Shown one piece after another: positions 1 to 64,000 of a DNA stretch of 64,000 nucleotides. The DNA is from Microbacterium sp. (lineage in GTDB: Bacteria > Actinomycetota > Actinomycetes > Actinomycetales > Microbacteriaceae), in assembly GCF_017305435.1 (NCBI RefSeq), contig NZ_JAFKIP010000003.1, positions 62,001-126,000 on the forward strand. Reading direction: 5' to 3'. A program made the translations under genes and the position numbers. The stretch's first letter is position 1. Each line of letters starts with the position of its first letter. Under the pieces are notes generated by a model, which worked only from the letters and a program-made list of their open reading frames with translations, was not told the origin of the DNA and ran no database searches.

Positions 1-1098
1 ATTGAAGTCGTGGAAGGCTGTATTCCCGTAATTCTCGAAGAAGTAGTTTAAGAACCCTCTCATCGAGTCGTTTAGGGAAGACTTCTTGAGCGCGATGCCA
101 ATACCCGAGTTGGCGAAGAAGTCAGTTGCGGGCACCGCGTCGGTCGCGCTCAGAGTCGGCATCTTGAAGTACCCGATGTTCGGCTTGAGGTTGTCCTTCT
201 CATCGACGAACGAGGGCAACTCCCACGTCCCGTTGTAGAGAATGGCAGCCTTCCCGCTCGTGAAGAGGTCGACCGCTGTCGTGTAGTCGGTATTGGTTGA
301 TCCGGACTGGAAGTACGGCGACAGGGTCTGCAGGAATTTGGCGGAGCCTACACCGGCAGGGCTGGCCATGCTACCGCTGCCGTCCGCGAGGCTGTCGATG
401 AAGTCATTGCCCGTCTGACGGAAGGCATACATCGACATGTAGCGAAAATAGGGCCACTGCTCTTTGCCAGCGACGGCGATGGGGGTGATGCCGCTTCCTT
501 GGAGCGCGTCGAGGGCGGAAAGCATCTCGGAGAAAGTCTGCGGGGGCGTCACTCCGGCCTTCTTGAATAGGTCCTTGTTGTAGAAGAAGTACTCCGCGTT
601 GGCCTGGAGCGTGATGAGGTTGAGCGTGCCGTCGGGCCACTTCGGATAGTCGATGGATATCGGGAAGAACTTGTCGGTGACGCCCGCTTCCTTGTAGAGC
701 GCGCCAATATCCGCAACGACACCGGTGTCGACAATCTGCTTGAAGTACGGCTCCGGGTCTGCGTCGAACATGTCAGGGAGGGCATTGCTCGATGCGAGCA
801 CCTTGACTTTCTGGAGGTACGCCGGACGGTCGGCCACGCTCTCGACAGTGAGCTTGAAGCCGGCGCCCTCGGCCGTCTGACTGTAGGCATCAGCGACGGC
901 ATTCAAGGCACTCAGTGCACCGTCCGAGCTCGGCCTAGACGTCAGGTAGTTGAAGGTGGTCTGATCCTTAACCACCTCAGTCGATGCCGCCGTGCCGCAG
1001 CCGGCGAGAGCGAGCGACGCGGTGACCATCGAAGCGATCGCAATCGCGATCCGACGGGTCACTTGTCGGGCAGGTAATAGCGTCACTGATATCTCCAT
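1..1098 (-). CDS. sugar ABC transporter substrate-binding lipoprotein (3' end cut by window edge)
   Basis: The frame is open for all 366 visible codons and runs off the left edge, so the C-terminus is missing. The N-terminus has a basic stretch, a hydrophobic segment and the lipobox LALAGC, which marks a lipoprotein tethered outside the membrane. The mature part looks like a family 1 extracellular solute-binding protein (the motif ITPIAVAGKEQWPY is typical of carbohydrate binders), so it probably delivers a sugar or oligosaccharide to an ABC permease lying beyond the left edge. The ATG at 1098 is chosen because AGGTGG (complement of 1106-1111) lies six bases upstream. A palindrome at 1110-1125 overlaps or adjoins this site. 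The substrate cannot be read from the sequence. Confidence 0.85.
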   Translation of the reverse strand, partial: MEISVTLLPARQVTRRIAIAIASMVTASLALAGCGTAASTEVVKDQTTFNYLTSRPSSDGALSALNAVADAYSQTAEGAGFKLTVESVADRPAYLQKVKVLASSNALPDMFDADPEPYFKQIVDTGVVADIGALYKEAGVTDKFFPISIDYPKWPDGTLNLITLQANAEYFFYNKDLFKKAGVTPPQTFSEMLSALDALQGSGITPIAVAGKEQWPYFRYMSMYAFRQTGNDFIDSLADGSGSMASPAGVGSAKFLQTLSPYFQSGSTNTDYTTAVDLFTSGKAAILYNGTWELPSFVDEKDNLKPNIGYFKMPTLSATDAVPATDFFANSGIGIALKKSSLNDSMRGFLNYFFENYGNTAFHDFN

Positions 1099-1109
1099 TC
1101 TAGAGCCAC

Positions 1110-1125
1110 CTGACAACCTTGTCAG
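1110..1125. promoter_or_regulatory. palindrome at the translation start of the binding-protein gene
   Basis: CTGACAACCTTGTCAG is a perfect 7-2-7 inverted repeat just upstream of the ATG at 1098, touching the Shine-Dalgarno AGGTGG. A second inverted pair, CTAGAG/CTCTAG (1100-1105 and 1134-1139), brackets it. The position suits an operator of a sugar-responsive repressor or a structure masking the ribosome site. No regulator gene for it is in view. Confidence 0.4.
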
Positions 1126-1602
1126 TAGTTGGACTCTAGTGGGCTGTCGACCGCACGTCAAGAGACCGGAAAGCAGATCCACGATTTCGCGCGGAAGCCA
1201 TCAAAGTCCGACTTCGCGGCGTCGCATCGACGCGTTCGACGCGCCACCGATCGACTCGCAATGGCTCAGTCAATCCGTCACTCTCGCCCAATGCGCCGGG
1301 GGGCACCATCGATCGCGCGCCTGGAAACGAATTTGTGGGTGCATTATCGGACCACTCGCCGGCCCCGGCATCCACGATCATGGACATTGACCTGAGGCCC
1401 GCCCACGCGGCCACCCACGCGCACCCGTCTCAGAGTTTGCTTCGCTTGTGACGGCGAGCATGTCGAGTTGCAGCCCCAGCGCAGTAAGGGGTTCGAAGCG
1501 GTCCGCGCCCATTCGCCTTACCTCGATCGGCACTCTTCGTTAATCTCGCTTCGGTAATCGCGATCTTTCAAATGTAGCATTTATGTTCTGATATTGAGAT
1601 CC
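1126..1602. other. intergenic stretch with no supported gene
   Basis: This gap separates the divergent sugar-binding-protein gene and the small gene at 1603. Open frames here show neither a ribosome-binding site nor a recognisable protein family. It should hold the promoter of the leftward gene and may be a recombination border, because the transport gene and the relaxase module beyond have unrelated functions. Confidence 0.5.
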
Positions 1603-1863
1603 ATGAGGACACCGATCGTCGAACAGGAAGTGACCATCTGTTTGGTCGATGAGGTGCCGTCGCGGATGTACTTCGCGGGGCGTCGCTGGAGGGTGTCCGA
1701 AACGCCGACCCGGCTCCGCGACTCGGTGTGGGCGTTCGCGTCCGCTCCCCGAAACGGACTGTACGGGTGGCGATTTCAGGCGACCGACGACGCCGGCGAG
1801 AGCTTCGTCTTTGATGTCCACCCATCCGAGACCGGCTGGCACGTCCACCACACTTACGCCTGA
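1603..1863 (+). CDS. small DUF6504-like protein next to the relaxase gene
   Basis: This 86-residue protein has the pattern 'RMYFAGRRWRVSETP ... YGWRFQATDD ... FDVHPSETGWHVHH'. That resembles DUF6504-like actinobacterial proteins, in which an aromatic-rich beta fold follows an 'xFxWxGRxYxV' strand. Its function is unknown. The ATG at 1603 is preferred over the in-frame TTG at 1594. It ends 5 bp from the stop of the convergent relaxase gene, a pairing that suggests it belongs to the same transfer module. Proteins of this type are often found beside DNA polymerase IV or relaxase genes; I cannot verify that here. No signal peptide or membrane segment is visible. Confidence 0.55.
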   Translation: MRTPIVEQEVTICLVDEVPSRMYFAGRRWRVSETPTRLRDSVWAFASAPRNGLYGWRFQATDDAGESFVFDVHPSETGWHVHHTYA

Positions 1864-1867
1864 CGAG

Positions 1868-4800
1868 CTACCGAATCGAGATCGAGTCCTTCCCTGGCGA
1901 GGCGACGGCGGCGTCTGCTGCGGCAGCCAGCGTCGCCCGCGCACGATCCTCCTCGACCCGACGGGATGCCGGAAGCTGTTCGCGCACGTACCGCTCAGCG
2001 ATCGCGGCATCCCTGAGTTCGATCCGCCGCCCGTAGTCAGCCGACATTTCCCGCAGCCGGTTCTGTACTTCGGTCGACGGGGTGACGCCACTGTCACGCA
2101 CCCGACGAATCTCCTCAGCGAGCTCCGAGGCCCGACGCTCCGCCCGGGCAGCGATGAGATCGATGCTCGGCTGCGCACCGAGCGGTCGTCGCGCACGATC
2201 GTTCCACGCCGCGACATCCGCCGACGGCACTGGCCGCGCGGCACGCCCCAGCTCGACGCGGGCCGCACCGCGGGAGTCGTCGATCGAGACCTCGACGCGG
2301 CCCCGCATCATGTTGTCGGCGATCTGCTCTCGCGCGGTTGCGGCATCCTGCGCGATCGCGATTGCTTCATTGTGGAGTCGGCCGCGGGTCATACCGACGT
2401 AGAGCCCCGCGGCATCCACTCCGGGGCCAACGACCGCGGCATCCGTCGTCTCTCCTTGGATGCCGTGAACGGTCGACGCGTACGCAAGGTGGACGTGCTG
2501 GCCGACGTAGTCGCTGCTCACGCGGCGGACGTCGGCGCTGTCGGTGATGCTCGCCACCTCGACCGCGTCGGGCAGGATGCGCCGCACCGTCCATAGCGCG
2601 CGGTTCTCCACGCCCAGCCCGCGATCGTTCTGGCGGGTCTGGACAACGTCGCCCTCGAGAATGCGCTGCTCGCCCTGCCCGACCGACATGCGTCGCGGGT
2701 CGAGCTGCCCCCGCTGCACGCGCTGCTCCTGGATTTGCTCGTTGATCGCGGTCGCCTCGTCGTTCGTTCCGGTCACGAGCGCGACACGCTTACCCTCCCC
2801 CGCCCATCGGAAGTAGGCCGACACCATCGCGGCGCGGGCGGCGTCCGCATCGGCCACGCGCTGGATGAGTCCGCGCTCATCGAGGTCGCCAGCGACGCGG
2901 GCTGCATCGTCGATGGATGCCGGTTCGCGCATGCGTAGCGTTAGCGCAGCATAGGTGGGGTCGTGGAAGCGGTGCACGGCGGTGAGTTCGACGACGGCGG
3001 TCGCGCGGCGGGTGAGGCAGGCCATCGCGCCGGCGTGGCCGACGGGCATGGCCTGCAGGTGGTCGCCGACCATCGCGATGCCGGCGCCGCTCTCTTGCGC
3101 GAGGGCCGCGAGGGCGTTCGCAGTGTGGAGATCAACCATGCCCGCTTCGTCCACGACCACCCGATCACCTGGCCGTAGCGGGTAGAGGCGGGGACCCTGG
3201 TAAGCGCGCCCTGTACGCGCATCCATGTCGCCGACCGCGAGCCGAGACCATTCCTCGGCGCCTGCGTCGTCGCGACCCCATCGCCAGCCGTGGTCGGCGA
3301 GGAGGGCGTGGAGGCTGATTGCGGTCGCGCCGATCTCGCGGCCGGCGACGGTGGCGGCCTTCTTCGTGGGTGCGACGACGATCATCCCTCGGCCTTGCTG
3401 CTTCAGCGCGACGCGCGCGACCCGTAGAAGGGTCGTCTTGCCCGCGCCCGCCGGCCCCGTCACCGACACCAACCGGTCGGTCCCCGCGATAGCCGCGGCC
3501 GAATCGACCTGACCAGGGTCGAAGCTCGCGGCGCTGCCGAGGAGCATATCGCCGATCTCTTCGATGGCGTCTTGATCGAAGAGGATTCCTTGGTGCGTGA
3601 GCACGTCGAAGCGGTTTGCGAGGTCAACCTTCAACATCGCGGTGGATGCCGCCATGAAAACCTTCACATGCTCGGGGCATTCCCTCTGGTCCGGAAGCAG
3701 GTCGACCGTGAGTTTCCGGGCGCGAGCGGCGACGTCCTCGATGAGTTCTTGGACGTGCGCTCGTCCGCTGACGATCCCACTAGCGGCGACCGCCCGGGTG
3801 GCGCCAGCTCGCACGTCGTAGGGCGAGAAACGTCCGCCGCATCCGGTGGAGCGCGCGTCCGCATCCACGATCGCCTTCGCCGCGAGCAGGTCGCGGTCGA
3901 GCGCTCCGATTGGGATCGGGTTGGTTGCGATGGGTTCGCGGTCGGCGACCGCGTCGGGGGCGACGGCAGCGATCTCGTCGCGGATGCGCTGCTCCCATTC
4001 GTCCTCTTCGAGAGGGGCCGGTTTCTGGGGTCGGCCGGTCGCCCACGCGCGCCGGTCGATCTGCTGCAAGATCGCGTGGTCGGGTTCTTGGCCGGGGTGC
4101 GCGTCGCGCCACTCGACCAGGAGGCGCGCCCGGTGCGTTTCGATCTGTGTCGACCTGCGCGACAGCGGGCGGACGAGCGACGCGAGTTCGGCGATCTCGC
4201 CGTGTGCGTCGAGGGTGTAGCCGTGGTCGGCGAGCGCGCGCAGCCACTGCGGGTCGGTGCGTGCCGCCAGTTCGCCCTCGGCGTTGATGAGGGTGTGGAG
4301 TTTCATGGCCACGCGCGAGTCGACGTTCGACCATTTGCCGTCCTGCCCCTGGACCTTCACATTGAGCCACAGGTGACGATGGATGTGCGGGTCGAGTGCG
4401 CGCGAGCGACGGTGCTGCAGTTCGACGACTTCAATGCGGTGAAGCGACTCACGGATGCGTCCGCCGGCACCGCGGCGCGCGTTCAGATCGCGCTGCCAGG
4501 TCGTGATGATTGAGTTGCGGAGTCGGTCTTGGAGAGCCTCGAACTCGGTCGCGAGTTCCGGGTGGAGGAGCGCGGCGATGCTGTAGGACTTTGGTGCGTT
4601 GATCGTGCCGTCGAGAATCAGGTCGGCCGTCGGCAGGGTGAGGTCGCGACCGCGCAGCTCGTCGGTGATCGGATCGTGGCCGTCAACCCAACGCCGCAAC
4701 TCCTCCGCGTCAAGAGCGCCGACGGTGACCTTGCCGTCGGTGACGGTGAAGCGCTGGACGCTCCCGGCATCCGCTCCGCTGTAGCCGGCGAGCGCCTCGA

Positions 4801-4915
4801 CGCCGGTCACCGCACGGAGGTGCGAGTCGCAGCTGCCCCTGAACGCGTAGGCCATCGCCTGCCGGACTCCCTGCGATCCGACACCCCGCTTCCACCGTTC
4901 GAGGCCACCTCGCAT
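1868..4915 (-). CDS. MobF-family conjugative relaxase with TraI/RecD-like helicase
   Basis: This 1015-residue protein should nick one strand at an origin of transfer and unwind the DNA during conjugation. The N-terminal relaxase domain carries the three-histidine metal site HIHRH (H177, H179, H181), with candidate catalytic tyrosines upstream (for example Y45). The C-terminal half is a superfamily 1 helicase: Walker A GPAGAGKTT (about 487-495), Walker B VVVDEAGM, motif GDHLQAMPVG and a late motif TVHGIQGET followed by VGMTRGR. A basic, Glu-rich tail closes the protein. No Shine-Dalgarno precedes the ATG, but TACTCT sits six bases upstream, so the mRNA may be leaderless. No coupling protein or type IV secretion gene is in view, so the element is mobilisable or incomplete here. 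The nick site was not identified. Confidence 0.88.
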   Translation of the reverse strand: MRGGLERWKRGVGSQGVRQAMAYAFRGSCDSHLRAVTGVEALAGYSGADAGSVQRFTVTDGKVTVGALDAEELRRWVDGHDPITDELRGRDLTLPTADLILDGTINAPKSYSIAALLHPELATEFEALQDRLRNSIITTWQRDLNARRGAGGRIRESLHRIEVVELQHRRSRALDPHIHRHLWLNVKVQGQDGKWSNVDSRVAMKLHTLINAEGELAARTDPQWLRALADHGYTLDAHGEIAELASLVRPLSRRSTQIETHRARLLVEWRDAHPGQEPDHAILQQIDRRAWATGRPQKPAPLEEDEWEQRIRDEIAAVAPDAVADREPIATNPIPIGALDRDLLAAKAIVDADARSTGCGGRFSPYDVRAGATRAVAASGIVSGRAHVQELIEDVAARARKLTVDLLPDQRECPEHVKVFMAASTAMLKVDLANRFDVLTHQGILFDQDAIEEIGDMLLGSAASFDPGQVDSAAAIAGTDRLVSVTGPAGAGKTTLLRVARVALKQQGRGMIVVAPTKKAATVAGREIGATAISLHALLADHGWRWGRDDAGAEEWSRLAVGDMDARTGRAYQGPRLYPLRPGDRVVVDEAGMVDLHTANALAALAQESGAGIAMVGDHLQAMPVGHAGAMACLTRRATAVVELTAVHRFHDPTYAALTLRMREPASIDDAARVAGDLDERGLIQRVADADAARAAMVSAYFRWAGEGKRVALVTGTNDEATAINEQIQEQRVQRGQLDPRRMSVGQGEQRILEGDVVQTRQNDRGLGVENRALWTVRRILPDAVEVASITDSADVRRVSSDYVGQHVHLAYASTVHGIQGETTDAAVVGPGVDAAGLYVGMTRGRLHNEAIAIAQDAATAREQIADNMMRGRVEVSIDDSRGAARVELGRAARPVPSADVAAWNDRARRPLGAQPSIDLIAARAERRASELAEEIRRVRDSGVTPSTEVQNRLREMSADYGRRIELRDAAIAERYVREQLPASRRVEEDRARATLAAAADAAVASPGKDSISIR

Positions 4916-4950
4916 GAGTTCAGAGTACGCTTATTAGGCCTAAGTAGCGA
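4916..4950 (-). promoter_or_regulatory. probable leaderless promoter of the relaxase gene with a TTAGGCCTAA palindrome
   Basis: Reading leftward, TACTCT (TANNNT-type -10) lies six bases before the ATG at 4915, and the perfect 10-bp palindrome TTAGGCCTAA (4934-4943) overlaps the -35 side. Leaderless transcripts with this spacing are common in actinobacteria. The palindrome could be the binding site of a repressor of transfer. Both points are inference. Confidence 0.35.
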
Positions 4951-5184
4951 GTGCTTACACAGAAAGTGCCTGCGTGCATTGTTCTCTCGGTTGATGACGG
5001 CTCGAACGACGGGATCGGTCGAGCCTCGCGCTTCGCGTTCATTTGAGGCACGCCATCTGAGATTTGCTGCGGGCGGGTCGTGCGTGCCGTCGGATATCAA
5101 CGACGATCAGACGCGCGGCTCGGCTCCTAGCGCGCCCGATTAAGGACCGGCATTCGCGCCGCCGGAGCGCTCGAGTTCGACCGG

Positions 5185-5493
5185 ATGAGTTCGGGTGCGA
5201 TGATCCAGTTCATGGACTTCACCACGATCTACCTGCAGGCGTTGCAGACGAGGAGCAGCGAAGACAGCGCGCTGAGAATTGGATTCGACGCTGGCGCCAA
5301 GGCCGGGCTCGAAGAACTGCGCGTGGCGCTTGAGACCATGTTTAGTGACGAAGGTCTGGGCCGCGCCATCGAGGCATATAAAGATCATGCCGAAGCGGAA
5401 CCCGCAGAGCGAATGCGTTGGACGATCGCCGCTGCGCTCGACGCGACGCAACTCGCTCGGAAAGTCACGGAGCGCGGAGGATTTCTCGAGTAA
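5185..5493 (+). CDS. hypothetical helical protein
   Basis: This frame encodes 102 residues. The product is rich in Ala, Glu and Arg, predicted largely helical, and lacks Cys, a signal peptide and membrane segments. I do not recognise its family. The start is uncertain: ATG 5185 is the first, and ATG 5209 (MDFTTIYLQ) is a plausible alternative. It lies between the relaxase gene and the convergent restriction-modification gene, and ends 22 bp before an ISL3-end palindrome. Its place in the transfer/defence module hints at an accessory role, but nothing in the sequence shows one. Confidence 0.45.
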   Translation: MSSGAMIQFMDFTTIYLQALQTRSSEDSALRIGFDAGAKAGLEELRVALETMFSDEGLGRAIEAYKDHAEAEPAERMRWTIAAALDATQLARKVTERGGFLE

Positions 5494-5515
5494 CGCTTCG
5501 ATGCGTCGGATAACG

Positions 5516-5573
5516 GGCTCTTCGGACTTCCGGCGGCCTCACCCCATGACCCCCACCGGAAGTCCGAAGAGCC
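5516..5573. repeat. ISL3-end palindrome (internally deleted IS remnant or MITE-like hairpin)
   Basis: Two perfect 18-bp inverted arms, GGCTCTTCGGACTTCCGG (5516-5533) and its complement (5556-5573), enclose 22 bp. The spacer plus right arm match the last bases of the ISL3-type element at 15.4 kb, including its transposase stop context CTCACCCCATGA. The unit is therefore a left IS end joined directly to the right IS tail. It lies between two convergent genes, so its hairpin could also end transcription from both sides. Confidence 0.7.
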
Positions 5574-5654
5574 ACCAATCCAGTCAGATTCAGAATTGCG
5601 GCCCTCCGGTTGAGGAGCTACGACAGCAGTGCGGGCGCGGCCCGTCATGGCGAG

Positions 5655-8600
5655 TTAGGAGACCCCGTAGGGCGGTGAGGCATCCTCCAGCTCAACCATC
5701 AGGTCAGCGGTTCTCCCTAGGATCGGGATGATCTGCTGATAGTGGGTCAGGTCGGCGTTCGTAAGGGACCTATGGCGGCGATCTTGCAACCACTGGTAGG
5801 CAGGTCGGTACCCGCCGATGAATTGGCCCCAGGCGCTCTCGCTAACGTTTCCGAAGAACTGCGTCTTGTTGATCCAGACGGCACCGGCGGCGTACTTGAC
5901 CTCACGGACCATATCGTCGCCTGCTACCGGATACGTGGTCGTGATCGGCAGCTTCTTGGTGAGCAAGTGAAGCTCACGGAGCTCAGCACCGAGACGCCCG
6001 ATCTCTTGGAACGCCTCGTCAGACTCAGGGATGGGGATCCGCGGGAACCCGGACACCATGAAGCCTGAGTATGCCTCCCGAAACTTGGGCGTGTAGAGCA
6101 CTCCGTAGACGTAATCGAACACCTGCTCGGGCGTTGGCATTGCCTGCAGCCGAGCGGCAAGCGCAGACACCTGGGTCGCGTCGAGGTTAGATTCCCTCGC
6201 GCCGTCCTCAGAGAACACGTACAGCGGGAAGAGTGAGTTCGAGTCGTACGAATTGAACACCTTGTGCCCGATCATCGAGTCGCTCACGAATGCGCCGGGG
6301 TTCGCCTTCTGGAGCCGAGTGGTGACGAGCCCGATGTTGTTCCTCTTAGGGTCGAGAAAGTGGATCATCACCTCCTCACGCCACCGCCACAGGAGCCTAT
6401 TGCTGAAGTAGGTGTATCGGCGATCGAAGGGGCGATATCCGAGGGGCACGATCTTGTCACTCTCGAATTCCACGTCGTCGCGCCTGGCGAGCGCCCACGG
6501 CGCGTAGGCATCGCCGAGACCAAACTCCTTGGTCATCGCGGCAGCCTCGTACCCACCCCCGACCAATTTCTTGACGCGGTCCTCGATGACGCTCTTGCTG
6601 GAATCAATGATGAAGCTGTCGCCGCGGGTGACGATGCCCGTGGACCCAATGCGGAAGAGTTTGTCGACAGCGATGCCGCGGTCGTACTGCTCCTTGCCCA
6701 CAGTTGCGCGAGGAACGAAGAACAGGAACCCGGGGTCGAGCGCCACTTCCTGCCAATGGAGGTCGTCGTTGATAAGTGCCTCGAACTTGGCAGCGCGCTT
6801 GCCCCAAAGCTCGCTGTGATGCACGGTGGCGAGATCGCTCTTGTTTGTGGTCTTGACCGCGACAATGATTCCGACACCCTGCCTGATCGAGAAGACGTTC
6901 TCATCCTTCGACCCATCCGGGGCGACCTCGCCCTTGTTCGCGTTCCCGTGAAGGTCGATCACGTAGATGTCATCGAAAGTCCGTAGGAGGTGCCATCGGA
7001 GTCCGCGGAAAGTCGGGTTGTCCAGGTATCCGTTGTTCGTGATCATAGCCACGACGCCAGTACCGGCTTTTGCAATCATGCCTTCGGCGAAAGCGATGAA
7101 CTTGACGTAGTCGTCGTTGAGCCAAGTCTTGTCCTCGACGAGCTTTCCGTGACCACCTGGCTCGACCTTGTACTTGTCGACAAGGCTGTTCGCGAACTTC
7201 GTACGGTTGTTGCTGCTCGCTGAGTAGGGCGGATTGCCGAGCACGACCATGATGGGCCTGTTGGTCTTCACCTCCGCCGCGAGTTGGCTTTCCTCCGTGA
7301 CGGCCTCAGAGAGTCCGAACTCAAGAAGTCCTGGCTCAGACACGAGGCCCTCTTGAAGCGAGTTCGTGAGGAAGACGTTGACGCGCGACTTGGGCTTGCC
7401 GGCTCCAGTCTCGGCCAGCGTCATTCCGAGCTTGAGATGGGCGACGGTGTAGGGAGCCATCATCAGTTCGAACCCATAAACGCGAGGGAGAAGTTCCTCG
7501 TCGACGTACTTAGGCCAACGCCCTTGCTGGTCCACAAACTGCGTGTGGACGTACTTGATCGTCTCGTTGAGAAACGTGCCCGTACCGACCGCCGGGTCGA
7601 GCACCTGCACTCTGGCGAGATCCACGTCGGCTGCAGCCAGCGCGCGTGCCGCCTCGGCCTGTGCGCTGAGCGGATGCGTGCTGGTCTTAGGGGAGTAGGT
7701 GACTTTCTCAGTGTCGGCCAAACCGTCGGGGATACCGAAATGGAGCTTGAGTACTTCGTCAACGCGGCGCACGATGTACCGAACTACAGGCACTGGCGTG
7801 TAGAACGCCCCCATGGCTCGCTTCATCTTCGGGTCGTACGTCGCGAGGAAGTCCTCGTAGAAGTGGATGATCGGGTCCTTCTCGGACTTCGCAACTTCCG
7901 ACAGCTTGAGATGCTTCGTTACGATCCCTTCCACGTCGCTCACACGGAAGACCGCGCAGAGCTCGTCGACTATGTAAGCGAGCCGGTCGTCGAAGTCTGC
8001 GCCGGCTATGTGATCGAAGAACGCGCGCAAGAATGGGTTCGTCTTCGGCACCAGATCTCGAGCTTCCTGGCGCGAGAACGTGCCCGGGGTGCTGTCGGCG
8101 TAGCGCGCAACGAACAGACCGTAAACGAGGGTCTGTGAGTACATGTCGGCGAACTTTGCTGCGTCGATGTCCGGCACGAGGCGGTCCTTGATCATGTGCA
8201 TGATCTTGGTGAGCTCCACATCGCCGTTCTTGACGAAGTCCGTGACGTCGTCGCGAAGACGCCGCGCCTTTGCGCCCATCAGGGTTGCAAGTCGCTTTCC
8301 CGATGTGATCTTCTCAGGCGGTAGGGCGACGAACTGCGCCATCTCCCGGAGCAGCGCCTCGCTCGCCTCATCATCGAAAGAAAGGCCGTCTGGCGTGCGT
8401 GTGCCGATGACGATCGTCTTGTACTTCTCGCCATTCTTGAAGAACCGGAAGTCGAGGTAGCTCGTCAGGTAAAGGTTCGCGTAGCCGCGATAACGCTCCA
8501 TCTGTTCTGATCCCTCGACGCTGTCGAGGTTGACGTCGATGTCCTTCGCCTCGGCGTACCCCCGGACGATCGCGGAGTTGTCCTTCTGCAAGAAAACGAA

Positions 8601-8777
8601 GTCAGGGTTCCCGTGATCGGACTTCTTGGGGTCGTTGATCGCGATGATGTTGTCGAATGCTTCCATGAGCGTCTTCAGCGCGGGGCGATAAGCGTGCTCC
8701 TTGGCGTGCCCGGTCGCGTGTTGACTGCGAAGCTCATCGCGGTATGAGGCTAGGGCGGCGCGAAGTGCGTTGTTCAT
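5655..8777 (-). CDS. single-chain restriction-modification enzyme (type IIL/IIG, ISP-like C-terminus)
   Basis: This roughly 1040-residue enzyme should both cut foreign DNA and methylate adenine at the same site. Numbered from ATG 8777, an N-terminal PD-(D/E)xK nuclease is suggested by D59 and E76-A-K78. A helical linker follows. The N6-adenine methyltransferase has motif I DPAVGTGTFL (about 394-403) and motif IV NPPY (515-518). The C-terminus resembles the target-recognition domain of type ISP enzymes (VWINKTQFFGNVSESAW ... YQWLQDR). Unlike true type ISP proteins (about 1500 residues) it has no helicase domain. An in-frame GTG at 8798 would add seven residues; neither start has a strong ribosome site. 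No separate specificity subunit or methylase is nearby, so it should act alone. Confidence 0.85.
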   Translation of the reverse strand: MNNALRAALASYRDELRSQHATGHAKEHAYRPALKTLMEAFDNIIAINDPKKSDHGNPDFVFLQKDNSAIVRGYAEAKDIDVNLDSVEGSEQMERYRGYANLYLTSYLDFRFFKNGEKYKTIVIGTRTPDGLSFDDEASEALLREMAQFVALPPEKITSGKRLATLMGAKARRLRDDVTDFVKNGDVELTKIMHMIKDRLVPDIDAAKFADMYSQTLVYGLFVARYADSTPGTFSRQEARDLVPKTNPFLRAFFDHIAGADFDDRLAYIVDELCAVFRVSDVEGIVTKHLKLSEVAKSEKDPIIHFYEDFLATYDPKMKRAMGAFYTPVPVVRYIVRRVDEVLKLHFGIPDGLADTEKVTYSPKTSTHPLSAQAEAARALAAADVDLARVQVLDPAVGTGTFLNETIKYVHTQFVDQQGRWPKYVDEELLPRVYGFELMMAPYTVAHLKLGMTLAETGAGKPKSRVNVFLTNSLQEGLVSEPGLLEFGLSEAVTEESQLAAEVKTNRPIMVVLGNPPYSASSNNRTKFANSLVDKYKVEPGGHGKLVEDKTWLNDDYVKFIAFAEGMIAKAGTGVVAMITNNGYLDNPTFRGLRWHLLRTFDDIYVIDLHGNANKGEVAPDGSKDENVFSIRQGVGIIVAVKTTNKSDLATVHHSELWGKRAAKFEALINDDLHWQEVALDPGFLFFVPRATVGKEQYDRGIAVDKLFRIGSTGIVTRGDSFIIDSSKSVIEDRVKKLVGGGYEAAAMTKEFGLGDAYAPWALARRDDVEFESDKIVPLGYRPFDRRYTYFSNRLLWRWREEVMIHFLDPKRNNIGLVTTRLQKANPGAFVSDSMIGHKVFNSYDSNSLFPLYVFSEDGARESNLDATQVSALAARLQAMPTPEQVFDYVYGVLYTPKFREAYSGFMVSGFPRIPIPESDEAFQEIGRLGAELRELHLLTKKLPITTTYPVAGDDMVREVKYAAGAVWINKTQFFGNVSESAWGQFIGGYRPAYQWLQDRRHRSLTNADLTHYQQIIPILGRTADLMVELEDASPPYGVS

Positions 8778-8851
8778 GTTGAGGGTCAGCCTACCCACGG
8801 GTCAGGACATCCGACCGAGAAGGGATCCCGCGTACCGGGTGTGCTTCTGAG

Positions 8852-11002
8852 CTATCTCGTTAGGATCGCGCGCGTGCTTACCCCGGGGTCGAGGTCCAGC
8901 CGGCGCAGGAGTTGGGCGTTGAGGGCGACGACGAGGGTGGACAGGGACATAAGGATCGCGCCGACTGCCATCGGCAGCACGAATCCGATGGGGGCGAGGA
9001 TGCCGGCGGCGAGCGGTACAGAGATCAGGTTGTAGCCTGCGGCCCACCAGAGGTTCTGCTTCATCTTGCGGTAGCTGGCGCGGGACAGTTCGATCACGGA
9101 CAGCACGGAGCGCGGGTCGGAGCTGGCGAGGATCACGCCGGCTGAGGCGATCGCGACGTCCGTGCCGGCACCGATAGCGATGCCGACGTCGGCGGTTGCG
9201 AGGGCGGGGGCGTCGTTGACGCCGTCGCCGATCATGGCGACTTTCTTCCCCTCGGCCTGGAGCGCACCGATCTTGGCGGCCTTGTCTTCCGGGCGCACCC
9301 CGGCGAAGACGCGGTCGATGCCCAGGTCGGTGCTGACCGCGTGGGCAACGGCCTCGGCGTCGCCCGTGATCATTACGACCTCGACGCCGAGCTTGTGGAG
9401 CGCGTCGACGGCCTCGCGGGATTCCGGACGGATTTCGTCGGCGAGTTCGAGTCCGCCGATCACGGCGCCGTCTTGGACGACGTGCAGGATGATTGCGCCG
9501 TCTGCGCGCCAGGTTGCCGCTTCATCGACTTCCGATGCGCCGAGCTCTTCGAGCAGGCGGGGACCGCCGACACGGATCTCGTGACCGTCCAGGGTGGCGG
9601 TCACGCCGACCGCCGGGGAGGAGGTGAATCCGGTGACGTTCTCGATCTGGAGGCCACGGTGTTGCGCGGCACGGACGATGGCTTTGGCGAGTGGGTGCTC
9701 GCTGTCGGCTTCTGCCGCGGCGGCGATCGCGAGCACCGTGTCGGCGTCGTGACCGCCGGTGGGGGCGATGGCGGTGACGACGGGTTCACCCTTGGTGAGG
9801 GTTCCGGTCTTGTCGAACAGGACGGCGTCGATGGTGCGCATCTGTTCGAGCGCGAGACGGTCTTTGATCAGCACCCCGCCGCGGGCGGCGCGTTCGGTCG
9901 CGATGGACACCACGAGCGGGATCGCCAGTCCGAGCGCGTGCGGGCAGGCGATGACGAGGACGGTGATGGTGCGGATGACGGCGTCGTCCGGGCTGCCCAC
10001 GAGGGTCCAGACGACGGCGGTGACCGCGGCGGCGCCGAGGGCGAACCAGAACAGCCAGCCGGCGGCGCGGTCGGCGATGCGCTGGGCGCGGGAGGTGGAG
10101 TTCTGCGCGTCGGTGACGAGTCGTTGGATGCCGGCGAGGGTGGTCTGGTCTCCGGTCGCGGTGACCTGGACGCGCAGGCCGGAGTCGGTCGCGACGGTCC
10201 CCGCGGTGACGGTGTCGCCGGTGCTGCGGGAGACGGGGCGTGATTCGCCGGTGACCATGGACTCGTCCATGTCCGCCCGCCCGTCGACGATCCGGCCGTC
10301 GGCGGGGACGCTGCCGCCGGGACGGACCACGACCACATCGCCGACACGGAGGTCTGCGGGGGAAACCGTCACGATCTGGTCGCCGTCGACGCGCTCGGCC
10401 TCGTCAGGCAGAAGCGCGGCGAGTGAATCCAGGGCTGATGTGGTCTGGGCGAGGGAGCGCATCTCGATCCAGTGGCCGAGGAGCATGATCACGATCAGCA
10501 GCGCGAGCTCCCACCAGAACTCGAGTTCATGGTGCAGCAGGCCCAGACTGGCGCCCCAGGATGCGAGAAACGCGACGGTGATCGCCGCGCCGACGAGCAG
10601 CATCATCCCGGGTGTGCGTGCGCGCAGTTCGCTGACCGCGCCGGACAGGAACGGCCAGCCGCCCCAGAAGTACATGACCGTACCGACCAGCGGGGCGATC
10701 AGGTTGATGCCGGGGGCGTCGGGCAGCGAGTACCCGAAGAGCATGGCGAACATGCTCGAGAACGCGACCACCGGCACCGCGAGGATCAGGTTGATCCAGA
10801 ACAACTGCCGGAACCGTGCCACATGATCGGCCCCGTGCCCGGCATGCCCACCGGGGTGATCATGCTCGCCGTGAGGGTCGTGCCCGGCCGGGTGGTCCAT
10901 GCCGTTCACGTGGTGGCCACCGTGCTCAGCGGCGTGAGAGCCGACCGGCGCCTCGCGTGTTCCCCGTGATGGGTCGTGGTGGTGTGCGTGCGGATCGGTC
11001 AT
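8852..11002 (-). CDS. copB: CPH-type copper-exporting P-type ATPase (CopB-like)
   Basis: This 716-residue P1B ATPase should pump copper or silver out of the cytoplasm using ATP. The N-terminus is a Cys-free, His-rich tail (HAHHHD, HGEHDHPGGHAGHG) instead of a CxxC metal domain. Membrane helices surround the ion motif CPH (ACPHALGLAIP), the mark of the CopB subgroup. The actuator has TGES, the phosphorylation site is DKTGT and the hinge is GDGVND. ATG 11002 is chosen because GGAGG lies six bases upstream; a longer frame to 11089 lacks this. A CsoR-like operator (11095-11111) lies just upstream, and DUF305, small Cys/His proteins and CueP genes follow, forming a copper-resistance cassette. Confidence 0.93.
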   Translation of the reverse strand: MTDPHAHHHDPSRGTREAPVGSHAAEHGGHHVNGMDHPAGHDPHGEHDHPGGHAGHGADHVARFRQLFWINLILAVPVVAFSSMFAMLFGYSLPDAPGINLIAPLVGTVMYFWGGWPFLSGAVSELRARTPGMMLLVGAAITVAFLASWGASLGLLHHELEFWWELALLIVIMLLGHWIEMRSLAQTTSALDSLAALLPDEAERVDGDQIVTVSPADLRVGDVVVVRPGGSVPADGRIVDGRADMDESMVTGESRPVSRSTGDTVTAGTVATDSGLRVQVTATGDQTTLAGIQRLVTDAQNSTSRAQRIADRAAGWLFWFALGAAAVTAVVWTLVGSPDDAVIRTITVLVIACPHALGLAIPLVVSIATERAARGGVLIKDRLALEQMRTIDAVLFDKTGTLTKGEPVVTAIAPTGGHDADTVLAIAAAAEADSEHPLAKAIVRAAQHRGLQIENVTGFTSSPAVGVTATLDGHEIRVGGPRLLEELGASEVDEAATWRADGAIILHVVQDGAVIGGLELADEIRPESREAVDALHKLGVEVVMITGDAEAVAHAVSTDLGIDRVFAGVRPEDKAAKIGALQAEGKKVAMIGDGVNDAPALATADVGIAIGAGTDVAIASAGVILASSDPRSVLSVIELSRASYRKMKQNLWWAAGYNLISVPLAAGILAPIGFVLPMAVGAILMSLSTLVVALNAQLLRRLDLDPGVSTRAILTR

Positions 11003-11094
11003 GACGAGCCTCCTCGCTGGTCTGTGGTCGGATGATTCCGGCGTCAGGCGGGGTGCCCTTCCTCGGATTGCCGACATGTCATTCATCAACCGGG

Positions 11095-11111
11095 ATACCC
11101 CCCTCGGGTAT
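11095..11111. promoter_or_regulatory. CsoR-like copper operator upstream of copB
   Basis: ATACCCCCCTCGGGTAT is a perfect 6-5-6 inverted repeat of the ATACCC...GGGTAT class bound by Cu(I)-sensing CsoR repressors. It sits about 95 bp upstream of the copB start. A related palindrome at 12299-12313 marks the second promoter of the cassette. The match to CsoR is by motif memory, not by search. No csoR gene is in the window. Confidence 0.65.
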
Positions 11112-11158
11112 TCCGACGGGTCTCGCGTTCGACAGGGCGAGACCCTCGGAATGATTCC

Positions 11159-11764
11159 TCAGTTCTGGGTGAGCAGGTTCTCCATCGTGGCGATCTCGGT
11201 AGTCTGCGTGTCCAGGATCGCTTGCGCGAGCGCGATCACCTCCTCGTTTGCTCCCTGGTCGAGTTCGGTCTGCGCCATCTCGATCGCGCCCTCGTGGTGC
11301 ACGATCATCTGCTCCAGGAACAACCGCGCCGCCTCCGCGCCGTCGGCGGCTTCCAGTGCCGCCATGTCGCCATCGGACATCATTCCGTCACCGTGCCCCA
11401 TCCCGCTCATGTCGCCGCTGGAGCTCATTCCCCAATTGGTGAGCCAGGACTGCATGAGCTCGATCTCGGGGGCCTGCGCGTCCTTGATCTGCTGCGCCAG
11501 GGCCTGCACCTGATCGTCGATGCCGTCCTTGCCGAGGATCGTGTCGCTCATCTCCACCGCCTGCTCGTGGTGGGGGATCATCATGATCACGAACATCTCG
11601 TCCGCCGCGTTGACCTGGGCAGACGGCGACGTGGGCGACATCATCCCGCCCTGGCCCATCCCCGGCATCGATCCGCCGCCGACATAGGCGCACCCTGCCA
11701 GCGACACCGCCACCGCGAGCGGCACGACGGTCAATACCGTCCATCGGAACTTCTTCACAACCAT
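11159..11764 (-). CDS. DUF305-family metal-associated lipoprotein
   Basis: This 201-residue precursor has a signal peptide ending in the lipobox SLAGC. The mature part carries two four-helix DUF305 repeats with the signature MMIPHHEQAVEM and MIVHHEGAIEM (paired HH plus E and M), and a Met/Gly/His-rich loop (GMGQGGMM, MSGMGHGDGMM). Proteins of this family sit in copper and silver clusters and are thought to bind metal outside the membrane. ATG 11764 follows AGAAGG at good spacing; the longer frame to 11809 lacks one. It lies between the small Cys/His protein gene and copB, all leftward, so co-transcription is possible, though copB also has its own operator. Confidence 0.88.
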   Translation of the reverse strand: MVVKKFRWTVLTVVPLAVAVSLAGCAYVGGGSMPGMGQGGMMSPTSPSAQVNAADEMFVIMMIPHHEQAVEMSDTILGKDGIDDQVQALAQQIKDAQAPEIELMQSWLTNWGMSSSGDMSGMGHGDGMMSDGDMAALEAADGAEAARLFLEQMIVHHEGAIEMAQTELDQGANEEVIALAQAILDTQTTEIATMENLLTQN

Positions 11765-11845
11765 TGGTCCTTCTCCATCGATCGGTGAACTTCGCCCGCG
11801 TGCGGGCATGACTCAGCCCCGGCCACGAGGGCCGGGACGGTCGGT

Positions 11846-12277
11846 TCACGTTCGACTGATGGACAGGTCCAGCAGCGACGGCGGACGGGGCAGTACCGAC
11901 AACAGCACCCCGACCACACGCGCCGGCGGGCTCGGCCCGCGGCTTCGGCCGCGGATGACCCCGGGGCCGGAGCGCGCCGCCCACAGCACCACCGCCAGCA
12001 GACCGAGCACGCACGCCGCCATCAACGCGTCATGCGCCGCACCGGGCGCGCAGTCCGCACAGGCGGTCTCGGCGACGACACCGGTGTCCGACGAGGGGCC
12101 GTGGCCGTGTTCGGCGCCGATGCTCGAAACGGCCGTCATCGGCGCTTCGGGGTGCCCGGTCATGAGCGTGTGCATGCCCAGCAGCCCCACCATCACCAGC
12201 GCCGCGAGCAACACCGACAGCATCCACCGCCACAGCATCGGCGGATGCAGACGAGTTCGCGTCGTGTCCAGGGCCAC
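11846..12277 (-). CDS. DUF6153-like membrane protein of the copper cassette
   Basis: This 143-residue protein has two hydrophobic helices (about residues 17-40 and 95-115) with an exposed loop between them. The loop contains His residues and the Cys cluster CADCAPG. That layout fits DUF6153, a family of unknown function often beside copper genes. The GTG at 12277 is preferred because AGGAGA precedes it by three to four bases. It is divergent from the gene at 12399 with a CsoR-like palindrome between them. The C-terminus ends LSISRT, echoing the LSVSRT end of that neighbour, which suggests the two are divergent paralogues. A role in periplasmic-side copper binding is inference. Confidence 0.7.
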   Translation of the reverse strand: MALDTTRTRLHPPMLWRWMLSVLLAALVMVGLLGMHTLMTGHPEAPMTAVSSIGAEHGHGPSSDTGVVAETACADCAPGAAHDALMAACVLGLLAVVLWAARSGPGVIRGRSRGPSPPARVVGVLLSVLPRPPSLLDLSISRT

Positions 12278-12298
12278 AGATCTCCTTGGTTCGCAGAG

Positions 12299-12313
12299 TA
12301 CCCCACCGGGGTA
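12299..12313. promoter_or_regulatory. CsoR-like operator in the divergent copper promoter
   Basis: TACCCCACCGGGGTA is a perfect 6-3-6 inverted repeat in the 121-bp space between divergent small copper-cassette genes. It resembles the site at 11095-11111. One repressor bound here could control both directions, including the rightward cueP transcript. Confidence 0.6.
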
Positions 12314-12398
12314 TTCACCCCCACCCCGCCGCCAGCTGGTTTTTCCTGTCAGAAGGCTGGGTGGGGGCACGCGATCGTCGTGACATCCTGAGGGAGTC

Positions 12399-12803
12399 AT
12401 GACCTCGTCCGCGATCACCAGCTCTCGCCGCTACGCGCGGTGGCGCAGCATGTGCGCGGTCATCGGGCTGGTCCTCGTTGCTCTCCTCGCCCTGCATGTT
12501 TCTCCCGCGACGGCCGCGGATGCCGCGCCCGCGATGTCGACGCAGAGCGAGAGCACCCACTCCCCGGATCTCTCGGACTGCGCGGGGTGCGCGGTGTGCC
12601 CGGATGGAAACGGCAGCCCGCACGCCGCGATGGGCGTGCACTGCGGGATGACGTTGCAGCCACCCACCGTGCATGCGGGCGTGGTGCCGACGCGAGCCTG
12701 GTTCCGCGCGCTGTCTCCCGGCGCACGACAGCCGTCGCCCGCCGAAGGAGCAGCTGCGCCGCGCTCCCTCACGCTCTGGGAGCTTTCAGTCAGTCGAACG
12801 TGA
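12399..12803 (+). CDS. secreted or anchored Cys-rich DUF6153-like protein
   Basis: This 134-residue protein begins with a basic N-terminus and a hydrophobic segment (about residues 19-40) ending in VSPATA, a possible signal peptide. The exported part contains Met, His and Cys (MSTQSES, DCAGCAVC, HAAMGVHCGM), as expected for a metal-binding extracellular protein. It is divergent from and similar in design to the gene at 11846-12277, sharing the C-terminal pattern LSxSRT. The gene starts at an ATG 86 bp from the CsoR-like palindrome and leads into cueP 85 bp downstream, so both rightward genes are probably copper-induced. Its exact function is not known. Confidence 0.65.
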   Translation: MTSSAITSSRRYARWRSMCAVIGLVLVALLALHVSPATAADAAPAMSTQSESTHSPDLSDCAGCAVCPDGNGSPHAAMGVHCGMTLQPPTVHAGVVPTRAWFRALSPGARQPSPAEGAAAPRSLTLWELSVSRT

Positions 12804-12888
12804 GTGCGGCCCGCCGGGACTGTTCGCCGGCAACCGCATCGCCCGTCCCCGGGCGCCCACACAACCTTCGACGAAAGTGAACCCTGCC

Positions 12889-13458
12889 ATGCCTCGCGCA
12901 TCGAAAACCAACCTCGGCGTGATCCTCGCGACCACCCTGCTCCTCGTCACCGGCTGCGCAGCCGCCACCCCCGACAGTACGACCACCGATCCACTCGCCG
13001 CCGCCGGTTTCCCCGACCAGACCATCCACCAGGTCATCGACGAGCTCGAAGCGACACCGGTCGACGACCGACGCGACGACCTGATCGCATCCGTGCGCCC
13101 GAACGCCGTGCTGTTCACCGTCGACGGTGGGCCCGAGACCTCCGTCCCACTCGAGGACGAGTTCTACCTCTCCGTCGCGCCGTACCGGAACACCACGCAC
13201 GACTGCTACTTCCACAGTCTGACCACCTGCGTCGGAGAGCTCGGCGACGAGCCCCTCCACCTCACGGTCGTCGGCGACGATGGCGAGGTGCTGCTCGACG
13301 AAGAACGCACGACGAACAGCAACGGCTTCGTCGGACTGTGGCTTCCCCGCGACATCGACGCCACACTCACTATCACGCACGAGAACGGCTCGATCACCAC
13401 CCCCATCTCCACTGGCGCGGATGACCCCACCTGCCTCACCGATCTGCCTCTCACGTAG
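12889..13458 (+). CDS. cueP: CueP-family periplasmic/extracellular copper-binding lipoprotein
   Basis: This 189-residue precursor has a signal peptide with lipobox VTGC. The mature protein shows the CueP hallmarks: FYLSVAPY, the Cys/His segment HDCYFHSLTTC with a second Cys six residues on, SNGFVGLWLPRD, and a late Cys in TCLT. In Salmonella, CueP binds copper in the periplasm and supports superoxide dismutase; here it would sit on the outer face of the membrane. ATG 12889 is used; a longer frame from 12673 runs opposite the expected signal peptide. A weak hairpin follows the stop. It closes the rightward arm of the copper cassette. Confidence 0.9.
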   Translation: MPRASKTNLGVILATTLLLVTGCAAATPDSTTTDPLAAAGFPDQTIHQVIDELEATPVDDRRDDLIASVRPNAVLFTVDGGPETSVPLEDEFYLSVAPYRNTTHDCYFHSLTTCVGELGDEPLHLTVVGDDGEVLLDEERTTNSNGFVGLWLPRDIDATLTITHENGSITTPISTGADDPTCLTDLPLT

Positions 13459-13460
13459 AG

Positions 13461-13491
13461 GGCCCGAGGAAGCGACCCCGCCTCTCGGGCC
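13461..13491 (+). terminator. possible terminator after cueP
   Basis: GGCCCGAG (13461-13468) and CTCGGGCC (13484-13491) form an 8-bp GC-rich stem with a 15-base loop two bases after the cueP stop. There is no T-run, as is usual in high-GC actinobacteria. Confidence 0.45.
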
Positions 13492-13670
13492 GCCCGCTAC
13501 GTGGCGGCGGCGCGGGAGACGTCACGCCGATCGTCGTCGCTGCGCGAATGAACGGCGCCTCCCCTCGCCCGCACGATCACGCCACGCCCGCAACACCCCC
13601 TGACTGCGCATCGCCCGGATACGGATCCGACCGGGGTCCGCCGCCGACCTCCGGGATCAAGCTCGATGGC

Positions 13671-14279
13671 ATGAATGGAATACAGATTGGCTATGCCAGA
13701 GTCTCGACCGCTGATCAGGACCTCACTTCGCAGCGGGACGGGCTATTGCGGCTCGGGGTTCTCGATTCGAACATCTATGTCGATCACGGGCTGACCGGCA
13801 CCAACCGCGCCAGGCCAGGGCTCCGCGAAGCGCTCGCCGCAGTCCGAGAAGGCGACACCCTCGTAGTCACAAAGCTCGACCGGCTCGCCAGGTCCGTGAA
13901 GGATGCGCGCGACATCGCCGACGAGCTGACGACGAAAGGCGTCGCGCTCAGTCTTGGCGGCAGCAGGTACGACCCCACCGACCCAGTGGGGCGGTTGCTG
14001 TTCAATGTGCTCGCGATGGTTGCCGAGTTCGAACGCGACCTAATCAGCATGCGCACGAAGGAGGGGATGGCGGTCGCCCGCGCGAAAGGTCACCTAAAGG
14101 GTAAGCAGCCGAAGATGTCGACAACGCAGCGAAAGCTGATGTTCGACGTCCAGGACCGCGGCGAGTACACCCAAACCGAGATCGCCGAGCTGTTCAGTGT
14201 CTCTCGGGCCACCGTCTACCGCGAACTACAGCGTCGCCGGGCAGCGTTCCGTGCCGCGAGCGACGCGCACATCTTCTGA
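13671..14279 (+). CDS. serine recombinase (resolvase/invertase family)
   Basis: This 202-residue resolvase should recombine short DNA sites by a covalent 5'-phosphoserine bond. The N-terminus IGYARVSTADQDLTSQRD holds the catalytic serine (S11) and nearby arginines. The core has LVVTKLDRLARSVKD and LLFNVLAMVAEFERDL, both typical. The C-terminus (QTEIAELFSVSRATVYREL) is a helix-turn-helix. The length is that of Tn3-type resolvases. The ATG at 13671 is the natural start; an upstream extension to 13548 is not family-like. It lies between the copper cassette and a truncated ISL3 transposase, so it may be the resolvase of a transposon that carried copper resistance. No Tn3 transposase is seen. Confidence 0.88.
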   Translation: MNGIQIGYARVSTADQDLTSQRDGLLRLGVLDSNIYVDHGLTGTNRARPGLREALAAVREGDTLVVTKLDRLARSVKDARDIADELTTKGVALSLGGSRYDPTDPVGRLLFNVLAMVAEFERDLISMRTKEGMAVARAKGHLKGKQPKMSTTQRKLMFDVQDRGEYTQTEIAELFSVSRATVYRELQRRRAAFRAASDAHIF

Positions 14280-14360
14280 GCCCAGGCCGCAGCCCCTACC
14301 GGCGATGGCCTTGGGTCGCCGCCGGCGGGGGCGCGTACTGACAGTGCCCGCGGAGGGATC

Positions 14361-15431
14361 GTGTGGCGGCAGCGGGTCTGGCGATGCGACGACGAGGGCT
14401 GTCTGCGGAAGACGTTCAAGGAGCAGCTGCCGTCGCTGGTTGCCCGGCGCGGGTCGATCACGACGCGCGCTATCGGCTGGGCGATCGGGCAGCTGCGTCG
14501 CGAGCACGCCACGATCGCGGGCCTGGCCCGGCAGCTCGGGACGTCGTGGAAGACGGTGTGGCGGGCCGTCGAACCCGAACTCGTCAAGCTGGCCGTCGAT
14601 GAGACCCGGTTCGAGAACGTCACCACGCTCGGCGTCGACGAGCACATCTGGCACCACGTCGACCCCCGCAAGCGCGGCCCGAAGGAGTTGACCGGGATGG
14701 TCGACCTCACCCGCGACGAGCACGGAAAGACGCGGGCCCGGCTGCTGGATCTCGTCCCGGGCCGATCGGGGAAGGCGTATGCCTCCTGGCTCGGTGATCG
14801 TGGCGACGCGTTCCGGAAGAACGTGCGAGTGGCAGCTCTCGATCCGTTCGCGGGTTACAAGACTGCGATCGACGACAAGCTGCAGGACGCCACCGCGGTG
14901 CTCGACGCGTTCCACGCCGTCAAGCTCGGCACCGCCGCCGTTGACGAGGTCCGCCGGCGCGTCCAGCAGGACACTCTCGGGCATCGCGGCCGTAAGGGCG
15001 ACCCGCTCTACGGGATCCAGACCATCCTCCGCGCCGGCGCCGAGAACCTCACCGAGAAACAGCGAGCACGGCTCACCGCCGCGATCGAGGCCGACCCCGC
15101 GCACGACGAGGTGTTCGTCGCGTGGCAGTGCGCGCAGCAACTTCGCTCCGCCTACCACCAGAAGGACCTCGCCGCCGGGCGGCGGATCGCCGAGCAGGTC
15201 GTCGAGACGTTCCACACCTGCCCGATCCCCGAGATCGCCCGCCTCGGCCGCACCCTCCGCCGCTGGCGGTCAGCGTTCGTGGCCTACTTCACCACCGGCC
15301 GCGCGAACAACGGCGGCACCGAGGCGGTGAACGGGATCATCGAGCTCCACCGCCGCCTCGCCCGCGGCTACCGCAACCGCCACAACTACCGACTCCGCAT
15401 GCTCCTCGCCGCCGGCGGACTCACCCCATGA
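14361..15431 (+). pseudogene. ISL3-family transposase, N-terminally truncated
   Basis: The 356 visible residues start at a GTG inside what should be the N-terminal zinc-ribbon: WRQRVWRCDDEGC keeps only its second Cys pair, and the first is missing. The rest matches ISL3 transposases: a helix-turn-helix (IAGLARQLGTSWKTVWRAVEP), the DDE catalytic core starting LGVDEHIWHHV, VAALDPFAGY, DAFHAVKLG and the late acid in NNGGTEAVNGIIE. About 60-90 N-terminal residues seem to be lost. The break lies within about 80 bp of the recombinase stop at 14279. It may be inactive because target DNA recognition depends on the lost domain. Confidence 0.75.
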
Positions 15432-15437
15432 CCCCCA

Positions 15438-15455
15438 CCGGATGTCCGAAGAGCC
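15438..15455. repeat. right inverted repeat of the ISL3 element
   Basis: CCGGATGTCCGAAGAGCC is the right terminal repeat of the truncated ISL3 element. The same 18-mer occurs exactly at 25625-25642, and with one central change (AAG for ATG) at 5556-5573. It marks the border with the polymerase gene fragment to its right. Confidence 0.75.
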
Positions 15456-15477
15456 AGTTATGCGCTCGATCTCGTAA

Positions 15478-15912
15478 CGGGGAGATCGATCATCTTCCTT
15501 CTTCGCTCGATCGTCAGCGGACTCGTTCTCCTTCGACCTACTGGCGCAGACGTTCGGTCTGGGGGTCGGGCTCGGCAGTAGTCGCCCGTCCAGCTTCTTC
15601 GCCATGCTCGTGTCGAATGTCGGAATACTGGGCACCGTTCTCTTCGCGTCGATTGTCGCCTGGGCGCTCCGAGCCGCGTGGAGGAAGCGATCGGAATTCG
15701 AACCGGCCATGTGGGCGCTCATCGCGATCCTCACCGCAAAAGTCGTGGGGGAACCCAATATGTCCCATCCGGTCATGCGGCTTACACTCGCCGTCTGCGC
15801 ATCCGCTTTGGTCGTGTCGGAGGCGGAGAAGCCATCCCCCGGTGGGGTCGGGAATGAAAGAGTCACCCCCGACCCCACGTCAAACAGTCGTCGACCGATC
15901 ATGCGGAGATAG
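15478..15912 (+). pseudogene. 3' fragment of a polysaccharide (Wzy/O-antigen-type) polymerase gene
   Basis: From an in-frame stop at 15475 the frame encodes a fragment with 'FFARSSADSFSFDLLAQ', then 'GVGLGSSRPSSFF', then two hydrophobic helices (VSNVGILGTVLFASIV and MRLTLAVCASALVV). This pattern, loop with GxGLGSxRPSS followed by C-terminal helices, is that of O-antigen or exopolysaccharide polymerases and ligases. About the first two thirds of the gene are absent, and the fragment begins 22 bp after the ISL3 right end. The best reading is that IS insertion followed by deletion removed the 5' part. The remaining frame has no credible start. Confidence 0.65.
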
Positions 15913-16735
15913 CCGAGTACGACTTCCATGTGCCGGGCGTTCCACTCGCCGTGCAGACCCAGCCGGCGCTACCACTGGCGGAAGGCGCGCCGTGCTCGAC
16001 CCTCTGGCCGCGCGCCCACGCACCCTGTGACGGTGCCCCCGCGGAAAGCAGCGGCGCGGTGAAGTCGAACTCCGGTCGCTGATCCGTGAACGGAGCGGCG
16101 AACAGCCAGACTCCCTCGATCTCGACGTTCAGGTCGGACTTGATGCCGTTGTAGTTGAACCAGATCGTGAGCGTCGGCGAGGCACCGAACGAGTCACCGG
16201 ACTCGTACCTCGCGACCGAGTGCACCCACCGGAGCGCACCAGTCTGATAGTCGCGGGCGCTGTGGAGCTCGTTGATGCTCTGCCGCCGGGCCGTGAGCCC
16301 ACCGATGGTCCACGCGAACCCGTTCGCCGGCGCGTCTGCTTTCACCAGCATGAGCAGGTGGGCGATGCCGCCCTTGACGAGGTTCACCCGACTGTCGAGC
16401 GGGGCCGTGATCCGCCCGTAAGCGTCGGTGGTTTCGGTGACCTTGAACCTCGAAGGGGCGACCCGGCCCGTCGCTTCCACGCTCGACACGAGACCGACGG
16501 GGGTCCACAGCGGCGACAGTGCCCCGTCCGGTCCCGCGACGTTCCATCCACGAAGGAGGCTCAGCATCGGTGCCTCTGCGGGGAACTTCGACGGGCTTCG
16601 CTGCATCACCACCGGTGGCGCGAACGCGGTCACTCCTCGCGCGAGTGTCGGGACCCGGTTCGGGTTCGCGATGTTCGTGCCGGGGGCCTCCGTGCCCGCG
16701 CAGCCGGCCGACTCGCCGTCGGCGGGCGAGGTCAC
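15899..16735 (-). CDS. hypothetical beta-rich protein with tail-fibre-like C-terminal motif, probably 5'-truncated
   Basis: The 278 residues contain no signal peptide. The middle looks like a beta-sandwich (LTIWFNYNGIKSDLNVEIEG, then VWLFAAPF). The C-terminus GSAGWVCTASGTPGTWKSY resembles the end motif of many phage tail-fibre and polysaccharide-associated beta-helix proteins. Its stop overlaps the polymerase fragment by 14 bp, so it may have belonged to the same exopolysaccharide locus. The GTG at 16735 lacks a clear ribosome site and the frame stays open upstream, so the real N-terminus may have been lost at a junction near 16.9 kb. A role in surface polysaccharide recognition is inference. 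Confidence 0.5.
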   Translation of the reverse strand: MTSPADGESAGCAGTEAPGTNIANPNRVPTLARGVTAFAPPVVMQRSPSKFPAEAPMLSLLRGWNVAGPDGALSPLWTPVGLVSSVEATGRVAPSRFKVTETTDAYGRITAPLDSRVNLVKGGIAHLLMLVKADAPANGFAWTIGGLTARRQSINELHSARDYQTGALRWVHSVARYESGDSFGASPTLTIWFNYNGIKSDLNVEIEGVWLFAAPFTDQRPEFDFTAPLLSAGAPSQGAWARGQRVEHGAPSASGSAGWVCTASGTPGTWKSYSAISA

Positions 16736-16994
16736 GGACCCCGTTTCCGGAACGGAGCAGCCGCCGGCATCCGACGCGCCCCCGCAGACCGCGAGACGGA
16801 CTCCGCGCCCGCACCGCAGGAGGGTTCGTCGGCACGTGTCGACGCCGACACCTCGGACCTTGCGGGTACCGACGGTTCGGGCGCTGAGACTGCGGGGCGC
16901 CCGGGCTGCCCTGCACCATCCCGCGGGTCTCCTGCTCCATCTGCTCGTCGAGCCGCGGCCCGTGCTTCGTGTTGCCCCGCTGCGCGTCGCTCAT
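16732..16994 (-). pseudogene. disrupted small conserved actinobacterial protein (MSDAQRGNTKHGP family)
   Basis: The ATG at 16994 has a good ribosome site (AAGGA about eight bases upstream) and opens with MSDAQRGNTKHGPRLDEQME, then QETRGMVQG. This start is characteristic of a small conserved actinobacterial family of unknown function. After about 32 residues the likeness stops and the original frame runs on as Arg/Pro-rich text without a stop. A one-base shift gives a more protein-like continuation (APEPSVPARSEVSAS) that stops at 16732. I read this as a frameshift or a fusion at a recombination junction. A normal short gene with an unusual tail remains possible. Confidence 0.35.
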
Positions 16995-17105
16995 GGTCGC
17001 GTCCTTCCGTCCTTGAGGCGCACCGTAGGCCCGCCGGACCGGATCGCGCGATCGGGTTGACGTAGCGCAGGCGCGTGGCAGCCCCGCGGAAGGGAAGCGC
17101 GCGGG

Positions 17106-18482
17106 TCAGGCGATCACGTCGGCGAGCTCGCGCTGACGGCGACGGGCCCGTGCGCTGATGTCGGCAGCATCCACCGTCGTCACGCGGCCATCGGAGACGA
17201 CCTGCGCGCCCTCGACATAGACCTCCACGACGTCGCGCCCGCTGGCGCACTCGTACAGGAACGACTCCTCCGAGTCGTAGCCGGCAGCATCCGGGCTGTC
17301 CATCGAGATCACGACGAGGTCCGCGCGCTTGCCGGTCTCGAGCGACCCGATCACCGCGCCCAGGCCCATGGCCTGCGCCCCGCCGCGCACCGCCATCTCG
17401 AGCGGCTCCGCGGGATCGATCTCGTTGCGGTTGTGCCGGTGCACGCCCTCGACGAGCTGCTGACCGACCCGCGCGATCATCGCGACGCGGAACAGATCGA
17501 GGGTGCCGAGCGACGCCACGCCGTCGGTGCCCAGGCCGATGTCGACGCCGCGCCGCCACATCCGTACCGCCGGAGCCGGGCCGATGCCGAAGTTGCCCTT
17601 CGCGCAATGCGCCGCCGAGACGCCCGCGCGCGCGAACGCCGTGATGTCCTCGTCGCCGACGAGGACCGAGTGGGCACCGTGGAGCGCGGGCGTGAAGACC
17701 CCGATGGATTCCAGGTACTCCACCGGTCGGTGGCCGAAATTCTCCAGCGCGTAGTCGATCTCGTACGTGCCCTCGACGAGGTGCGTGTGCACCTTGACGC
17801 CCCGCTCGCGTGCCTCGCGATGCACGTCGACGACGAGCGGCGTCGAGCACGCGATGATCTGCCGCAGCGACATCCCACCCGTCACCCGGATCGATCCGTC
17901 CGCCGCCGACGGCAGCGCCTCGACGACATCGATGTTCTGCTGCAGCGACCGCTCGGTCGTCTGTTGCATCGAACCCGGGATGCGCCCGCCGCCGTCCATC
18001 GTGCTCACCGACACGGATCCACGGATGCCGGTGCGCCAGGCGGCGCGCGCCATCGCCTCCGGATGCGGGCCACCGGCCTCGAAGAACGTCGTCGTCCCGG
18101 TTGCGAGCATCGCGGAGTACGCCAGCAGCCCCGACAGCTCGACGTCGTCTTCGCTGAGAGCCGCCTCGAACGGCACCAGGTACTCCCGCCAGGTCGGCAC
18201 CCGCAGCGCCCGCGATCGGCGCAGGGTCGAGATGAGTCCCCGCATCATGGTCTGCGCCGTGTGCAGGTGCGCGTCGACCAGGCCCGGCATGACGATGCGC
18301 CCCTGCAGATCGCGGCGTGCGGCGGGTGAGAACCGGGCGCGCAGGTCGGCGGTGTCGCCGATCGCGACGATGGCTCCGTCATGCACGGCGATCGCTCCGT
18401 CGCGGTGGACGGTGCGGTCGTCGTCGAAGGTCACGACGAACGCGTGCTCGAGGAGCAGATCGATGGAACGGGGCGTGGACAT
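17106..18482 (-). CDS. amidohydrolase of the cytosine/SAH deaminase group
   Basis: This 458-residue metal-dependent hydrolase should deaminate or hydrolyse a ring amine or amide in the cytoplasm. The TIM-barrel signature is complete: GLVDAHLHTAQ (first HxH), HTHLVEG, the later His in AAHCAKGNFGIGPAP and the Asp in GLGTDGV. It belongs to the ATZ/TRZ-type amidohydrolases that include cytosine, guanine and S-adenosylhomocysteine deaminases. ATG 18482 follows AGGAG. It is the last gene of a leftward operon behind an NMT1-type importer and a nucleoside hydrolase, which makes a pyrimidine or related heterocycle the likely substrate. The exact substrate is not shown. Confidence 0.8.
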   Translation of the reverse strand: MSTPRSIDLLLEHAFVVTFDDDRTVHRDGAIAVHDGAIVAIGDTADLRARFSPAARRDLQGRIVMPGLVDAHLHTAQTMMRGLISTLRRSRALRVPTWREYLVPFEAALSEDDVELSGLLAYSAMLATGTTTFFEAGGPHPEAMARAAWRTGIRGSVSVSTMDGGGRIPGSMQQTTERSLQQNIDVVEALPSAADGSIRVTGGMSLRQIIACSTPLVVDVHREARERGVKVHTHLVEGTYEIDYALENFGHRPVEYLESIGVFTPALHGAHSVLVGDEDITAFARAGVSAAHCAKGNFGIGPAPAVRMWRRGVDIGLGTDGVASLGTLDLFRVAMIARVGQQLVEGVHRHNRNEIDPAEPLEMAVRGGAQAMGLGAVIGSLETGKRADLVVISMDSPDAAGYDSEESFLYECASGRDVVEVYVEGAQVVSDGRVTTVDAADISARARRRQRELADVIA

Positions 18483-18515
18483 GGGACTCCTGAGGTTTGG
18501 GAGGACGGGGGAGGA

Positions 18516-20135
18516 TCAGGCGGCGATGCCGAGCCGGGCGGTCACGACCCGATCGAGCCAGCCGATGGCGGCGTAGGCGACCAGGGCGACGACGACCAGC
18601 AGCACGCCCGCCGCCCACAGCGCGAAGTAGTCCGCGCTGATGGATGACTGGGTCAGCAACTGGCCGAGGCCCTTGCCGGTGGCCAGCCACTCGGCCAGCG
18701 TCGCACCGCTGATCGCCGCGGGTACGGCGATGCGCGCCGAGGCGGTGATCGAGGGGAGTGCGTACGGGATGCGCACCAGCACGGCGGCCCGTGACGACGA
18801 GCCACCCGACGCGCGGATGACATCCAGCGCACCGTCGGGCGCCGAGCGCAGTCCGGCCGACACCGTGACGAGCGTCGGGAAGAACGTCACGAGGGTGACC
18901 AGCACCGTCACGCCCAGCAGGCCCCGCCCGAACACCACCATGAGCAGCGGCGTGAGGGCGAGCAGCGGAATGGAGCGAAGCACGATGGCGAAGGGCATGA
19001 GCGTGCGCCCGAGCGCCGGGAGGGCGGCGAACAGCACGGCCGCAGCGACCGCCAGGACGGTGCCCACGGCGAACCCGACGACGGCATCGAGGAGCGTTTG
19101 TCCCAGTCCGCCGCCGAACGCGCCCCAGAACGCCGACGCCGGCTCACCGGTGAGCGGATTGCCTGCGACGAGGAATTCCACGATCTCGCCCGGCGTCTTG
19201 GTGAAGAACGCCGGCAGATCGAACACCGACCGCAGCGCCTGCCAGAACCCGACGAGAAGCACGAGCGACACTGCCGCCGCGATGAGGGCCTGCCACCGCG
19301 GCAGGCGGGACGTCTCGGAACCGGCCACGCCCGTGCCGACTCCGGCGCCGCGGCCGGCCCACGGCAGCAGGACGCGCGCCAGGAGTGCGATGACGCCGTA
19401 GCCGAGCGCCGCGATCGCGCCGATGAACACCGCGACCGCCCAGGTGCGGTCGGTGAGGAACGCCTGCTGCGAGTTCACGATGATCGCCCCGAGCCCCTTG
19501 TCGGCCCCGAAGAACTCGCTGATCACCGCTCCGAGCACCGCCGCCGGCACGGCGATCTGCAGTCCGGCGACGAGCTGGGGGACGGCGCTCGCCGCGCGAA
19601 CGAAGCGCAGCCGGGCGAGGTTGCGTCCGCCGCTGGCGGTCACCACATCCAGCGCCGCGGAATCCGTGGACCGCAGTCCCAGCAGCAGGCCGACCAGCAG
19701 CGGGAAGTACACCTGCAGGGCCGTGATCACGATGCGGGAGGTGTCGGGCGCGAGCGCGACGATCAGGATCGGCGCGATCGCGACGAAGGGGATGGCGTGG
19801 ATCACGATCGCGACCCGCATCACGACCGGTTCGCTCACCGGAATCAGCAGACACAGCGCGGCGAGCGGCACCATGACCGCGACCGCGGCGAGCAGACCGC
19901 TGCCGGCCATCTGCAGCGTGACCGACGCTCCCCGCAGGAGGAGGTCGGCATCGGCGATCAGCTGGGCGACGAGCGTCGTCGGGTACGGCACGATCCCCGA
20001 CGAGGAGAACGCGAACGCCACGGCGCACCAGACGGCCAGGATGACGAGCACCACCGCGGTGCCGAGCGCGAGGCTGCGCAGCGTGCCGCCGGTCGCGCCC
20101 CCGCCGCGCCGGACGCGGGGGAGGGCGACGCTCAC
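18516..20135 (-). CDS. double-length ABC transporter permease (two fused TauC/SsuC-type domains)
   Basis: The 539 residues contain two full permease halves in tandem, each with about six helices and its own EAA loop: '[17 protein letters not shown] ... [13 protein letters not shown]' near residue 150 and '[19 protein letters not shown] ... [13 protein letters not shown]' near residue 440. A single chain would therefore form the whole membrane channel that usually needs two subunits. The GTG at 20135 overlaps the ATPase stop as GTGA, which sets the start; the longer open frame upstream is noise within the ATPase gene. It works with the adjoining ATPase and the NMT1-type binding lipoprotein as an importer of a small aromatic or pyrimidine compound. 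Confidence 0.87.
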
Positions 20136-20908
20136 GCGGCCGCTCCCGACCGCGCGGCGAACAGGAGATCCGACAGGCGGTCGCGCAGGGAGTGGAACTC
20201 CGGGCTCCGCTGCTGCGCCGCCGATCGCGGCCGGTCCAGGTCGATCGGCACCTCTTCGACGATGCGACCGGGCCGGGCGGCCATCACGAACACGCGGTCC
20301 GAGAGCATGACCGCCTCGTCCAGCGAGTGGGTGACCAGCAGTGTGGTGGTCGGGCGCTCGGTCCAGATGCGCTGCAGTTCCAGGTTCATGCTCTGCCGCG
20401 TCATGTCGTCGAGCGCGCCGAACGGTTCGTCGAGCAGGAGCACCTTGGGTTCGAGCACGAGCGATCGCGCGATCGCCACCCGCTGCCGCATCCCGCCCGA
20501 CAGCTGCGAGGGTCGAGCGTGCTCGAAGCCACCCAGTCCCGTCAGCGCGATGAGGTCGGCGATCGCCTTCTTGTCCGTGCGCCGTCCGGCCACCTGCAGC
20601 GGCAGGGCGATGTTCGCCTCCACCGACCGCCAGGGCAGGAGAGCGGAGTCCTGGAAGGCGACGCCGATCTCGTGCTGCGCCTGCACGCGCTCGGGTGGGA
20701 CGCCGAGCACGCTCAGCGAGCCGCCGGTCGGGGACTCGAGTCCGGCGAACATGCGCAGCAGCGTCGACTTGCCGCATCCGGACGGCCCGATCAGCGCCGT
20801 GAAGGAGCCGGCCGCCGTGCTGAGCGAGACGTCACGGAGCGCCTCGACCGTGCCCGTGCGCGTGCGGAACTGCTTTCCGACGTGCGCGGCGTTCAGGCCG
20901 GTGGTCAC
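20132..20908 (-). CDS. ABC transporter ATP-binding protein (nitrate/taurine/thiamine-precursor type)
   Basis: This 258-residue ATPase drives the importer. It shows Walker [11 protein letters not shown]-loop FQDSALLPW, signature LSGGMRQR, Walker [13 protein letters not shown] and the H-switch in [10 protein letters not shown]. These details match the SsuB/TauB/ThiZ subgroup. The GTG at 20908 overlaps the stop of the binding-protein gene as GTGA, and the permease start overlaps its own stop in the same way, so the three genes are translationally coupled. Confidence 0.92.
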
Positions 20909-21939
20909 TCGAACGCCTCGTCCTCGACCGACAGGTCGAACAGCTCGGACGTGTCCGCGTCGATGCCCACGGTGTCGAAGAACGTCTGGAGCCGCGCGAG
21001 TCCCGCCTCGTCGACATACAGCAGGCCGTGCTCGCCGATGTTCTCTTCCGAGAGCTCCGCCCAGATCTTCGCTCCCGCGATCTGCGCGTCGAGGTCCAGA
21101 CCGAGGTCGGCGCCGTACGTGTCGTACACGATCTGGCCGGCGGCCTCGGGGTCGGCGGCCGCGTCTTCGGCGCCGTGACGCACGGCCCGCAGCATCGAGG
21201 TGATCAGCGAGCGCTCCTCATCGTCCTGCAGCGACGACGCGCGCGACACGAAGACGCCGCTCCAGCGGTCGTAGCCGTAGTCGGCCAGCGGGATGCTGAC
21301 CACGTCGAGACCCTGCTGCTCGAGCGCGACGGGCTGGTTGGCGAGGGTGCCGGTGATCGCATCGACCTCACCCGAGGCGAGCGCTGCCGGGTCGGAGCCG
21401 ACCATCACCCGCTCGATCTGGTCCGGGTCGACGCCCACGAGCCGGAAGAAGGGGTCGTACACCGGCTGGTCGGTCTGCGACATGCCGAGCGTGTGGCCCA
21501 CGAGGTCGCTCGGCTCGGTGATCCCGGAGTCCGCGAGCGTGACGATCGCCGAGGAGGTCGTCTGGTAGGTCGCTGCGAGACCGACCAGGCCCGATCCCGC
21601 GGCCGCGGACCGTGCGAGAGCCTCCGCCGACAGCACGCCCATGAGGGCGTTGCCGCCCGCGACCTGCGCATCGGCCGTCACGTCGGGGCCGCCGGGCAGC
21701 AGGGTGATGTCGATGCCCTCGTCGGCGAAGTAGCCCTTCTCGGCGGCGACGATGGTGGCCATGTTCTCGACGTTGGGCGTCCAGCCCAGCTGGATCGAGA
21801 CGGGCGTGAGGGTCTGCGCGGAGCCGTCGTCGGTGGTGGTCCCGCCGGCGCAACCGGCGAGGGCGACGCCGGCGACGGCGAGCAGGGCGCCGGCCGCGAG
21901 AGCCGTGCGGCGGGCGGGGCGGATGAAGGGGACAGGCAT
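20905..21939 (-). CDS. NMT1/THI5-like substrate-binding lipoprotein
   Basis: This 344-residue precursor has a twin-Arg-like start (RPARRTA) and lipobox ALAGC. The mature part opens '[15 protein letters not shown]' and then '[18 protein letters not shown]', the fingerprint of NMT1/SsuA-type receptors that bind pyrimidine thiamine precursors, riboflavin, nitrate or sulfonates. ATG 21939 follows AGGA. With a nucleoside hydrolase upstream and an amidohydrolase downstream, a nucleobase or pyrimidine ligand is the most economical guess. The sequence alone does not fix the ligand. Confidence 0.87.
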
Positions 21940-22024
21940 GGTTCCTCCGATGGTGTGGGTGCGGTGTCGGGTGGAGCGGATGGGGGTCTGTGGCCGGCCT
22001 CGGGGGATCCGGAGGCCGGAGCGG

Positions 22025-22933
22025 TCACACAGTGAGCGCCGTTCGGAGCGCGTCGGCGTGGAACGCGTCGATCAGTCGCACCGGTGCGCGGTCCGAGGTG
22101 GCATCGCGCTCGTCGACCACAGTGACGCCGTGGGCGAGCCCGCCGTCGTGGACGACGCGCACACGGTGTTCGCGCGCGGATGCGATGCACCCGGGCGCCA
22201 GGGCGGCGGCCATCGCGAGGGGGTCGGGGCGGCCGAAGTCCGTGTTCGCCGCGTACTCGGGATCGTTCGAGATACGGTGCTCGTGCAGCGCGCGCAGGGT
22301 GCGCGCGGGCGCACTGCCGCCCGCCCAGAATCCCTCGAGCTCGGCCCGTGAGAAGCGGTGCGCCAGCGACGCATCCCAGGTCAGCAGGGTGACGTGACGC
22401 ATCCGCGCGAACACGACCTCGGCGGCGACCGGATCGGCGAAGATGTTGAACTCCGCGTTGAGCGAGGCGTTCCCGTGCTGCGCGGGACTGCCGCCCATGA
22501 TCGTGAGGTCGGCGACCAGGTCGGGAAGCCCGGGCTCGAGCGCGATGGCCAGGGCGAGGTTCGTGAGCGGACCGAGAGCGATGATCCGCAGGGTGCCCGG
22601 ATGCTGTCGGGCGAGCTTCGCGATGGCGACCGCCGCGTGCTCGGAGTGCGGCCGGCGCGTCGCGCGTTCGCGCGGGAATCCCGCGAGCCCGTCGTCACCG
22701 TGGATGTGCGCGGCGTCGACCGGAGCGCCCGAGAGCGGGAGCGCGGCTCCGGCGTACAGCGCCACCTCGGGAGCCCACTGCTCGAGCAGCCAGGCCGCGT
22801 TCTCGGTGACGGCCCCGAGGCCGACGTTGCCCGCGACGGTGGTGATGACCAGCTGCTCGGGCGGCAGCATCCGGCACGCCATCGCCAGGGCATGGGCGTC
22901 GTCGAGGCCGGGGTCGGTGTCGATGATGTACAC
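22025..22933 (-). CDS. inosine-uridine-type nucleoside hydrolase
   Basis: This 302-residue enzyme should split ribonucleosides into base and ribose. The calcium-binding N-terminal motif DTDPGLDDA is intact, together with ALGPLTNLALA and the late FNIFADPVAAE and DPLAMA elements of the family. It begins at GTG 22933, which has AGGAG upstream and lies 38 bp from a perfect LacI operator. It is the first gene of the five-gene leftward operon (hydrolase, binding protein, ATPase, permease, amidohydrolase), so the operon can free bases from nucleosides and process them. Confidence 0.92.
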   Translation of the reverse strand: MYIIDTDPGLDDAHALAMACRMLPPEQLVITTVAGNVGLGAVTENAAWLLEQWAPEVALYAGAALPLSGAPVDAAHIHGDDGLAGFPRERATRRPHSEHAAVAIAKLARQHPGTLRIIALGPLTNLALAIALEPGLPDLVADLTIMGGSPAQHGNASLNAEFNIFADPVAAEVVFARMRHVTLLTWDASLAHRFSRAELEGFWAGGSAPARTLRALHEHRISNDPEYAANTDFGRPDPLAMAAALAPGCIASAREHRVRVVHDGGLAHGVTVVDERDATSDRAPVRLIDAFHADALRTALTV

Positions 22934-22970
22934 GGGACTCCTGCGGGTCGGTCATGAGACGATGGCAAAC

Positions 22971-22986
22971 GCCAAATCGATTTGGC
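22971..22986. promoter_or_regulatory. perfect LacI-family operator
   Basis: GCCAAATCGATTTGGC is a 16-bp perfect palindrome with the central CG typical of LacI-family sites. It lies between the nucleoside hydrolase gene (start 22933) and the divergent LacI regulator (start 23118), placed to block the catabolic promoter and perhaps the regulator's own. Confidence 0.75.
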
Positions 22987-23117
22987 ATCAACCTACGCCG
23001 CCGCTGCGCGACCGACCGCCGCGGAAACGAGACTGTTACACGGCGGGAATCCGACCGTCACGTGGCGCGGGCGTCGGCGGCCGGGGCTGATTAGCATGAG
23101 CGAGGGAGGGCGCCGGG

Positions 23118-24164
23118 ATGAGCACATCGGCACGCGGCTCGGTCAGGATCGCCGACGTCGCGCGCGAAGCGGGCGTCTCGCGCACCACCGTCTCGCACGC
23201 GCTGACCGGCAAGGGTCGTGTCGACCCCGCAACCCGCGCGCGGGTCTCGGCTGCCGCCGAGAGGTTGGGCTATCGTCCGAACGTCCGCGCGCAGCGGCTG
23301 CGCGGTGGGCGCTCCAAGACGGTCGCCATCCTGTCGGCCCTGCCGCCGTCGATCGTCGGCGAGAACTCCGAGATGGGATTCCTCATCGACCTCGCCGTCC
23401 CCGCCGCGCGGGCATGCCTCGCGCACGGGTACGCCATGCTGCTCGTGCCCCCGGGCGCCCCGCGCGAGCACCTCGATGGACTGGACATCGACGGCGCCAT
23501 CGTGCTCGACCCGCGCGAGGACGACCCGAACTGGGCGGCGCTGTCGGCGCGGGGGATCACCGTGGTGACGATCGGAGAAGCCCGCGGCGTCGTTCCCGAC
23601 GGCGTGCTCGAGCGCGGGCTCGCCGGTGCCGAGACGATGATCGACCACCTCGTTGCCGAGGGCGCCCGACGTATCGGCGTCATCGTCTCCGAGGAGCAGC
23701 ACGCCCTGTCGGCCCTTCTGCCCGACGCCTTCGCGGCGTGGGGATGGCGTCGCGGCGACGCCGAGATCGTCCTCGCGCGGGCGCGAGCCTCGGACGGGAC
23801 GGATGCGGGAGCCCGCGTCACCGCTGAGTTGCTCGCCCGCGAGCCCGGCCTGGACGCCGTGTACGCCCCGCTCGACGCGTTCGCCGTGGGGGCGATGCAG
23901 GCGGTGACGGCCTCCGGGCGCCGCGTGCCGGACGACGTGCGCATCGCCACCAACTACGACGGGCCCCGTGCCGCCGCGTGCAGCCCACAGCTGACGACCC
24001 TCGACCTCGACCTGCCGGAGATGGGCCGGATCGCCGTGGCGATGCTGGTCGCGCTGCTGGACGACGCGCCGGTGCCCCGCCGTACGGCGCCCGCACCCCG
24101 GGTCATCGTGCGCGGATCCACCCGCGCCGGTGCATCGTCGGGCCCGGTGGTCTCCCTGGGTTAG
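23118..24164 (+). CDS. LacI-family transcriptional regulator of the nucleoside/heterocycle operon
   Basis: This 348-residue repressor has an N-terminal helix-turn-helix and hinge (VRIADVAREAGVSRTTVSHA, then LGYRPNVRAQRLRGG) followed by a periplasmic-binding-like ligand domain ending in ATNYDGPRAA and LDLDLPEMG. It is divergent from the nucleoside hydrolase operon, and a perfect palindrome lies between them, so it should control that operon, with a nucleoside, ribose or base as inducer. GAGGGAGGG lies upstream of the ATG. A hairpin without a T-run follows the gene. Confidence 0.9.
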   Translation: MSTSARGSVRIADVAREAGVSRTTVSHALTGKGRVDPATRARVSAAAERLGYRPNVRAQRLRGGRSKTVAILSALPPSIVGENSEMGFLIDLAVPAARACLAHGYAMLLVPPGAPREHLDGLDIDGAIVLDPREDDPNWAALSARGITVVTIGEARGVVPDGVLERGLAGAETMIDHLVAEGARRIGVIVSEEQHALSALLPDAFAAWGWRRGDAEIVLARARASDGTDAGARVTAELLAREPGLDAVYAPLDAFAVGAMQAVTASGRRVPDDVRIATNYDGPRAAACSPQLTTLDLDLPEMGRIAVAMLVALLDDAPVPRRTAPAPRVIVRGSTRAGASSGPVVSLG

Positions 24165-24256
24165 TTCGGCGCGCGCTCGGGCGGATGGGGTGGGGTGCCC
24201 GCGGGTAGTACGGCGCCCTCCCGCGGATGGTCCGGTGCCCTCCCGCGGAGGGCCCA

Positions 24257-24273
24257 GCGCCCTTCTAGGGCGC
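24257..24273 (+). terminator. hairpin after the LacI gene
   Basis: GCGCCCT-TCT-AGGGCGC is a perfect 7-3-7 inverted repeat 93 bp after the regulator stop. It follows two near-copies of CCCTCCCGCGGA (about 24217 and 24239). It lies just left of the IS3-type element. Confidence 0.45.
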
Positions 24274-24394
24274 GCGCCCGGGTCAGGCGTGCGCTGGGGA
24301 CTGCTGCAGGGATAGGTGACATCTTGACCTGCCCCACGAAAAGGGTTCCAGTTTCGGTGGGTAACTGGTGGCCTGATCCGGGAGGCTCATCCTC

Positions 24395-24691
24395 ATGCCT
24401 CGTCCCTATCCGCGGGAGTTTTGTGCTCGCGCTGTCGCGCTCGTGCGTGCCGGCAAGCAGGCCAAGCAGACCGCCGTCGAACTCGGGATTCACCCTGTCA
24501 CGCTCTCGAACTGGATCCGCCAGGACGATATCGATAACGGTCGCCGTCCGGGTGTCCCGTCGTCCGAATCGGCGGAGCTGCGAGCTGCGAGACGCCGCAT
24601 TCGAGAGCTCGAGATGGAGTTGCTGATCGTCCGGCAGGCGGCGAAGCTTCTCGACGAGGAGCGTCCCCGCCCAAAAGACTCTTCCCGGTGA
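24395..24691 (+). CDS. IS3-family transposase OrfA (DNA-binding subunit)
   Basis: These 98 residues hold a helix-turn-helix (REFCARAVALVRAGKQAKQT, then ELGIHPVTLSNWI) and a leucine-zipper-like tail (ELRAARRRIRELEMEL). OrfA binds the IS ends. Its stop overlaps the orfB start by four bases (ATGA-like coupling at 24688-24691), in place of or besides the usual frameshift that makes the OrfAB fusion. Confidence 0.9.
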   Translation: MPRPYPREFCARAVALVRAGKQAKQTAVELGIHPVTLSNWIRQDDIDNGRRPGVPSSESAELRAARRRIRELEMELLIVRQAAKLLDEERPRPKDSSR

Positions 24692-25551
24692 TCGACCGCC
24701 TCGCCGACGCCGGGATCCCGATCGACCGTTGCTGCCGCGTCCTCGGGGTCGCGGGGCAGCACTACTACCGTGTCAAACGGAAGCCGCTGACCCAGTCCGA
24801 GCTGCGCCGGCAATGGCTGACCGGGCTGATCCGGGAAGTGCACGTCACCTCACGCGGCACATACGGATACCGCCGCGTCCACGCCGAACTGACCATGGCC
24901 ATGGGTGTCACCGTCAGCGAGCGCACGGTGCACAAACTGATGCGTCTCGCCGGGATCTACGGGCTCCCCGGGCCGGTCCGCACCAAGCGACTCCGAGGAG
25001 TCGTCACCGCCGATGATCTCGTGAACCGCAAGTTCGCCCGCCCGCGTCCGAACGAACTCTGGGTCACGGACATCACGCAGCACCGTACGCGCGAAGGCTG
25101 GGTCTACTGCGCCGCGGTCCTCGACGCCTACAGTCGCCGCATCATCGGCTGGTCGATCGACTCGAAGCAGGACACCACCCTCGTCATCAACGCGCTCGAC
25201 ATGGCGATCCGGAATCGTCGTCCAGCACCGGGCGGGATCGTGCATGCGGATCATGGAACGCAGTTCACCTCGTGGCTCTTCGGGGAGAAGATCCGCTCCG
25301 CAGGCCTGCTGCCCTCATTCGGATCGGTCGGCGACGGGCTGGACAACGCGATGATGGAAAGCTTCTGGTCATCCATGCAGATCGAGCTGCTGAAACGGAA
25401 GAAGTGGAAGACGAGGGTCGAGCTCGCCAACGCGATCTTTGAGTACATCGAGATCTTCCACAACCGTCAGCGCCGACACTCTGCTCTCGGCTACCGCACC
25501 CCAATCGAATACGAGACACTCGAAATCAACGACATCCCCGCCGCGAGTTAG
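24688..25551 (+). CDS. IS3-family transposase OrfB (DDE integrase core)
   Basis: These 287 residues include the HTH_21 region (REVHVTSRGTYGYRRVHAEL) and the rve catalytic core: first Asp in LWVTDITQH, second Asp in IVHADHGTQF, and Glu in NAMMESFWSSMQIELL, giving the DD(35)E set. The C-terminus (HNRQRRHSALGYRTPIEYE) is normal, so the protein is complete. It cuts and joins the IS ends together with OrfA. Confidence 0.92.
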   Translation: MIDRLADAGIPIDRCCRVLGVAGQHYYRVKRKPLTQSELRRQWLTGLIREVHVTSRGTYGYRRVHAELTMAMGVTVSERTVHKLMRLAGIYGLPGPVRTKRLRGVVTADDLVNRKFARPRPNELWVTDITQHRTREGWVYCAAVLDAYSRRIIGWSIDSKQDTTLVINALDMAIRNRRPAPGGIVHADHGTQFTSWLFGEKIRSAGLLPSFGSVGDGLDNAMMESFWSSMQIELLKRKKWKTRVELANAIFEYIEIFHNRQRRHSALGYRTPIEYETLEINDIPAAS

Positions 25552-25591
25552 TGACCCGGACTGGAACCGAATCCGTGGGGCAGGTCAAAAT

Positions 25592-25642
25592 GGCTCTTCG
25601 GACATCCGGCGAGCCCTACCCCCACCGGATGTCCGAAGAGCC
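25592..25642. repeat. second ISL3-end palindrome
   Basis: GGCTCTTCGGACATCCGG (25592-25609) and its exact complement (25625-25642) flank 15 bp (CGAGCCCTACCCCCA). The arms are identical to the right end of the ISL3 element at 15438-15455. As at 5516, both IS ends are joined with no transposase between them. It lies four bases from the IS3-family element. Confidence 0.7.
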
Positions 25643-25742
25643 CATTTGTGGATCCGCTACGACCGCGGAAGTCCCACCATCGCGCGCCGCGCGGATACGG
25701 ATCCGCTCGCGCGACGCGCTTGGTCGGCGTAGCGTCGCGTTT

Positions 25743-25892
25743 GTGGATCCGTTCGACGACGCGCAGCAGCCTCGGTGCCCGGAATGCGGCACCGTGCTCG
25801 AGACTGCACGACGCGGCTACGTCTGCCGGGCATGCAACCTAGCGTTCGTCGACGCAATCGCGATCGCAGAGCGCATCGACCCTATGCGGTAG
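25743..25892 (+). CDS. small zinc-ribbon protein
   Basis: This frame would encode 49 residues, with the zinc-ribbon pair CPECG...CRAC and an Ala-rich helix after it. The GTG start at 25743 (VDPFDDAQQ) is a guess, since there is no strong ribosome site. The string TTTGTGGATCCG also occurs 94 bp upstream, so the start region may be duplicated. Small ribbons of this type are common in mobile elements and could bind nucleic acid, but no function is shown. Confidence 0.4.
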   Translation: MDPFDDAQQPRCPECGTVLETARRGYVCRACNLAFVDAIAIAERIDPMR

Positions 25893-26153
25893 TGGCGTTT
25901 TGAGAGTTCCGACGCGACGGACTAGCCCCAGCGCCAGCCCGGAGACATCGTCTACCGACCGCTGGCCCCCGTCAACGGTTAGCGCGCGGATAGGAGCGCG
26001 CCGTTCGTTGCGATTTCGAATCAGGAGCCAGCGCGTCTCTCGAACGATTTCGCGAAGCGACTCCCGAGCGAGTATTGGGACGCTGCGGCTCGTCGCGAGG
26101 CGGACTCTTTCGGATCGGCGCCCTAAGAGATCGGCGTCCACTTCCTCAGCCAC

Positions 26154-26510
26154 GTGTGGCTCTTTCAGGAGAAGACCTACCTGACCGATGATTTCGCGCT
26201 CACATCGGCAGACGTTCGCACCCTCGTGAGCGAGCAGGCTAACCGTCAACGGCTCCAACTGGAGCGGGCGCACGCCCTGCAGGCTATGACAGAGGAGCTC
26301 GATCGAAAGGTCCGCCGCGAGCCGATCCCGCAGGACGTCAAGCTCGCTGTGTGGCAGCGGGATCAAGGCCGGTGCATCGACTGCCATAGCCAGAAGGAGC
26401 TCGAACTCGACCACATCATTCCGCTTTCGTTGGGAGGAGCCAACACCATGCGGAACCTTCAGCTCTTGTGCGCCCCGTGCAACCGGAGAAAAGGAGCGAC
26501 CCTGGGCTGA
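26154..26510 (+). CDS. HNH endonuclease
   Basis: This 118-residue protein has a helical N-terminal part (WLFQEKTYLTDDFAL, EQANRQRLQLERAHALQAM) and a full HNH nuclease module: CIDCHS, ELDHIIPLSLGG, MRNLQLLCAPCNRRKG. The four Cys form the zinc-stabilised scaffold and DH...N...H-type residues the catalytic site. Such nucleases nick or cleave DNA in phages, restriction and mobile elements. The start is taken as GTG 26154, since a stop at 26124 and no other start codon lie upstream. It sits left of a toxin-antitoxin-like pair in the mobile region; its target is unknown. Confidence 0.75.
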   Translation: MWLFQEKTYLTDDFALTSADVRTLVSEQANRQRLQLERAHALQAMTEELDRKVRREPIPQDVKLAVWQRDQGRCIDCHSQKELELDHIIPLSLGGANTMRNLQLLCAPCNRRKGATLG

Positions 26511-26567
26511 AGCAGAGGCAGCGACGCCCGTGATCGGTTCGCCGATAAACTTCAGCCAGGAGGCAGG

Positions 26568-26807
26568 ATGCCGGTCGAGAGGTCAGCATGGCGGGCGGGC
26601 GACTCGGCCGCGTACACGCAGATGCGTGCAACAGCGAATGCCGTCGCTTCGCTGCTGCTCAGCACATCTGGACCAGCGCTCTCAGAAGCGCGCGATGTGC
26701 TTCAAGACGCACGTTCCGTCGACGGGTTCGATCGCGCTGCCGTGGATGCTGCACGGGAGCGATTTGACGAGCGCCTCACCGAACTGCGATCGGCCGATCG
26801 TGGCTGA
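26568..26807 (+). CDS. antitoxin-like partner of the zeta-type protein
   Basis: This 79-residue, acidic, helical protein is encoded just upstream of a zeta-toxin-like gene and overlaps it by eight bases. The ATG at 26568 has AGGAGG at good spacing. Small helical proteins in this position act as antitoxins in actinobacterial zeta-type modules. The assignment rests on position, size and composition; there is no direct sequence match I can name. Confidence 0.6.
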   Translation: MPVERSAWRAGDSAAYTQMRATANAVASLLLSTSGPALSEARDVLQDARSVDGFDRAAVDAARERFDERLTELRSADRG

Positions 26808-27801
26808 GCTGTCACTCACCGACGAGCAGCAGCGTGACCTGCTCGAGCGCCGCATCTTGCCGGTCATCTTCGGGGACGCACACGCCTCGCCTGCTCCCAC
26901 ACTCACCGTGGTCACCGGTCAACCCGGCTCCGGATCACCTCGCGCAACGAGCCGAGTGCTATCTGACGCTCCCGACAGCGCAGTGATCAGTGCCGACACC
27001 CTGCAGGCGCTCCATCCGCGCTACCCCGACCTCGTTCGGTCACGCTCGCCGCGCGCACTGACGTTGCTGTCTGAACCAGCCGCGTATTGGGCTGCGCAGG
27101 CACTCACACACGCGCGTGAGACGGCTCGCTCGCTCATCGTGGAGACATCGATCAGCTCACCCTCTACGGCGCTGCGGCTGGCTGAGTCGTTCTCCCGCGG
27201 CGGCTTCGCCATCCGGGTAATCGTCGTAGCGACGCCGCGAGCGCAGAGTCTCCTCGCCGCTGCCTCGGGCCACCTCTTGGAGAGACGCGCGGGACGCACC
27301 AGCACTCCCCCAGCCCTCTCGGCGCATGACGAGTCGTGGAACGCGGTTAGGGCCCTTGTCGGCGGCCTGGAGGCCACTCCCGCGGTCGATCAGCTCAGCC
27401 TGTTCGATGACGCCGGGACGGTCTTGTTCGACGCAGCCCGGTCCGATGAACGCGCATTCGCGGGGGCAAGCCGAACGCTCATCGCGGCCCACTCGACGCC
27501 GATGACGAATGCGTCCGCGATGCGCTGGCTGTCCGAGCTCCGCGCAGCGACCGATTACGCGATCACTGATGACTCACTAGACCGGTCAACCGTTGACGTG
27601 CTCCTTGAGCTGCAGGGAATCGCCGTGGAGGAGGTGCTCCCGCGGATTGTCCTGCCGCCGGAGTCCCTCGCCCGTGCCAACGCATCGGTTGCCATTGCTG
27701 AGCGAGCTGACCGGTTGCGCCGTGCCGCCGGGCCCACGTTGGTCGACGCGGCAGCACCGTCGATCACCGCGCCCGACGTTACGATCGGCCTTTCCCGCTG
27801 A
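26800..27801 (+). CDS. zeta-toxin family protein with degenerate Walker A
   Basis: This 333-residue protein matches actinobacterial zeta toxins along its length: LSLTDEQQRDLLERRILPVI, VISADTLQALHPRYPDL, SLIVETSISSP, IRVIVVATPRAQSLLAA. Zeta toxins phosphorylate UDP-sugars or related substrates using ATP. The P-loop, however, reads GQPGSGSPRA where active proteins have GxPGxGKS/T: the essential Lys and Ser/Thr are both replaced. The GTG at 26800 overlaps the antitoxin-like gene, and the frame is otherwise intact. It may be an inactivated toxin kept for another reason, or a protein that no longer binds ATP in the normal way. Confidence 0.75.
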   Translation: MAELSLTDEQQRDLLERRILPVIFGDAHASPAPTLTVVTGQPGSGSPRATSRVLSDAPDSAVISADTLQALHPRYPDLVRSRSPRALTLLSEPAAYWAAQALTHARETARSLIVETSISSPSTALRLAESFSRGGFAIRVIVVATPRAQSLLAAASGHLLERRAGRTSTPPALSAHDESWNAVRALVGGLEATPAVDQLSLFDDAGTVLFDAARSDERAFAGASRTLIAAHSTPMTNASAMRWLSELRAATDYAITDDSLDRSTVDVLLELQGIAVEEVLPRIVLPPESLARANASVAIAERADRLRRAAGPTLVDAAAPSITAPDVTIGLSR

Positions 27802-27812
27802 ACCTCACGCGC

Positions 27813-28031
27813 TCAGCCGGCCAGCGCCCGAAGCGCGTCGAGCCCGAGCCAGGTGGCGCCGATGGCTGCGATGGTGATGCACGCCGCGCCGGCGAGCGCG
27901 GCGGAACACGCCCGCCGCAGGTTTGCTCGGGTGACGGCACGGACTGTCACGATCACGGAGATCAGTCCGACCACGCTCGCCGCGAGGATGATCACCTTCC
28001 CGGCATCCATCGTGAGAAATTTATCCATCAT
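27813..28031 (-). CDS. small membrane protein of the integrative element
   Basis: These 72 residues include two membrane helices (KVIILAASVVGLISVIVTV and ACITIAAIGATWLGLD) separated by a basic loop (RAVTRANLRRA). The size and design resemble small membrane proteins encoded in actinobacterial conjugative elements next to transfer genes. The ATG at 28031 (or 28028) has AGGTG upstream. It is convergent with the zeta gene, 11 bp apart. Its function is unknown. Confidence 0.6.
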   Translation of the reverse strand: MMDKFLTMDAGKVIILAASVVGLISVIVTVRAVTRANLRRACSAALAGAACITIAAIGATWLGLDALRALAG

Positions 28032-28243
28032 TCGGCGCACCTGGGCTGTTTCGAACGTGACTGCACTGGTGGCGTCTGCCTGGTACCCAGCCTCGAGAGC
28101 GACAGAGGCGGGCGGAGTGAAGGGGACCGTGGAATACCGGACTGAGCGCAGCGAGGGAGGATATGCCGCGAAAGCCCCTTCCGGAGCGCGTCGGCGGAGC
28201 CACGATGGCGGGCCAGGAAGACGCTCGCGCGCATCTGCTGCTC

Positions 28244-28519
28244 CTAACTTGTGAGATTGAGGATCGCGAGCATGAATGCCTGACGATCCGCGTCGGGATG
28301 GGTGATCACGTGCTCGACCTGCGCGCGCAGACCGCGGTTCCGGATGCGGTCGACGAGCGGGATCAGTGCGAGGCACCAGTCGATGTCTTCGGCGAGTGAG
28401 TAGCCGGGTTCGTGGTCCTCCCTGCCGGGGAAGTACGTGAAGGCGCTCAGGGCGACGCGGTAGATGACCGCCTCCGCCACGGCCCGGTCGAGCTGGATGG
28501 ATTCGGTTGTGGTGTTCAT
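28244..28519 (-). CDS. hypothetical small protein
   Basis: This 91-residue soluble protein (MNTTTESIQLDRAVAEAVIY) has aromatic and acidic clusters (FTYFPGREDHEPGYSLAEDI) and no membrane segment. I do not recognise the family. Its ATG at 28519 overlaps the stop of the upstream coiled-coil gene as ATGA, so it is translated as part of a leftward four-gene set. Confidence 0.6.
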   Translation of the reverse strand: MNTTTESIQLDRAVAEAVIYRVALSAFTYFPGREDHEPGYSLAEDIDWCLALIPLVDRIRNRGLRAQVEHVITHPDADRQAFMLAILNLTS

Positions 28520-29406
28520 CGCTGGAGTCCTGTCTGGTTGTGCTGGATGAGGTAGAGGTGGGGTGCGGCCGGGTCGCCCGTTTGGACGGGGCGTCGGTCG
28601 CGCGGGCGCAGCCGTTCGTTGACCTGGCGGCCGATGGCGTCGAGGCGGGCCTCCTCGGCCTCGCGCTGGGCACGCGGCCCCGGGTTGCGACGCTTCTCGA
28701 GGCGAGCGAGCTCGGCGTGCAGCCGTGCGAGTTCTTCGCCCTGGGTCGCGACGTGGTGTGCGGCGCGTGCCCGGCGAGAGTCCCGCTCCCACGCGGCCAG
28801 CAGTTCTATCGGCGTTGACCCCTCGGTGCGGATGCGGTTCAGCTCCGCCTCGCTCCGCGGCCGCGCGAAGAACGCATTCGCCTCTGCCAGGTTGCGTCGC
28901 CTCGTCTGCGAAGCCACGGGATGCAGGCCGGACACCGGCATCCCCAGCTCGGCTCGGTACGTCGCGCTCGGAGGCAGCGCTGCCTCGACCTCGGCAGTTC
29001 GCGCTTTCTGGGTCGCGTAGGACTCGCGGCGCTTGCGGCGCGCTGTCTCGGGGTCGGCCCAGTACTTCTGCCGCCGGGCCTCCGTGACCTCGACGCGGTT
29101 CTCCTGGTAGCGCTTGCGGTTGGCGGCGTTGATCTCGTCGCGGTGTCCCGCCTCCCAGCGTCGCCGGGCGTCGCGCCGCTGCGCACGGTAACGCTCGGGG
29201 TCGGCCTGCTTGCGCTTCTCGCGCTGCTGCTTCTGGTACGCGCGCTGCTCGTCACGGTGGGCCGCGTAGTAGGCGCGCGAGTACGCCCGGCGCGCCTCAC
29301 GTCGTGCGTCTTCCTCCTCGTCGTTGAGTCGGCCGAGCTGGTCACGCAACCGAGCTATCAGCGCTTCCGCCTGTACGATGTCGCCGGCGAAGGGTTCCTC
29401 GCTCAT
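28516..29406 (-). CDS. charged coiled-coil protein of the integrative element
   Basis: This 296-residue protein is very rich in Arg, Glu and Ala. Residues about 15-140 form a near-continuous Arg/Tyr-rich helix (RRAYSRAYYAAHRDEQRAYQ, RYQENRVEVTEARRQKYW), with a second coiled coil at about 210-270. There is no enzyme motif. Repeated aromatic-basic heptads like these suggest DNA or protein binding in the transfer or replication apparatus. Four-base overlaps tie it to the glutaredoxin-like gene upstream and the small gene downstream. I do not recognise a named family. Confidence 0.6.
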   Translation of the reverse strand: MSEEPFAGDIVQAEALIARLRDQLGRLNDEEEDARREARRAYSRAYYAAHRDEQRAYQKQQREKRKQADPERYRAQRRDARRRWEAGHRDEINAANRKRYQENRVEVTEARRQKYWADPETARRKRRESYATQKARTAEVEAALPPSATYRAELGMPVSGLHPVASQTRRRNLAEANAFFARPRSEAELNRIRTEGSTPIELLAAWERDSRRARAAHHVATQGEELARLHAELARLEKRRNPGPRAQREAEEARLDAIGRQVNERLRPRDRRPVQTGDPAAPHLYLIQHNQTGLQR

Positions 29407-29666
29407 CGCGACATCCCCGTCCCGCTGGCGTGCAGCTCAGAAATCAGATCCGGACGAAACCCCGACCAGTGGTGATCGTCATCGACCACCACGACCGGCG
29501 CCCTGACATGCCCGAGCACGCGCGTGACGTAGACGAGGTACCGCGCGTTGGCCGGGTCAGTGAGGTCGATGTCGCGATACGGGATGCCCGCGGCATCCAT
29601 GCACATCCGCGTGAGCCGGCAGCCCTGACACTCTTCGCCGGTGGAGAAGAGCACCACGCCTTTCAT
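29403..29666 (-). CDS. glutaredoxin/NrdH-like thioredoxin-fold protein
   Basis: This 87-residue protein has the thioredoxin-fold pattern 'VVLFSTGEECQGCRLT' with a CxxC redox motif (CQGC) and the cis-Pro segment RAPVVVVDDDHHWSGFRPD, as in NrdH redoxins and mobile-element glutaredoxins. It should shuttle thiol electrons, perhaps to a DNA-synthesis or protective enzyme. A third and fourth thiol or Met (RMCMD) follow the motif. The ATG at 29666 overlaps the upstream excisionase-like gene's end. The presence of a redoxin in an excision/transfer gene set is noteworthy. Confidence 0.75.
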   Translation of the reverse strand: MKGVVLFSTGEECQGCRLTRMCMDAAGIPYRDIDLTDPANARYLVYVTRVLGHVRAPVVVVDDDHHWSGFRPDLISELHASGTGMSR

Positions 29667-29914
29667 GGCACTCGCCTCCCGCGCGGGATAGGGGCATCCG
29701 AGGTGCTCGATCGGGTGGACGCGTCGAGCCACCGCTCGATGTCAGCCACCTTGTAGATGACGGAGCGGCCCAGCTTGACGAAAGCCGGCCCTCCCCCGTG
29801 CTGCCGCCATGCGCTGAGCCTGCTCACACACAGACCGAGCTGCTCGGCAAGCTCCTGGGGCGTGAGGAACGTGTGCTCGGGATCCTCAACCTGCAACTGA
29901 AGAACACTGACCAT
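29663..29914 (-). CDS. excisionase-like helix-turn-helix protein
   Basis: These 83 residues contain a MerR/AlpA-type winged helix: FLTPQELAEQLGLCVSRLSA, WRQHGGGPAFVKLGRSVIYK and VADIERWLDA. Proteins like this act as excisionases or small regulators for tyrosine integrases. The ATG at 29914 follows AGAGGTG. It leads the leftward gene set and is divergent from the genes at 30040 and the integrase, so it probably controls or directs excision of the element. Confidence 0.8.
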   Translation of the reverse strand: MVSVLQLQVEDPEHTFLTPQELAEQLGLCVSRLSAWRQHGGGPAFVKLGRSVIYKVADIERWLDASTRSSTSDAPIPRGRRVP

Positions 29915-30039
29915 GATTCACCTCTCTCGTGTCATGTTCGGATTGGTTAGACATGAGTGAAGCACTATCTGCTACTCTTCACAAGAGGCGAATGTGAAAG
30001 CGCCGCGCGGTTAGGCAAACTAGGGAGGTGAAGGTCGAC

Positions 30040-30630
30040 GTGAGAACACCCGACGGTCAGGACATCACCTGGCGTGACGCCGCGCAGGCGGTCGGGTCCG
30101 CGCTGCGCATTGTCCCGACGTTCGTCGCGACACGTTTGGATGACGCCGCGGGCGTCAGGACGTCGCTGACCGCGAGCTACCTTACGGGCGAGGGTCGCTA
30201 CGTCACCCGCGAGGTGACCCACACCGCGCTGCGCGACGACGTCGAGGTCAACTACCCGACGGTCGCGAAGCTCGGCACCCAGGCGATCGTGCAGGCCGCC
30301 GCGCCCCGCTGCATCTTCCTGACCTTGGATCGCGAGGACGACCCCCTCGCGACCTGGATCAGCGTCGATGCGCTCACCACAGCCAAGGGCCGCATCCTGC
30401 CCCCAGCCGTCGCGGCAGAGGTCGTCAAGCGCGGCGTGAGTGAGGCGCGATTGGATGCCATCGAGTTGCTCTACGGCACCGCCGCCCTCGCAGGGCTGCC
30501 GCCTGCGAAGCTGATCCAGGCTGAACTCGGCATCCCGCACCGCACGGCATCCGCATGGATCATCGACGCCCGCGCCGCCGGACGCCTCAAGGGCATGAAC
30601 TTCCACGCCGGTCGACCGGCAGGTGGGTAG
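30040..30630 (+). CDS. hypothetical protein co-transcribed with the integrase
   Basis: This 196-residue protein has an N-terminal mixed fold and a C-terminal helix-turn-helix-like end (PPAKLIQAELGIPHRTASAW) typical of regulators that lie before integrase genes in actinobacterial elements. GTG 30040 is chosen because GGGAGGTG lies nine bases upstream; the earlier GTG at 30028 would sit on top of that site. Its stop overlaps the integrase start, so the two are coupled. Role inferred: control of replication or integration. Confidence 0.65.
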   Translation: MRTPDGQDITWRDAAQAVGSALRIVPTFVATRLDDAAGVRTSLTASYLTGEGRYVTREVTHTALRDDVEVNYPTVAKLGTQAIVQAAAPRCIFLTLDREDDPLATWISVDALTTAKGRILPPAVAAEVVKRGVSEARLDAIELLYGTAALAGLPPAKLIQAELGIPHRTASAWIIDARAAGRLKGMNFHAGRPAGG

Positions 30631-31762
30631 CATTCGCCCCTACACAAGCGCTCAGGGCAAGCGATACGAAGTTCGCTACAGGAAGCCGGACGGGACGCAC
30701 GGCGGTAAGCGCGGCTTCGTTCGGAAGCGCGACGCAGAGCTGTGGCTTGCGGAGATCGAGACCGCCCGCGTGAAGGGCGGGTTCGTCGACCCCCAGGCTG
30801 CACGCATCAAAGTCGACGACCTCGGCAAGGTCTGGCTCGAATCCAAACGCCACTCGATGAAGCCGTCATCGTTCGCGCCCGTCGAGACCGCCTGGCGACT
30901 CCGCGTCCGACCGAAGTGGGGAGCGTGGTCGGTTGCCGACATCCTGCACAGTGACGTGCGCGCCTGGGTCACCGACCTCAGCCAAGAGGTCGGGGCAACC
31001 GTCACCATCCGCACCTACGGCGTACTCGCCAGCATCCTCGACGACGCCGTCTACGACGGGCGCATCGCCGTCAACCCGGCACGCAAAGGCGGCATCGCAC
31101 TCCCCCGCAAAACGAGGAGACGCCACGGCTACCTCACCCACGCGCAAGTGCGCCGGCTCGCGGAGGCATCCGGCGAGCACCGGCTCCTTGTCCTCCTTCT
31201 CGCCTACACCGGCATCCGGTGGGGTGAGATGGCAGCCCTGCGCGTCGAGGACATCGACTTCGCCCGCGGCCGGCTGCACATCTCGCGCAACGCCGTCGAG
31301 GTCCACGGACAGTTCCACGTGGGCACACCCAAGTCGCACGACTCCCGTGCCGTACCCGTTCCACGCTTCATCCTCGACGAGCTCGCGCGCGTCGTCGCGG
31401 GCCGAGGTCGCGACGCGCTCGTCTTCCCCGCGCCCGATGGCGGCTTCATGCGCCGCACCCGAGCGAGCGACGGCTCCAAGTCGTGGTTCAAGACAGCGCT
31501 GCGCGAAGCGGCACTCCCCCTCATGACTCTGCACGATCTTCGCCACACCGCCGCGTCCCTCGCCGTCCAGTCGGGAGCCAACGTCAAGACCATCCAACGG
31601 ATGCTCGGACACACCTCAGCGGCGATGACGCTCGACGTCTACTCCGACCTCTTCGACGACGACCTCGACGACGTCGCCACAGCACTCGACCGCGCGGCGC
31701 ACGCGTCAGCCGCCGCCCCCACCCAGCCGCAGTTCCCGATCGGCGGCGGACTCGGACTCTAG
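30623..31762 (+). CDS. tyrosine site-specific integrase
   Basis: This 379-residue recombinase has an AP2-like arm-binding N-terminus (GSIRPYTSAQGKRYEVRYRK), a core-binding SAM-like domain and a full catalytic domain: R199 (TGIRWGE), H304 and R307 (LHDLRHTA), H330 (MLGHTS) and nucleophile Y340 (LDVYSDL). It should integrate and excise the surrounding element. The start is a GTG overlapping the previous gene by eight bases. A cluster of GGGATCAC repeats lies 210-290 bp downstream and may be its arm sites. The attachment site is not identified with certainty. Confidence 0.92.
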   Translation: MGSIRPYTSAQGKRYEVRYRKPDGTHGGKRGFVRKRDAELWLAEIETARVKGGFVDPQAARIKVDDLGKVWLESKRHSMKPSSFAPVETAWRLRVRPKWGAWSVADILHSDVRAWVTDLSQEVGATVTIRTYGVLASILDDAVYDGRIAVNPARKGGIALPRKTRRRHGYLTHAQVRRLAEASGEHRLLVLLLAYTGIRWGEMAALRVEDIDFARGRLHISRNAVEVHGQFHVGTPKSHDSRAVPVPRFILDELARVVAGRGRDALVFPAPDGGFMRRTRASDGSKSWFKTALREAALPLMTLHDLRHTAASLAVQSGANVKTIQRMLGHTSAAMTLDVYSDLFDDDLDDVATALDRAAHASAAAPTQPQFPIGGGLGL

Positions 31763-32280
31763 ACGAAACCCCGGCGATGTGGCTCGGCCAGTGATCGTTC
31801 CGGGGTCTTCAGGAGAGAGCTTGCGCCGTGGGCTCAGGCGGCCCACGACGCCTCCCCACTGTGGGTGCCGCACGGCCGCAGTCCGCAAGGAGACGCTCGG
31901 CGCGGACCAGGTGTGTCGTGTTCCCCGTCGCCCAGATGCCGTTTCGTCGCCCCGGTCCTGAATCCTCGCAAAGAGGGATCACAAGGGATCACTTGGGGTC
32001 ACAGAACCGCGTGAAATCAAGGGTCCGAGTTCTCAAGTGCTGCACTGGATCACATCGGGTTCACCGCGATTGTTCCCGCGGATGTTCCCGCCGCGAGTTC
32101 CCCTCGTCAGGGTGATTCAGATCGAACGCGGGCCGCTCGCTGCGGGTGCGGGCGATCGACGTGAAGTTATAGCCCGGAGGTGGACACGACGTCGCACTCG
32201 AGGGAGACGCCATACCCCCAGGGTGGTTCACGGTGACCCGAGGGGCCGGACGCTGAGCACGGTTTCCCATCGACGGGTTT
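31763..32280. other. gene-free stretch after the integrase
   Basis: No frame here has a start site and recognisable product. The region holds repeated GGGATCAC boxes (31975-32053) and one copy of a 14-bp sequence found again at 43397. It is the expected place for an attachment site next to an integrase and separates it from the end of the hydantoin operon. Confidence 0.5.
31975..32053. repeat. GGGATCAC boxes, possible integrase arm sites
   Basis: GGGATCAC occurs at 31975-31982 and 31985-31992 (10-bp spacing, one helical turn), followed by GGGTCAC at 31996-32002 and TGGATCAC at 32046-32053. Helically phased short direct repeats beside an integrase gene resemble arm-type binding sites. This is pattern-based only. 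Confidence 0.4.
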
Positions 32281-33225
32281 TCAGCGGGCGACGGGATCGC
32301 CCTCGACGATGAGTTCGGCGATGTCGCGACGAGTGGGCATCATCTCCCAGTCGCCGTCCCCACGGCAGGCGCACGCACCGACCGCTGCGGCGGTGCGCAT
32401 CCGCTGAGCAAGATCACGGCCTTCGAGTCGCTCCGCGAGGTAACCGCCGACGAAGGCGTCGCCTGCTCCCACGGTGTCAGCGACCTCGACCTGGAAGGCA
32501 TCCTGCTGGCACACCGTCTCGCCCTCGAGCGCGTAGGCCCCGCGTTCGCCGAGCTTGATGATGACCTCCCCGGGGCCGAAGGCGGCGATACGGGAGGCGA
32601 GGTCCGCCGTTGCGCCTGGCCCTACGGCGATTGCCGCCTCGTCGTCGCCGGCGAAGACGATATCGGCCAGCGCGAAGGCATGGAGGTACGCTGCGCGCGC
32701 AGAGTCCTCCGCCCACAGCCGCGAGCGGTGATTCACGTCGAACGCAATCGCTGCCCCAGCCGCTTTGGCGTCGCGCGCGGCGTTGAGCACGGTTCTCGCA
32801 AGCACTTCGCTGACAGCCAGGCTGATGCCGGTGAAGTGAAAGATCCTGGCGGACGACAGAGAGCCCGCCGGCACGTCTTCGGGGGTGAGGCGACTGCCGG
32901 CGTTCTCCCCTCGGTAGTAGACCACGCGAGTCCGACCGCGGGCCGGGCGATCCTTGATCATGAGGGCGGTAGGCGCATCCGGATCCACCGTCGCGACCAC
33001 CTCCACGCCTTCTCCTCGAATGGCGCGCACGATCCGCCGCCCGAATGCGTCGTCACCGACCCGGCCGATCCATGTGGTCTTCGCTCCAAGGCGCGCTGCG
33101 GCAATGGCGACGTTGCTCTCTGATCCTCCGAAGCTGATTCCAGCGTCGCCGACGGTGTCGAACCCTCCGGTCCTCGTGGAGTAGACCAATGCGAGGCTCT
33201 CTCCGATGGTGACAAGCCCGCTCAC
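32281..33225 (-). CDS. PfkB-family sugar kinase, 2-keto-3-deoxygluconate kinase-like
   Basis: This 314-residue kinase has the PfkB signatures GGSESNVAIAAARLG near the N-terminus and DTVGAGDAFVGG with the catalytic Asp near residue 255. KDG-kinase-like features (GESLALVY, FDVNHRSRLW, YYRGENAGS) are present. It should phosphorylate a 2-keto-3-deoxy sugar acid or a related sugar. The GTG at 33225 overlaps the aldolase stop as GTGA, so the two are coupled. Together they form a kinase/aldolase pair as in KDG catabolism, placed at the end of the hydantoin operon. Confidence 0.82.
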   Translation of the reverse strand: MSGLVTIGESLALVYSTRTGGFDTVGDAGISFGGSESNVAIAAARLGAKTTWIGRVGDDAFGRRIVRAIRGEGVEVVATVDPDAPTALMIKDRPARGRTRVVYYRGENAGSRLTPEDVPAGSLSSARIFHFTGISLAVSEVLARTVLNAARDAKAAGAAIAFDVNHRSRLWAEDSARAAYLHAFALADIVFAGDDEAAIAVGPGATADLASRIAAFGPGEVIIKLGERGAYALEGETVCQQDAFQVEVADTVGAGDAFVGGYLAERLEGRDLAQRMRTAAAVGACACRGDGDWEMMPTRRDIAELIVEGDPVAR

Positions 33226-33857
33226 CGGGGTACTCCTTCCGCGATGGCCACCGAGGCACGCACTGCCTCAGCGACAGCGCCCGCTCCACGCTCGAGCATT
33301 GCGTTCGACGTAAGCCAGCTGCCGCTGACGGCAGCCACCGCCGGGTGGGCGAGGTGCTCGGCGAGTGTGTGCTGCGTAACCCCACCCGAGGGCATGAATG
33401 CCATGTCCGCGAACACCGACCGGAACGCATCGAGGAGCCTCAACCCGCCGAGGAGGTTGGCGGGAAACAGCTTCACGAGCTGTACGCCAGCGCGACGCGC
33501 GGCAAGCACTTCTGTCGCGGTTGCAACGCCGGGAACAACGGGGACACCCCGGCGCTGCGCGACGGCGATGATGTCGTCCGCGTATGCGGGCGTAACGAGG
33601 AAGGAGGCACCCGCGTCGAGCGCGGCCTCTGCCTGCGCGGCATCGAGCACCGTCCCGGCCCCAACGATGAGATCCCCACCCGCTGCAAGGTCAGCGAGGG
33701 CTCTCATCGCATACGGGTTGCGCAGGCCGACCTCGACGATGCCCAACCCGCCACCCAGGAGCCCCTCTCGCAGCGCGAGCGTGTGATCCGCGTTCTGGGG
33801 CGTGGCCAGCGGCACGAGGCGTTGCCCGGACAGGACGCTGGAGTTCTCGGTAGTCAC
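33222..33857 (-). CDS. KDPG/KHG-type aldolase
   Basis: This 211-residue class I aldolase should cleave a 4-hydroxy-2-oxo acid (such as 2-keto-3-deoxy-6-phosphogluconate) into pyruvate and an aldehyde. The active-site set is visible: E42 in IVEVGLRNP, R46, T69 in GAGTV and the Schiff-base K129 in LVKLFPAN. GTG 33857 is the start. It follows the FCD regulator gene by 41 bp and overlaps the kinase gene. In this operon its 2-oxo acid substrate could come from oxidation of a D-amino acid by the dehydrogenase upstream. Confidence 0.87.
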   Translation of the reverse strand: MTTENSSVLSGQRLVPLATPQNADHTLALREGLLGGGLGIVEVGLRNPYAMRALADLAAGGDLIVGAGTVLDAAQAEAALDAGASFLVTPAYADDIIAVAQRRGVPVVPGVATATEVLAARRAGVQLVKLFPANLLGGLRLLDAFRSVFADMAFMPSGGVTQHTLAEHLAHPAVAAVSGSWLTSNAMLERGAGAVAEAVRASVAIAEGVPR

Positions 33858-33898
33858 TGCTGCTCCTCATCGGTGCGCCCTCGGACGAAGTGCGGCAT

Positions 33899-34723
33899 TT
33901 ACGACCCTCCGTGTGTCAGGGAGAGCAGGTTCGCGAAGAGCCCCTCGCGGTCACGCCTCTTGAAGTCCTCTACCTCTTCAATCAGACGCGACAGGTGCTC
34001 ATCGAGCAGGGCCTGCGCTGTTGCCCCGTCCCGCCGTCGCATCGCCTCGAGAAGGGCCCGGTGTTCATCCGGCGCGTCGTGAACGGTCCCGTGCAGTGAC
34101 GTGACGACGAGAAGGAGCGGGTCGAGGGCATCGAGGGCGTCATAGAGCACGACAGTGCTCAAGGCCTCGAAAAGGGTGCTGCGGGAACACCGCACGAGGA
34201 GCTTGTGGAAGTGGTTCGCGACGTACCCCTCATACGACTCGCCGGCGACCATGCGCCGGTGGTCGCTCAGCGCCGATTCGAGGTCGGCGAAGTCTTCCTC
34301 AGTGCAACGCTCGGTGGCGAGCAGGATCACCTCCCGTTCCAGTCCCCGCCGTGCGCGGAGAAGATCGAGCAACTGGTCAACGTGCTGGATGTCCAGCGCC
34401 CCGGAGAGTCCTTCCCCGCGGCTTCTGTTGCGGATGATTTCCTCAACGAGGATGCGGCCACGTTCGGTGAGGACTCTGCCTTTCCCGCCTGCTGCGGAGG
34501 TGAGCCCGGACTCGTCCAGCTTCGTGAGCAGGCGTGAGACGGTGGGCTCGCTGATGGAGTAGCCCGCTTCCTGCAGTTCTCGCGCGACAAGCCGCGCGCC
34601 CCTCGGCTCGGCGCTTACGGCCAGTATCTCCAACACCGAGACGGTCTCCGGAGAGAAGTGTCCCTCTTCCGCGGGGGCGCGCGCGGGTCGGGCATCCGCG
34701 CGCGCGGACTCCTTAAGCGCCAT
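33899..34723 (-). CDS. FCD-domain transcriptional regulator inside the hydantoin operon
   Basis: This roughly 274-residue regulator has a winged helix of the NrpR/GntR-like kind (SVLEILAVSAEPRGARLVAR ... YSISEPTVSRLLTKLDES) and a C-terminal FCD ligand domain with metal-type residues (LESALSDHRRM, NHFHKLLV, EHRALLEAM, LLDEHLSRL). ATG 34723 gives an 11-bp overlap with the carbamoylase gene; a longer frame to 34783 is less likely. It should sense an operon intermediate and probably binds the 8-4-8 palindrome at 43124-43143 upstream of the first gene. Location inside the operon implies autoregulation. Confidence 0.75.
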   Translation of the reverse strand: MALKESARADARPARAPAEEGHFSPETVSVLEILAVSAEPRGARLVARELQEAGYSISEPTVSRLLTKLDESGLTSAAGGKGRVLTERGRILVEEIIRNRSRGEGLSGALDIQHVDQLLDLLRARRGLEREVILLATERCTEEDFADLESALSDHRRMVAGESYEGYVANHFHKLLVRCSRSTLFEALSTVVLYDALDALDPLLLVVTSLHGTVHDAPDEHRALLEAMRRRDGATAQALLDEHLSRLIEEVEDFKRRDREGLFANLLSLTHGGS

Positions 34724-35684
34724 CGTCGTCCGAACCAGGAAGTGCCCCGACGCGTCGCACGTCGTCTGACCAGCGAGGGTCAACAGGCGCGGTGATCGCG
34801 CCGTAGTGCTCGGGGCGCCGATGATGGGCGAAATTGAACACGTCTCGACGGTACTTCTTCACCATGTCGAGATCGATATCCGCGGTGATTACTTCGTCGT
34901 CACGCGAACTAGCGAGGGCGACGATCTCACCGCTGGGGGCCACGATAACGGAGCCGCCGATCTGCTCGACGCCCTCTTCGACGCCCCCCTTTCCCACCCC
35001 AATGACCCACAGGGAGTTCTGGTACGCGCCGGCCTGCATGGACAGGTGGTTGTGGAACTCCGTGAGGGTGTCGATCTCGGGCAGATGCGGAGTCTTGACG
35101 GGTGTGTTGTAGCCGATGCAGACGATCTCCGCTCGCGCGAGCGCAAGCATCCGGTATGTCTCCGCCCATCTGCGGTCGTTACAGATGGCGAGGCCGAGCC
35201 GTGTCCGTTTCCAATCGACCACAGGGAATCCCAGGTCCCCGACCTCGAAGTAGCGTTTTTCCAGGAGCTGATGCTCGGCGCGCTGGGGTTCCCCGAAGCC
35301 GGGGAGGTGGACCTTGCGGTATTTCAGTGCGACGTCCCCGTGCTCGTCTGCGAGCACGCTGGAGTTGAACAGACGCCCCTCATTGGTGCGCTCTGCGTAG
35401 CCCATCACGACCGCGATGCCGAGTTCGGCGGCGCGCGTGAACAGCGGGGCGACGCGCGCGAATGGCGTGTCCAGATCGTAGTAGCTCAGCAGCTCCTCGC
35501 GATCTTCGATGACCCAGTGGGGGAAGAACGGCACGCTTGCCAGTTCCGGGAAGACGAGCAGCTCGACACCGCGCGCCGATGCCTTCTCCAGGAGGGCGAC
35601 CATGCGTTCGGAGACCTCGTCCGCGGTGTGCCGCCTCTCGACGGGACCCATCTGCGCGGCTCCAACAATCATGCGGCGACTCAT
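34713..35684 (-). CDS. N-carbamoyl-D-amino-acid hydrolase (D-carbamoylase)
   Basis: This 323-residue nitrilase-superfamily enzyme should hydrolyse N-carbamoyl-D-amino acids to D-amino acid, CO2 and ammonia. The catalytic triad is E47 (FPELAS), K124 (KYRKVHLPG) and C168 (AICNDRRW), with the spacing of Agrobacterium D-carbamoylase. The NDRRW after the Cys and the VGKGGVEEG loop also fit that group. ATG 35684 overlaps the racemase stop as ATGA. It takes the product of the hydantoinase encoded two genes earlier. Confidence 0.88.
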   Translation of the reverse strand: MSRRMIVGAAQMGPVERRHTADEVSERMVALLEKASARGVELLVFPELASVPFFPHWVIEDREELLSYYDLDTPFARVAPLFTRAAELGIAVVMGYAERTNEGRLFNSSVLADEHGDVALKYRKVHLPGFGEPQRAEHQLLEKRYFEVGDLGFPVVDWKRTRLGLAICNDRRWAETYRMLALARAEIVCIGYNTPVKTPHLPEIDTLTEFHNHLSMQAGAYQNSLWVIGVGKGGVEEGVEQIGGSVIVAPSGEIVALASSRDDEVITADIDLDMVKKYRRDVFNFAHHRRPEHYGAITAPVDPRWSDDVRRVGALPGSDDDGA

Positions 35685-36427
35685 AGCTGTGCTCTCTCTT
35701 CCACTCCTGCGGTCGCCGACCAGGCCGGCTTGGCGGTTCTGTCTCCCGTGAACGGCTGCGGCGCGACGGTGTCGGTGTTGCGGTGACCGCGCTCGACCAA
35801 CCTGCGCACGCTCTCCGCACCGAACAGGTTGCCGTCGAAGACCGGGACCCCGGTCCTGCGTTCGAGGCGTTCGGCTTGGTCGCTGAATCCCGCGCAGGCG
35901 AGGACGAGGCACTGTGCCCCGCGCGCGAGGAGGTCATCGGCCACCTGGGCGAACCGTGCCGTGACTTCCGCGCTGTCGGCGTTGAGTTCGACCACCGTCC
36001 CGTCCAGGCTGCCGAAGAGCACTCGGTCAGAATCGAGTCCGTTCCGGGCGCAGTGCGCGGCGACTCGGGGCACCACTCGCGTGTCCACGACGATGACGCC
36101 GACGCGTTCTACGGCCTCCTTAGCCGCTAGGAGGGCGCTGGCTCCAATGCCGACGACTGGCTGCGGCACCAGTTCTCGGCAGGCTTCCAGGCCGGGGTCG
36201 TCGAAGCAGGCGATGACGAAGCCGTCGTACTTGTCCTTCGCGTTCCAGACCGTGTCGATGACCGCGCTCGCCGCGATGATGTTGTCTGTCTCACTTTCGA
36301 CGGAGAGCGGCCCCCATGGGACGTTCCGCACGTCGATAGACACCGCCTCATCGAATTCTGCGAGGGCGGCTTCGATCGTCCGCGTCATCTCGGGTGAGGT
36401 GTTGGGGTTGACGACAAGGATGTTCAT
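35681..36427 (-). CDS. hydantoin racemase (Asp/Glu racemase superfamily)
   Basis: This 248-residue enzyme should interconvert D- and L-5-substituted hydantoins, letting a D-selective pathway consume a racemate. The two catalytic cysteines are C74 (VIACFDDPG) and C178 (LVLACAGFS), and the start MNILVVNPNTS is typical of hydantoin racemases. ATG 36427 has GAGAG upstream; a longer frame reaches back into the dehydrogenase gene and is rejected. It is nine bases after the dehydrogenase and overlaps the carbamoylase. Confidence 0.87.
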   Translation of the reverse strand: MNILVVNPNTSPEMTRTIEAALAEFDEAVSIDVRNVPWGPLSVESETDNIIAASAVIDTVWNAKDKYDGFVIACFDDPGLEACRELVPQPVVGIGASALLAAKEAVERVGVIVVDTRVVPRVAAHCARNGLDSDRVLFGSLDGTVVELNADSAEVTARFAQVADDLLARGAQCLVLACAGFSDQAERLERRTGVPVFDGNLFGAESVRRLVERGHRNTDTVAPQPFTGDRTAKPAWSATAGVEERAQL

Positions 36428-36435
36428 GGGTTCTC

Positions 36436-37692
36436 TCACCTTGTGGCGCTGAATCCGGCTAGGTCGATATCGGGTCTGCCCTCGACCATGGCCTCGGCGA
36501 GCAGGCGGCCCGAGACCGGCCCGAGCGTCACTCCCCACATCCCGTGGCCTCCGTTGACGTAGATGTTCTTCGTTCGGGTCTGTCCGACGATGGGCATGCC
36601 ATCACTGGAGATGGGTCGACCCCCGTGCCACACCTCGCGAACCGAATTCCAGTGGGCCATCGGCAGGACGCGGCGGGCGTTCTCCTCCAGGCGGCGCGCC
36701 CCGCGAGGCGAGAATGCACCATTCGGGTCATCGATCTGCATCAGGGTGGAGATCCGCAGGGAATCACCCATTCGCGTCGTCGCGATCTTCGCCTCCGGAA
36801 AATAGAGCATCCCCTGGGGCAGATCGGGAACGTCGACGCGGAGGGAGTAGCCGAAGCCGGCAAGGACCCGTGGGCCCACGCCGTGCATCGTGGTGAGGTC
36901 ATCCAGCCACGCGCCACTGCAGATCACCGCCTGGTCGAAGCGACTTTGTGTTCCGCTCGTCGTCAGCACTTGGATGCCGGAGGAAGGACCTTCGCCCCCC
37001 ACCGGGTCGACCGACTCCACGGACGCGCTCACGAACTCCACGCCCCTGCCGGCAAGTTCGGCACGCAGGGTCTCCATAAGCACGGGCGGCTGCACAAGAC
37101 CTTGGTTTTCGAGCACGACTCCGAAGCGTCCCTCTGCTCGGGCCAACGGCTCCCGCCGGAAGAGCTCCGCCTCGTCGAGGAGAGCGATGTCGAGCTCGAG
37201 CCCTCGACTGGTGACCTGTAGGAGGTCGGAGATCTGAGCGTGCGCGGCATGCTGGGTGCGGAACGCTGAGACGAACGGCGCGCGCTCGAAGCTGAGCGCC
37301 AGGCCCTCGTCTTGCACCCGCTCGAATTCGCTGAGCGCGAGGCGGTCGATGTGCACGAGGCTCTCAACGGAGCGCAGCCACTTGCCCTGGCGGCTGTTCA
37401 TCGCGAACTTTCCCAGGAACTCCACCGACCGCATGCTCACCGTCCGCGGCAGCACCATGAAGGAGTTGCGCTGGAACACGCTCTTGAAGACTGAGGTGAT
37501 GTTCGCCACGCTCGTCAGCGGAACCGACATTACGGGGACGATGTGCCCGGCGTTCCCCCACGATGCATTGCGCAGCTCGTCGAGGGGCTGGCGCTCGTAG
37601 ACGGTGACGTCCGCGCCCCGCTTGGTCAGCTCGTACGCGGTGAAAAGGCCTACCGCCCCTGCACCGACGACTGCCACTGCTTTCTCGGACAC
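36436..37692 (-). CDS. FAD-dependent D-amino-acid dehydrogenase (DadA-like)
   Basis: This 418-residue flavoprotein of the DAO family starts with the FAD-binding fold VAVVGAGAVGLFTAYELTKR and an acidic residue ending the second strand (YERQ). The C-terminus has the family pattern RPISSDGMPIVGQT and VNGGHGMWGVTLGPVSG. It should oxidise D-amino acids made by the hydantoinase and carbamoylase to 2-oxo acids plus ammonia, passing electrons to a membrane acceptor. GTG 37692 follows AGGAG and directly follows the hydantoinase stop. The iminium intermediate released by such enzymes is the usual substrate of RidA, also encoded in this operon. Confidence 0.87.
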   Translation of the reverse strand: MSEKAVAVVGAGAVGLFTAYELTKRGADVTVYERQPLDELRNASWGNAGHIVPVMSVPLTSVANITSVFKSVFQRNSFMVLPRTVSMRSVEFLGKFAMNSRQGKWLRSVESLVHIDRLALSEFERVQDEGLALSFERAPFVSAFRTQHAAHAQISDLLQVTSRGLELDIALLDEAELFRREPLARAEGRFGVVLENQGLVQPPVLMETLRAELAGRGVEFVSASVESVDPVGGEGPSSGIQVLTTSGTQSRFDQAVICSGAWLDDLTTMHGVGPRVLAGFGYSLRVDVPDLPQGMLYFPEAKIATTRMGDSLRISTLMQIDDPNGAFSPRGARRLEENARRVLPMAHWNSVREVWHGGRPISSDGMPIVGQTRTKNIYVNGGHGMWGVTLGPVSGRLLAEAMVEGRPDIDLAGFSATR

Positions 37693-37693
37693 C

Positions 37694-39073
37694 TCAGCTC
37701 CTCACTGCTCGTTCGATGAACTGGCCGTGATGATCTGGCCCCACGTGGCGACCGTCGGAGCCGACGAGAACACCGCGCGAGTACACGCTGTGGATGCGTC
37801 CGCGCACCGCCCACCCTTCCCAAAGGTTGTAGTCCACATTCTGCGTCTGCGTTTCCGCGGACAGGACGGTGGTGGAGTCGGGGTTGAGGAGAGTGAGGTC
37901 GGCGTCCGCGCCGACCCGGATGGCCCCCTTACGGGGGTAGAGGCCGAATGTCTTCGCTGGTTCCGTGGCGATGACCTGCGCGAACTTCTCCAGCGTCAAC
38001 CGGCCCTTGGCCACACCCTCGGAGTACGTCACGAGCACGCGGTTCTCCACCCCGGGCCCGCCGTTGGGGATGTCGCGGAAGTCGTGCCGCCCCTTGTCCT
38101 TCTGACCCACCAGGCACAGGGGGCAGTGGTCGGAGGAGACGACGGAGAGGTCACCCTCACCCAGTGCCTTCCACAACCGCGCCTGGTCTCGTCGGGTTCG
38201 CAGCGGCGGGGTGAGAACGTATTTAGCGACGTCGAAGTCGTCGGAGTCGTACACGGAGTCATCAAGCGACAGGTAGTGCGTGCAGGTCTCCGCGGACACC
38301 GGAAGCCCCTCGGCTCGCGCCTCTTGCACGCGGTCGACCGCTTCTTCGGTGGAGAGGTGGACGAAGTAGGGGGCGGAGTCGGTGAGTCGCGCGATCATGA
38401 TGGCCCGGTTCACCGCCTCCGCCTCTGTCGCGGAGGGACGGGCGAGCTTGTGGTATCGCGGCAGGGTCTTGCCCTCGTCCACGAGCTGCTGCGAGATGGC
38501 GTCGATGACGTCACCGTTCTCCGCGTGGATGCAGATGCGACTTCCCTGGGATGCGGAGGCGCGAAGAACCTCGAAGAGCTGACGGTCATCGACCATGACC
38601 GCGCCCTTGTAGGCCATGTAGACCTTGAAGGAGCTGATCCCATCGTTCACCAGTGACGCCATGTCGGTGGTGATGCTGGGATACCAGGACGAGATGGTGG
38701 CGTGGAAGGAGTAGTCGACCGCGCACTGACCGTACATCTTCTCCGACCACCGCTCGTAGAGGGCCGGCAGAGGCTCGCCCTTGCTTTGAGGGGCGAAGTC
38801 GATGATGGTGGTGGTCCCACCGGCCGCTGCGGCTCGTGTTCCCGTCTGATGCGTATCGGTGGTGTGCCCCAGGCCTGACGGGGAGTCCATGTGCGTGTGC
38901 ACATCTACCCCACCGGGGAGCACCACAAGTCCTGAGGCGTCGATGACCGACTCGGCCCTCGCACTGCCGGGGGGCGCAAGCCTGGCGATGACTCCGTCGT
39001 CGACGAGGATGTCGGTGTCGATAGGGCCGTCCTCGGTCACGACGGTGCCGTTGGTGATGACGAAACTGGTCAT
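37694..39073 (-). CDS. hydA: D-hydantoinase/dihydropyrimidinase
   Basis: This 459-residue zinc amidohydrolase should open 5-substituted hydantoins (or dihydropyrimidines) to N-carbamoyl amino acids. The metal site is complete: H59 and H61 (VDVHTHMD), the carboxylated lysine K150 (SSFKVYMAYKG), later His residues (ICIHAENGD, YFVHLSTEEA) and the Asp of VVSSDHCP. The substrate loop LGHTTDTHQTG fits hydantoinases. ATG 39073 overlaps the RidA stop as ATGA. With racemase and carbamoylase in the same operon, a hydantoin role is favoured over pyrimidine breakdown. Confidence 0.9.
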   Translation of the reverse strand: MTSFVITNGTVVTEDGPIDTDILVDDGVIARLAPPGSARAESVIDASGLVVLPGGVDVHTHMDSPSGLGHTTDTHQTGTRAAAAGGTTTIIDFAPQSKGEPLPALYERWSEKMYGQCAVDYSFHATISSWYPSITTDMASLVNDGISSFKVYMAYKGAVMVDDRQLFEVLRASASQGSRICIHAENGDVIDAISQQLVDEGKTLPRYHKLARPSATEAEAVNRAIMIARLTDSAPYFVHLSTEEAVDRVQEARAEGLPVSAETCTHYLSLDDSVYDSDDFDVAKYVLTPPLRTRRDQARLWKALGEGDLSVVSSDHCPLCLVGQKDKGRHDFRDIPNGGPGVENRVLVTYSEGVAKGRLTLEKFAQVIATEPAKTFGLYPRKGAIRVGADADLTLLNPDSTTVLSAETQTQNVDYNLWEGWAVRGRIHSVYSRGVLVGSDGRHVGPDHHGQFIERAVRS

Positions 39074-39471
39074 GCGCGTGTTGCCGCCTTGCCGGCGCCG
39101 CCGCGAACCGCGGTGCCGATGATCTCGAACCGCAGCCCGCCTGCAAGCGCGACCCCGTAGGTCATGCGGGCGGGGAAGGGCGCGGTGAACCGCGTCCGGT
39201 ACACCCGGTCGAACTCAGCGAAGGAGGCGACGTCGGTGAGCACGCACGTCACCTGCGCGACGTCCGCGAAGCTCAGGCCGTACTCCGCGAGGGTGGCCCC
39301 GAAGTTATCCAGTGCCAGAGCAACCTCGTCCTCAAACCGTTCGGGCAGTTCGCCTTCGGCGCTCTTGCCGAAGTGGCCTGCGAGGTACACGGTGTGTTCG
39401 TCGGCGACGGCGAGGGAGTAGCTTCCTCCCGGCAGGGCGCGGCCTTCGACGGTTTCCAAGTGATGCATCAT
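39070..39471 (-). CDS. RidA-family imine/enamine deaminase
   Basis: This 133-residue protein has the YjgF/RidA fold with VYLAGHFG, LDNFGATLAEYGLSFADVAQ and the strand TYGVAL. RidA proteins hydrolyse reactive imines and enamines formed by flavin- or PLP-enzymes. The canonical active-site Arg region (usually RxxVxVxxLP) is altered to RMTYGVALAGG. This places it in a Rid subgroup other than archetypal RidA, possibly with its own substrate. It lies between the transporter and hydantoinase genes. AAGGA precedes the ATG. Confidence 0.82.
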   Translation of the reverse strand: MMHHLETVEGRALPGGSYSLAVADEHTVYLAGHFGKSAEGELPERFEDEVALALDNFGATLAEYGLSFADVAQVTCVLTDVASFAEFDRVYRTRFTAPFPARMTYGVALAGGLRFEIIGTAVRGGAGKAATRA

Positions 39472-39490
39472 CTGATTCGTTTCCTTCGCT

Positions 39491-40435
39491 TTAGCGGGTG
39501 TTCTTTCGCCCGGTGGCGACTTGCAGCAGAACCGCGGCGGCGATGATGACGCCCTTGATGATGTCCTGCGGGTACGACGGGACGCCCATGAGGTTCATGA
39601 TGTTGCTGATGAGTCCGAGGATGAGGACCCCGACCACGGTGTTCATCACGAAGCCGCGACCGCCGGCCAGGCTGGCGCCGCCGATGACGACCGCGGCGAT
39701 GGCGTCGAGCTCTGAGCCCATGCCCATTCCTGCGCTGGCCGTGGATGTCCGCGACGCGAGGAATACGCCGGCACCGGCGGCGAAGACGCCGGAGAGCACG
39801 TAGGTGGACAGCACGAAGCCCTTTGTCCGCACACCGGCCAGGCGAAGTGCGGTCTCGTTGCTGCCGATTCCGATGACCTTTCGCCCGTAGCCGGTGAAGC
39901 GCTGGACGAAGAGGCAGGCGATAACGACGATCGCCGTGATCCAGATCAGTGGGTATCCCATTTGCGGGCTGGCCAGCACGTTGAGGTTCTGCTCGATCTG
40001 GATGGGCCGGCCGTTGGTGATGAGGTAGGACGTGCCCCGGGCAATGGTCATCACCGCGAGGGTGGCGACGAAGCCTTGGACCTTCCCGAAGGCGACCATG
40101 GCGCCCGAGATCACGCCGAATGCCAGGCCCGTGAGCAGGGCCGCGCCGACGGCGAGCCAGACGTTGACTCCGACGCTCATCAGCGCCGCGGCCGTCGTCG
40201 CGCCCACAGCCATCAGCGACCCGACCGACAGGTCGATGCCGCCCGCTTGGATGACGAACAGCATCCCCAGCGCGACCAGCATGGGCCCCGCCTGTTGAAG
40301 GAGGATGTTTCGCAGATTCATCGGGTCCAGGAACGCGTCCGACATGAACGCGCACGCGACAATCAGCATCACGAAGATGATGAAGATGTTGTTCCTGATG
40401 AGAACTTGTTTGATGTTGATGGTCGTCTTAGGCAC
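39491..40435 (-). CDS. ribose-type (RbsC/AraH) ABC transporter permease
   Basis: This 314-residue membrane protein has about eight to ten helices and the RbsC-family motifs GGIDLSVGSLMAVGA and GIGSNETALRLAG (EAA-like loop), then GGASLAGGRG. It forms the channel of a CUT2-type importer, with the double ATPase and the binding protein encoded just before it. The GTG at 40435 overlaps the ATPase stop. CUT2 systems mostly carry sugars, so its presence ahead of hydantoin enzymes suggests a sugar-like or polar ligand. Confidence 0.9.
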   Translation of the reverse strand: MPKTTINIKQVLIRNNIFIIFVMLIVACAFMSDAFLDPMNLRNILLQQAGPMLVALGMLFVIQAGGIDLSVGSLMAVGATTAAALMSVGVNVWLAVGAALLTGLAFGVISGAMVAFGKVQGFVATLAVMTIARGTSYLITNGRPIQIEQNLNVLASPQMGYPLIWITAIVVIACLFVQRFTGYGRKVIGIGSNETALRLAGVRTKGFVLSTYVLSGVFAAGAGVFLASRTSTASAGMGMGSELDAIAAVVIGGASLAGGRGFVMNTVVGVLILGLISNIMNLMGVPSYPQDIIKGVIIAAAVLLQVATGRKNTR

Positions 40436-41957
40436 GGTCTTCCCGCTTCACTCCCATGGCGTGCTGCATGATTTCTTCCTCGTTTATGTCGGAGCCCGTC
40501 AATTCGGCGACGGTCTCTCCCTCGCGCATGACGTAGACCCGGTCGCACAGTCCGATGACTTCGGGGAGCTCGGAGGACACGACGATCACCGCGAATCCCT
40601 CTCGAGCAAGCGCCCCGATGTTCTTGTAGATCTCGCCTTTGGCTCCGACGTCCACTCCTCGCGTTGGCTCGTCGAGGATGATGAGCTTGAGTTCTCTCGC
40701 GAGCCATTTGGCGACGGACACCTTCTGCTGGTTCCCGCCTGACAGCGACGAGACCGGGTCCTCTATCGAGCCGTACTTCGTGTCGAGCTTGGCGAGGAGG
40801 TCCCGCACCCGCTGGCCCTCCGGCCGCGGGTTGATGAAGCCGACAGCCGTCTGCCCGACCATCGCCGTGTTGAAGCGGATGCTCTGCTCCTGCACGAGTC
40901 CTTGATGCTTGCGGTCCTCCGGCACGAGACCGATTCCGCGGCTGACTGCCCCCCTCGGACCGCGCACATGCAAGCGCTCACCCTCGAACGACACCGTCCC
41001 GGAGGTTGCTCGGTCGGCTCCGAACACCGCACGCATGAGCTCGGTGCGCCCGGATCCGACGAGTCCGGCGAAGCCGACGATTTCGCCGGAACGGGCGGTG
41101 AATGACCCGTTCTTGACGCGCGACCCTGCCCGCAGGTTCTCCACTCGGAGGATCTCGGCGCCGGGCACACGGTCCTTCGGCGGGAACATCTGCTGCAGGT
41201 CTCGCCCCACCATCATCCTGATGAGGCTTTCCTCGGTGACGTCTGCGGTGGGCCTGCTGTCCACCAGCCGCCCGTCCTTGAGCACGGTCAGCCGGTCGCA
41301 GATCTCGAAGAGCTCATTGAGCCGGTGTGAGACGTAGAGGATTGCCACGTCTTCCTCCTTGAGCTTGCGGATCAGCTGGAGGAGGGCGCGCGACTCCGAA
41401 GCGGTGAGTACCGCGGTGGGCTCGTCGAAGACAATCACGCGAGGCGAACCCACCAGCGCTTTGCAAATCTCCACGATCTGCTGTTCAGCCACCGTGAGCT
41501 CTTGGATGCTCTGTCGCGGGTCGATGTGACCGAAGCCAATATCTGTGAGGAGAGTCGACGCGCGTCGCTCCAGACTGCGCCAGTTGATGTACGGGCGGCC
41601 TTTCTGGTGCAGCTCGTCCAGGAACAGACTCTCCACGACGGTGAGGTCGGGAGCCAGCATGAACTCCTGGTAGATGATGGCGATACCGTGGTCTCGCATA
41701 GTGCGCGGGGAGACCGCGTGGATCTCCTCTCCCGCCACCACGACTGTGCCGCTGTCTCGCCGGTAGGCGCCGGCAAGGATTTTGATGAGTGTGGACTTGC
41801 CGGCTCCGTTCTCGCCGATAAGGCCCTGGATCTCCCCGGGACGAAGCGACAGGTCGACATCGCTCAGCGCGTGGATGCCACCGAACTGCTTGGAGATGCC
41901 CCGCATCTCCACCACCGGCGCCCTGCTGCCGCTCATGTGCTCTGTGTTGTCGTTCAT
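40428..41957 (-). CDS. ribose-type (RbsA) double ABC ATPase
   Basis: This 509-residue protein has two ATPase domains. The first is complete: GENGAGKST, Q-loop and LTVAEQQIVEICKAL signature variant, and VIVFDEPTAVL. The second has the degenerate P-loop GLVGSGRTEL and the signature LSGGNQQKVSVAKWL with LILDEPTRGVDVG, as in RbsA, MglA and XylG. It energises the CUT2 importer. It starts at ATG 41957, 19 bp after the binding-protein gene. Confidence 0.92.
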   Translation of the reverse strand: MNDNTEHMSGSRAPVVEMRGISKQFGGIHALSDVDLSLRPGEIQGLIGENGAGKSTLIKILAGAYRRDSGTVVVAGEEIHAVSPRTMRDHGIAIIYQEFMLAPDLTVVESLFLDELHQKGRPYINWRSLERRASTLLTDIGFGHIDPRQSIQELTVAEQQIVEICKALVGSPRVIVFDEPTAVLTASESRALLQLIRKLKEEDVAILYVSHRLNELFEICDRLTVLKDGRLVDSRPTADVTEESLIRMMVGRDLQQMFPPKDRVPGAEILRVENLRAGSRVKNGSFTARSGEIVGFAGLVGSGRTELMRAVFGADRATSGTVSFEGERLHVRGPRGAVSRGIGLVPEDRKHQGLVQEQSIRFNTAMVGQTAVGFINPRPEGQRVRDLLAKLDTKYGSIEDPVSSLSGGNQQKVSVAKWLARELKLIILDEPTRGVDVGAKGEIYKNIGALAREGFAVIVVSSELPEVIGLCDRVYVMREGETVAELTGSDINEEEIMQHAMGVKREDRA

Positions 41958-41976
41958 CGCTTCGTCCCGGGGCCTC

Positions 41977-43047
41977 TCAGAACCCTCGGTCCATGTACTG
42001 GGCGACGTTCTCCTTTGTGATCGCGACGGCCTCTGTCAGCGTCACGAAGTCGAAGTCGTCAGCGGTCTTCTCACCCGAGAGGATCTGAGCCGCGATGTCG
42101 ACGGCGGTCTCGCCGATGAGGTCGGGGCTGTTCAGACCAGTGGCGAAGTACTTGCCGTCCGCGATGAGGGCGAGCGCTTTGGCGGCGCCGTCGGCAGCTG
42201 CCACGATGTCCACGTCGTCCTTGCCGGCGTTCGCCAGCGCGGTCATCGCTCCGAAGAGCATGTCGTCGTTCTCGCCAAAGACCGTGGTGATGTTCGGGTG
42301 CGCAGTGATGATGTCCTCCATCGCCTGAAGGCCGCCGTCCTCAGACCAGTCGCCGAAGCCTTGTGCCACGATCTTGAGCTGCGCGTCGGGGTAGGCCGCA
42401 GATCCGGTGTCCTTGAGTGTCTGCTCCAACTCCTCGGCTTCCTTGAGGGCGTCTGCGGCCGGCTGACCGGTGCGCTGTTCGATGAACCCGGCGAGCAGGC
42501 CCACTCGACGCTGGTAGCTCCCGAGATCCACCTTCGAGCCGCTCAAAATCACACCTTCGATGGGCTTCGTGGTGCTCTGGGCGTAGGCCTCACCGACAAG
42601 CCGGGCGTTCTCGGGGTTGTTCGCGTAGACGTTCGTCACGATCTTCGCGCCTTCAGCTGCTGCATTGTCCACCGCGATCACGGGGATCCCGGCCTCGTCC
42701 GCGAGCGCGATGCTCGGCAACGCCGCTTCCGGCTCCACCGGGTCGATGAAGATGACGTCCTTCTTCTGGGAAATGAAGGTCTCGAGGTTGGACGCCTCCT
42801 GCTGGACGTCGTTCCCGGCATCCAGGACGGAGACGTCCCATCCCATCTCTTCGCCATGCTTCTTGATCGCCTCACCGAGCGCGACAAAATAGGGCGCATC
42901 CTGGGTCTTGAGGGAGAAGCCCACGGAGATGGTCTCCGCACCCCCTACGTCGCCGCCCGTGCCGTCGCTGCTGCAGCCGACAAGGCCGGTCACGGCCATC
43001 GCCCCGGCGGCGGCTACCGCCGCTAGGCGCATCAAAGTGTGCTTCAT
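41977..43047 (-). CDS. ribose-type (RbsB-like) substrate-binding lipoprotein, first gene of the hydantoin operon
   Basis: This 356-residue precursor has a signal peptide and lipobox TGLVGCS. The mature part has the PBP1 sugar-binding pattern 'DAPYFVALGEAIKKHGEEMG', FISQKKDVIFIDPVEPEA and 'AGIPVIAVDNAAAEGAKIVTNV'. It should capture the operon's substrate outside the membrane. AGGAGG stands before the ATG at 43047. A perfect 8-4-8 palindrome lies 77 bp upstream. As the first gene of an 11-gene operon, it marks the promoter end. Confidence 0.9.
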   Translation of the reverse strand: MKHTLMRLAAVAAAGAMAVTGLVGCSSDGTGGDVGGAETISVGFSLKTQDAPYFVALGEAIKKHGEEMGWDVSVLDAGNDVQQEASNLETFISQKKDVIFIDPVEPEAALPSIALADEAGIPVIAVDNAAAEGAKIVTNVYANNPENARLVGEAYAQSTTKPIEGVILSGSKVDLGSYQRRVGLLAGFIEQRTGQPAADALKEAEELEQTLKDTGSAAYPDAQLKIVAQGFGDWSEDGGLQAMEDIITAHPNITTVFGENDDMLFGAMTALANAGKDDVDIVAAADGAAKALALIADGKYFATGLNSPDLIGETAVDIAAQILSGEKTADDFDFVTLTEAVAITKENVAQYMDRGF

Positions 43048-43123
43048 CGTTCCTCCTGGTGGTGTCCTCGTTGATCGCTACCGGGTCATCGCATTCGCTT
43101 TGACATCATCACGATAGCGTCAT

Positions 43124-43143
43124 GTCTATCAGAAGTGATAGAC
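43124..43143. promoter_or_regulatory. 8-4-8 palindromic operator upstream of the hydantoin operon
   Basis: GTCTATCAGAAGTGATAGAC has perfect 8-base arms around GAAG. It lies 77-96 bp before the first gene of the hydantoin operon, in the place of a repressor or activator site. The FCD regulator encoded within the operon is the natural candidate to bind it. Confidence 0.6.
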
Positions 43144-43470
43144 GAGTCGGTGGCGTTCCACCGATATTTCCAAGATGTAAACGATGAGGTGCCGACCGCC
43201 AAGCACGCCACCCGCCCATGGCGTGGGGCGCGTCAGCGCACCGTCCTGCTCATCCACGGGGTCAGGCTTGCCCCCCCCCGCGCCGAGGCAGTCTTCCGTC
43301 AGAACGCCGCTGGCAAGAGCCACGGCGACCGATCTACCGGCCCAGCGAGCCGCCGATTGTGCTCCCTCCCGAGGCCCCCGGCATCGGGATCTGACAAAAG
43401 AGGGATCACAGAGCGAGTTCGTGCGGCTTTACGCAAATCTTACGCAAGCAGGCAACTCTATGAGAAAGCT
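43144..43470. other. gene-free stretch between the operon promoter and tRNA-Ser
   Basis: I see no credible gene here. The stretch holds one copy of AAAGAGGGATCACA (43397-43410), also present at 31970-31983 beyond the other end of the operon, and two copies of TTACGCAA (about 43428 and 43440). Beside a tRNA gene this could be an attachment-site region. Confidence 0.45.
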
Positions 43471-43511
43471 ATGGCCCGCGATCCCAGTGTTTTCAAGGGA
43501 TCTCGGGCCAT
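43471..43511 (-). terminator. hairpin downstream of tRNA-Ser(GCU)
   Basis: Arms 43471-43485 (ATGGCCCGCGATCCC) and 43497-43511 pair with a single mismatch around an 11-base loop. The hairpin begins 10 bases after the 3' end of the leftward tRNA gene and probably ends its transcript. Confidence 0.65.
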
Positions 43512-43520
43512 TTCAGTTCG

Positions 43521-43609
43521 CGGAGACGGAGGGATTTGAACCCTCGGTCCCCGTAAGGGGACTCCACCTTAGCAGGGTGGTGCACTAGGCCTGACTATGC
43601 GACGTCTCC
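43521..43609 (-). tRNA. tRNA-Ser(GCU)
   Basis: Read on the minus strand, the acceptor stem GGAGACG pairs with CGTCTCC, followed by discriminator G. The anticodon arm CCACC-CTGCTAA-GGTGG carries GCU, a long variable arm (CCCCTTACGGGG) follows as expected for serine tRNA, and the T arm reads GAGGG-TTCAAAT-CCCTC. No CCA is encoded. Confidence 0.95.
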
Positions 43610-43706
43610 AGGCGTCCAACGGCCGAAGCCGTGCGAACGCACCCGGCAATCATAACCGGTGCCGACGCTCCCGCCGAACCACGACAGCCGCTGGACGGCC
43701 GAAGGA

Positions 43707-45005
43707 TCAGCGCTGTGCCTGCGTGCAGGTCACCTGCTTGGCGGTCTGGCCGGTGATGGTCGGCGGGAGCGCGACCGGGGTCTCCGTCGCCGCCGCATCC
43801 GTCCCGGCATCCGGCGCCGCGGCATCCGTCGCGGTCGGGTCCGGCGTCGCCGACGGCGTGGCCGGCGCCTGGTCCGCCTCGCCGACGACGGCGGTGCCGT
43901 AGCCGTCGCTCGTCGACCCGGTCAGCTGGAACGGCTGGTTGGCGGCGAGCGCGTCGAAGAGCACCGACGCGGCATCCGTCAGAGGCACGACGCGCGAACC
44001 GTCAGAGGCATAGGCGGTCGGGTACTGCACGAAGGCGATGTCCTCGTACGGCACGGAACGCACGGCCATCGCGATCTGCACCATGCGCTGCGGGTTGGCC
44101 AGAGAGTTGCTCAGCACGAGCTGCCCGTTCGTCACCTGCTGCACGGCGGTTGTCGCGAGGTTCAGGAGCGTCGCGGGGTTGCCGAGCACGCCGCCGGACT
44201 GGAGCTTCCGCACCATCGAACTCATGAACTGCTGCTGGTTCGAAATGCGGCCGAGGTCCGAACCATCGCCGATCCCATGGCGGATGCGCAGGAACTGGAG
44301 CGCCTCGACGCCCTGGAGCGTGTGGGTACCGGCCGTGAGGTTGAGGCCCGTGTGATCGTCGCTGATGTCGTCCGCGACGCAGACGTCGACGCCGCCGATG
44401 GCGTCGGACATGCTGATGACGCCCGTCCAGCGGATCGCCGCGGCGTACGTGATGTCGACACCGGTGAGCTGCTCGACCGTAGCCACCGAGCACGCCAGAC
44501 CGCCGTACATGTACGAGACGTTCAGCATCTGCGCACTCATCGCCGAATACTGGGTGCCGTCCTCCCCCGTGCACGCCGGGATCGGGACGATCATGTCGCG
44601 AGGGAAGGAGACGACCGTGACCCGCCGCGGCTCGTCGGAGATGTGCACGAGCATCGTGACGTCGTTGCGCTCGCCGTCGGTGTCGCCCGCCTGGCACGCG
44701 CCCGACAGAGCCGTGTTCGGCCCCTCACACGAGTCAGTCCCCACGAGCAGCATGTTCACGCCGCCCTCGATCTCGCCGATCGACGGGGGCAGCTGCGAAT
44801 CGTCGTCGCCGATCGAGACACCGGCCGCCTCGACGGCGCGCGCGGCATCCCACACCGCAAACGCACCGACCGCGCTCACGCTGATGACGGCGACCGCGAC
44901 GATCGCACCGAGCACCGTGAGCACCTGCAGGAACGGGTTCGGGGAGCGGAGGATGCCGTGCCGTGCAACGGGCGTCCGTCGCGCGCGATCACTGCGTGCG
45001 CTCAC
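43707..45005 (-). CDS. LytR-CpsA-Psr (LCP) family cell-wall glycopolymer ligase
   Basis: This 432-residue membrane-anchored protein should attach teichoic-type or other glycopolymers to peptidoglycan outside the cell. One helix (FLQVLTVLGAIVAVAVISVS) follows a basic N-terminus. The LCP domain has NMLLVGTDS, RNDVTMLVHI, VVSFPRDMIVPIP, GGVDVCVADD, LQFLRIRHG and DLGRISNQQQFM, with the conserved arginines that hold a polyprenyl-phosphate. The C-terminus is a Pro/Thr/Ala-rich tail ending with a lone Cys. GTG 45005 follows AAGGA; the longer frame would run into the tRNA gene. Confidence 0.9.
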   Translation of the reverse strand: MSARSDRARRTPVARHGILRSPNPFLQVLTVLGAIVAVAVISVSAVGAFAVWDAARAVEAAGVSIGDDDSQLPPSIGEIEGGVNMLLVGTDSCEGPNTALSGACQAGDTDGERNDVTMLVHISDEPRRVTVVSFPRDMIVPIPACTGEDGTQYSAMSAQMLNVSYMYGGLACSVATVEQLTGVDITYAAAIRWTGVISMSDAIGGVDVCVADDISDDHTGLNLTAGTHTLQGVEALQFLRIRHGIGDGSDLGRISNQQQFMSSMVRKLQSGGVLGNPATLLNLATTAVQQVTNGQLVLSNSLANPQRMVQIAMAVRSVPYEDIAFVQYPTAYASDGSRVVPLTDAASVLFDALAANQPFQLTGSTSDGYGTAVVGEADQAPATPSATPDPTATDAAAPDAGTDAAATETPVALPPTITGQTAKQVTCTQAQR

Positions 45006-45026
45006 GGGTGTCCTTTCGACGAAAAG

Positions 45027-45111
45027 CGGAGGGTGTGGGATTCGAACCCACGGGACATTGCTGCCCACTGGTTTTCAAGACCAGGTCCATCGGCCGCTCG
45101 GACAACCCTCC
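45027..45111 (-). tRNA. tRNA-Ser(UGA)
   Basis: On the minus strand the acceptor stem GGAGGGT pairs with ACCCTCC and discriminator G follows. The anticodon arm CTGGT-CTTGAAA-ACCAG holds UGA, and the long variable arm and T arm (GTGGG-TTCGAAT-CCCAC) complete a serine tRNA. It lies 22 bp before the LCP gene and on the same strand as serS. Confidence 0.95.
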
Positions 45112-45223
45112 CGTACAGCAGGGCGAGTCTAGTCGAGGCGACCCCTCATCTTCCCGCGCGCGCCTGAGCGGCCCCTGAACGGCACGGCAGAACACGCCGC
45201 ATGCATGCCGGGTACCCGCGCGG

Positions 45224-46150
45224 TCAGAGCGCGCGGAGCACGTCGGCGACGCCGCCGGAGTGCACGGATGCCGTCGTCTCGCCCGCCTCGCGGCGCACCT
45301 CATCGGGACCCTGGCCCATCGCGATCGCCCGCCCGCCGTGCTCCAGCGCCCAGCGGAACATCCCGACGTCGTTGCGGCCGTCGCCCATCACGAGAACGCG
45401 CTCCGGCGGGACGCCGAGCCAGGTGCGCACCTTCTCGAGGGCCGTCGACTTATCGACGCCCTGGGGCGCGATGTCGAGCCAGGCCGACCACCCGACGGCG
45501 TACGACACCTTGGTGAGCCCGATCCGTTCGACGAGCGAGAGGAAGTCCTCGTCGGACTCGTCCGGCGAGACGACCACGACGCGGCAGACGGGCTGCGCGG
45601 ACAGCTCCGCGAAGGTCACCCGGCGCGCGTGCACGAGGTTCCAGTCATCCATCGGCTCGGTGTACAGCCGCGCCCCGTCGGCGAGCTCGACCATGTACTT
45701 CGCGCGCGGCAGATGATCGCGCAGGTGCGCCAGCACCTCGGTCGGGTCGAACGTCTCGACGTGGAACCGCTCGTACAGGCTCTCCTCGCCGAGGTCGCCC
45801 GACGCACGCTTCATGATGACGGCCCCGTTCGAACAGACCGCGTATTCGGGAGCGAGCGCCAGGACGTGCTGGATGCCGCGGGTCCCCTCCCACGACCGCC
45901 CCGTCGCGAGCATCACCTCGTGCCCCGCGCGGTGCGCGTGAGCGATCGCTTCGACGACGCCCGGGCTGAGCGTCTCGTCCTCGAGCAGCACGGTCCCGTC
46001 GACGTCGAGCGCGATGAGGAGCGGCTCGGTGGGAACGGTGGGATCCTCGGCATCCGCCGCGATCTCTTCGACGAGGTCCGCCACCTTCCGCGGCTTCACG
46101 ATCTCGATCGAGCCCGTCGGCGGCAGCTTCGCCTCGCCCGCGCCCGTCAC
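45224..46150 (-). CDS. HAD-superfamily (Cof-type) phosphatase
   Basis: This 308-residue hydrolase has HAD motif [12 protein letters not shown] (nucleophile Asp), motif II ATGRSW, and the late motif [10 protein letters not shown] with a preceding Lys, with a large C2 cap between them. It should dephosphorylate a small sugar- or cofactor-type phosphate; the substrate is not predictable. About 40 extra residues stand before motif I. The GTG at 46150 overlaps the serS stop as GTGA, so the two are co-translated. Confidence 0.85.
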
Positions 46151-47427
46151 GGAGTCGACTCCGCGACCGGCCTCGCCTCGGACAGCCCGCCGAGGTACGG
46201 CCTCAGCACCTCGGGGATGACGACCGATCCGTCCGCCTGCTGGTGCGTCTCGAGGATCGCGACGATCCAACGGGTCGTCGCGAGCGTGCCGTTCAGCGTC
46301 GCGACGGGCCCCGTCTTCGCATCCGGGGCCGGGCGGTAGCGCACGTCGAGCCGACGCGCCTGGTAGCTCGTGCAGTTCGACGTGCTCGTGAGCTCCCGAT
46401 AGGCGCCCTGCGTGGGCACCCACGCCTCGACGTCGTACTTGCGCGCCGCCGACGAACCGAGGTCGCCGGCAGCGACATCGATGACGCGGTAGCTGAGACC
46501 GAGGTCCTGCAGCATCTGCTCCTGCAGCGCGACGAGCCGCAGGTGCTCCGCCTCGGCATCCTCCGGGGTCGTGTAGACGAACATCTCGAGCTTGTTGAAC
46601 TGGTGCACGCGGATGATGCCGCGCGTGTCCTTGCCGTAGGAACCCGCCTCACGGCGATAGCAGGTCGACCAGCCGGCGTAGCGCTTGGCGCCGGATGCCA
46701 GGTCGAGGATCTCGCCCATGTGATAGCCGGCGAGGGGCACCTCGCTCGTCCCGACGAGATAGAGGTCGTCGGCCTCGAGCTTGTAGACCTCGTCCGCGTG
46801 CTGACCCAGGAAGCCCGTGCCCCGCATGACCTCGGGGCGGACGAGCGTCGGCGGGATCATCGGGATGAACCCGGCATCCACCGCGCGCTGCAGCGCGAGC
46901 GACATGAGCGCGTACTCGAGGCGCGCGCCGATCCCGGTGAGGAAGTAGAAGCGCGAGCCCGACACCTTGGTGCCCCGCTCCATGTCGATCGCGCCGAGCT
47001 TCTCGCCGAGGGCGAGGTGGTCGAGCGGCTCGAAGTCGAAGGCGCGCGGCTCGCCGTGCGTGCGGAGCGTGACGAAGTCGTCCTCTCCCCCGGCCGGGAC
47101 CCCGTCGATGACGATGTTCTCGATGCGCGCGAGCGCGGTCTCGGCCTCGGCCTCGGCCTCGGTGACGGCGGTCTGCGCGGCCTTCACGCGGTCGCTGAGG
47201 TCCTTCGCCTGCGCGACGAGGGCGGGCTTGTCCTCCTTCGGCGCCTTCGCGACGAGCTTGCCGTGCGCGTTCTGCTCCGCGCGCAGCTCCTCGAACGCCG
47301 TGATCGCGGCCCGACGCGCACGATCGGCCGCGACGGCGGCATCCACCGTCTCCGGCGACTGCCCGCGCGCCTCCTGCGAGCGCTTGACGAGGTCAGGGTT
47401 GTCGCGGAGGAGAACGAGATCGATCAC
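46147..47427 (-). CDS. serS: seryl-tRNA synthetase
   Basis: This 426-residue class II synthetase charges tRNA-Ser. An N-terminal coiled-coil arm (about residues 28-105) grips the long variable arm of the tRNA. The catalytic core shows [20 protein letters not shown] (motif 1), '[20 protein letters not shown]' with HQFNKLEMF (motif 2) and the [16 protein letters not shown] segment leading to motif 3. Length is normal. It is translationally coupled to the HAD gene. Two tRNA-Ser genes lie within 4 kb, which is convenient but not known to be functional. Confidence 0.95.
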
Positions 47428-47473
47428 CCGGACAGTCTAGTTAGGTGCCATACACCCGACGGCGGGCTTGAGG

Positions 47474-48283
47474 TCAAGGCTCCGGCTGACACGTCGGGCA
47501 GTATTGCGCGGCGCCCTTCGAGCCGGGGAGGTCGGCGACGGTGTTCCCGCACACGGGGCACGGCGCACCCCTGCGCCCGTGCACGCGCATCGCCGCGACC
47601 TTCCGCGCCTTGAGCTGGTCGATCGGCACCCCCTCGCGCGCCCTGAACGCCGCTGCGAGCTCGCCGCGCATCGCCTCGTACAGCGACGCGCGCTGCCCCG
47701 CATCGAGGTCCGCCGCGTGCGTGAGCGGCCAGAGCCGCGCGGCGTGGAGGATCTCGTCGGAGTACGCGTTGCCGATGCCGGCGAGCGACTCCTGCTCCTG
47801 CAGGAGCGCCTTGAGCTGCTTGCGCCTGCCGACGAGCACGCGGTCGAGATCTTCGGTCGCGTAGTCGGCGGATGCCGGGTCGGGACCAAGCTTCGCGAGC
47901 GCGGGCAGCGCTCCGGCGTCGTCCGCGACCGAGAGGGTGAGCGACAGCCACGCGCCGGCATCCGTGATCTGCAGCACGGCGCCGCTTTCCAGGGCCATGC
48001 GCGCGATGACCGGCGCGGCGCCGTCCGCGGCATCCGCATCGGGCCACGCCATCCACCCCGCCCGCCCGAACCCGACGACGAGCGACGGCCCGTCGGTGTC
48101 GATCGCGACGTGCTTGCCGAAACGCCGGATGCCGCTGACGGTCCGGCCCGCCAGCTCGTCGAGGGAACGGTCGCGGGTCTTCAGGGCGCCATACTCCTCG
48201 AGCTCGATCCCCACGATCCGAGACCCGACCAGATGCTCCCGCAGGAAGCCCGCGAGAGCGGCGACTTCGGGCAACTCCGGCAT
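47474..48283 (-). CDS. Fpg/Nei-family DNA glycosylase
   Basis: This 269-residue base-excision enzyme begins MPELPEV, with the catalytic Pro2 and Glu3 after Met removal. It has the helix-two-turn-helix region (QESLAGIGNAYSDEILHAA) and a C-terminal zinc finger (CPVCGN...CPTC). It should remove oxidised bases and nick the DNA backbone. The second helix of the usual Fpg DNA-damage loop differs enough that I do not choose between mutM and nei. ATG 48283 is fixed by the MPELPE start; a much longer frame upstream is spurious. Confidence 0.9.
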   Translation of the reverse strand: MPELPEVAALAGFLREHLVGSRIVGIELEEYGALKTRDRSLDELAGRTVSGIRRFGKHVAIDTDGPSLVVGFGRAGWMAWPDADAADGAAPVIARMALESGAVLQITDAGAWLSLTLSVADDAGALPALAKLGPDPASADYATEDLDRVLVGRRKQLKALLQEQESLAGIGNAYSDEILHAARLWPLTHAADLDAGQRASLYEAMRGELAAAFRAREGVPIDQLKARKVAAMRVHGRRGAPCPVCGNTVADLPGSKGAAQYCPTCQPEP

Positions 48284-48370
48284 GCGCCCCATGGTCCCAT
48301 CTCGCGTGCGTCGGCACCAGAGCGCGCCTTCGGTCGCGCCGCCCCCGACGCGCACCGGTATCGTGGCGAC

Positions 48371-49393
48371 ATGCCCCCGGCCGACAGCGCGACGACCCCC
48401 GAGCCCGCCGCGTCGACGAAGCGCGCGGCGCTCGTCTACAACCCGACGAAGGTGGATGCCGACGCGCTGCGCGCGCAGGTGACCGACCACGCCTCCCGCG
48501 CAGGCTGGGCCGAGCCGCTCTTCTACGAGACGACTGTGGACGACCTCGGCGACGGCGTGACGCGCGAAGCCTTGGATGCCGGGGCAACGGCCGTCCTCGT
48601 CGCGGGCGGCGACGGCACCGTCCGCGCCGTCAGCCAGGCGATGGCGGGCTCCGGCGTGCCGCTGGCGATCGTGCCCAGCGGCACCGGAAACCTCCTCGCC
48701 CGCAACCTCGGCCTGCCGCTCGCCGACCCGGCCGCGATGGTCGCGGCGGCATTCGAGGGCGACGTGCACGCGATCGACGTCGGCTGGGCGCGACTCGTGC
48801 GTCCGGACGGGAGTCACGAGGAGCACGCGTTCGTCGTGATGGGCGGCATGGGCCTCGACGCCGCGATGATCGCGAACACGCGCGGCGACCTCAAGAAGAA
48901 GGTCGGCTGGGTCGCGTACGTCGACGGCGCCGCGAAGTCCCTCGTGAAGGCCAAGCCCTTCCCGATCATGTATCAGGTGCTCGGGCACCGGATGCATCGC
49001 GCGCACATCCAGAGCGTCCTGTTCGCGAACTGCGGGTCGCTGCCGGCCGGTCTCGAGCTGATCCCCGAGGCATCCGTCGCCGACGGCGACCTCGACGTCG
49101 TCATCTTCCAGCCCAAGAATCCGATCGGCTGGCTCGCCGTCTGGCGCCGTGTCGCGTGGGACAACAGCGTGCTGCGGAAGTTCCGCGCCGGCCGGCGCAT
49201 CCTGCGCCTGCGCACGAAGGACAACTCGGTGCGGTACGCGAAGGGCGCCGGGGTCGAGCTCGCCGCCGCGGCGGCGCAGCCGATCCAGCTCGACGGCGAC
49301 GAGTTCGGCGAGGCGACCGCGGTGAGCGCGCGAGTGGATGCCGGTGCCCTCCGCCTCGCCGTCCCGGCCGGGCACCCCGCGCCCGGCCGGTAG
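48371..49393 (+). CDS. diacylglycerol-kinase-like lipid kinase
   Basis: This 340-residue protein has the DAGK catalytic start ALVYNPTK and the nucleotide motif AVLVAGGDGTVRAVSQAM with IVPSGTGNLLARNL, then GGMGLDAAMI and the metal-type late motif. It should phosphorylate diacylglycerol or a related lipid such as an isoprenoid alcohol. It is divergent from the glycosylase gene and is followed after 5 bp by the photolyase gene on the same strand. A soluble protein is likely; no helix is membrane-like. Confidence 0.9.
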   Translation: MPPADSATTPEPAASTKRAALVYNPTKVDADALRAQVTDHASRAGWAEPLFYETTVDDLGDGVTREALDAGATAVLVAGGDGTVRAVSQAMAGSGVPLAIVPSGTGNLLARNLGLPLADPAAMVAAAFEGDVHAIDVGWARLVRPDGSHEEHAFVVMGGMGLDAAMIANTRGDLKKKVGWVAYVDGAAKSLVKAKPFPIMYQVLGHRMHRAHIQSVLFANCGSLPAGLELIPEASVADGDLDVVIFQPKNPIGWLAVWRRVAWDNSVLRKFRAGRRILRLRTKDNSVRYAKGAGVELAAAAAQPIQLDGDEFGEATAVSARVDAGALRLAVPAGHPAPGR

Positions 49394-49398
49394 TCTCC

Positions 49399-50748
49399 AT
49401 GCCCTCGCCTTCGCTCGTCTGGTTCCGCGACGACCTGCGACTCGCCGACAACCCCGCGCTGCGCGCCGCCGTGGACCGCGACGAGCCGATCATCGGGGTC
49501 TACCTCCTCGATGAGGAGAGTCCCGGCATCCGACCCCTCGGCGGCGCGGCACGCTGGTGGCTGCACCATTCCCTCGCCGAGCTCGGCGAGCGACTGCGCG
49601 AGAAGGGCTCGGCGCTCGTCCTCCGCCGCGGGGCCGCCGCCGACGTCCTGCCCGCCCTCGTGCAGGAGGCGGGCGCCGGAGCCGTGTACTGGAACCGGCG
49701 CTACGGCGGCGCGGAACGGGGCGTCGACGCCGGGCTCAAGGAGACGCTCCGCGCGGACGGCATCGAGGTGTCGTCGTTCGCGGCATCCGTCCTCTTCGAG
49801 CCGTGGACGGTGCGGACGGGAGCGGGAACGCCCTACGGCGTCTTCACGCCGTTCTGGAACGCGTGCCGCCAGCTCCCGCCGCCGCGGGAGCCCCTGCCCG
49901 AGCCGCGCGAGCTCCGCAGGCCCGGGCGGCACCCGGCATCCGACGCTCTCGACGACTGGGGCCTGGTGCCGACCGCGCCCGACTGGGCCGCGGGCCTGCG
50001 CGAGCGCTGGCAGCCCGGCGAAGTCGCGGCGCGGGCGCGCCTGGACGAGTTCCTGCGCGAGGATGCCGCGGACTACGACCGCGCCCGCGACGAACCCGCC
50101 GGCGGCGCCACCTCGCTCCTGTCGCCGCGTCTGCGCTGGGGTGAGCTCAGCCCGCACGCGATCTGGCACGCGGCCGTGTCGTCGGATGCGCCGGTCGGCG
50201 GCTTCCTCTCCGAGCTCGGCTGGCGCGAGTTCGCCTGGCACATCCTCTTCCACTTCCCCGAGCTCGCGACGAAGAACCTGCGCTCCGCGTTCGACGCGTT
50301 CCCGTGGCCGCGCCTGCACCCGACGCGACTGCGCGCGTGGCAGCGCGGCGAGACCGGCTACCCGCTCGTCGATGCCGGGATGCGCGAACTCTGGCGATCC
50401 GGCTACATGCACAACCGCGTGCGGATGGTCACGGCATCCTTCCTCGTCAAGAACCTCCTCATCGACTGGCGCCGCGGCGAGGAGTGGTTCTGGGACACGC
50501 TCGTCGACGCGGATGCCGCATCGAACCCCTTCAACTGGCAGTGGGTCGCCGGGTCGGGCGCCGACGCCGCCCCCTACTTCCGGATCTTCAACCCGGAACT
50601 GCAGGCGAAGAAGTTCGATCCCGACCGCCGGTACATCCGCGAGTGGGCGCCGGATGCCGTCGACGACGACGCTCGGGAGCCGATCGTCGACCTCGCCGAG
50701 ACCCGGAAGGCGGCTCTCGCCGCGTACGAGGTCGTCAAGCGCGCCTGA
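49399..50748 (+). CDS. deoxyribodipyrimidine photolyase
   Basis: This 449-residue flavoprotein repairs UV-made pyrimidine dimers with blue light. The N-terminal antenna domain starts LVWFRDDLRLADNPAL. The FAD domain contains SPRLRWGELSPH, ELGWREFAWHIL, the Trp-rich RRGEEWFWDTLVDAD, NPFNWQWVAGSGADAAPYF and the C-terminal RYIREWAP. Length and motifs fit class I CPD photolyases. ATG 49399 lies five bases past the lipid kinase stop, so the two form a small operon. Confidence 0.93.
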   Translation: MPSPSLVWFRDDLRLADNPALRAAVDRDEPIIGVYLLDEESPGIRPLGGAARWWLHHSLAELGERLREKGSALVLRRGAAADVLPALVQEAGAGAVYWNRRYGGAERGVDAGLKETLRADGIEVSSFAASVLFEPWTVRTGAGTPYGVFTPFWNACRQLPPPREPLPEPRELRRPGRHPASDALDDWGLVPTAPDWAAGLRERWQPGEVAARARLDEFLREDAADYDRARDEPAGGATSLLSPRLRWGELSPHAIWHAAVSSDAPVGGFLSELGWREFAWHILFHFPELATKNLRSAFDAFPWPRLHPTRLRAWQRGETGYPLVDAGMRELWRSGYMHNRVRMVTASFLVKNLLIDWRRGEEWFWDTLVDADAASNPFNWQWVAGSGADAAPYFRIFNPELQAKKFDPDRRYIREWAPDAVDDDAREPIVDLAETRKAALAAYEVVKRA

Positions 50749-50802
50749 CCCAGCGTCCGCCCGCTGCGCCTTCGCCGAGCCTTCGCCTGCGCGCGCCTGC
50801 GC

Positions 50803-50860
50803 CGAGTGTCCAAGACACGCGGACGGGGCGCGCCGGGGCTCCGCGTGTCTTGGACACTCG
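50803..50860. repeat. 21-bp perfect hairpin with nested palindromes
   Basis: Arms 50803-50823 and 50840-50860 are perfect complements around a 16-base GC-rich loop. Each arm itself contains a smaller palindrome (GTGTC-CAA-GACAC). It lies 54 bp after the photolyase stop and 46 bp before the luciferase-like gene on the same strand. It can serve as a terminator for the photolyase operon, but the nested symmetry is more than a terminator needs. Confidence 0.7.
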
Positions 50861-50905
50861 CGGGCGTGCGGAATGGCGGCGGGGCGCGCAGCGTTGGGGT
50901 GAAGG

Positions 50906-51952
50906 ATGACTCCCGCGCTCTCCGTCCTCGATCTCGTCCCCGTCCGCACCAGCCAGACCAGTGCGCAGGCCGTCGCCGCCTCGCTCGCGCTGGCCGCCCG
51001 CGCCGACGAGCTCGGCTACCGCCGCTACTGGTTCGCCGAGCACCACAACATGCCGGCCGTCGCCTCGACGACCCCGCCGGTCCTCGCCGCCGCCGCCGCA
51101 GCGCGCACGAAGAGCATCCGCGTCGGCTCGGGCGGAGTCATGCTGCCCAATCACGCGCCCCTCGTCGTGGCCGAGCAGTTCGCGGCGCTCGAGGCGATCG
51201 CGCCGGGCCGCGTCGACCTCGGCATCGGGCGCGCCCCGGGGAGCGACCCCGTCATCACGCAGCTGCTGCGCATGAGCGGCACGACGAGCGACGTCGACCG
51301 CTTCCCCGACCACATCCGCGACATCCTCGCGCTCACCTCCCCCGAGGGCGCGGGCTACCGCCTCGCCGGACGCCCGGACGGCGAGGACCACTACGGCGTG
51401 CACGCGACGCCCGCGGCGACCGGGGCTCCCGAACTGTGGCTGCTCGGCTCGTCGGACTACTCGGCGCAGCTCGCGGCGGCCTTCGGCCTGCCGTACGTCT
51501 TCGCCAACCACTTCTCCGGCGACGGCCTCGAGCGCGCACTCGACCTGTACCGGCAGAACTTCCAGCCGTCCGCGCACCTCACCGCTCCCCGCACGTTCCT
51601 CACGGCGAACGCCGTCGTCGCCGACACCGCGGCGGAAGCCGAGGAGCGGATGCTGCCGCAGGCCCGCATGATGGCGCGCCTGCGCGGCGGACGCCCGCTC
51701 GTCGCGCTCGAGACCGTCGAACAGGCGCAGGATGCCGAGGGCTCCGATCGCCTCGCCGCACCGCTCATCGACGCGCTCCGCCGCCGCTGGTTCGTCGGCG
51801 AGGGCGCGGAACAGCGGGGCCGCCTCGCCGCGTTCGCCGCGGCGCACGGCGTCGACGAGATCATGATCTCGCCCGTCGCCGGCGCCTACGCCGCCGAGCC
51901 GATGGATGCCGCGACCGGCCGCACCCGCACGCTCGAACTCCTCGCCGCCTGA
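50906..51952 (+). CDS. LLM-class flavin-dependent oxidoreductase
   Basis: This 348-residue protein is a luciferase-like TIM barrel: RYWFAEHHNMPAVASTTP, RVGSGGVMLPNHAPLVVAEQ and GRVDLGIGRAPGSDP are the standard signatures. It should use reduced flavin on an unknown substrate. It belongs to the MsnO8-like branch common in actinobacteria. A hairpin precedes it and duplicated arms follow before the convergent pheA gene, so it is probably transcribed alone. Confidence 0.88.
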   Translation: MTPALSVLDLVPVRTSQTSAQAVAASLALAARADELGYRRYWFAEHHNMPAVASTTPPVLAAAAAARTKSIRVGSGGVMLPNHAPLVVAEQFAALEAIAPGRVDLGIGRAPGSDPVITQLLRMSGTTSDVDRFPDHIRDILALTSPEGAGYRLAGRPDGEDHYGVHATPAATGAPELWLLGSSDYSAQLAAAFGLPYVFANHFSGDGLERALDLYRQNFQPSAHLTAPRTFLTANAVVADTAAEAEERMLPQARMMARLRGGRPLVALETVEQAQDAEGSDRLAAPLIDALRRRWFVGEGAEQRGRLAAFAAAHGVDEIMISPVAGAYAAEPMDAATGRTRTLELLAA

Positions 51953-51962
51953 CCCTCCCTCC

Positions 51963-52067
51963 CGAGGGTGCACTCGTTTCCGCCGAGGGTGCACTCGTTC
52001 TGGCGCCGAACACCACGTGGACGCAAACAAAGGCACCCCCGCGCGAAACGAAGGCACCCCCGCGCGA
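51963..52067. repeat. duplicated-arm hairpin between convergent genes
   Basis: CGAGGGTGCACTCGTT occurs at 51963-51978 and 51984-51999. AAGGCACCCCCGCGCGA occurs at 52030-52046 and 52051-52067. The complement of the second unit resembles the first (GGGTGCxxTCGTTT), so either left copy can pair with either right copy. The block sits between the ends of the LLM and pheA genes, suiting a bidirectional terminator with alternative pairings. Confidence 0.6.
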
Positions 52068-52076
52068 GGCGAGGGG

Positions 52077-53048
52077 TCAGGCCTCGGGTTCGCCGGAGAT
52101 GAGGCCGCGCAACCAGTCGCGCGCTTCGAGGAAGACGTCGTCGGAGTAACGCTCGGGGTAGTGCACGATCGCGCGGTCCGCGCGCGGGTACGACCCCAGG
52201 TAGATGACCTTCGGGCTGAACCGGCGCAGGCCCAGCAGCGCATCGGCCATGCGCTCGTCCTGCACGTGCCCGTCGGCGTCGATCACGAACCGGTAGCGCC
52301 CGAGCGCGTCGCCGATGGGGCGCGAGGCGAGCAGCGAGAGGTTGATGCCGCGCGTCGCGAACTGCTCGAGCAGCTCCAGCAGCGCACCCGGGTACTCCTC
52401 GGGCAGCTCGACGATGAGGGACGTCTTGTCCGCCCCCGTGGGTGCGGGTGCGGGGGCGGTGCGGCTCACGAGCACGAACCGTGTCACGGCGTTCGCATTG
52501 TCGCCGATGCGCTCGGCGAGCAGTTCGAGGTCGTAGTGGTCGAGGATGCCGGGGGGTGCGATCGCGGCATCCGCATCGCTCACGCCGTCGATGATCCCGA
52601 CCGCCGCCGCGACGTTCGAGGCCGCGGGGATGTGCGCGTGCTCGGGCAGCTCTTTCGAGAGCCACCGCAGGCACTGCGCATACGCGACGGGGTGGGCGGC
52701 GACGAGGTTCACGTCCTCGAGGCGCGTGCCCGGGCGTGCGACGAGCACGAAGTTCACCGGCACGAGGTACTCGCCCACGATCCGGAGGCCCGGCATGGTG
52801 GCGAGCGCGTCCTGCGCCGTCGAGACGCCCCCGTCGACGGAGTTCTCGATCGCGATCATCGCGGCATCCGAGCGCCCGTCGACGACGTCCGCGAGCGCTT
52901 CGCCGACGTTGCGCACGGGGCGCCAGATCTGATCGCGCGCCTCGGGCACCTGGCTGAGCGCCGCCTCGGTGAACGTGCCGGCCGGCCCGAGATAGCTGTA
53001 CGTGCGGCGCGTCCGCGTGGTGTCGGGTGCGGCGGAATCAAGGCTCAC
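52077..53048 (-). CDS. pheA: prephenate dehydratase
   Basis: This 323-residue monofunctional enzyme converts prephenate to phenylpyruvate in phenylalanine synthesis. The catalytic domain starts YSYLGPAGTFTEAAL and contains IAIENSVDGGV (conserved T/S-R-F type region later as TRFVLVS). The C-terminal ACT domain (SLIVELPEEYPGALLELLEQ) has ESRP-like SRPIGDALGRYRFVID for feedback control by phenylalanine. GTG 53048 precedes the conserved start by 18 residues; a longer frame back to 53339 crosses the neighbouring gene and is not supported. Confidence 0.92.
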   Translation of the reverse strand: MSLDSAAPDTTRTRRTYSYLGPAGTFTEAALSQVPEARDQIWRPVRNVGEALADVVDGRSDAAMIAIENSVDGGVSTAQDALATMPGLRIVGEYLVPVNFVLVARPGTRLEDVNLVAAHPVAYAQCLRWLSKELPEHAHIPAASNVAAAVGIIDGVSDADAAIAPPGILDHYDLELLAERIGDNANAVTRFVLVSRTAPAPAPTGADKTSLIVELPEEYPGALLELLEQFATRGINLSLLASRPIGDALGRYRFVIDADGHVQDERMADALLGLRRFSPKVIYLGSYPRADRAIVHYPERYSDDVFLEARDWLRGLISGEPEA

Positions 53049-53112
53049 GAGGCTCAAGCCTAGCCGCGCGACCGCCTCCCGACCTCGGCGGGCGCCACGT
53101 ATCCTGAACGAC

Positions 53113-53763
53113 ATGACGACTCCCCGCCTCCGCCGTCTCCTCCCCGTCGCCGCGGTCTCCGTCGCCGCCGTCCTCACGCTCGGCCTGAGCGCGTGCGTGC
53201 CGGAGTCCGCCTCACCGAGCCCGTCGGGGTCGAGCGCGTCGGCGCGTCCCTCCGCCTCGGCATCCGGCACGGCGTCGGCCACGCCCGCGACCTCCCCGTC
53301 GGGGGACGCCGCGGCGTGCCTCGTCGGGACGTGGAACATGGGCCAGAGCGAGCTGGAGAGCTTCTACGCCGACGTCAACGGCGCTCTGGCCGGCGCCGGA
53401 GTGACCTTCACGCCGCAGGGTTCGGCGACCCTCGCGCTGGGCGCGGACGGCGCGTTCACCTGGACGCCGGCGGTACAGCTGGATGCCGCCGTGTCGGGCA
53501 CGACGATCCTCGTAACCATCGGGGGCGACATCACCGGCACCTACTCCGCGACGGCCGACCGGATCACGACGGCGAACCAGTCGACCGATGGGCTGCAGGT
53601 CTCGGCGACGATCAACGGCGCGGAGACCGATGCGGGCACCGTGACCCAGGAGATCGCGGGCGCGCCCGTCACCGACGCGTCGTACACATGCGCGGGCGAC
53701 ACCTTGACCCTCGTGTCGCAGATCGGCGGCGCCCCCGCGACATCCGTCCTCCACCGAGGCTGA
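53113..53763 (+). CDS. secreted lipoprotein of unknown function
   Basis: This 216-residue precursor has a signal peptide and lipobox LGLSAC, then a Ser/Ala/Pro-rich linker (about residues 35-70) and a beta-rich domain beginning CLVGTWNMGQSELESFY. The 'VGTWxM' start with repeated strands is like small lipocalin- or META-like actinobacterial lipoproteins. No ligand is known. It is divergent from pheA by 64 bp and leads to pgm on the same strand. Confidence 0.75.
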   Translation: MTTPRLRRLLPVAAVSVAAVLTLGLSACVPESASPSPSGSSASARPSASASGTASATPATSPSGDAAACLVGTWNMGQSELESFYADVNGALAGAGVTFTPQGSATLALGADGAFTWTPAVQLDAAVSGTTILVTIGGDITGTYSATADRITTANQSTDGLQVSATINGAETDAGTVTQEIAGAPVTDASYTCAGDTLTLVSQIGGAPATSVLHRG

Positions 53764-53819
53764 CGCCGCGCCTGAGCACGGTCGATGCAGGCCGGCGCCG
53801 GCAGTGACAGACTGTGGAC

Positions 53820-55463
53820 ATGAGCCGCGCAGGACAGCCCGCAGAAGCCTCCGACCTCATCGACATCGATGAGCTGATCGCCGCCTACTACGATCGCAAG
53901 CCCGATGCCTCCGTGCCGGAGCAGCGAGTCGCCTTCGGCACGAGCGGCCATCGCGGGTCGTCGCTCTCGACGAGCTTCAACGAGGACCACATCCTCGCCA
54001 CGACGCAGGCGATCGTCGACTACCGCGCGACGCAGGGCATCACGGGCCCGCTCTTCCTCGGGCGCGACACGCACGGGCTCTCGCTGCCCGCCGAGCGGAC
54101 CGCGGTCGAGGTCCTCGTCGCGAACGGCGTCGACGTCCGCGTCGACTCCCGCGACTCGTGGGTGCCGACGCCCGCGCTCTCGCACGCGATCCTGACCTAC
54201 AACCGCGGGCGCGCCGCCGACGACTCGGGCCGGGCGGACGGCATCGTGGTGACGCCGTCGCACAACCCGCCGCGTGACGGCGGCTTCAAGTACAACCCGC
54301 CGCACGGCGGCCCCGCCGACACCGACGCGACGGGCTGGATCGCCGACCGCGCCAACGCCCTCATCGCCGCCGGGCTCGAGGGTGTCACGCGCACCCGCTT
54401 CGCCGACATCGACGCCGACGGCCTCGGCACGTACGACTTCCGCGAGGGGTACGTCGCCGATCTCGCGAACATCATCGACGTCGAGGCGATCCGTCGCGCC
54501 GGGGTCCGGATCGGTGCGGACCCGCTCGGCGGAGCCTCGGTCGAGTACTGGGCCCTCATCGGCGAGCGGTACGGGCTCGACCTCACCGTCGTGAATCCCG
54601 AGGTCGACCCGACGTGGCGGTTCATGACCCTCGACTGGGACGAGAAGATCCGGATGGATCCCTCGTCGCCCTCGGCCATGGCATCCCTCGTCGCGCGTCG
54701 CCACGAGTACGACATCCTCACCGGCAACGATGCGGATGCCGACCGGCACGGCATCGTGACGCCGGATGCCGGGCTCATGAACCCCAACCACTACCTCGCC
54801 GTCGCGATCGACTACCTCTACGGGCACCGACCGAGCTGGCCGGCGGACGCGGCGGTCGGCAAGACGCTCGTGTCGTCGATGATCATCGACCGGGTCGCCG
54901 CGGCGCTCGGGCGGAGGCTCCTCGAGGTGCCGGTCGGATTCAAGTGGTTCGTTCCGGGACTGCTCGACGGCTCCGTCGCCTTCGGCGGCGAGGAGTCGGC
55001 CGGAGCGTCGTTCCTGCGTTTCGACGGCACCGTGTGGACGACCGACAAGGACGGCATCCTGCTGTGCCTGCTGGCCTCCGAGATGCTCGCGGTGACCGGC
55101 AAGACGCCGTCGCAGCGCTACGCGGAGCTGGAGGCCGAGTTCGGCGCATCGGCGTACCAGCGGGTGGATGCCCCGGCGACGCCCGCACAGAAGTCCGCGC
55201 TCTCCCGGCTCTCCCCCGACGCGGTCACCGCGACCGAGCTCGCCGGCGAGCCGATCACGGCGAAGCTGTCGCACGCCCCCGGCAACGGCGCCGCGATCGG
55301 CGGCCTGAAGGTGCAGACGGAGCACGCGTGGTTCGCGGCGCGCCCGTCGGGCACGGAGGACGTGTACAAGCTCTACGCCGAGTCCCTGCGCGGGCCGGAG
55401 CATCTCGCCGAGGTGCAGGCCGAGGCCCGCGCCGTCGTCGCGGAAGCGCTCGGCGGGGTCTGA
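53820..55463 (+). CDS. pgm: phosphoglucomutase (alpha-D-glucose)
   Basis: This 547-residue enzyme interconverts glucose-1- and glucose-6-phosphate. The motifs are complete: FGTSGHRG at the N-terminus, the phosphoserine loop [13 protein letters not shown], the metal loop [10 protein letters not shown], the sugar loop [11 protein letters not shown] and the phosphate site [13 protein letters not shown] 53820 is used; a GTG two codons upstream is also possible. A hairpin follows the stop and separates it from the convergent glycosidase gene. Confidence 0.95.
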
Positions 55464-55472
55464 TCAACGCAC

Positions 55473-55517
55473 ATCTCTGCTGAGACGGAACGCATCGCAT
55501 CCCGTCTCAGCAGAGAT
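55473..55517. terminator. bidirectional hairpin terminator
   Basis: ATCTCTGCTGAGACGG (55473-55488) and its exact complement (55502-55517) form a 16-bp stem with a 13-base loop. It stands 10 bp after pgm and 30 bp past the stop of the convergent glycosidase gene. Confidence 0.75.
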
Positions 55518-55546
55518 CCCGCTCCTCGAGGTCGCGGGGGCGCCTC

Positions 55547-58500
55547 TCAGTGCACCCGTGCCCGGCGCGAACGGCGGACGGCCACCGTCAGGGCAAGACC
55601 CGCGAGCAGCGCCACGAGCGCGCCGAGGGGCAGCACGGCATCCAGCTGACCGCCGGTCGCGGCGAGGTCGCCGGGAGCCCGCACCGTCACGGGAGCCCAG
55701 CCGATCAGCGCGCCGTCGGCATCCGTCACCGCGAGGCGATGCGCCCCGGGTGCCGTGTCGGCGGGGATCGTCACGGAGATCTCGCCCGCCGCGGAGACCG
55801 TGCGCGTGCCGAGGTGCACGGGCGACGAGAACAGCCAGGCATCCACCGACGCTCCGGCACGCCCCGCGCCGACGCCCACCGTGAACGCCGTGCCCGCCGT
55901 GACGGTCGACGGTGCGGTGACCGGCCCTCGCGTCTGATCGGTGAGCGCCGAGGATGCCGGTGCGCCCGGCCCGCCCGTCTCGGGCAACCCCGTTCCCGGC
56001 TCACCCGTGCCCGGCTCACCCGTGCCCGGGCCGGTCGGTGCCGCGACGCCCACGATCGGCGACGACACGACCGCGTCGCCCGTGACGAATCCCTCCGCCA
56101 CCGCGGTCACCGCGACCCGCAGTTCGCGGTCGACATCCGCCGCCGTCACCGTGTAGGTCGGCGCCGTCGCGTCCGCGAGCGGCTCGCCGTCGCGCGTCCA
56201 CTGGTAGGCGAGCGTCGCACCGACGGGGTCGACCGATAGGGCCGAGGCCGACAGCTGCGACCCCACTTCCGCCGTGCCCGTGATCGAGACCTGTCCGAGC
56301 ACGGTCGTCCGCTGCACCGCCACACGGTACGTCTTCGACGTCTCGTCCGGCGCCGTGACCGTCACGGTCGCGACACCCGCACCGTCCGCCGGCTGCACGA
56401 CCTGCACACGTGCGTCCGCGTCGACGGCGACCGCCGACACCTGCGGCCACGCCGAGCCGGGCGTGACGACGTCGTAGTCGAGGCGGTCGGCGGCGAACCC
56501 GTCGACCCCGTTCCCGCCGACGACGAGGCGGGCGAGGTCCGCGATGCCCGCGGGCGCCGCGGCGAGACCGTAGATCTCGACCTCGGAGACGATCATGTGC
56601 GTCGCCGGGCGCGCCTGCAGCACGACGCGTACCTCGTCGGCGGTGACCCCGCCGAGCGGCACATCGACGACGGGCGCACCGGTCGCCGGTGCCGGCACGT
56701 CGATCTCCTCGCCCGCGACCCACTCGCCGCCCGCGGTGCGGTGCTCGACGCGGAGCGTCTGCGCCCACGTGGTGCCGCCGTCGCGATAGAAGAAGACCTT
56801 CACGTGGCCGACCTGTTCGGTGCCCGCGAGGACGTAGGTCAGGGTGTCCTGGGCGTTCTTCGTGCCGGAGCGCCAGTTCGACCAGCCCTTGTCGCTCGTC
56901 ACGCCGTTCTTCGTCCGGTCGACGCTGTAGCTCGCGCTCTCGGTGAACGTCGCCGATGCGCGGCTGTTGGGAGCGACGTTGCGCTCCGAGGCGGCGGTCA
57001 CGATGACGTTGAGCGTCGCCGCGACCGTGCCGTCGCCGGTCGTGATCGTACCGGGGACCGAGACGACGCCGGTGTTCGCGAAGGAGGCATCCGTCACGTC
57101 GCCCCACTCCCACGTGACCGGCGCGTCATAGGCCGTTCCGCCCAGGCGCACCTCGGCGGGAACCGAGGCGGGCGCGGCGGCCTGCACGTGCGCGAGCGTC
57201 GCACCCGCATAGGTCGTGAGCGAGACGGGCCGCGTCGCGGCGTACGCGCCGACCTCGATCGTGGCGACGGCGCCCGTGAACGGCGCGCCGAAGATGTCGG
57301 TGCCGTGGCCGGTGACGCGGGCGGTGCCGGGGGCGGAGAAGTCCGCGCCGGCGAGATCCCACTCGACGGATGCCGTGCGGGTGACGCCGCCGCGATACTG
57401 CAGCGTCACGGCCGCGGGGAGGGCGGGCGCCTCGCCGACGACCGTCGCCGCCGTGACGGGGACGATGCCCTCGACACGCGTGGATGCCGGCGTCCAGCGC
57501 TGGTTCCCGCCGTTGTTGGAGGTCCACGTGCCGACGGTGGTGCCGTCCGCCGTGCCCTGTCCGTTGACGTCGAGCACGCGCTCGGCGCTGACGCTGAGCA
57601 GCGACCAGGTCTTTCCGTCGGTCGTCGTGGGGATCCACTGCAGCGAGGGGTCGTCCGCCGCGGCAGCGGCCGTGACGAGGCGCGTGCTCGTGCCGTCGAC
57701 GCCGAGATAGCGGCCGTCGGCGTTCTTCAGCGCGATCCGGTGCCGGTTCGTGCCCGCACCCGAGATCGACTCGACGGTCCACGCCTGCGGAGTCGCGGAT
57801 GCCGCATCGACGCCGCTCGTGCGGATCGCGAGGCCCGCCCCCGCCGTGAGCGCCTTGCCGCTCTGCACGCCGATGAGCTGGTACGTCTCGCCGTCTTCGA
57901 ACACCGCGGCATCCGCCGCGACACCGGAGACCCCGGTCACGATGAACGTCGTCACCGACTTCGCCGGCACGGTGAGGGTCGCCGACTTCGTGGCTGCGTC
58001 GACCGCGACGGGGGCGCCGGCGACGAGCGCGTGATCGGTGACGTCCTGCGCAGACGACTGCGTCGTGACGATCGGGGTGACGGTCGCGCCCGGCGCGATC
58101 TCGCCGAAGCGGGAGAGATCGAGCTGCACGTCGCGCTCCGCGGCATCGGAGTTGATGTGCACGAGGGTCACGCCCTCGTCGGTCAGGGCCGCCGTAGTCT
58201 GCGTGTTGTCGGTCGGGATGAGGCGGTCACCGGGCTGGATGTAGTGGGTGAAGTTCCGCACGGTGTTGAACTTCGCATTTGTGAGTACCTTGCACGACGG
58301 GTCGGCCTCGCCCGCCGCCAGCCGTCGCTCCGAGTTGCCGTCGGCGTTGCAGTCGAAGTCGATGAAGACGCTCCCCCAGTTGAGCTTCTCCACGCGCTGC
58401 ATGTTGTAGAGGTCCTCGACCGGCTGCCAGAACACCCACGCGCTCGGCTCGAGCTCGCGCAGATCGTCGACGATGCGGGCGGCCATGCCGAGCCCGTTCT

Positions 58501-59605
58501 CGATGTTCGTCTGGTTGAAGCCCGTGCCGTCCCAGTCGCCTTCGACTTCGCTCATCCAGAGCGGCTTGTCGGATGCCTTGGCGATGTCACGGGCGACGAG
58601 GCGGTCGCCCGTGCCGTACGTGTGCACGTTGAGCTGGTCGACGAGGCCCTTCGACTGCGTGGACCAGCCGTTCCAGTTCTGCACGAAGATCGACGGGTTC
58701 GTCTCGTCCATCGCCGAGATCTTGACGTCCGTCGTCGTGCCCGGCTGCGCGAGACGCTCGGCGAGCACCTGGATCATCTGGTCCTGCCGCGCAGGGCCGA
58801 TGTGGGCGCCCTCCTGACGGCTGGCGCTCGTGGGCCACTGCGACCCCGCGGGGATGCGGGTCTGCCAGTAGTTCGTGTTGGGCTCGTTGAACGGGTCGAG
58901 GGTGTCGAAGTGGATGCCGTGGGCGCGCTCGAGCTCTTCGACGACGTTCACGAGGTAGCTGGCGAAGTCGTCCATCTTGCTCGTCGGCAGCTGTTCGCTG
59001 GTCGCGTTGTTGATGCCGCCGGAGACGAAGCCGCTCTCCGTGAGGAAGTACGGCGGTGAGTTGCTGAAGGCCTCCCAGTGGGTGACCTTGTCCTTGAGCG
59101 CGTCGATCCACCAGCGCTGCGCGCCGTCGGCGTCGAAATCGTAGGATGCCGGGTCCTCGCCGTTCCACGCGGCCGCATAGCGATCGCGATCGGCGTACGT
59201 CGAGGTGATCTCGCCCTGCCCGTCGCTCGCGTCGAGATCGGGGTTCCACCACCCCGGCACGGCGCCGCCCGGGCGGAGGTACGAAGGCACGTCCGTCGCG
59301 TTCCCGCCGCCGATGTTGTAGCGCGCGATGTTGAGGTTCAGACCCTCCTCGCCGAAGACGGCGTCGAAGAGGTCCTGCCGCACGTCGGCGGGGTAGTTTC
59401 CCGTGGCGTTGGCGAACCACACGAGGCTCGTCCCCCAGCCCTCGAAGGGCTCGCCGGGGGTGGTCGGGTTCGGCGTGATCCGAGTGGTCGTCGTCGCCGC
59501 AGCAGCGACCGATACGGCGGGCGATGCCGTTGCGGCTCCCGCGACGAGGCCGCTCGCGGCGAGGGCTCCGGCGCACACGAGCGACAGGAGGCGGTGGGAC
59601 GTCAT
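55547..59605 (-). CDS. cell-wall-anchored multidomain GH30 glycoside hydrolase
   Basis: This 1352-residue exported enzyme should attack a polysaccharide outside the cell; endo-beta-1,6-galactanase-like GH30 is the nearest group I recognise. Order: signal peptide (1-30); GH30 barrel (about 45-480) with acid/base E241 in DPFNEPN and nucleophile E353 in LWMSEVEGDW; beta domain; ricin-type CBM (about 565-700, DVNGQGTADGTTVGTW); bacterial Ig-like domains; an F5/8-type CBM (about 890-1030, SNWRSGTKNAQDTLTY); Cadherin/Ig-like repeats; a GTGEP-repeat linker with LPETGG; a further beta domain; and LAATGG, membrane helix and RRSRRARVH tail for sortase anchoring. ATG 59605 is preferred to 59611 because AAAGGA touches the first ATG. 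Two LacI operators lie upstream. Confidence 0.87.
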   Translation of the reverse strand: MTSHRLLSLVCAGALAASGLVAGAATASPAVSVAAAATTTTRITPNPTTPGEPFEGWGTSLVWFANATGNYPADVRQDLFDAVFGEEGLNLNIARYNIGGGNATDVPSYLRPGGAVPGWWNPDLDASDGQGEITSTYADRDRYAAAWNGEDPASYDFDADGAQRWWIDALKDKVTHWEAFSNSPPYFLTESGFVSGGINNATSEQLPTSKMDDFASYLVNVVEELERAHGIHFDTLDPFNEPNTNYWQTRIPAGSQWPTSASRQEGAHIGPARQDQMIQVLAERLAQPGTTTDVKISAMDETNPSIFVQNWNGWSTQSKGLVDQLNVHTYGTGDRLVARDIAKASDKPLWMSEVEGDWDGTGFNQTNIENGLGMAARIVDDLRELEPSAWVFWQPVEDLYNMQRVEKLNWGSVFIDFDCNADGNSERRLAAGEADPSCKVLTNAKFNTVRNFTHYIQPGDRLIPTDNTQTTAALTDEGVTLVHINSDAAERDVQLDLSRFGEIAPGATVTPIVTTQSSAQDVTDHALVAGAPVAVDAATKSATLTVPAKSVTTFIVTGVSGVAADAAVFEDGETYQLIGVQSGKALTAGAGLAIRTSGVDAASATPQAWTVESISGAGTNRHRIALKNADGRYLGVDGTSTRLVTAAAAADDPSLQWIPTTTDGKTWSLLSVSAERVLDVNGQGTADGTTVGTWTSNNGGNQRWTPASTRVEGIVPVTAATVVGEAPALPAAVTLQYRGGVTRTASVEWDLAGADFSAPGTARVTGHGTDIFGAPFTGAVATIEVGAYAATRPVSLTTYAGATLAHVQAAAPASVPAEVRLGGTAYDAPVTWEWGDVTDASFANTGVVSVPGTITTGDGTVAATLNVIVTAASERNVAPNSRASATFTESASYSVDRTKNGVTSDKGWSNWRSGTKNAQDTLTYVLAGTEQVGHVKVFFYRDGGTTWAQTLRVEHRTAGGEWVAGEEIDVPAPATGAPVVDVPLGGVTADEVRVVLQARPATHMIVSEVEIYGLAAAPAGIADLARLVVGGNGVDGFAADRLDYDVVTPGSAWPQVSAVAVDADARVQVVQPADGAGVATVTVTAPDETSKTYRVAVQRTTVLGQVSITGTAEVGSQLSASALSVDPVGATLAYQWTRDGEPLADATAPTYTVTAADVDRELRVAVTAVAEGFVTGDAVVSSPIVGVAAPTGPGTGEPGTGEPGTGLPETGGPGAPASSALTDQTRGPVTAPSTVTAGTAFTVGVGAGRAGASVDAWLFSSPVHLGTRTVSAAGEISVTIPADTAPGAHRLAVTDADGALIGWAPVTVRAPGDLAATGGQLDAVLPLGALVALLAGLALTVAVRRSRRARVH

Positions 59606-59619
59606 CGTCATTCCTTTCG

Positions 59620-59647
59620 TGTTGACGTCAACATGTTGACGTCAACA
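59620..59647. promoter_or_regulatory. two abutting LacI-type operators at the GH30 promoter
   Basis: TGTTGACGTCAACA occurs twice without a gap (59620-59633 and 59634-59647), each a perfect 14-bp palindrome with central CG. They end 15 bp before the GH30 start, so bound repressor would block transcription directly. Related sites flank the LacI gene at 60780 and 60814. Confidence 0.85.
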
Positions 59648-59721
59648 CGCACCCTATCGGACGACGCGTCGCCGGCACAACGTCCGAGGACGATCGAGTC
59701 GTCCGCGCTCGCGCGGACGAC

Positions 59722-60762
59722 TCAGCCGCGCGCGGCCGTGCTCTCGCGGAGGACGAGCTCAGTCGGGACGAGCGTCAGCTGCTGTGCGCGTTCGCCGTCG
59801 ATCTCGGAGAGGAGCGCGCGGATCGCGGCTTCGCCGACACGCGCGAAGTGCTGGCGGACGGTCGTGAGCGGCGGCCAGTAGTTGCCCGACTCGGGCATGT
59901 CGTCGAAGCCCACGACACTGACATCCGCGGGCACGGCGCGTCCCGCCTCGTGCAGCGCCCGGATCACTCCGAGGGCCATCTGATCGTTCGCCGCGAAGAC
60001 CGCCGTGACCTCGGCATCCGCCGCCAGCCACGCACCGATCCGGTGGCCGGACTCCGCGGTCCAGTCCCCCACCGCGACCTCCGGGACCCTCGCGCCGCGC
60101 GCCTCGAGCGCGTCGCGCCAGGCGACGATGCGGCGCTCGGCCGCGTACGACTCGCGCGGGCCGGACACGTGCCAGACCGTCTCGTGACCGAGATCGAGCA
60201 GATGCTCGGTCGCCAGCCGAGCCCCCTGCGCCTGGTCGTTGTCGACGATCGGGTACGCGTAGGCGGCGTTGGAGTCGACGACGACGACCGGGAGGCCGCT
60301 CGGCAGTGCGAGCTCGGACTCGTCGATCCGGTGCGTCTCGATGAGGATCACGACCCCATCCACGGCGTGCTCCCGGAGGCGCACGAACGCACCGGACACG
60401 TCGGACTGGGTCGCCGAGGCGACGGTGATGAGGGTGAGCGAGTAGCCCTCGGCGGCGGCGACGGATGCCACGGCGTCCAGAGTCCGCGTGTTTCCATAGC
60501 TCGACAGCGAGAACATGATGACGCCGATCGAGTGGAAGCGGCCCGAGCGAAGCGCACGGGCGGCGCTGTTCGGGCGATAGCCGAGGCGGTTCATCGCCTC
60601 GAGAACGCGTGCTCGGGTGTCGGGATCGACGTTGCTGCGGTCGTTCGCCACGCGCGAGACCGTCTGGCCCGAGACGCCCGCCGCCTCCGCGACATCCGCC
60701 ATGGAGACCTCGCGTCGCCGCGTGCGGCCCTCACCCGTCGTCGTCGACGCGCCTTCGCCCAT
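59722..60762 (-). CDS. LacI-family regulator of the polysaccharide-use locus
   Basis: This 346-residue repressor has the helix-turn-helix VSMADVAEAAGVSGQTVSRV, hinge LGYRPNSAARALRSG and a sugar-binding domain with VVVDSNAAYAYPIVDNDQAQ and VVGFDDMPESGNYWPPL. GGAGG precedes ATG 60762. It lies between the GH30 gene and the divergent ABC transporter operon. Matching palindromes at both promoters indicate that it governs both and itself. The inducer is probably an oligosaccharide released by the GH30 enzyme. Confidence 0.92.
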   Translation of the reverse strand: MGEGASTTTGEGRTRRREVSMADVAEAAGVSGQTVSRVANDRSNVDPDTRARVLEAMNRLGYRPNSAARALRSGRFHSIGVIMFSLSSYGNTRTLDAVASVAAAEGYSLTLITVASATQSDVSGAFVRLREHAVDGVVILIETHRIDESELALPSGLPVVVVDSNAAYAYPIVDNDQAQGARLATEHLLDLGHETVWHVSGPRESYAAERRIVAWRDALEARGARVPEVAVGDWTAESGHRIGAWLAADAEVTAVFAANDQMALGVIRALHEAGRAVPADVSVVGFDDMPESGNYWPPLTTVRQHFARVGEAAIRALLSEIDGERAQQLTLVPTELVLRESTAARG

Positions 60763-60779
60763 GTCCGGCCCCTCCGTGA

Positions 60780-60827
60780 TGTTGACGTTGACATGCTAGC
60801 CCGAAGCGAGTTATGTTTACGTCAACA
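60780..60827. promoter_or_regulatory. LacI-type operators at the divergent regulator/transporter promoters
   Basis: TGTTGACGTTGACA (60780-60793) and TGTTTACGTCAACA (60814-60827) are imperfect copies of the perfect site at 59620. They are 34 bp apart, about three helical turns, in the space between the LacI gene and the transporter operon, allowing control of both directions. Confidence 0.8.
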
Positions 60828-60878
60828 TCCTCCGGTCGAGGCCGGCGGAACCTGCGTTCATAGAAGAGGCATCGGACG

Positions 60879-61799
60879 ATGACGACCACGGCAGCACCAC
60901 CCGAAAGGCTGCGGAGCACCCGCAGACGACGCGTCAGCGTCGAGCAGAGGGGATGGCTGTTCGTCGCCCCCTTCGCGATCGTCTTCGCGCTCGTCTTCCT
61001 CGCACCGCTCGTCTACTCGCTCTACCTCAGCTTCTTCCGCGAGCAGATCATCGGCGGCAACGCCTTCGTCGGGTTCGAGAACTACGGGGCGGCCTTCGCC
61101 GACCCCAAGCTCTGGGACGGCTTCGTCCGCGTGCTGCTGTTCCTGCTCATCCAGGTGCCGATCATGCTCGTGCTGGCCCTCGCCGCCGCACTCGCGATCG
61201 ACAGCGCGCGCCTGCACGCATCGGGCTTCTACCGCATCGTGATCTTCCTGCCCTACGCCGTCCCGGCCGTCGTCGCGGTGCTCATGTGGGGCTACATCTA
61301 CGGCGACCAGTTCGGCCTCGTCGGCAACCTCAACGACCTCCTCGGCGGCGAAGTGCTGAAGCCCTTCGTCCCGGAATGGATGATGGTCTCGATCGGCAAC
61401 ATCGTCACGTGGCAGTTCGTCGGCTACAACATGCTGATCTTCTACTCGTCGCTGAAGACCATCCCGGGCGACCTCTACGAAGCCGCCGCCCTCGACGGGG
61501 CCGGCACGTGGCGGACGATCTTCTCGATCAAGCTCCCGGCGCTGCGCGGATCCATCGTCATCGCGACGATCTTCTCGATCATCGGCAGCTTCCAGCTGTT
61601 CAACGAGCCCAACATCCTGAAGCCGCTCGCACCGAACACGATCACGACGTTCTACACGCCGAACATGTACGCCTACAACCTGTCGTTCGCCGGACAGCAG
61701 TACAACTACGCCGCCACCGTCGCCATCATCATGGGCCTGATCACCGCGATCGTGGCCTACGTGGTGCAGCTGCGCGGCTCCCGTCAGGAGATGCGATGA
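60879..61799 (+). CDS. sugar ABC transporter permease (MalF/UgpA type)
   Basis: This 306-residue protein has six helices and the CUT1 EAA loop EAAALDGAGTWRTIFSIKLP. It forms half of the channel that imports the oligosaccharide captured by the lipoprotein at 62761. The stop overlaps the next permease start as ATGA. It is the first gene after the LacI operators. No ATPase gene is in view; CUT1 systems often borrow a shared MsmK-type ATPase. Confidence 0.92.
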   Translation: MTTTAAPPERLRSTRRRRVSVEQRGWLFVAPFAIVFALVFLAPLVYSLYLSFFREQIIGGNAFVGFENYGAAFADPKLWDGFVRVLLFLLIQVPIMLVLALAAALAIDSARLHASGFYRIVIFLPYAVPAVVAVLMWGYIYGDQFGLVGNLNDLLGGEVLKPFVPEWMMVSIGNIVTWQFVGYNMLIFYSSLKTIPGDLYEAAALDGAGTWRTIFSIKLPALRGSIVIATIFSIIGSFQLFNEPNILKPLAPNTITTFYTPNMYAYNLSFAGQQYNYAATVAIIMGLITAIVAYVVQLRGSRQEMR

Positions 61800-62674
61800 C
61801 CGCCCCCGCGCTCGCCCGCTCGACACCGTTCGCCCGGCGGAAGTCCGTCGTGCTCACGGTCGTGATGAGCCTGTTCATCCTCTACACACTGCTGCCGCTC
61901 TTCTGGCTCGTCATCAACGCGACCAAGGAGCAGGGCGACCTGTTCACGACGTTCGGCCTGTGGTTCGGCGACAGCTTCCACCTGTGGGACAACATCGTCG
62001 AGACCTTCACCTATCGTGACGGGATCTTCCTGCGCTGGCTCGGCAACACCCTGCTGTACGTCGTCGTCGGCGCGGGCGGCGCGACGATCCTCGCCACGAT
62101 GGCGGGCTACGGCCTCGCCAAGTACAACTTCCGCGGCCGGAAGGCGGTCTTCGCCGTCGTGATCGGCGCCGTCGCGGTGCCGGGCACGGCGCTCGCGGTG
62201 CCGACCTTCCTCATGTTCAGCCAGCTCGGGCTCACGAACACCCCCTGGGCGATCATCATCCCCTCCCTCATCAGCCCGTTCGGCCTCTACCTCATGTGGG
62301 TCTTCGCCGCCGACGCGGTGCCCACCGAGCTGCTGGAAGCCGCGCGGATGGATGGGGCGGGTGAGTTCCGGACCTTCTTCACCATCTCGATGAAGCTCCT
62401 GACCCCCGGCATCGTCACCGTGGTCCTCTTCACCGTCGTCGCGACCTGGAACAACTACTTCCTGCCGCTCATCATGCTGAGCGATCCGGCCTGGTACCCG
62501 CTCACCGTCGGCCTCAACCAGTGGAACGCCCAGGCCACGGGCGCCGCCGCCCAGCCCATCTACAACCTGGTGATCACGGGGTCGCTCCTGTCGATCATCC
62601 CCATCGTCGTCGCGTTCCTGCTGCTGCAGAGGTTCTGGCAGTCGGGACTCAGCGCCGGAAGCGTCAAGCAGTGA
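61796..62674 (+). CDS. sugar ABC transporter permease (MalG type)
   Basis: This 292-residue partner permease has six helices and the EAA loop EAARMDGAGEFRTFFTISMK. The pattern WNNYFLPLIMLSD near the C-terminus is typical of MalG-like proteins. It is coupled to the preceding permease by a four-base overlap and followed after 86 bp by the binding protein. Confidence 0.92.
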   Translation: MTAPALARSTPFARRKSVVLTVVMSLFILYTLLPLFWLVINATKEQGDLFTTFGLWFGDSFHLWDNIVETFTYRDGIFLRWLGNTLLYVVVGAGGATILATMAGYGLAKYNFRGRKAVFAVVIGAVAVPGTALAVPTFLMFSQLGLTNTPWAIIIPSLISPFGLYLMWVFAADAVPTELLEAARMDGAGEFRTFFTISMKLLTPGIVTVVLFTVVATWNNYFLPLIMLSDPAWYPLTVGLNQWNAQATGAAAQPIYNLVITGSLLSIIPIVVAFLLLQRFWQSGLSAGSVKQ

Positions 62675-62760
62675 TGAGGGGCACTGCCTGACCCCGCACT
62701 CCCCCTCACCGCCGGTGCGTCCTGCCCCGGAATCCACAACAACGAAGTGAAGGAACACCC

Positions 62761-64000
62761 ATGTCACACCTGCGCACTGGCTCGGTGCTGCGCCGCGTCG
62801 CGATCGTCGCGACCGCCGCCGCCCTCGTCGGCGGATCGCTCGCCGCGTGCTCGTCGGGCGGCTCCACGTCCGGCTCCGGCTCGGCCGACGACCTCGCGGC
62901 AGCCCTGGAGAAGGGCGGCGAGATCACGTACTGGTCGTGGACCCCGTCCGCCGAGGACCAGGCCGCCGCCTTCGAGAAGCAGTACCCGAACGTGAAGGTG
63001 AACGTCGTCAACGCCGGCACCAACACCGAGGAGTACACCAAGCTGCAGAACGCGATCAAGGCCGGTTCGGGCGCCCCCGACGTCGTGCAGATCGAGTACT
63101 ACGCCTTCCCGCAGTTCGCCCTCACCGACGGCCTGCTCGACCTCTCCTCGTACGGCTTCGGCGACCTGGAGGGCGACTACACGGCATCCACGTGGAACTC
63201 CGTCGACTTCGACGGCAAGATCTACGGCCTGCCGCAGGACTCGGGCCCCATGGCGATGTTCTACAACAAGAGCGTGTTCGACCAGTACGGGCTCACCGTG
63301 CCGACCACGTGGGACGAGTACATCGCGACGGCGAAGCAGCTGACCGCGGCCGACCCGACGAAGAAGATCACGAACGACACCGGCGACCCCGGCTTCGCGA
63401 CCTCGATGATCTGGCAGGCCGGCGGACAGCCGTTCCAGGTCGACGGCACGAACGTCACGATCGACCTCGCCGACGAGGGCTCGCAGAAGTGGGCGAACAC
63501 GTGGAACCAGCTCGTCTCGGGCGGTCTCCTCTCGGACGCCTCCAGCTGGAGCGACGAGTGGTTCAAGGGCCTCGGCGACGGCTCGATCGCGACCCTGATC
63601 ATCGGCGCCTGGATGCCGGGGAACCTCGAGGCCTCCGTGCCCGACGCCGCCGGTGACTGGCGCGTCGCCCCGATGCCGACCTACGACGGCACCGCGGTGT
63701 CGGCCGAGAACGGCGGCGGCGGCCAGGCCGTGACCAAGCAGAGCCAGAACCCGGCCCTCGCGGCCGCGTTCCTGAAGTGGCTCAACAACGACCAGGCGAG
63801 CATCGACATCTTCTCCGCGTCGGGCGGCTTCCCGTCCACGACCGCCGACCTCACGTCGGACGCGTTCCTGAACGCCAAGTCGGAGTACTTCGGCGGCCAG
63901 CAGATCAACCAGGTGCTCGTGCAGGCGTCCCAGGACGTCCGCAAGGGCTGGCAGTACCTCCCCTTCCAGGTCTACGCGAACAGCATCTTCGGCGACACCG
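62761..64000 (+). CDS. sugar-binding lipoprotein of the ABC transporter (cut by right edge)
   Basis: The first 413 codons are visible and the frame runs off the window. A signal peptide with lipobox GSLAAC precedes a family 1 solute-binding domain (ITYWSWTPSAEDQAAAFEKQ, then KAGSGAPDVVQIEYYAFPQF, then MFYNKSVFDQYGL). AAGGA stands at the right distance from ATG 62761. It should bind oligosaccharides freed by the GH30 enzyme and feed the two permeases before it. Confidence 0.9.
   Translation, partial: MSHLRTGSVLRRVAIVATAAALVGGSLAACSSGGSTSGSGSADDLAAALEKGGEITYWSWTPSAEDQAAAFEKQYPNVKVNVVNAGTNTEEYTKLQNAIKAGSGAPDVVQIEYYAFPQFALTDGLLDLSSYGFGDLEGDYTASTWNSVDFDGKIYGLPQDSGPMAMFYNKSVFDQYGLTVPTTWDEYIATAKQLTAADPTKKITNDTGDPGFATSMIWQAGGQPFQVDGTNVTIDLADEGSQKWANTWNQLVSGGLLSDASSWSDEWFKGLGDGSIATLIIGAWMPGNLEASVPDAAGDWRVAPMPTYDGTAVSAENGGGGQAVTKQSQNPALAAAFLKWLNNDQASIDIFSASGGFPSTTADLTSDAFLNAKSEYFGGQQINQVLVQASQDVRKGWQYLPFQVYANSIFGDT

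Follow-up and report, generated by a model that had tools for sequence, protein, structure and literature searches.

What substrate would bring together, in a single operon, a sugar-type importer, a set of hydantoin enzymes and a kinase and an aldolase of the families that act on sugar acids? This question is raised by a locus of Microbacterium sp. that we analyzed within a stretch of 64,000 nucleotides (the window). The initial annotation had described a co-directional operon of eleven genes, which proved to be real: by ORF and family analysis all eleven were found on the minus strand with the same ends, from 43047 down to 32281, as follows.

41977..43047, minus strand: substrate-binding protein of the CUT2 importer (Peripla_BP_4); closest relatives found: rhizobial proteins and PDB 4ry9
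40428..41957, minus strand: sugar ABC importer ATPase with two ABC domains, assigned by family; 51% to rhizobial ATPases
39491..40435, minus strand: sugar ABC importer permease (BPD_transp_2), assigned by family and rhizobial comparison
39070..39471, minus strand: Rid-family imine/enamine deaminase (Ribonuc_L-PSP), assigned by family search
37694..39073, minus strand: D-hydantoinase (TIGR02033) with a changed, more polar gate loop 1, assigned by model score and alignments
36436..37692, minus strand: flavoenzyme of the DAO family resembling DadA, presumably a D-amino-acid dehydrogenase; scores under the cut-off of the DadA model
35681..36427, minus strand: hydantoin/allantoin racemase family protein (Asp_Glu_race); two cysteines kept
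34713..35684, minus strand: N-carbamoyl-D-amino-acid hydrolase (CN_hydrolase) with E47, K124 and C168
33899..34723, minus strand: transcriptional regulator with HTH_12 and FCD domains
33222..33857, minus strand: KDPG/KHG-type class I aldolase with E42, R46 and K129
32281..33225, minus strand: PfkB sugar-acid kinase of KDG/KDGal type, assigned by family and KDG/KDGal kinase models

With the likely starts of the racemase (36427), carbamoylase (35684) and regulator (34723) genes assumed, the ten junctions consist of gaps of 19, 19, 1, 8 and 41 bp and overlaps of 8, 4, 4, 11 and 4 bp, three of them being 4-base overlaps. The Rid gene and the regulator are both among the eleven genes; the text of the initial annotation names neither. 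A simple scan of positions 31400-45300, of a kind that is weak in GC-rich DNA, detected no sigma-70-like site. Four terminator-like sites were found in the same region by a similarly weak scan, all on the plus strand, compared with a mean of 5.5 in shuffled sequences.

We examined whether the hydantoin part of the operon is what it appears to be. The D-hydantoinase scored 566 bits against TIGR02033 (cut-off 393), and its metal ligands H59, H61, K150, H183, H239 and D315 are invariant in the alignment of all three operon copies. The same holds, in three sequences each, for the triad E47, K124 and C168 of the carbamoylase, which places it in its family, and for cysteines C74 and C178 of the racemase. 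The latter matched 3qvj at 80 bits and allantoin racemase at 61 bits, and belongs to the hydantoin/allantoin-type racemases. Key residues that had been recognized by eye in these three enzymes were thus confirmed by the alignments; their roles follow PMC7175128 or general knowledge. The flavoenzyme is a firm member of the DAO superfamily (PF01266) and reached 168 bits with the D-amino-acid dehydrogenase model PRK00711, below its cut-off of 383. The proposed chain of racemase, D-hydantoinase, D-carbamoylase and DadA is therefore backed by families and residues, with the DadA name given by nearest kin only. The Rid imine deaminase belongs to the enzyme set of the operon as well, which amends this chain.

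Pyrimidine or allantoin breakdown, with the hydantoinase acting as dihydropyrimidinase or allantoinase and the racemase as allantoin racemase, might be read from the name of TIGR02033, which is dihydropyrimidinase, and from the presence of allantoin racemase among the racemase matches. We regard this as very improbable. Allantoinase models gave 290 bits on the window hydantoinase versus 566 for TIGR02033, the carbamoylase scored 340 bits with its best match, the solved D-carbamoylase 8i99, and below 91 with the next proteins, which points to N-carbamoyl-D-amino-acid hydrolases, and neither dihydropyrimidine dehydrogenase nor ureidoglycolate genes are present among the eleven.

As for the side chain accepted by the hydantoinase, S/A and S replace Met63 and Phe65 of the reference in gate loop 1. 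The motif GHTTDTH in this loop was present in all three operon copies and in none of 36 other rows (the reference counted in, some rows being near-identical). The serine also occurs in some of these 36 rows, which weighs against a polyol reading of the loop. The predicted structure of the hydantoinase had a mean pLDDT of 39.5 and was left out of use.

The importer had been called ribose-type. It is indeed a sugar-type CUT2 system; ribose itself is disfavoured, since the substrate-binding protein scored 129.6 bits against the RbsB equivalog (cut-off 337) and the importer's kin lie in polyol-like loci. In the plasmid records and PDB entries searched, the nearest kin outside the operon were rhizobial CUT2 importers (38-39% identity for the binding protein, 51% for the ATPase, 43-48% for the permease) and PDB 4ry9, which was also the best structural match of the predicted binding-protein model (pLDDT 79.7). 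The ligand of 4ry9 is presumably D-talitol, and pathways for D-altritol and galactitol in Agrobacterium were reportedly described by Wichelecki et al. in 2015 (as cited in PMC12193009). The rhizobial importer genes adjoin SDR and glycerol dehydrogenases, an FGGY kinase and eda, the last divergent beside the importer in both annotated records, and we read these loci as polyol, not ribose, loci. No hydantoin genes were found in them.

At the other end of the operon, the aldolase scored 175.7 bits against TIGR01182 (cut-off 156). Its K129 and E42, invariant in all three copies, are taken by us as the Schiff-base lysine and the acid/base glutamate, and R46 is present as well. The kinase gave 210 and 199 bits with the KDG and KDGal kinase models, short of the respective cut-offs (440 and 400); its best solved kin are KDG kinases, and N165, R167, W171 and D256, to which we ascribe functional roles, are kept in all three copies. 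Among the kinases compared, the nearest (48%) lies in what appears by eye to be a galactonate-type cluster, with enolase-family dehydratase-like, SMP-30-like and alpha-galactosidase-like genes as neighbours (also by eye). The same genome contains a second KDG kinase/aldolase pair in a locus that looks uronate-like by eye, which weighs against the explanation that we prefer below.

As TIGR01182 spans both KHG and KDPG aldolases, the enzyme might instead be a KHG-type 4-hydroxy-2-oxo-acid aldolase acting on a simple hydroxylated amino acid (e.g. 4-hydroxyglutamate) after its conversion to the oxo acid, the kinase being otherwise employed. This is rather improbable in our view: the genes of the KDG-type kinase and the aldolase share 4 bp, a kinase again stands beside the aldolase in two related loci (G100 and H5, see below), and the importer has its kin in polyol-like loci.

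We favour a pathway in which a 5-(polyhydroxyalkyl)hydantoin or an N-carbamoyl-D-amino-sugar acid would be broken down via a KDG-like phosphate. That all eleven genes form one catabolic operon, serving a polyhydroxylated 5-substituted hydantoin or the N-carbamoyl-D-amino-sugar acid made from it, seems to us slightly better than an even bet; the compact arrangement of the genes speaks for it. The CUT2 importer would take up the substrate, the racemase would make both C5 forms usable, and the D-hydantoinase would open the ring. The D-carbamoylase would then release a polyol-tailed D-amino acid, which the DadA-like enzyme may convert into an imine and Rid into the 2-oxo acid. For racemase, hydantoinase and carbamoylase, family and residues are established, and the substrate is the proposed part. 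After phosphorylation of the tail by the KDG-type kinase, the KDPG-type aldolase would yield pyruvate (or hydroxypyruvate, if C3 bears a hydroxyl) and an aldehyde phosphate. The FCD regulator might sense an intermediate of the pathway. The idea of a polyol-like substrate, already put forward in the initial annotation, gains hints from the importer kin, the gate loop of the hydantoinase and the kinase kin. We know of no natural polyhydroxyalkyl hydantoin.

A spiro-nucleoside hydantoin had also been suggested, and this is not supported: racemisation needs a hydrogen that a spiro C5 lacks, and a glycosidase is missing from the eleven genes. More generally, the sugar handled by the kinase and aldolase might be that of a glycosidic hydantoin (N- or C-linked, nucleoside-like or spiro), as the sugar-type importer heading the operon could indicate. 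We give this hardly any credence: besides the spiro C5, neither a glycosidase nor a phosphorylase is encoded by the eleven genes, and KDG-type kinases and KDPG-type aldolases are, to our understanding, not ribose enzymes.

Three related loci bear on whether the gene combination recurs. The first, G100, belongs to another genus of the same family and was found via the racemase search, not the carbamoylase scan. It encodes hydantoinase (58%), DadA (43%), racemase (42%) and carbamoylase (60%) related to those of the window, adjoined by a related regulator (45%), a kinase (35%) and an aldolase (41%). Two features of G100 count against the link, namely the opposite strand of its kinase gene and its different importer, of amino-acid type by eye. 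The second locus, from Ruaniaceae KH17, contains a partial ATPase, permease, Rid, hydantoinase, DadA, racemase, carbamoylase and FCD regulator in window order (47-73%), i.e. eight operon genes and no kinase/aldolase pair; the regulator is followed by IS-like genes (by eye) and the contig end. The single KDPG-type aldolase of the KH17 assembly lies next to another kinase and a regulator of LacI type, and was ruled out as the operon's own pair. From the end of the operon at the regulator and the location of the sole aldolase elsewhere, it follows that the pair is dispensable or was lost in KH17, which speaks against our preferred explanation.

In the third locus, from Arthrobacter sp. H5, an amidohydrolase-type domain (N-acyl-D-amino-acid deacylase by eye) and a KDG-type kinase share a single reading frame, followed by an aldolase and a carbamoylase (61%). 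A DgaE-type ammonia lyase (183.6 bits, below the family cut-off of 385.3) and Rid are divergent from these genes. Hydantoinase, racemase and DadA are absent at that place, which counts against the link. The 2-oxo acid may be 3-deoxy, as the initial annotation had it, but the lyase suits a sugar acid that is 2-amino-2-deoxy and not 3-deoxy; with such a substrate the DadA product would carry a C3 hydroxyl and would not be classical KDG, a further point against. The association of the hydantoin chain with a KDG-type kinase and a KDPG-type aldolase, for which conserved synteny had been named as a check, is thus upheld in G100, in part in H5 (pair and carbamoylase, no hydantoinase there), and not in KH17 (hydantoin genes, no pair). 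The kinases and aldolases of G100 and H5 are only 29-41% like those of the window, from which separate recruitment of the pairs in different lineages is suggested; the pairs of the three loci were not grouped together (few rows, weak support).

These loci also bear on the most serious alternative, namely two pathways under one regulator: general salvage of D-hydantoins and D-amino acids, and a separate branch for polyols or sugar acids, made up of importer, kinase and aldolase, that makes no use of the salvage product. We hold this to be unlikely, though well ahead of the other alternatives. It would account for i) the hydantoin part without the pair in KH17, ii) the kinase kin in ordinary-looking sugar-acid clusters (by eye), and iii) the importer kin in loci that showed no hydantoin gene. 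However, a dehydrogenase or dehydratase for converting a sugar into a 2-keto-3-deoxy acid is missing from the eleven genes, kinase and aldolase again accompany the carbamoylase in both G100 and H5, the pairs being different ones, and KH17 keeps the ATPase and permease with the hydantoin genes.

How widespread is the combination? Among 89 carbamoylase rows, 2 had kinase and aldolase within 10 kb (the rows stand for 88 distinct loci, as L007 and L014 lie on one contig; the window is left out). Both belong to the three rows with a carbamoylase at least 57% like the window's, a line drawn after the rows were seen. The genome counts include the centre genome, come from overlapping samples and rest on some of the first-look candidates per genome. 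Of 299 genomes from the family, 3 had a racemase match at 1e-30. For the carbamoylase, matches at 1e-60 came from 2 of 394 genomes in the class, 2 of 247 in the genus and 5 of 197 in the family of H5. Of 396 genomes from the order, 5 had a regulator match at 1e-25 (the window's own genome, G1258, L107, L108 and L109). The G1258 match is on a contig of 8939 bases, apparently KH17's again; in L107 the regulator adjoins Rid and a distant hydantoinase-like gene, and in the stretches examined of L108 and L109 none of the operon's hydantoin genes lie near it. Hydantoinase matches at 1e-150 were found in 1 of 101 (KH17 itself), 1 of 11 (G100 itself) and 15 of 336 genomes; 14 of these 15, scoring 502-517 bits versus 941 for the window's, were taken as ordinary hydantoinases. 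Plasmid records gave no racemase match at 1e-20, and ten of them gave hydantoinase matches at 1e-100, all below 60% identity.

Other loci were more fragmentary. Of the operon's genes, G712 (same genus) has hydantoinase and carbamoylase only, and G064 carbamoylase, hydantoinase and racemase only, in this order. In G349 the carbamoylase adjoins a CUT2 ATPase and permease (36-37%) and the contig ends in it, which is neutral. L118 and L119 contain a deacylase-like gene, the carbamoylase and a distant DadA-like gene, with no kinase or aldolase match. The gene set is rare, which weighs against our preferred explanation. In searches of an open-licence library, none of the titles and abstract openings listed described such an operon.

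Two further features of the window concern the mobility of the operon.

30623..31762, plus strand: tyrosine recombinase (Phage_integrase), assigned by family
43520..43542, minus strand: tRNA-Ser(GCT) 3' end, probable attachment site; repeat at G000:C7:30018-30040 with 1 mismatch

The recombinase gene lies 518 bases past the end of the kinase gene. The operon is probably carried by a conjugative element at tRNA-Ser, on which the gene set would probably move.

D-amino acids are manufactured with hydantoin racemase, D-hydantoinase and D-carbamoylase; to our knowledge, the set is known mainly from industry and its natural role is largely unclear. If our reading is right, it offers this set a testable natural substrate class, and the recurring sugar-acid kinase/aldolase link, together with the polyol-like importer, points to a definite class, open to synthesis and testing. 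It also hints at an unrecognised natural pool of carbamoylated or cyclised amino-sugar acids. The locus may represent an undescribed route by which polyhydroxyalkyl hydantoins or N-carbamoyl-D-amino-sugar acids serve as natural carbon and nitrogen sources, with polyol-like CUT2 import, a D-amino sugar acid, oxidative deamination and entry of a KDG-like phosphate into glycolysis, the pairs being recruited differently per lineage and the set spread by conjugation; for this full proposal our confidence stays somewhat below even.

Several known systems resemble the operon in part. The dga pathway of D-glucosaminate catabolism (ammonia lyase DgaE, aldolase DgaF) converts a D-amino sugar acid into a 2-keto-3-deoxy acid (phosphate), which a KDPG-type aldolase cleaves. 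The course from D-amino sugar acid to KDPG-type aldolase would be shared, and a DgaE-family lyase is present in H5; neither a DgaE-type lyase nor a PTS is encoded among the eleven genes, and, unlike in dga, the amino group would enter as a hydantoin or N-carbamoyl group and be removed by oxidative deamination. The rhizobial CUT2 polyol-like loci are similar in the importer and differ by their SDR and glycerol dehydrogenases and FGGY kinase. With the hyu clusters, the operon shares the families of racemase, D-hydantoinase and N-carbamoyl-D-amino-acid hydrolase, catalytic residues included, whereas the CUT2 importer, Rid, the DadA-like enzyme and the KDG-type kinase/KDPG-type aldolase are additions. 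Finally, the De Ley-Doudoroff and KDG pathways employ the same kinase and aldolase families, but the oxo acid of the operon would come from an amino acid and not from aldonate dehydration.

Between 43047 and 32281 the minus strand of the window carries eleven genes, in the order substrate-binding protein (SBP), ATPase, permease, Rid, D-hydantoinase, DadA-like flavoenzyme, racemase, D-carbamoylase, HTH_12-FCD regulator, KDPG-type aldolase and KDG-type kinase. The largest gap measures 41 bp, in keeping with the co-directional operon (gaps of 42 bp or less) described in the initial annotation, and so compact a run of complete genes with family assignments is no product of chance. The catalytic residues claimed there for three enzymes were also found: the hydantoinase scored over its curated cut-off and kept all six metal ligands, the carbamoylase contained E47, K124 and C168 (340 bits against solved D-carbamoylases), and both cysteines were present in the racemase. 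The D-amino-acid dehydrogenase and KDG-type kinase held at the level of nearest kin, by which the DadA-like protein and the kinase were named because both scored below the cut-offs of their exact models. Upstream of the operon (43126-43141), an inverted repeat spotted by eye, CTATCA-cttc-TGATAG, is a possible operator for the FCD regulator.

A racemase of this type occurred in three of 299 family genomes, own genome counted, indicating that the core is rare. One of these was G100, a genome from another genus of the family, whose locus was reached through the racemase search. It carries relatives of the regulator (45% identity), hydantoinase (58%), DadA (43%), racemase (42%) and carbamoylase (60%), after which come a kinase on the opposite strand (35%) and an aldolase (41%). 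Directly after the aldolase (L006 13091-14725) lies a TPP enzyme (PRK08266 family, over cut-off), which might process the aldolase cleavage product.

Scanning of named genome contigs yielded 80 loci among the matches listed, of 570 confirmed relatives, and the two nearest of those listed came from Ruaniaceae KH17 and Arthrobacter sp. H5. The KH17 contig starts within the ATPase gene and continues in the window's order with permease, Rid, hydantoinase, DadA, racemase, carbamoylase and regulator (47-73%). Neighbouring genes in the stretch between Rid and carbamoylase overlap by 4 bp; past the regulator, IS-like genes (named by eye) precede the contig end. In H5, kinase, aldolase and carbamoylase (61%) are consecutive, and the kinase shares one 873-aa frame (L010 6759-9380, in a single draft genome) with an amidohydrolase-type domain (195 bits to PRK09061, whose cut-off is 340), read as an N-acyl-D-amino-acid deacylase. 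The other strand encodes an ammonia lyase of the DgaE family, an IclR-type regulator and Rid; a Rid is present at all four loci (window, G100, KH17 and H5). Elsewhere, in genome G1033 (L107 7432-9963), a related regulator (36%) adjoins Rid (48%) and a distant hydantoinase-like protein (34%), hinting at a broader regulator-Rid-amidohydrolase theme.

Kinase and aldolase lay within 10 kb of the carbamoylase in two of 89 carbamoylase rows among the matches listed, both of them within the three rows of at least 57% carbamoylase identity, a line set after the rows had been seen. These rows (80 listed from the contig scan and nine from other searches, window left out) represent 88 distinct loci, L007 and L014 being one contig; 67 span at least 15 kb, hence some flanks are short. 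The synteny anticipated by the initial annotation was thus conserved in part: G100 joins hydantoin genes with the pair, KH17 has them without it within the extent of its draft, and H5 joins the pair to a carbamoylase with hydantoinase absent at that locus. In the KH17 draft, the sole matching aldolase adjoins another kinase and a LacI-type regulator. Also counting against the proposed catabolic route are the different importer of G100 and a second kinase/aldolase pair in the own genome.

Between window and G100, hydantoinase and carbamoylase share 58-60% identity, kinases 35% and aldolases about 40%. Among the kinases compared, the window's had its closest match (48%) in an H5 kinase from a galactonate-type cluster, while the G100 and H5 kinases were 47% identical to each other and 43-49% to an own-genome kinase in a uronate-like locus (both cluster types by eye), whose aldolase shares 60% with that of H5. 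The grouping of pairs rests on these identities because trees (8 and 10 rows) were weakly supported. Since differing pairs stand beside the same neighbours, we argue from the sequences that the pairs were recruited separately, and that function, rather than common descent of the block, would keep the genes together.

Window 43520-43542, the 3' end of tRNA-Ser(GCT), is repeated 75.5 kb away at 30018-30040 of C7, a contig of the own genome, with one mismatch and an identity run of 22 bases. A third, weaker copy (two mismatches) occupies C7:284427-284449. A tRNA-Ser(GCT) gene of its own, C7:25994-26085, is found 4 kb beyond the copy at C7:30018-30040. Between the first two copies are an SSB, a ParA-like protein, a serine resolvase, IS transposases and the following:

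Window 1868-4915, TrwC relaxase
L149 (a locus of the own genome) 11492-13339, TraG/VirD4 coupling protein
Window 30623-31762, tyrosine recombinase/integrase

From these sequence features, the first two copies probably bound an integrative conjugative element with the operon at its tRNA end, a location fitting the operon's patchy distribution; the recombinase lies 12 kb from that end, off the element boundary. The element also carries a Type ISP restriction-modification-like protein (window 5655-8798) and a protein with a Zeta-toxin-type kinase domain (26530-27801). About 8 kb from the operon, an amidohydrolase, an NMT1-type binding protein, a nucleoside hydrolase and a LacI regulator cluster at 17106-24164, perhaps a base/nucleoside salvage locus.

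From gene order, families, residues and recurrence we infer, as in every statement on substrate, catabolism of a 5-(polyhydroxyalkyl)hydantoin or an N-carbamoyl-D-amino-sugar acid. The substrate would be imported, its ring opened to the N-carbamoyl-D-amino-sugar acid and the amine released; oxidation would give an imine for hydrolysis by Rid, followed by phosphorylation and aldol cleavage. Classical KDG would require a 3-deoxy amino acid, with a side chain starting with CH2. Alternatively, DadA would convert a 2-amino-2-deoxy acid into a 2-oxo acid hydroxylated at C3, to be cleaved to hydroxypyruvate. The DgaE-family lyase of H5 points to 2-amino-2-deoxy sugar acids, for example glucosaminate, as substrate class.

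Side-chain choice by hydantoinases is shaped by gate loop 1, according to PMC7175128. The sequence HTHMD(S/A)PSG.GHTTDTH stands in this loop in all three operon copies and is absent from 36 other rows, and in the operon copies reference residues Met63, Phe65 and Phe159 are replaced by Ser/Ala, Ser and Val, respectively; Ser at these gate-loop places also occurs in some of the 36. The importer, initially described as ribose-type, is not of that kind, scoring 129.6 bits where the cut-off is 337. Its KH17 counterparts share 61% (ATPase) and 72% (permease), and outside the operon family the nearest kin among plasmid records come from rhizobia, at 38-39% for the SBP, 51% for the ATPase and 43-48% for the permease. 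Annotation is available for two of these rhizobial loci, which we read as polyol loci: they contain SDR and glycerol dehydrogenases together with an FGGY kinase, a HAD phosphatase and an eda in divergent orientation. The best solved relative of the importer's SBP is 4ry9, whose ligand we take to be D-talitol.
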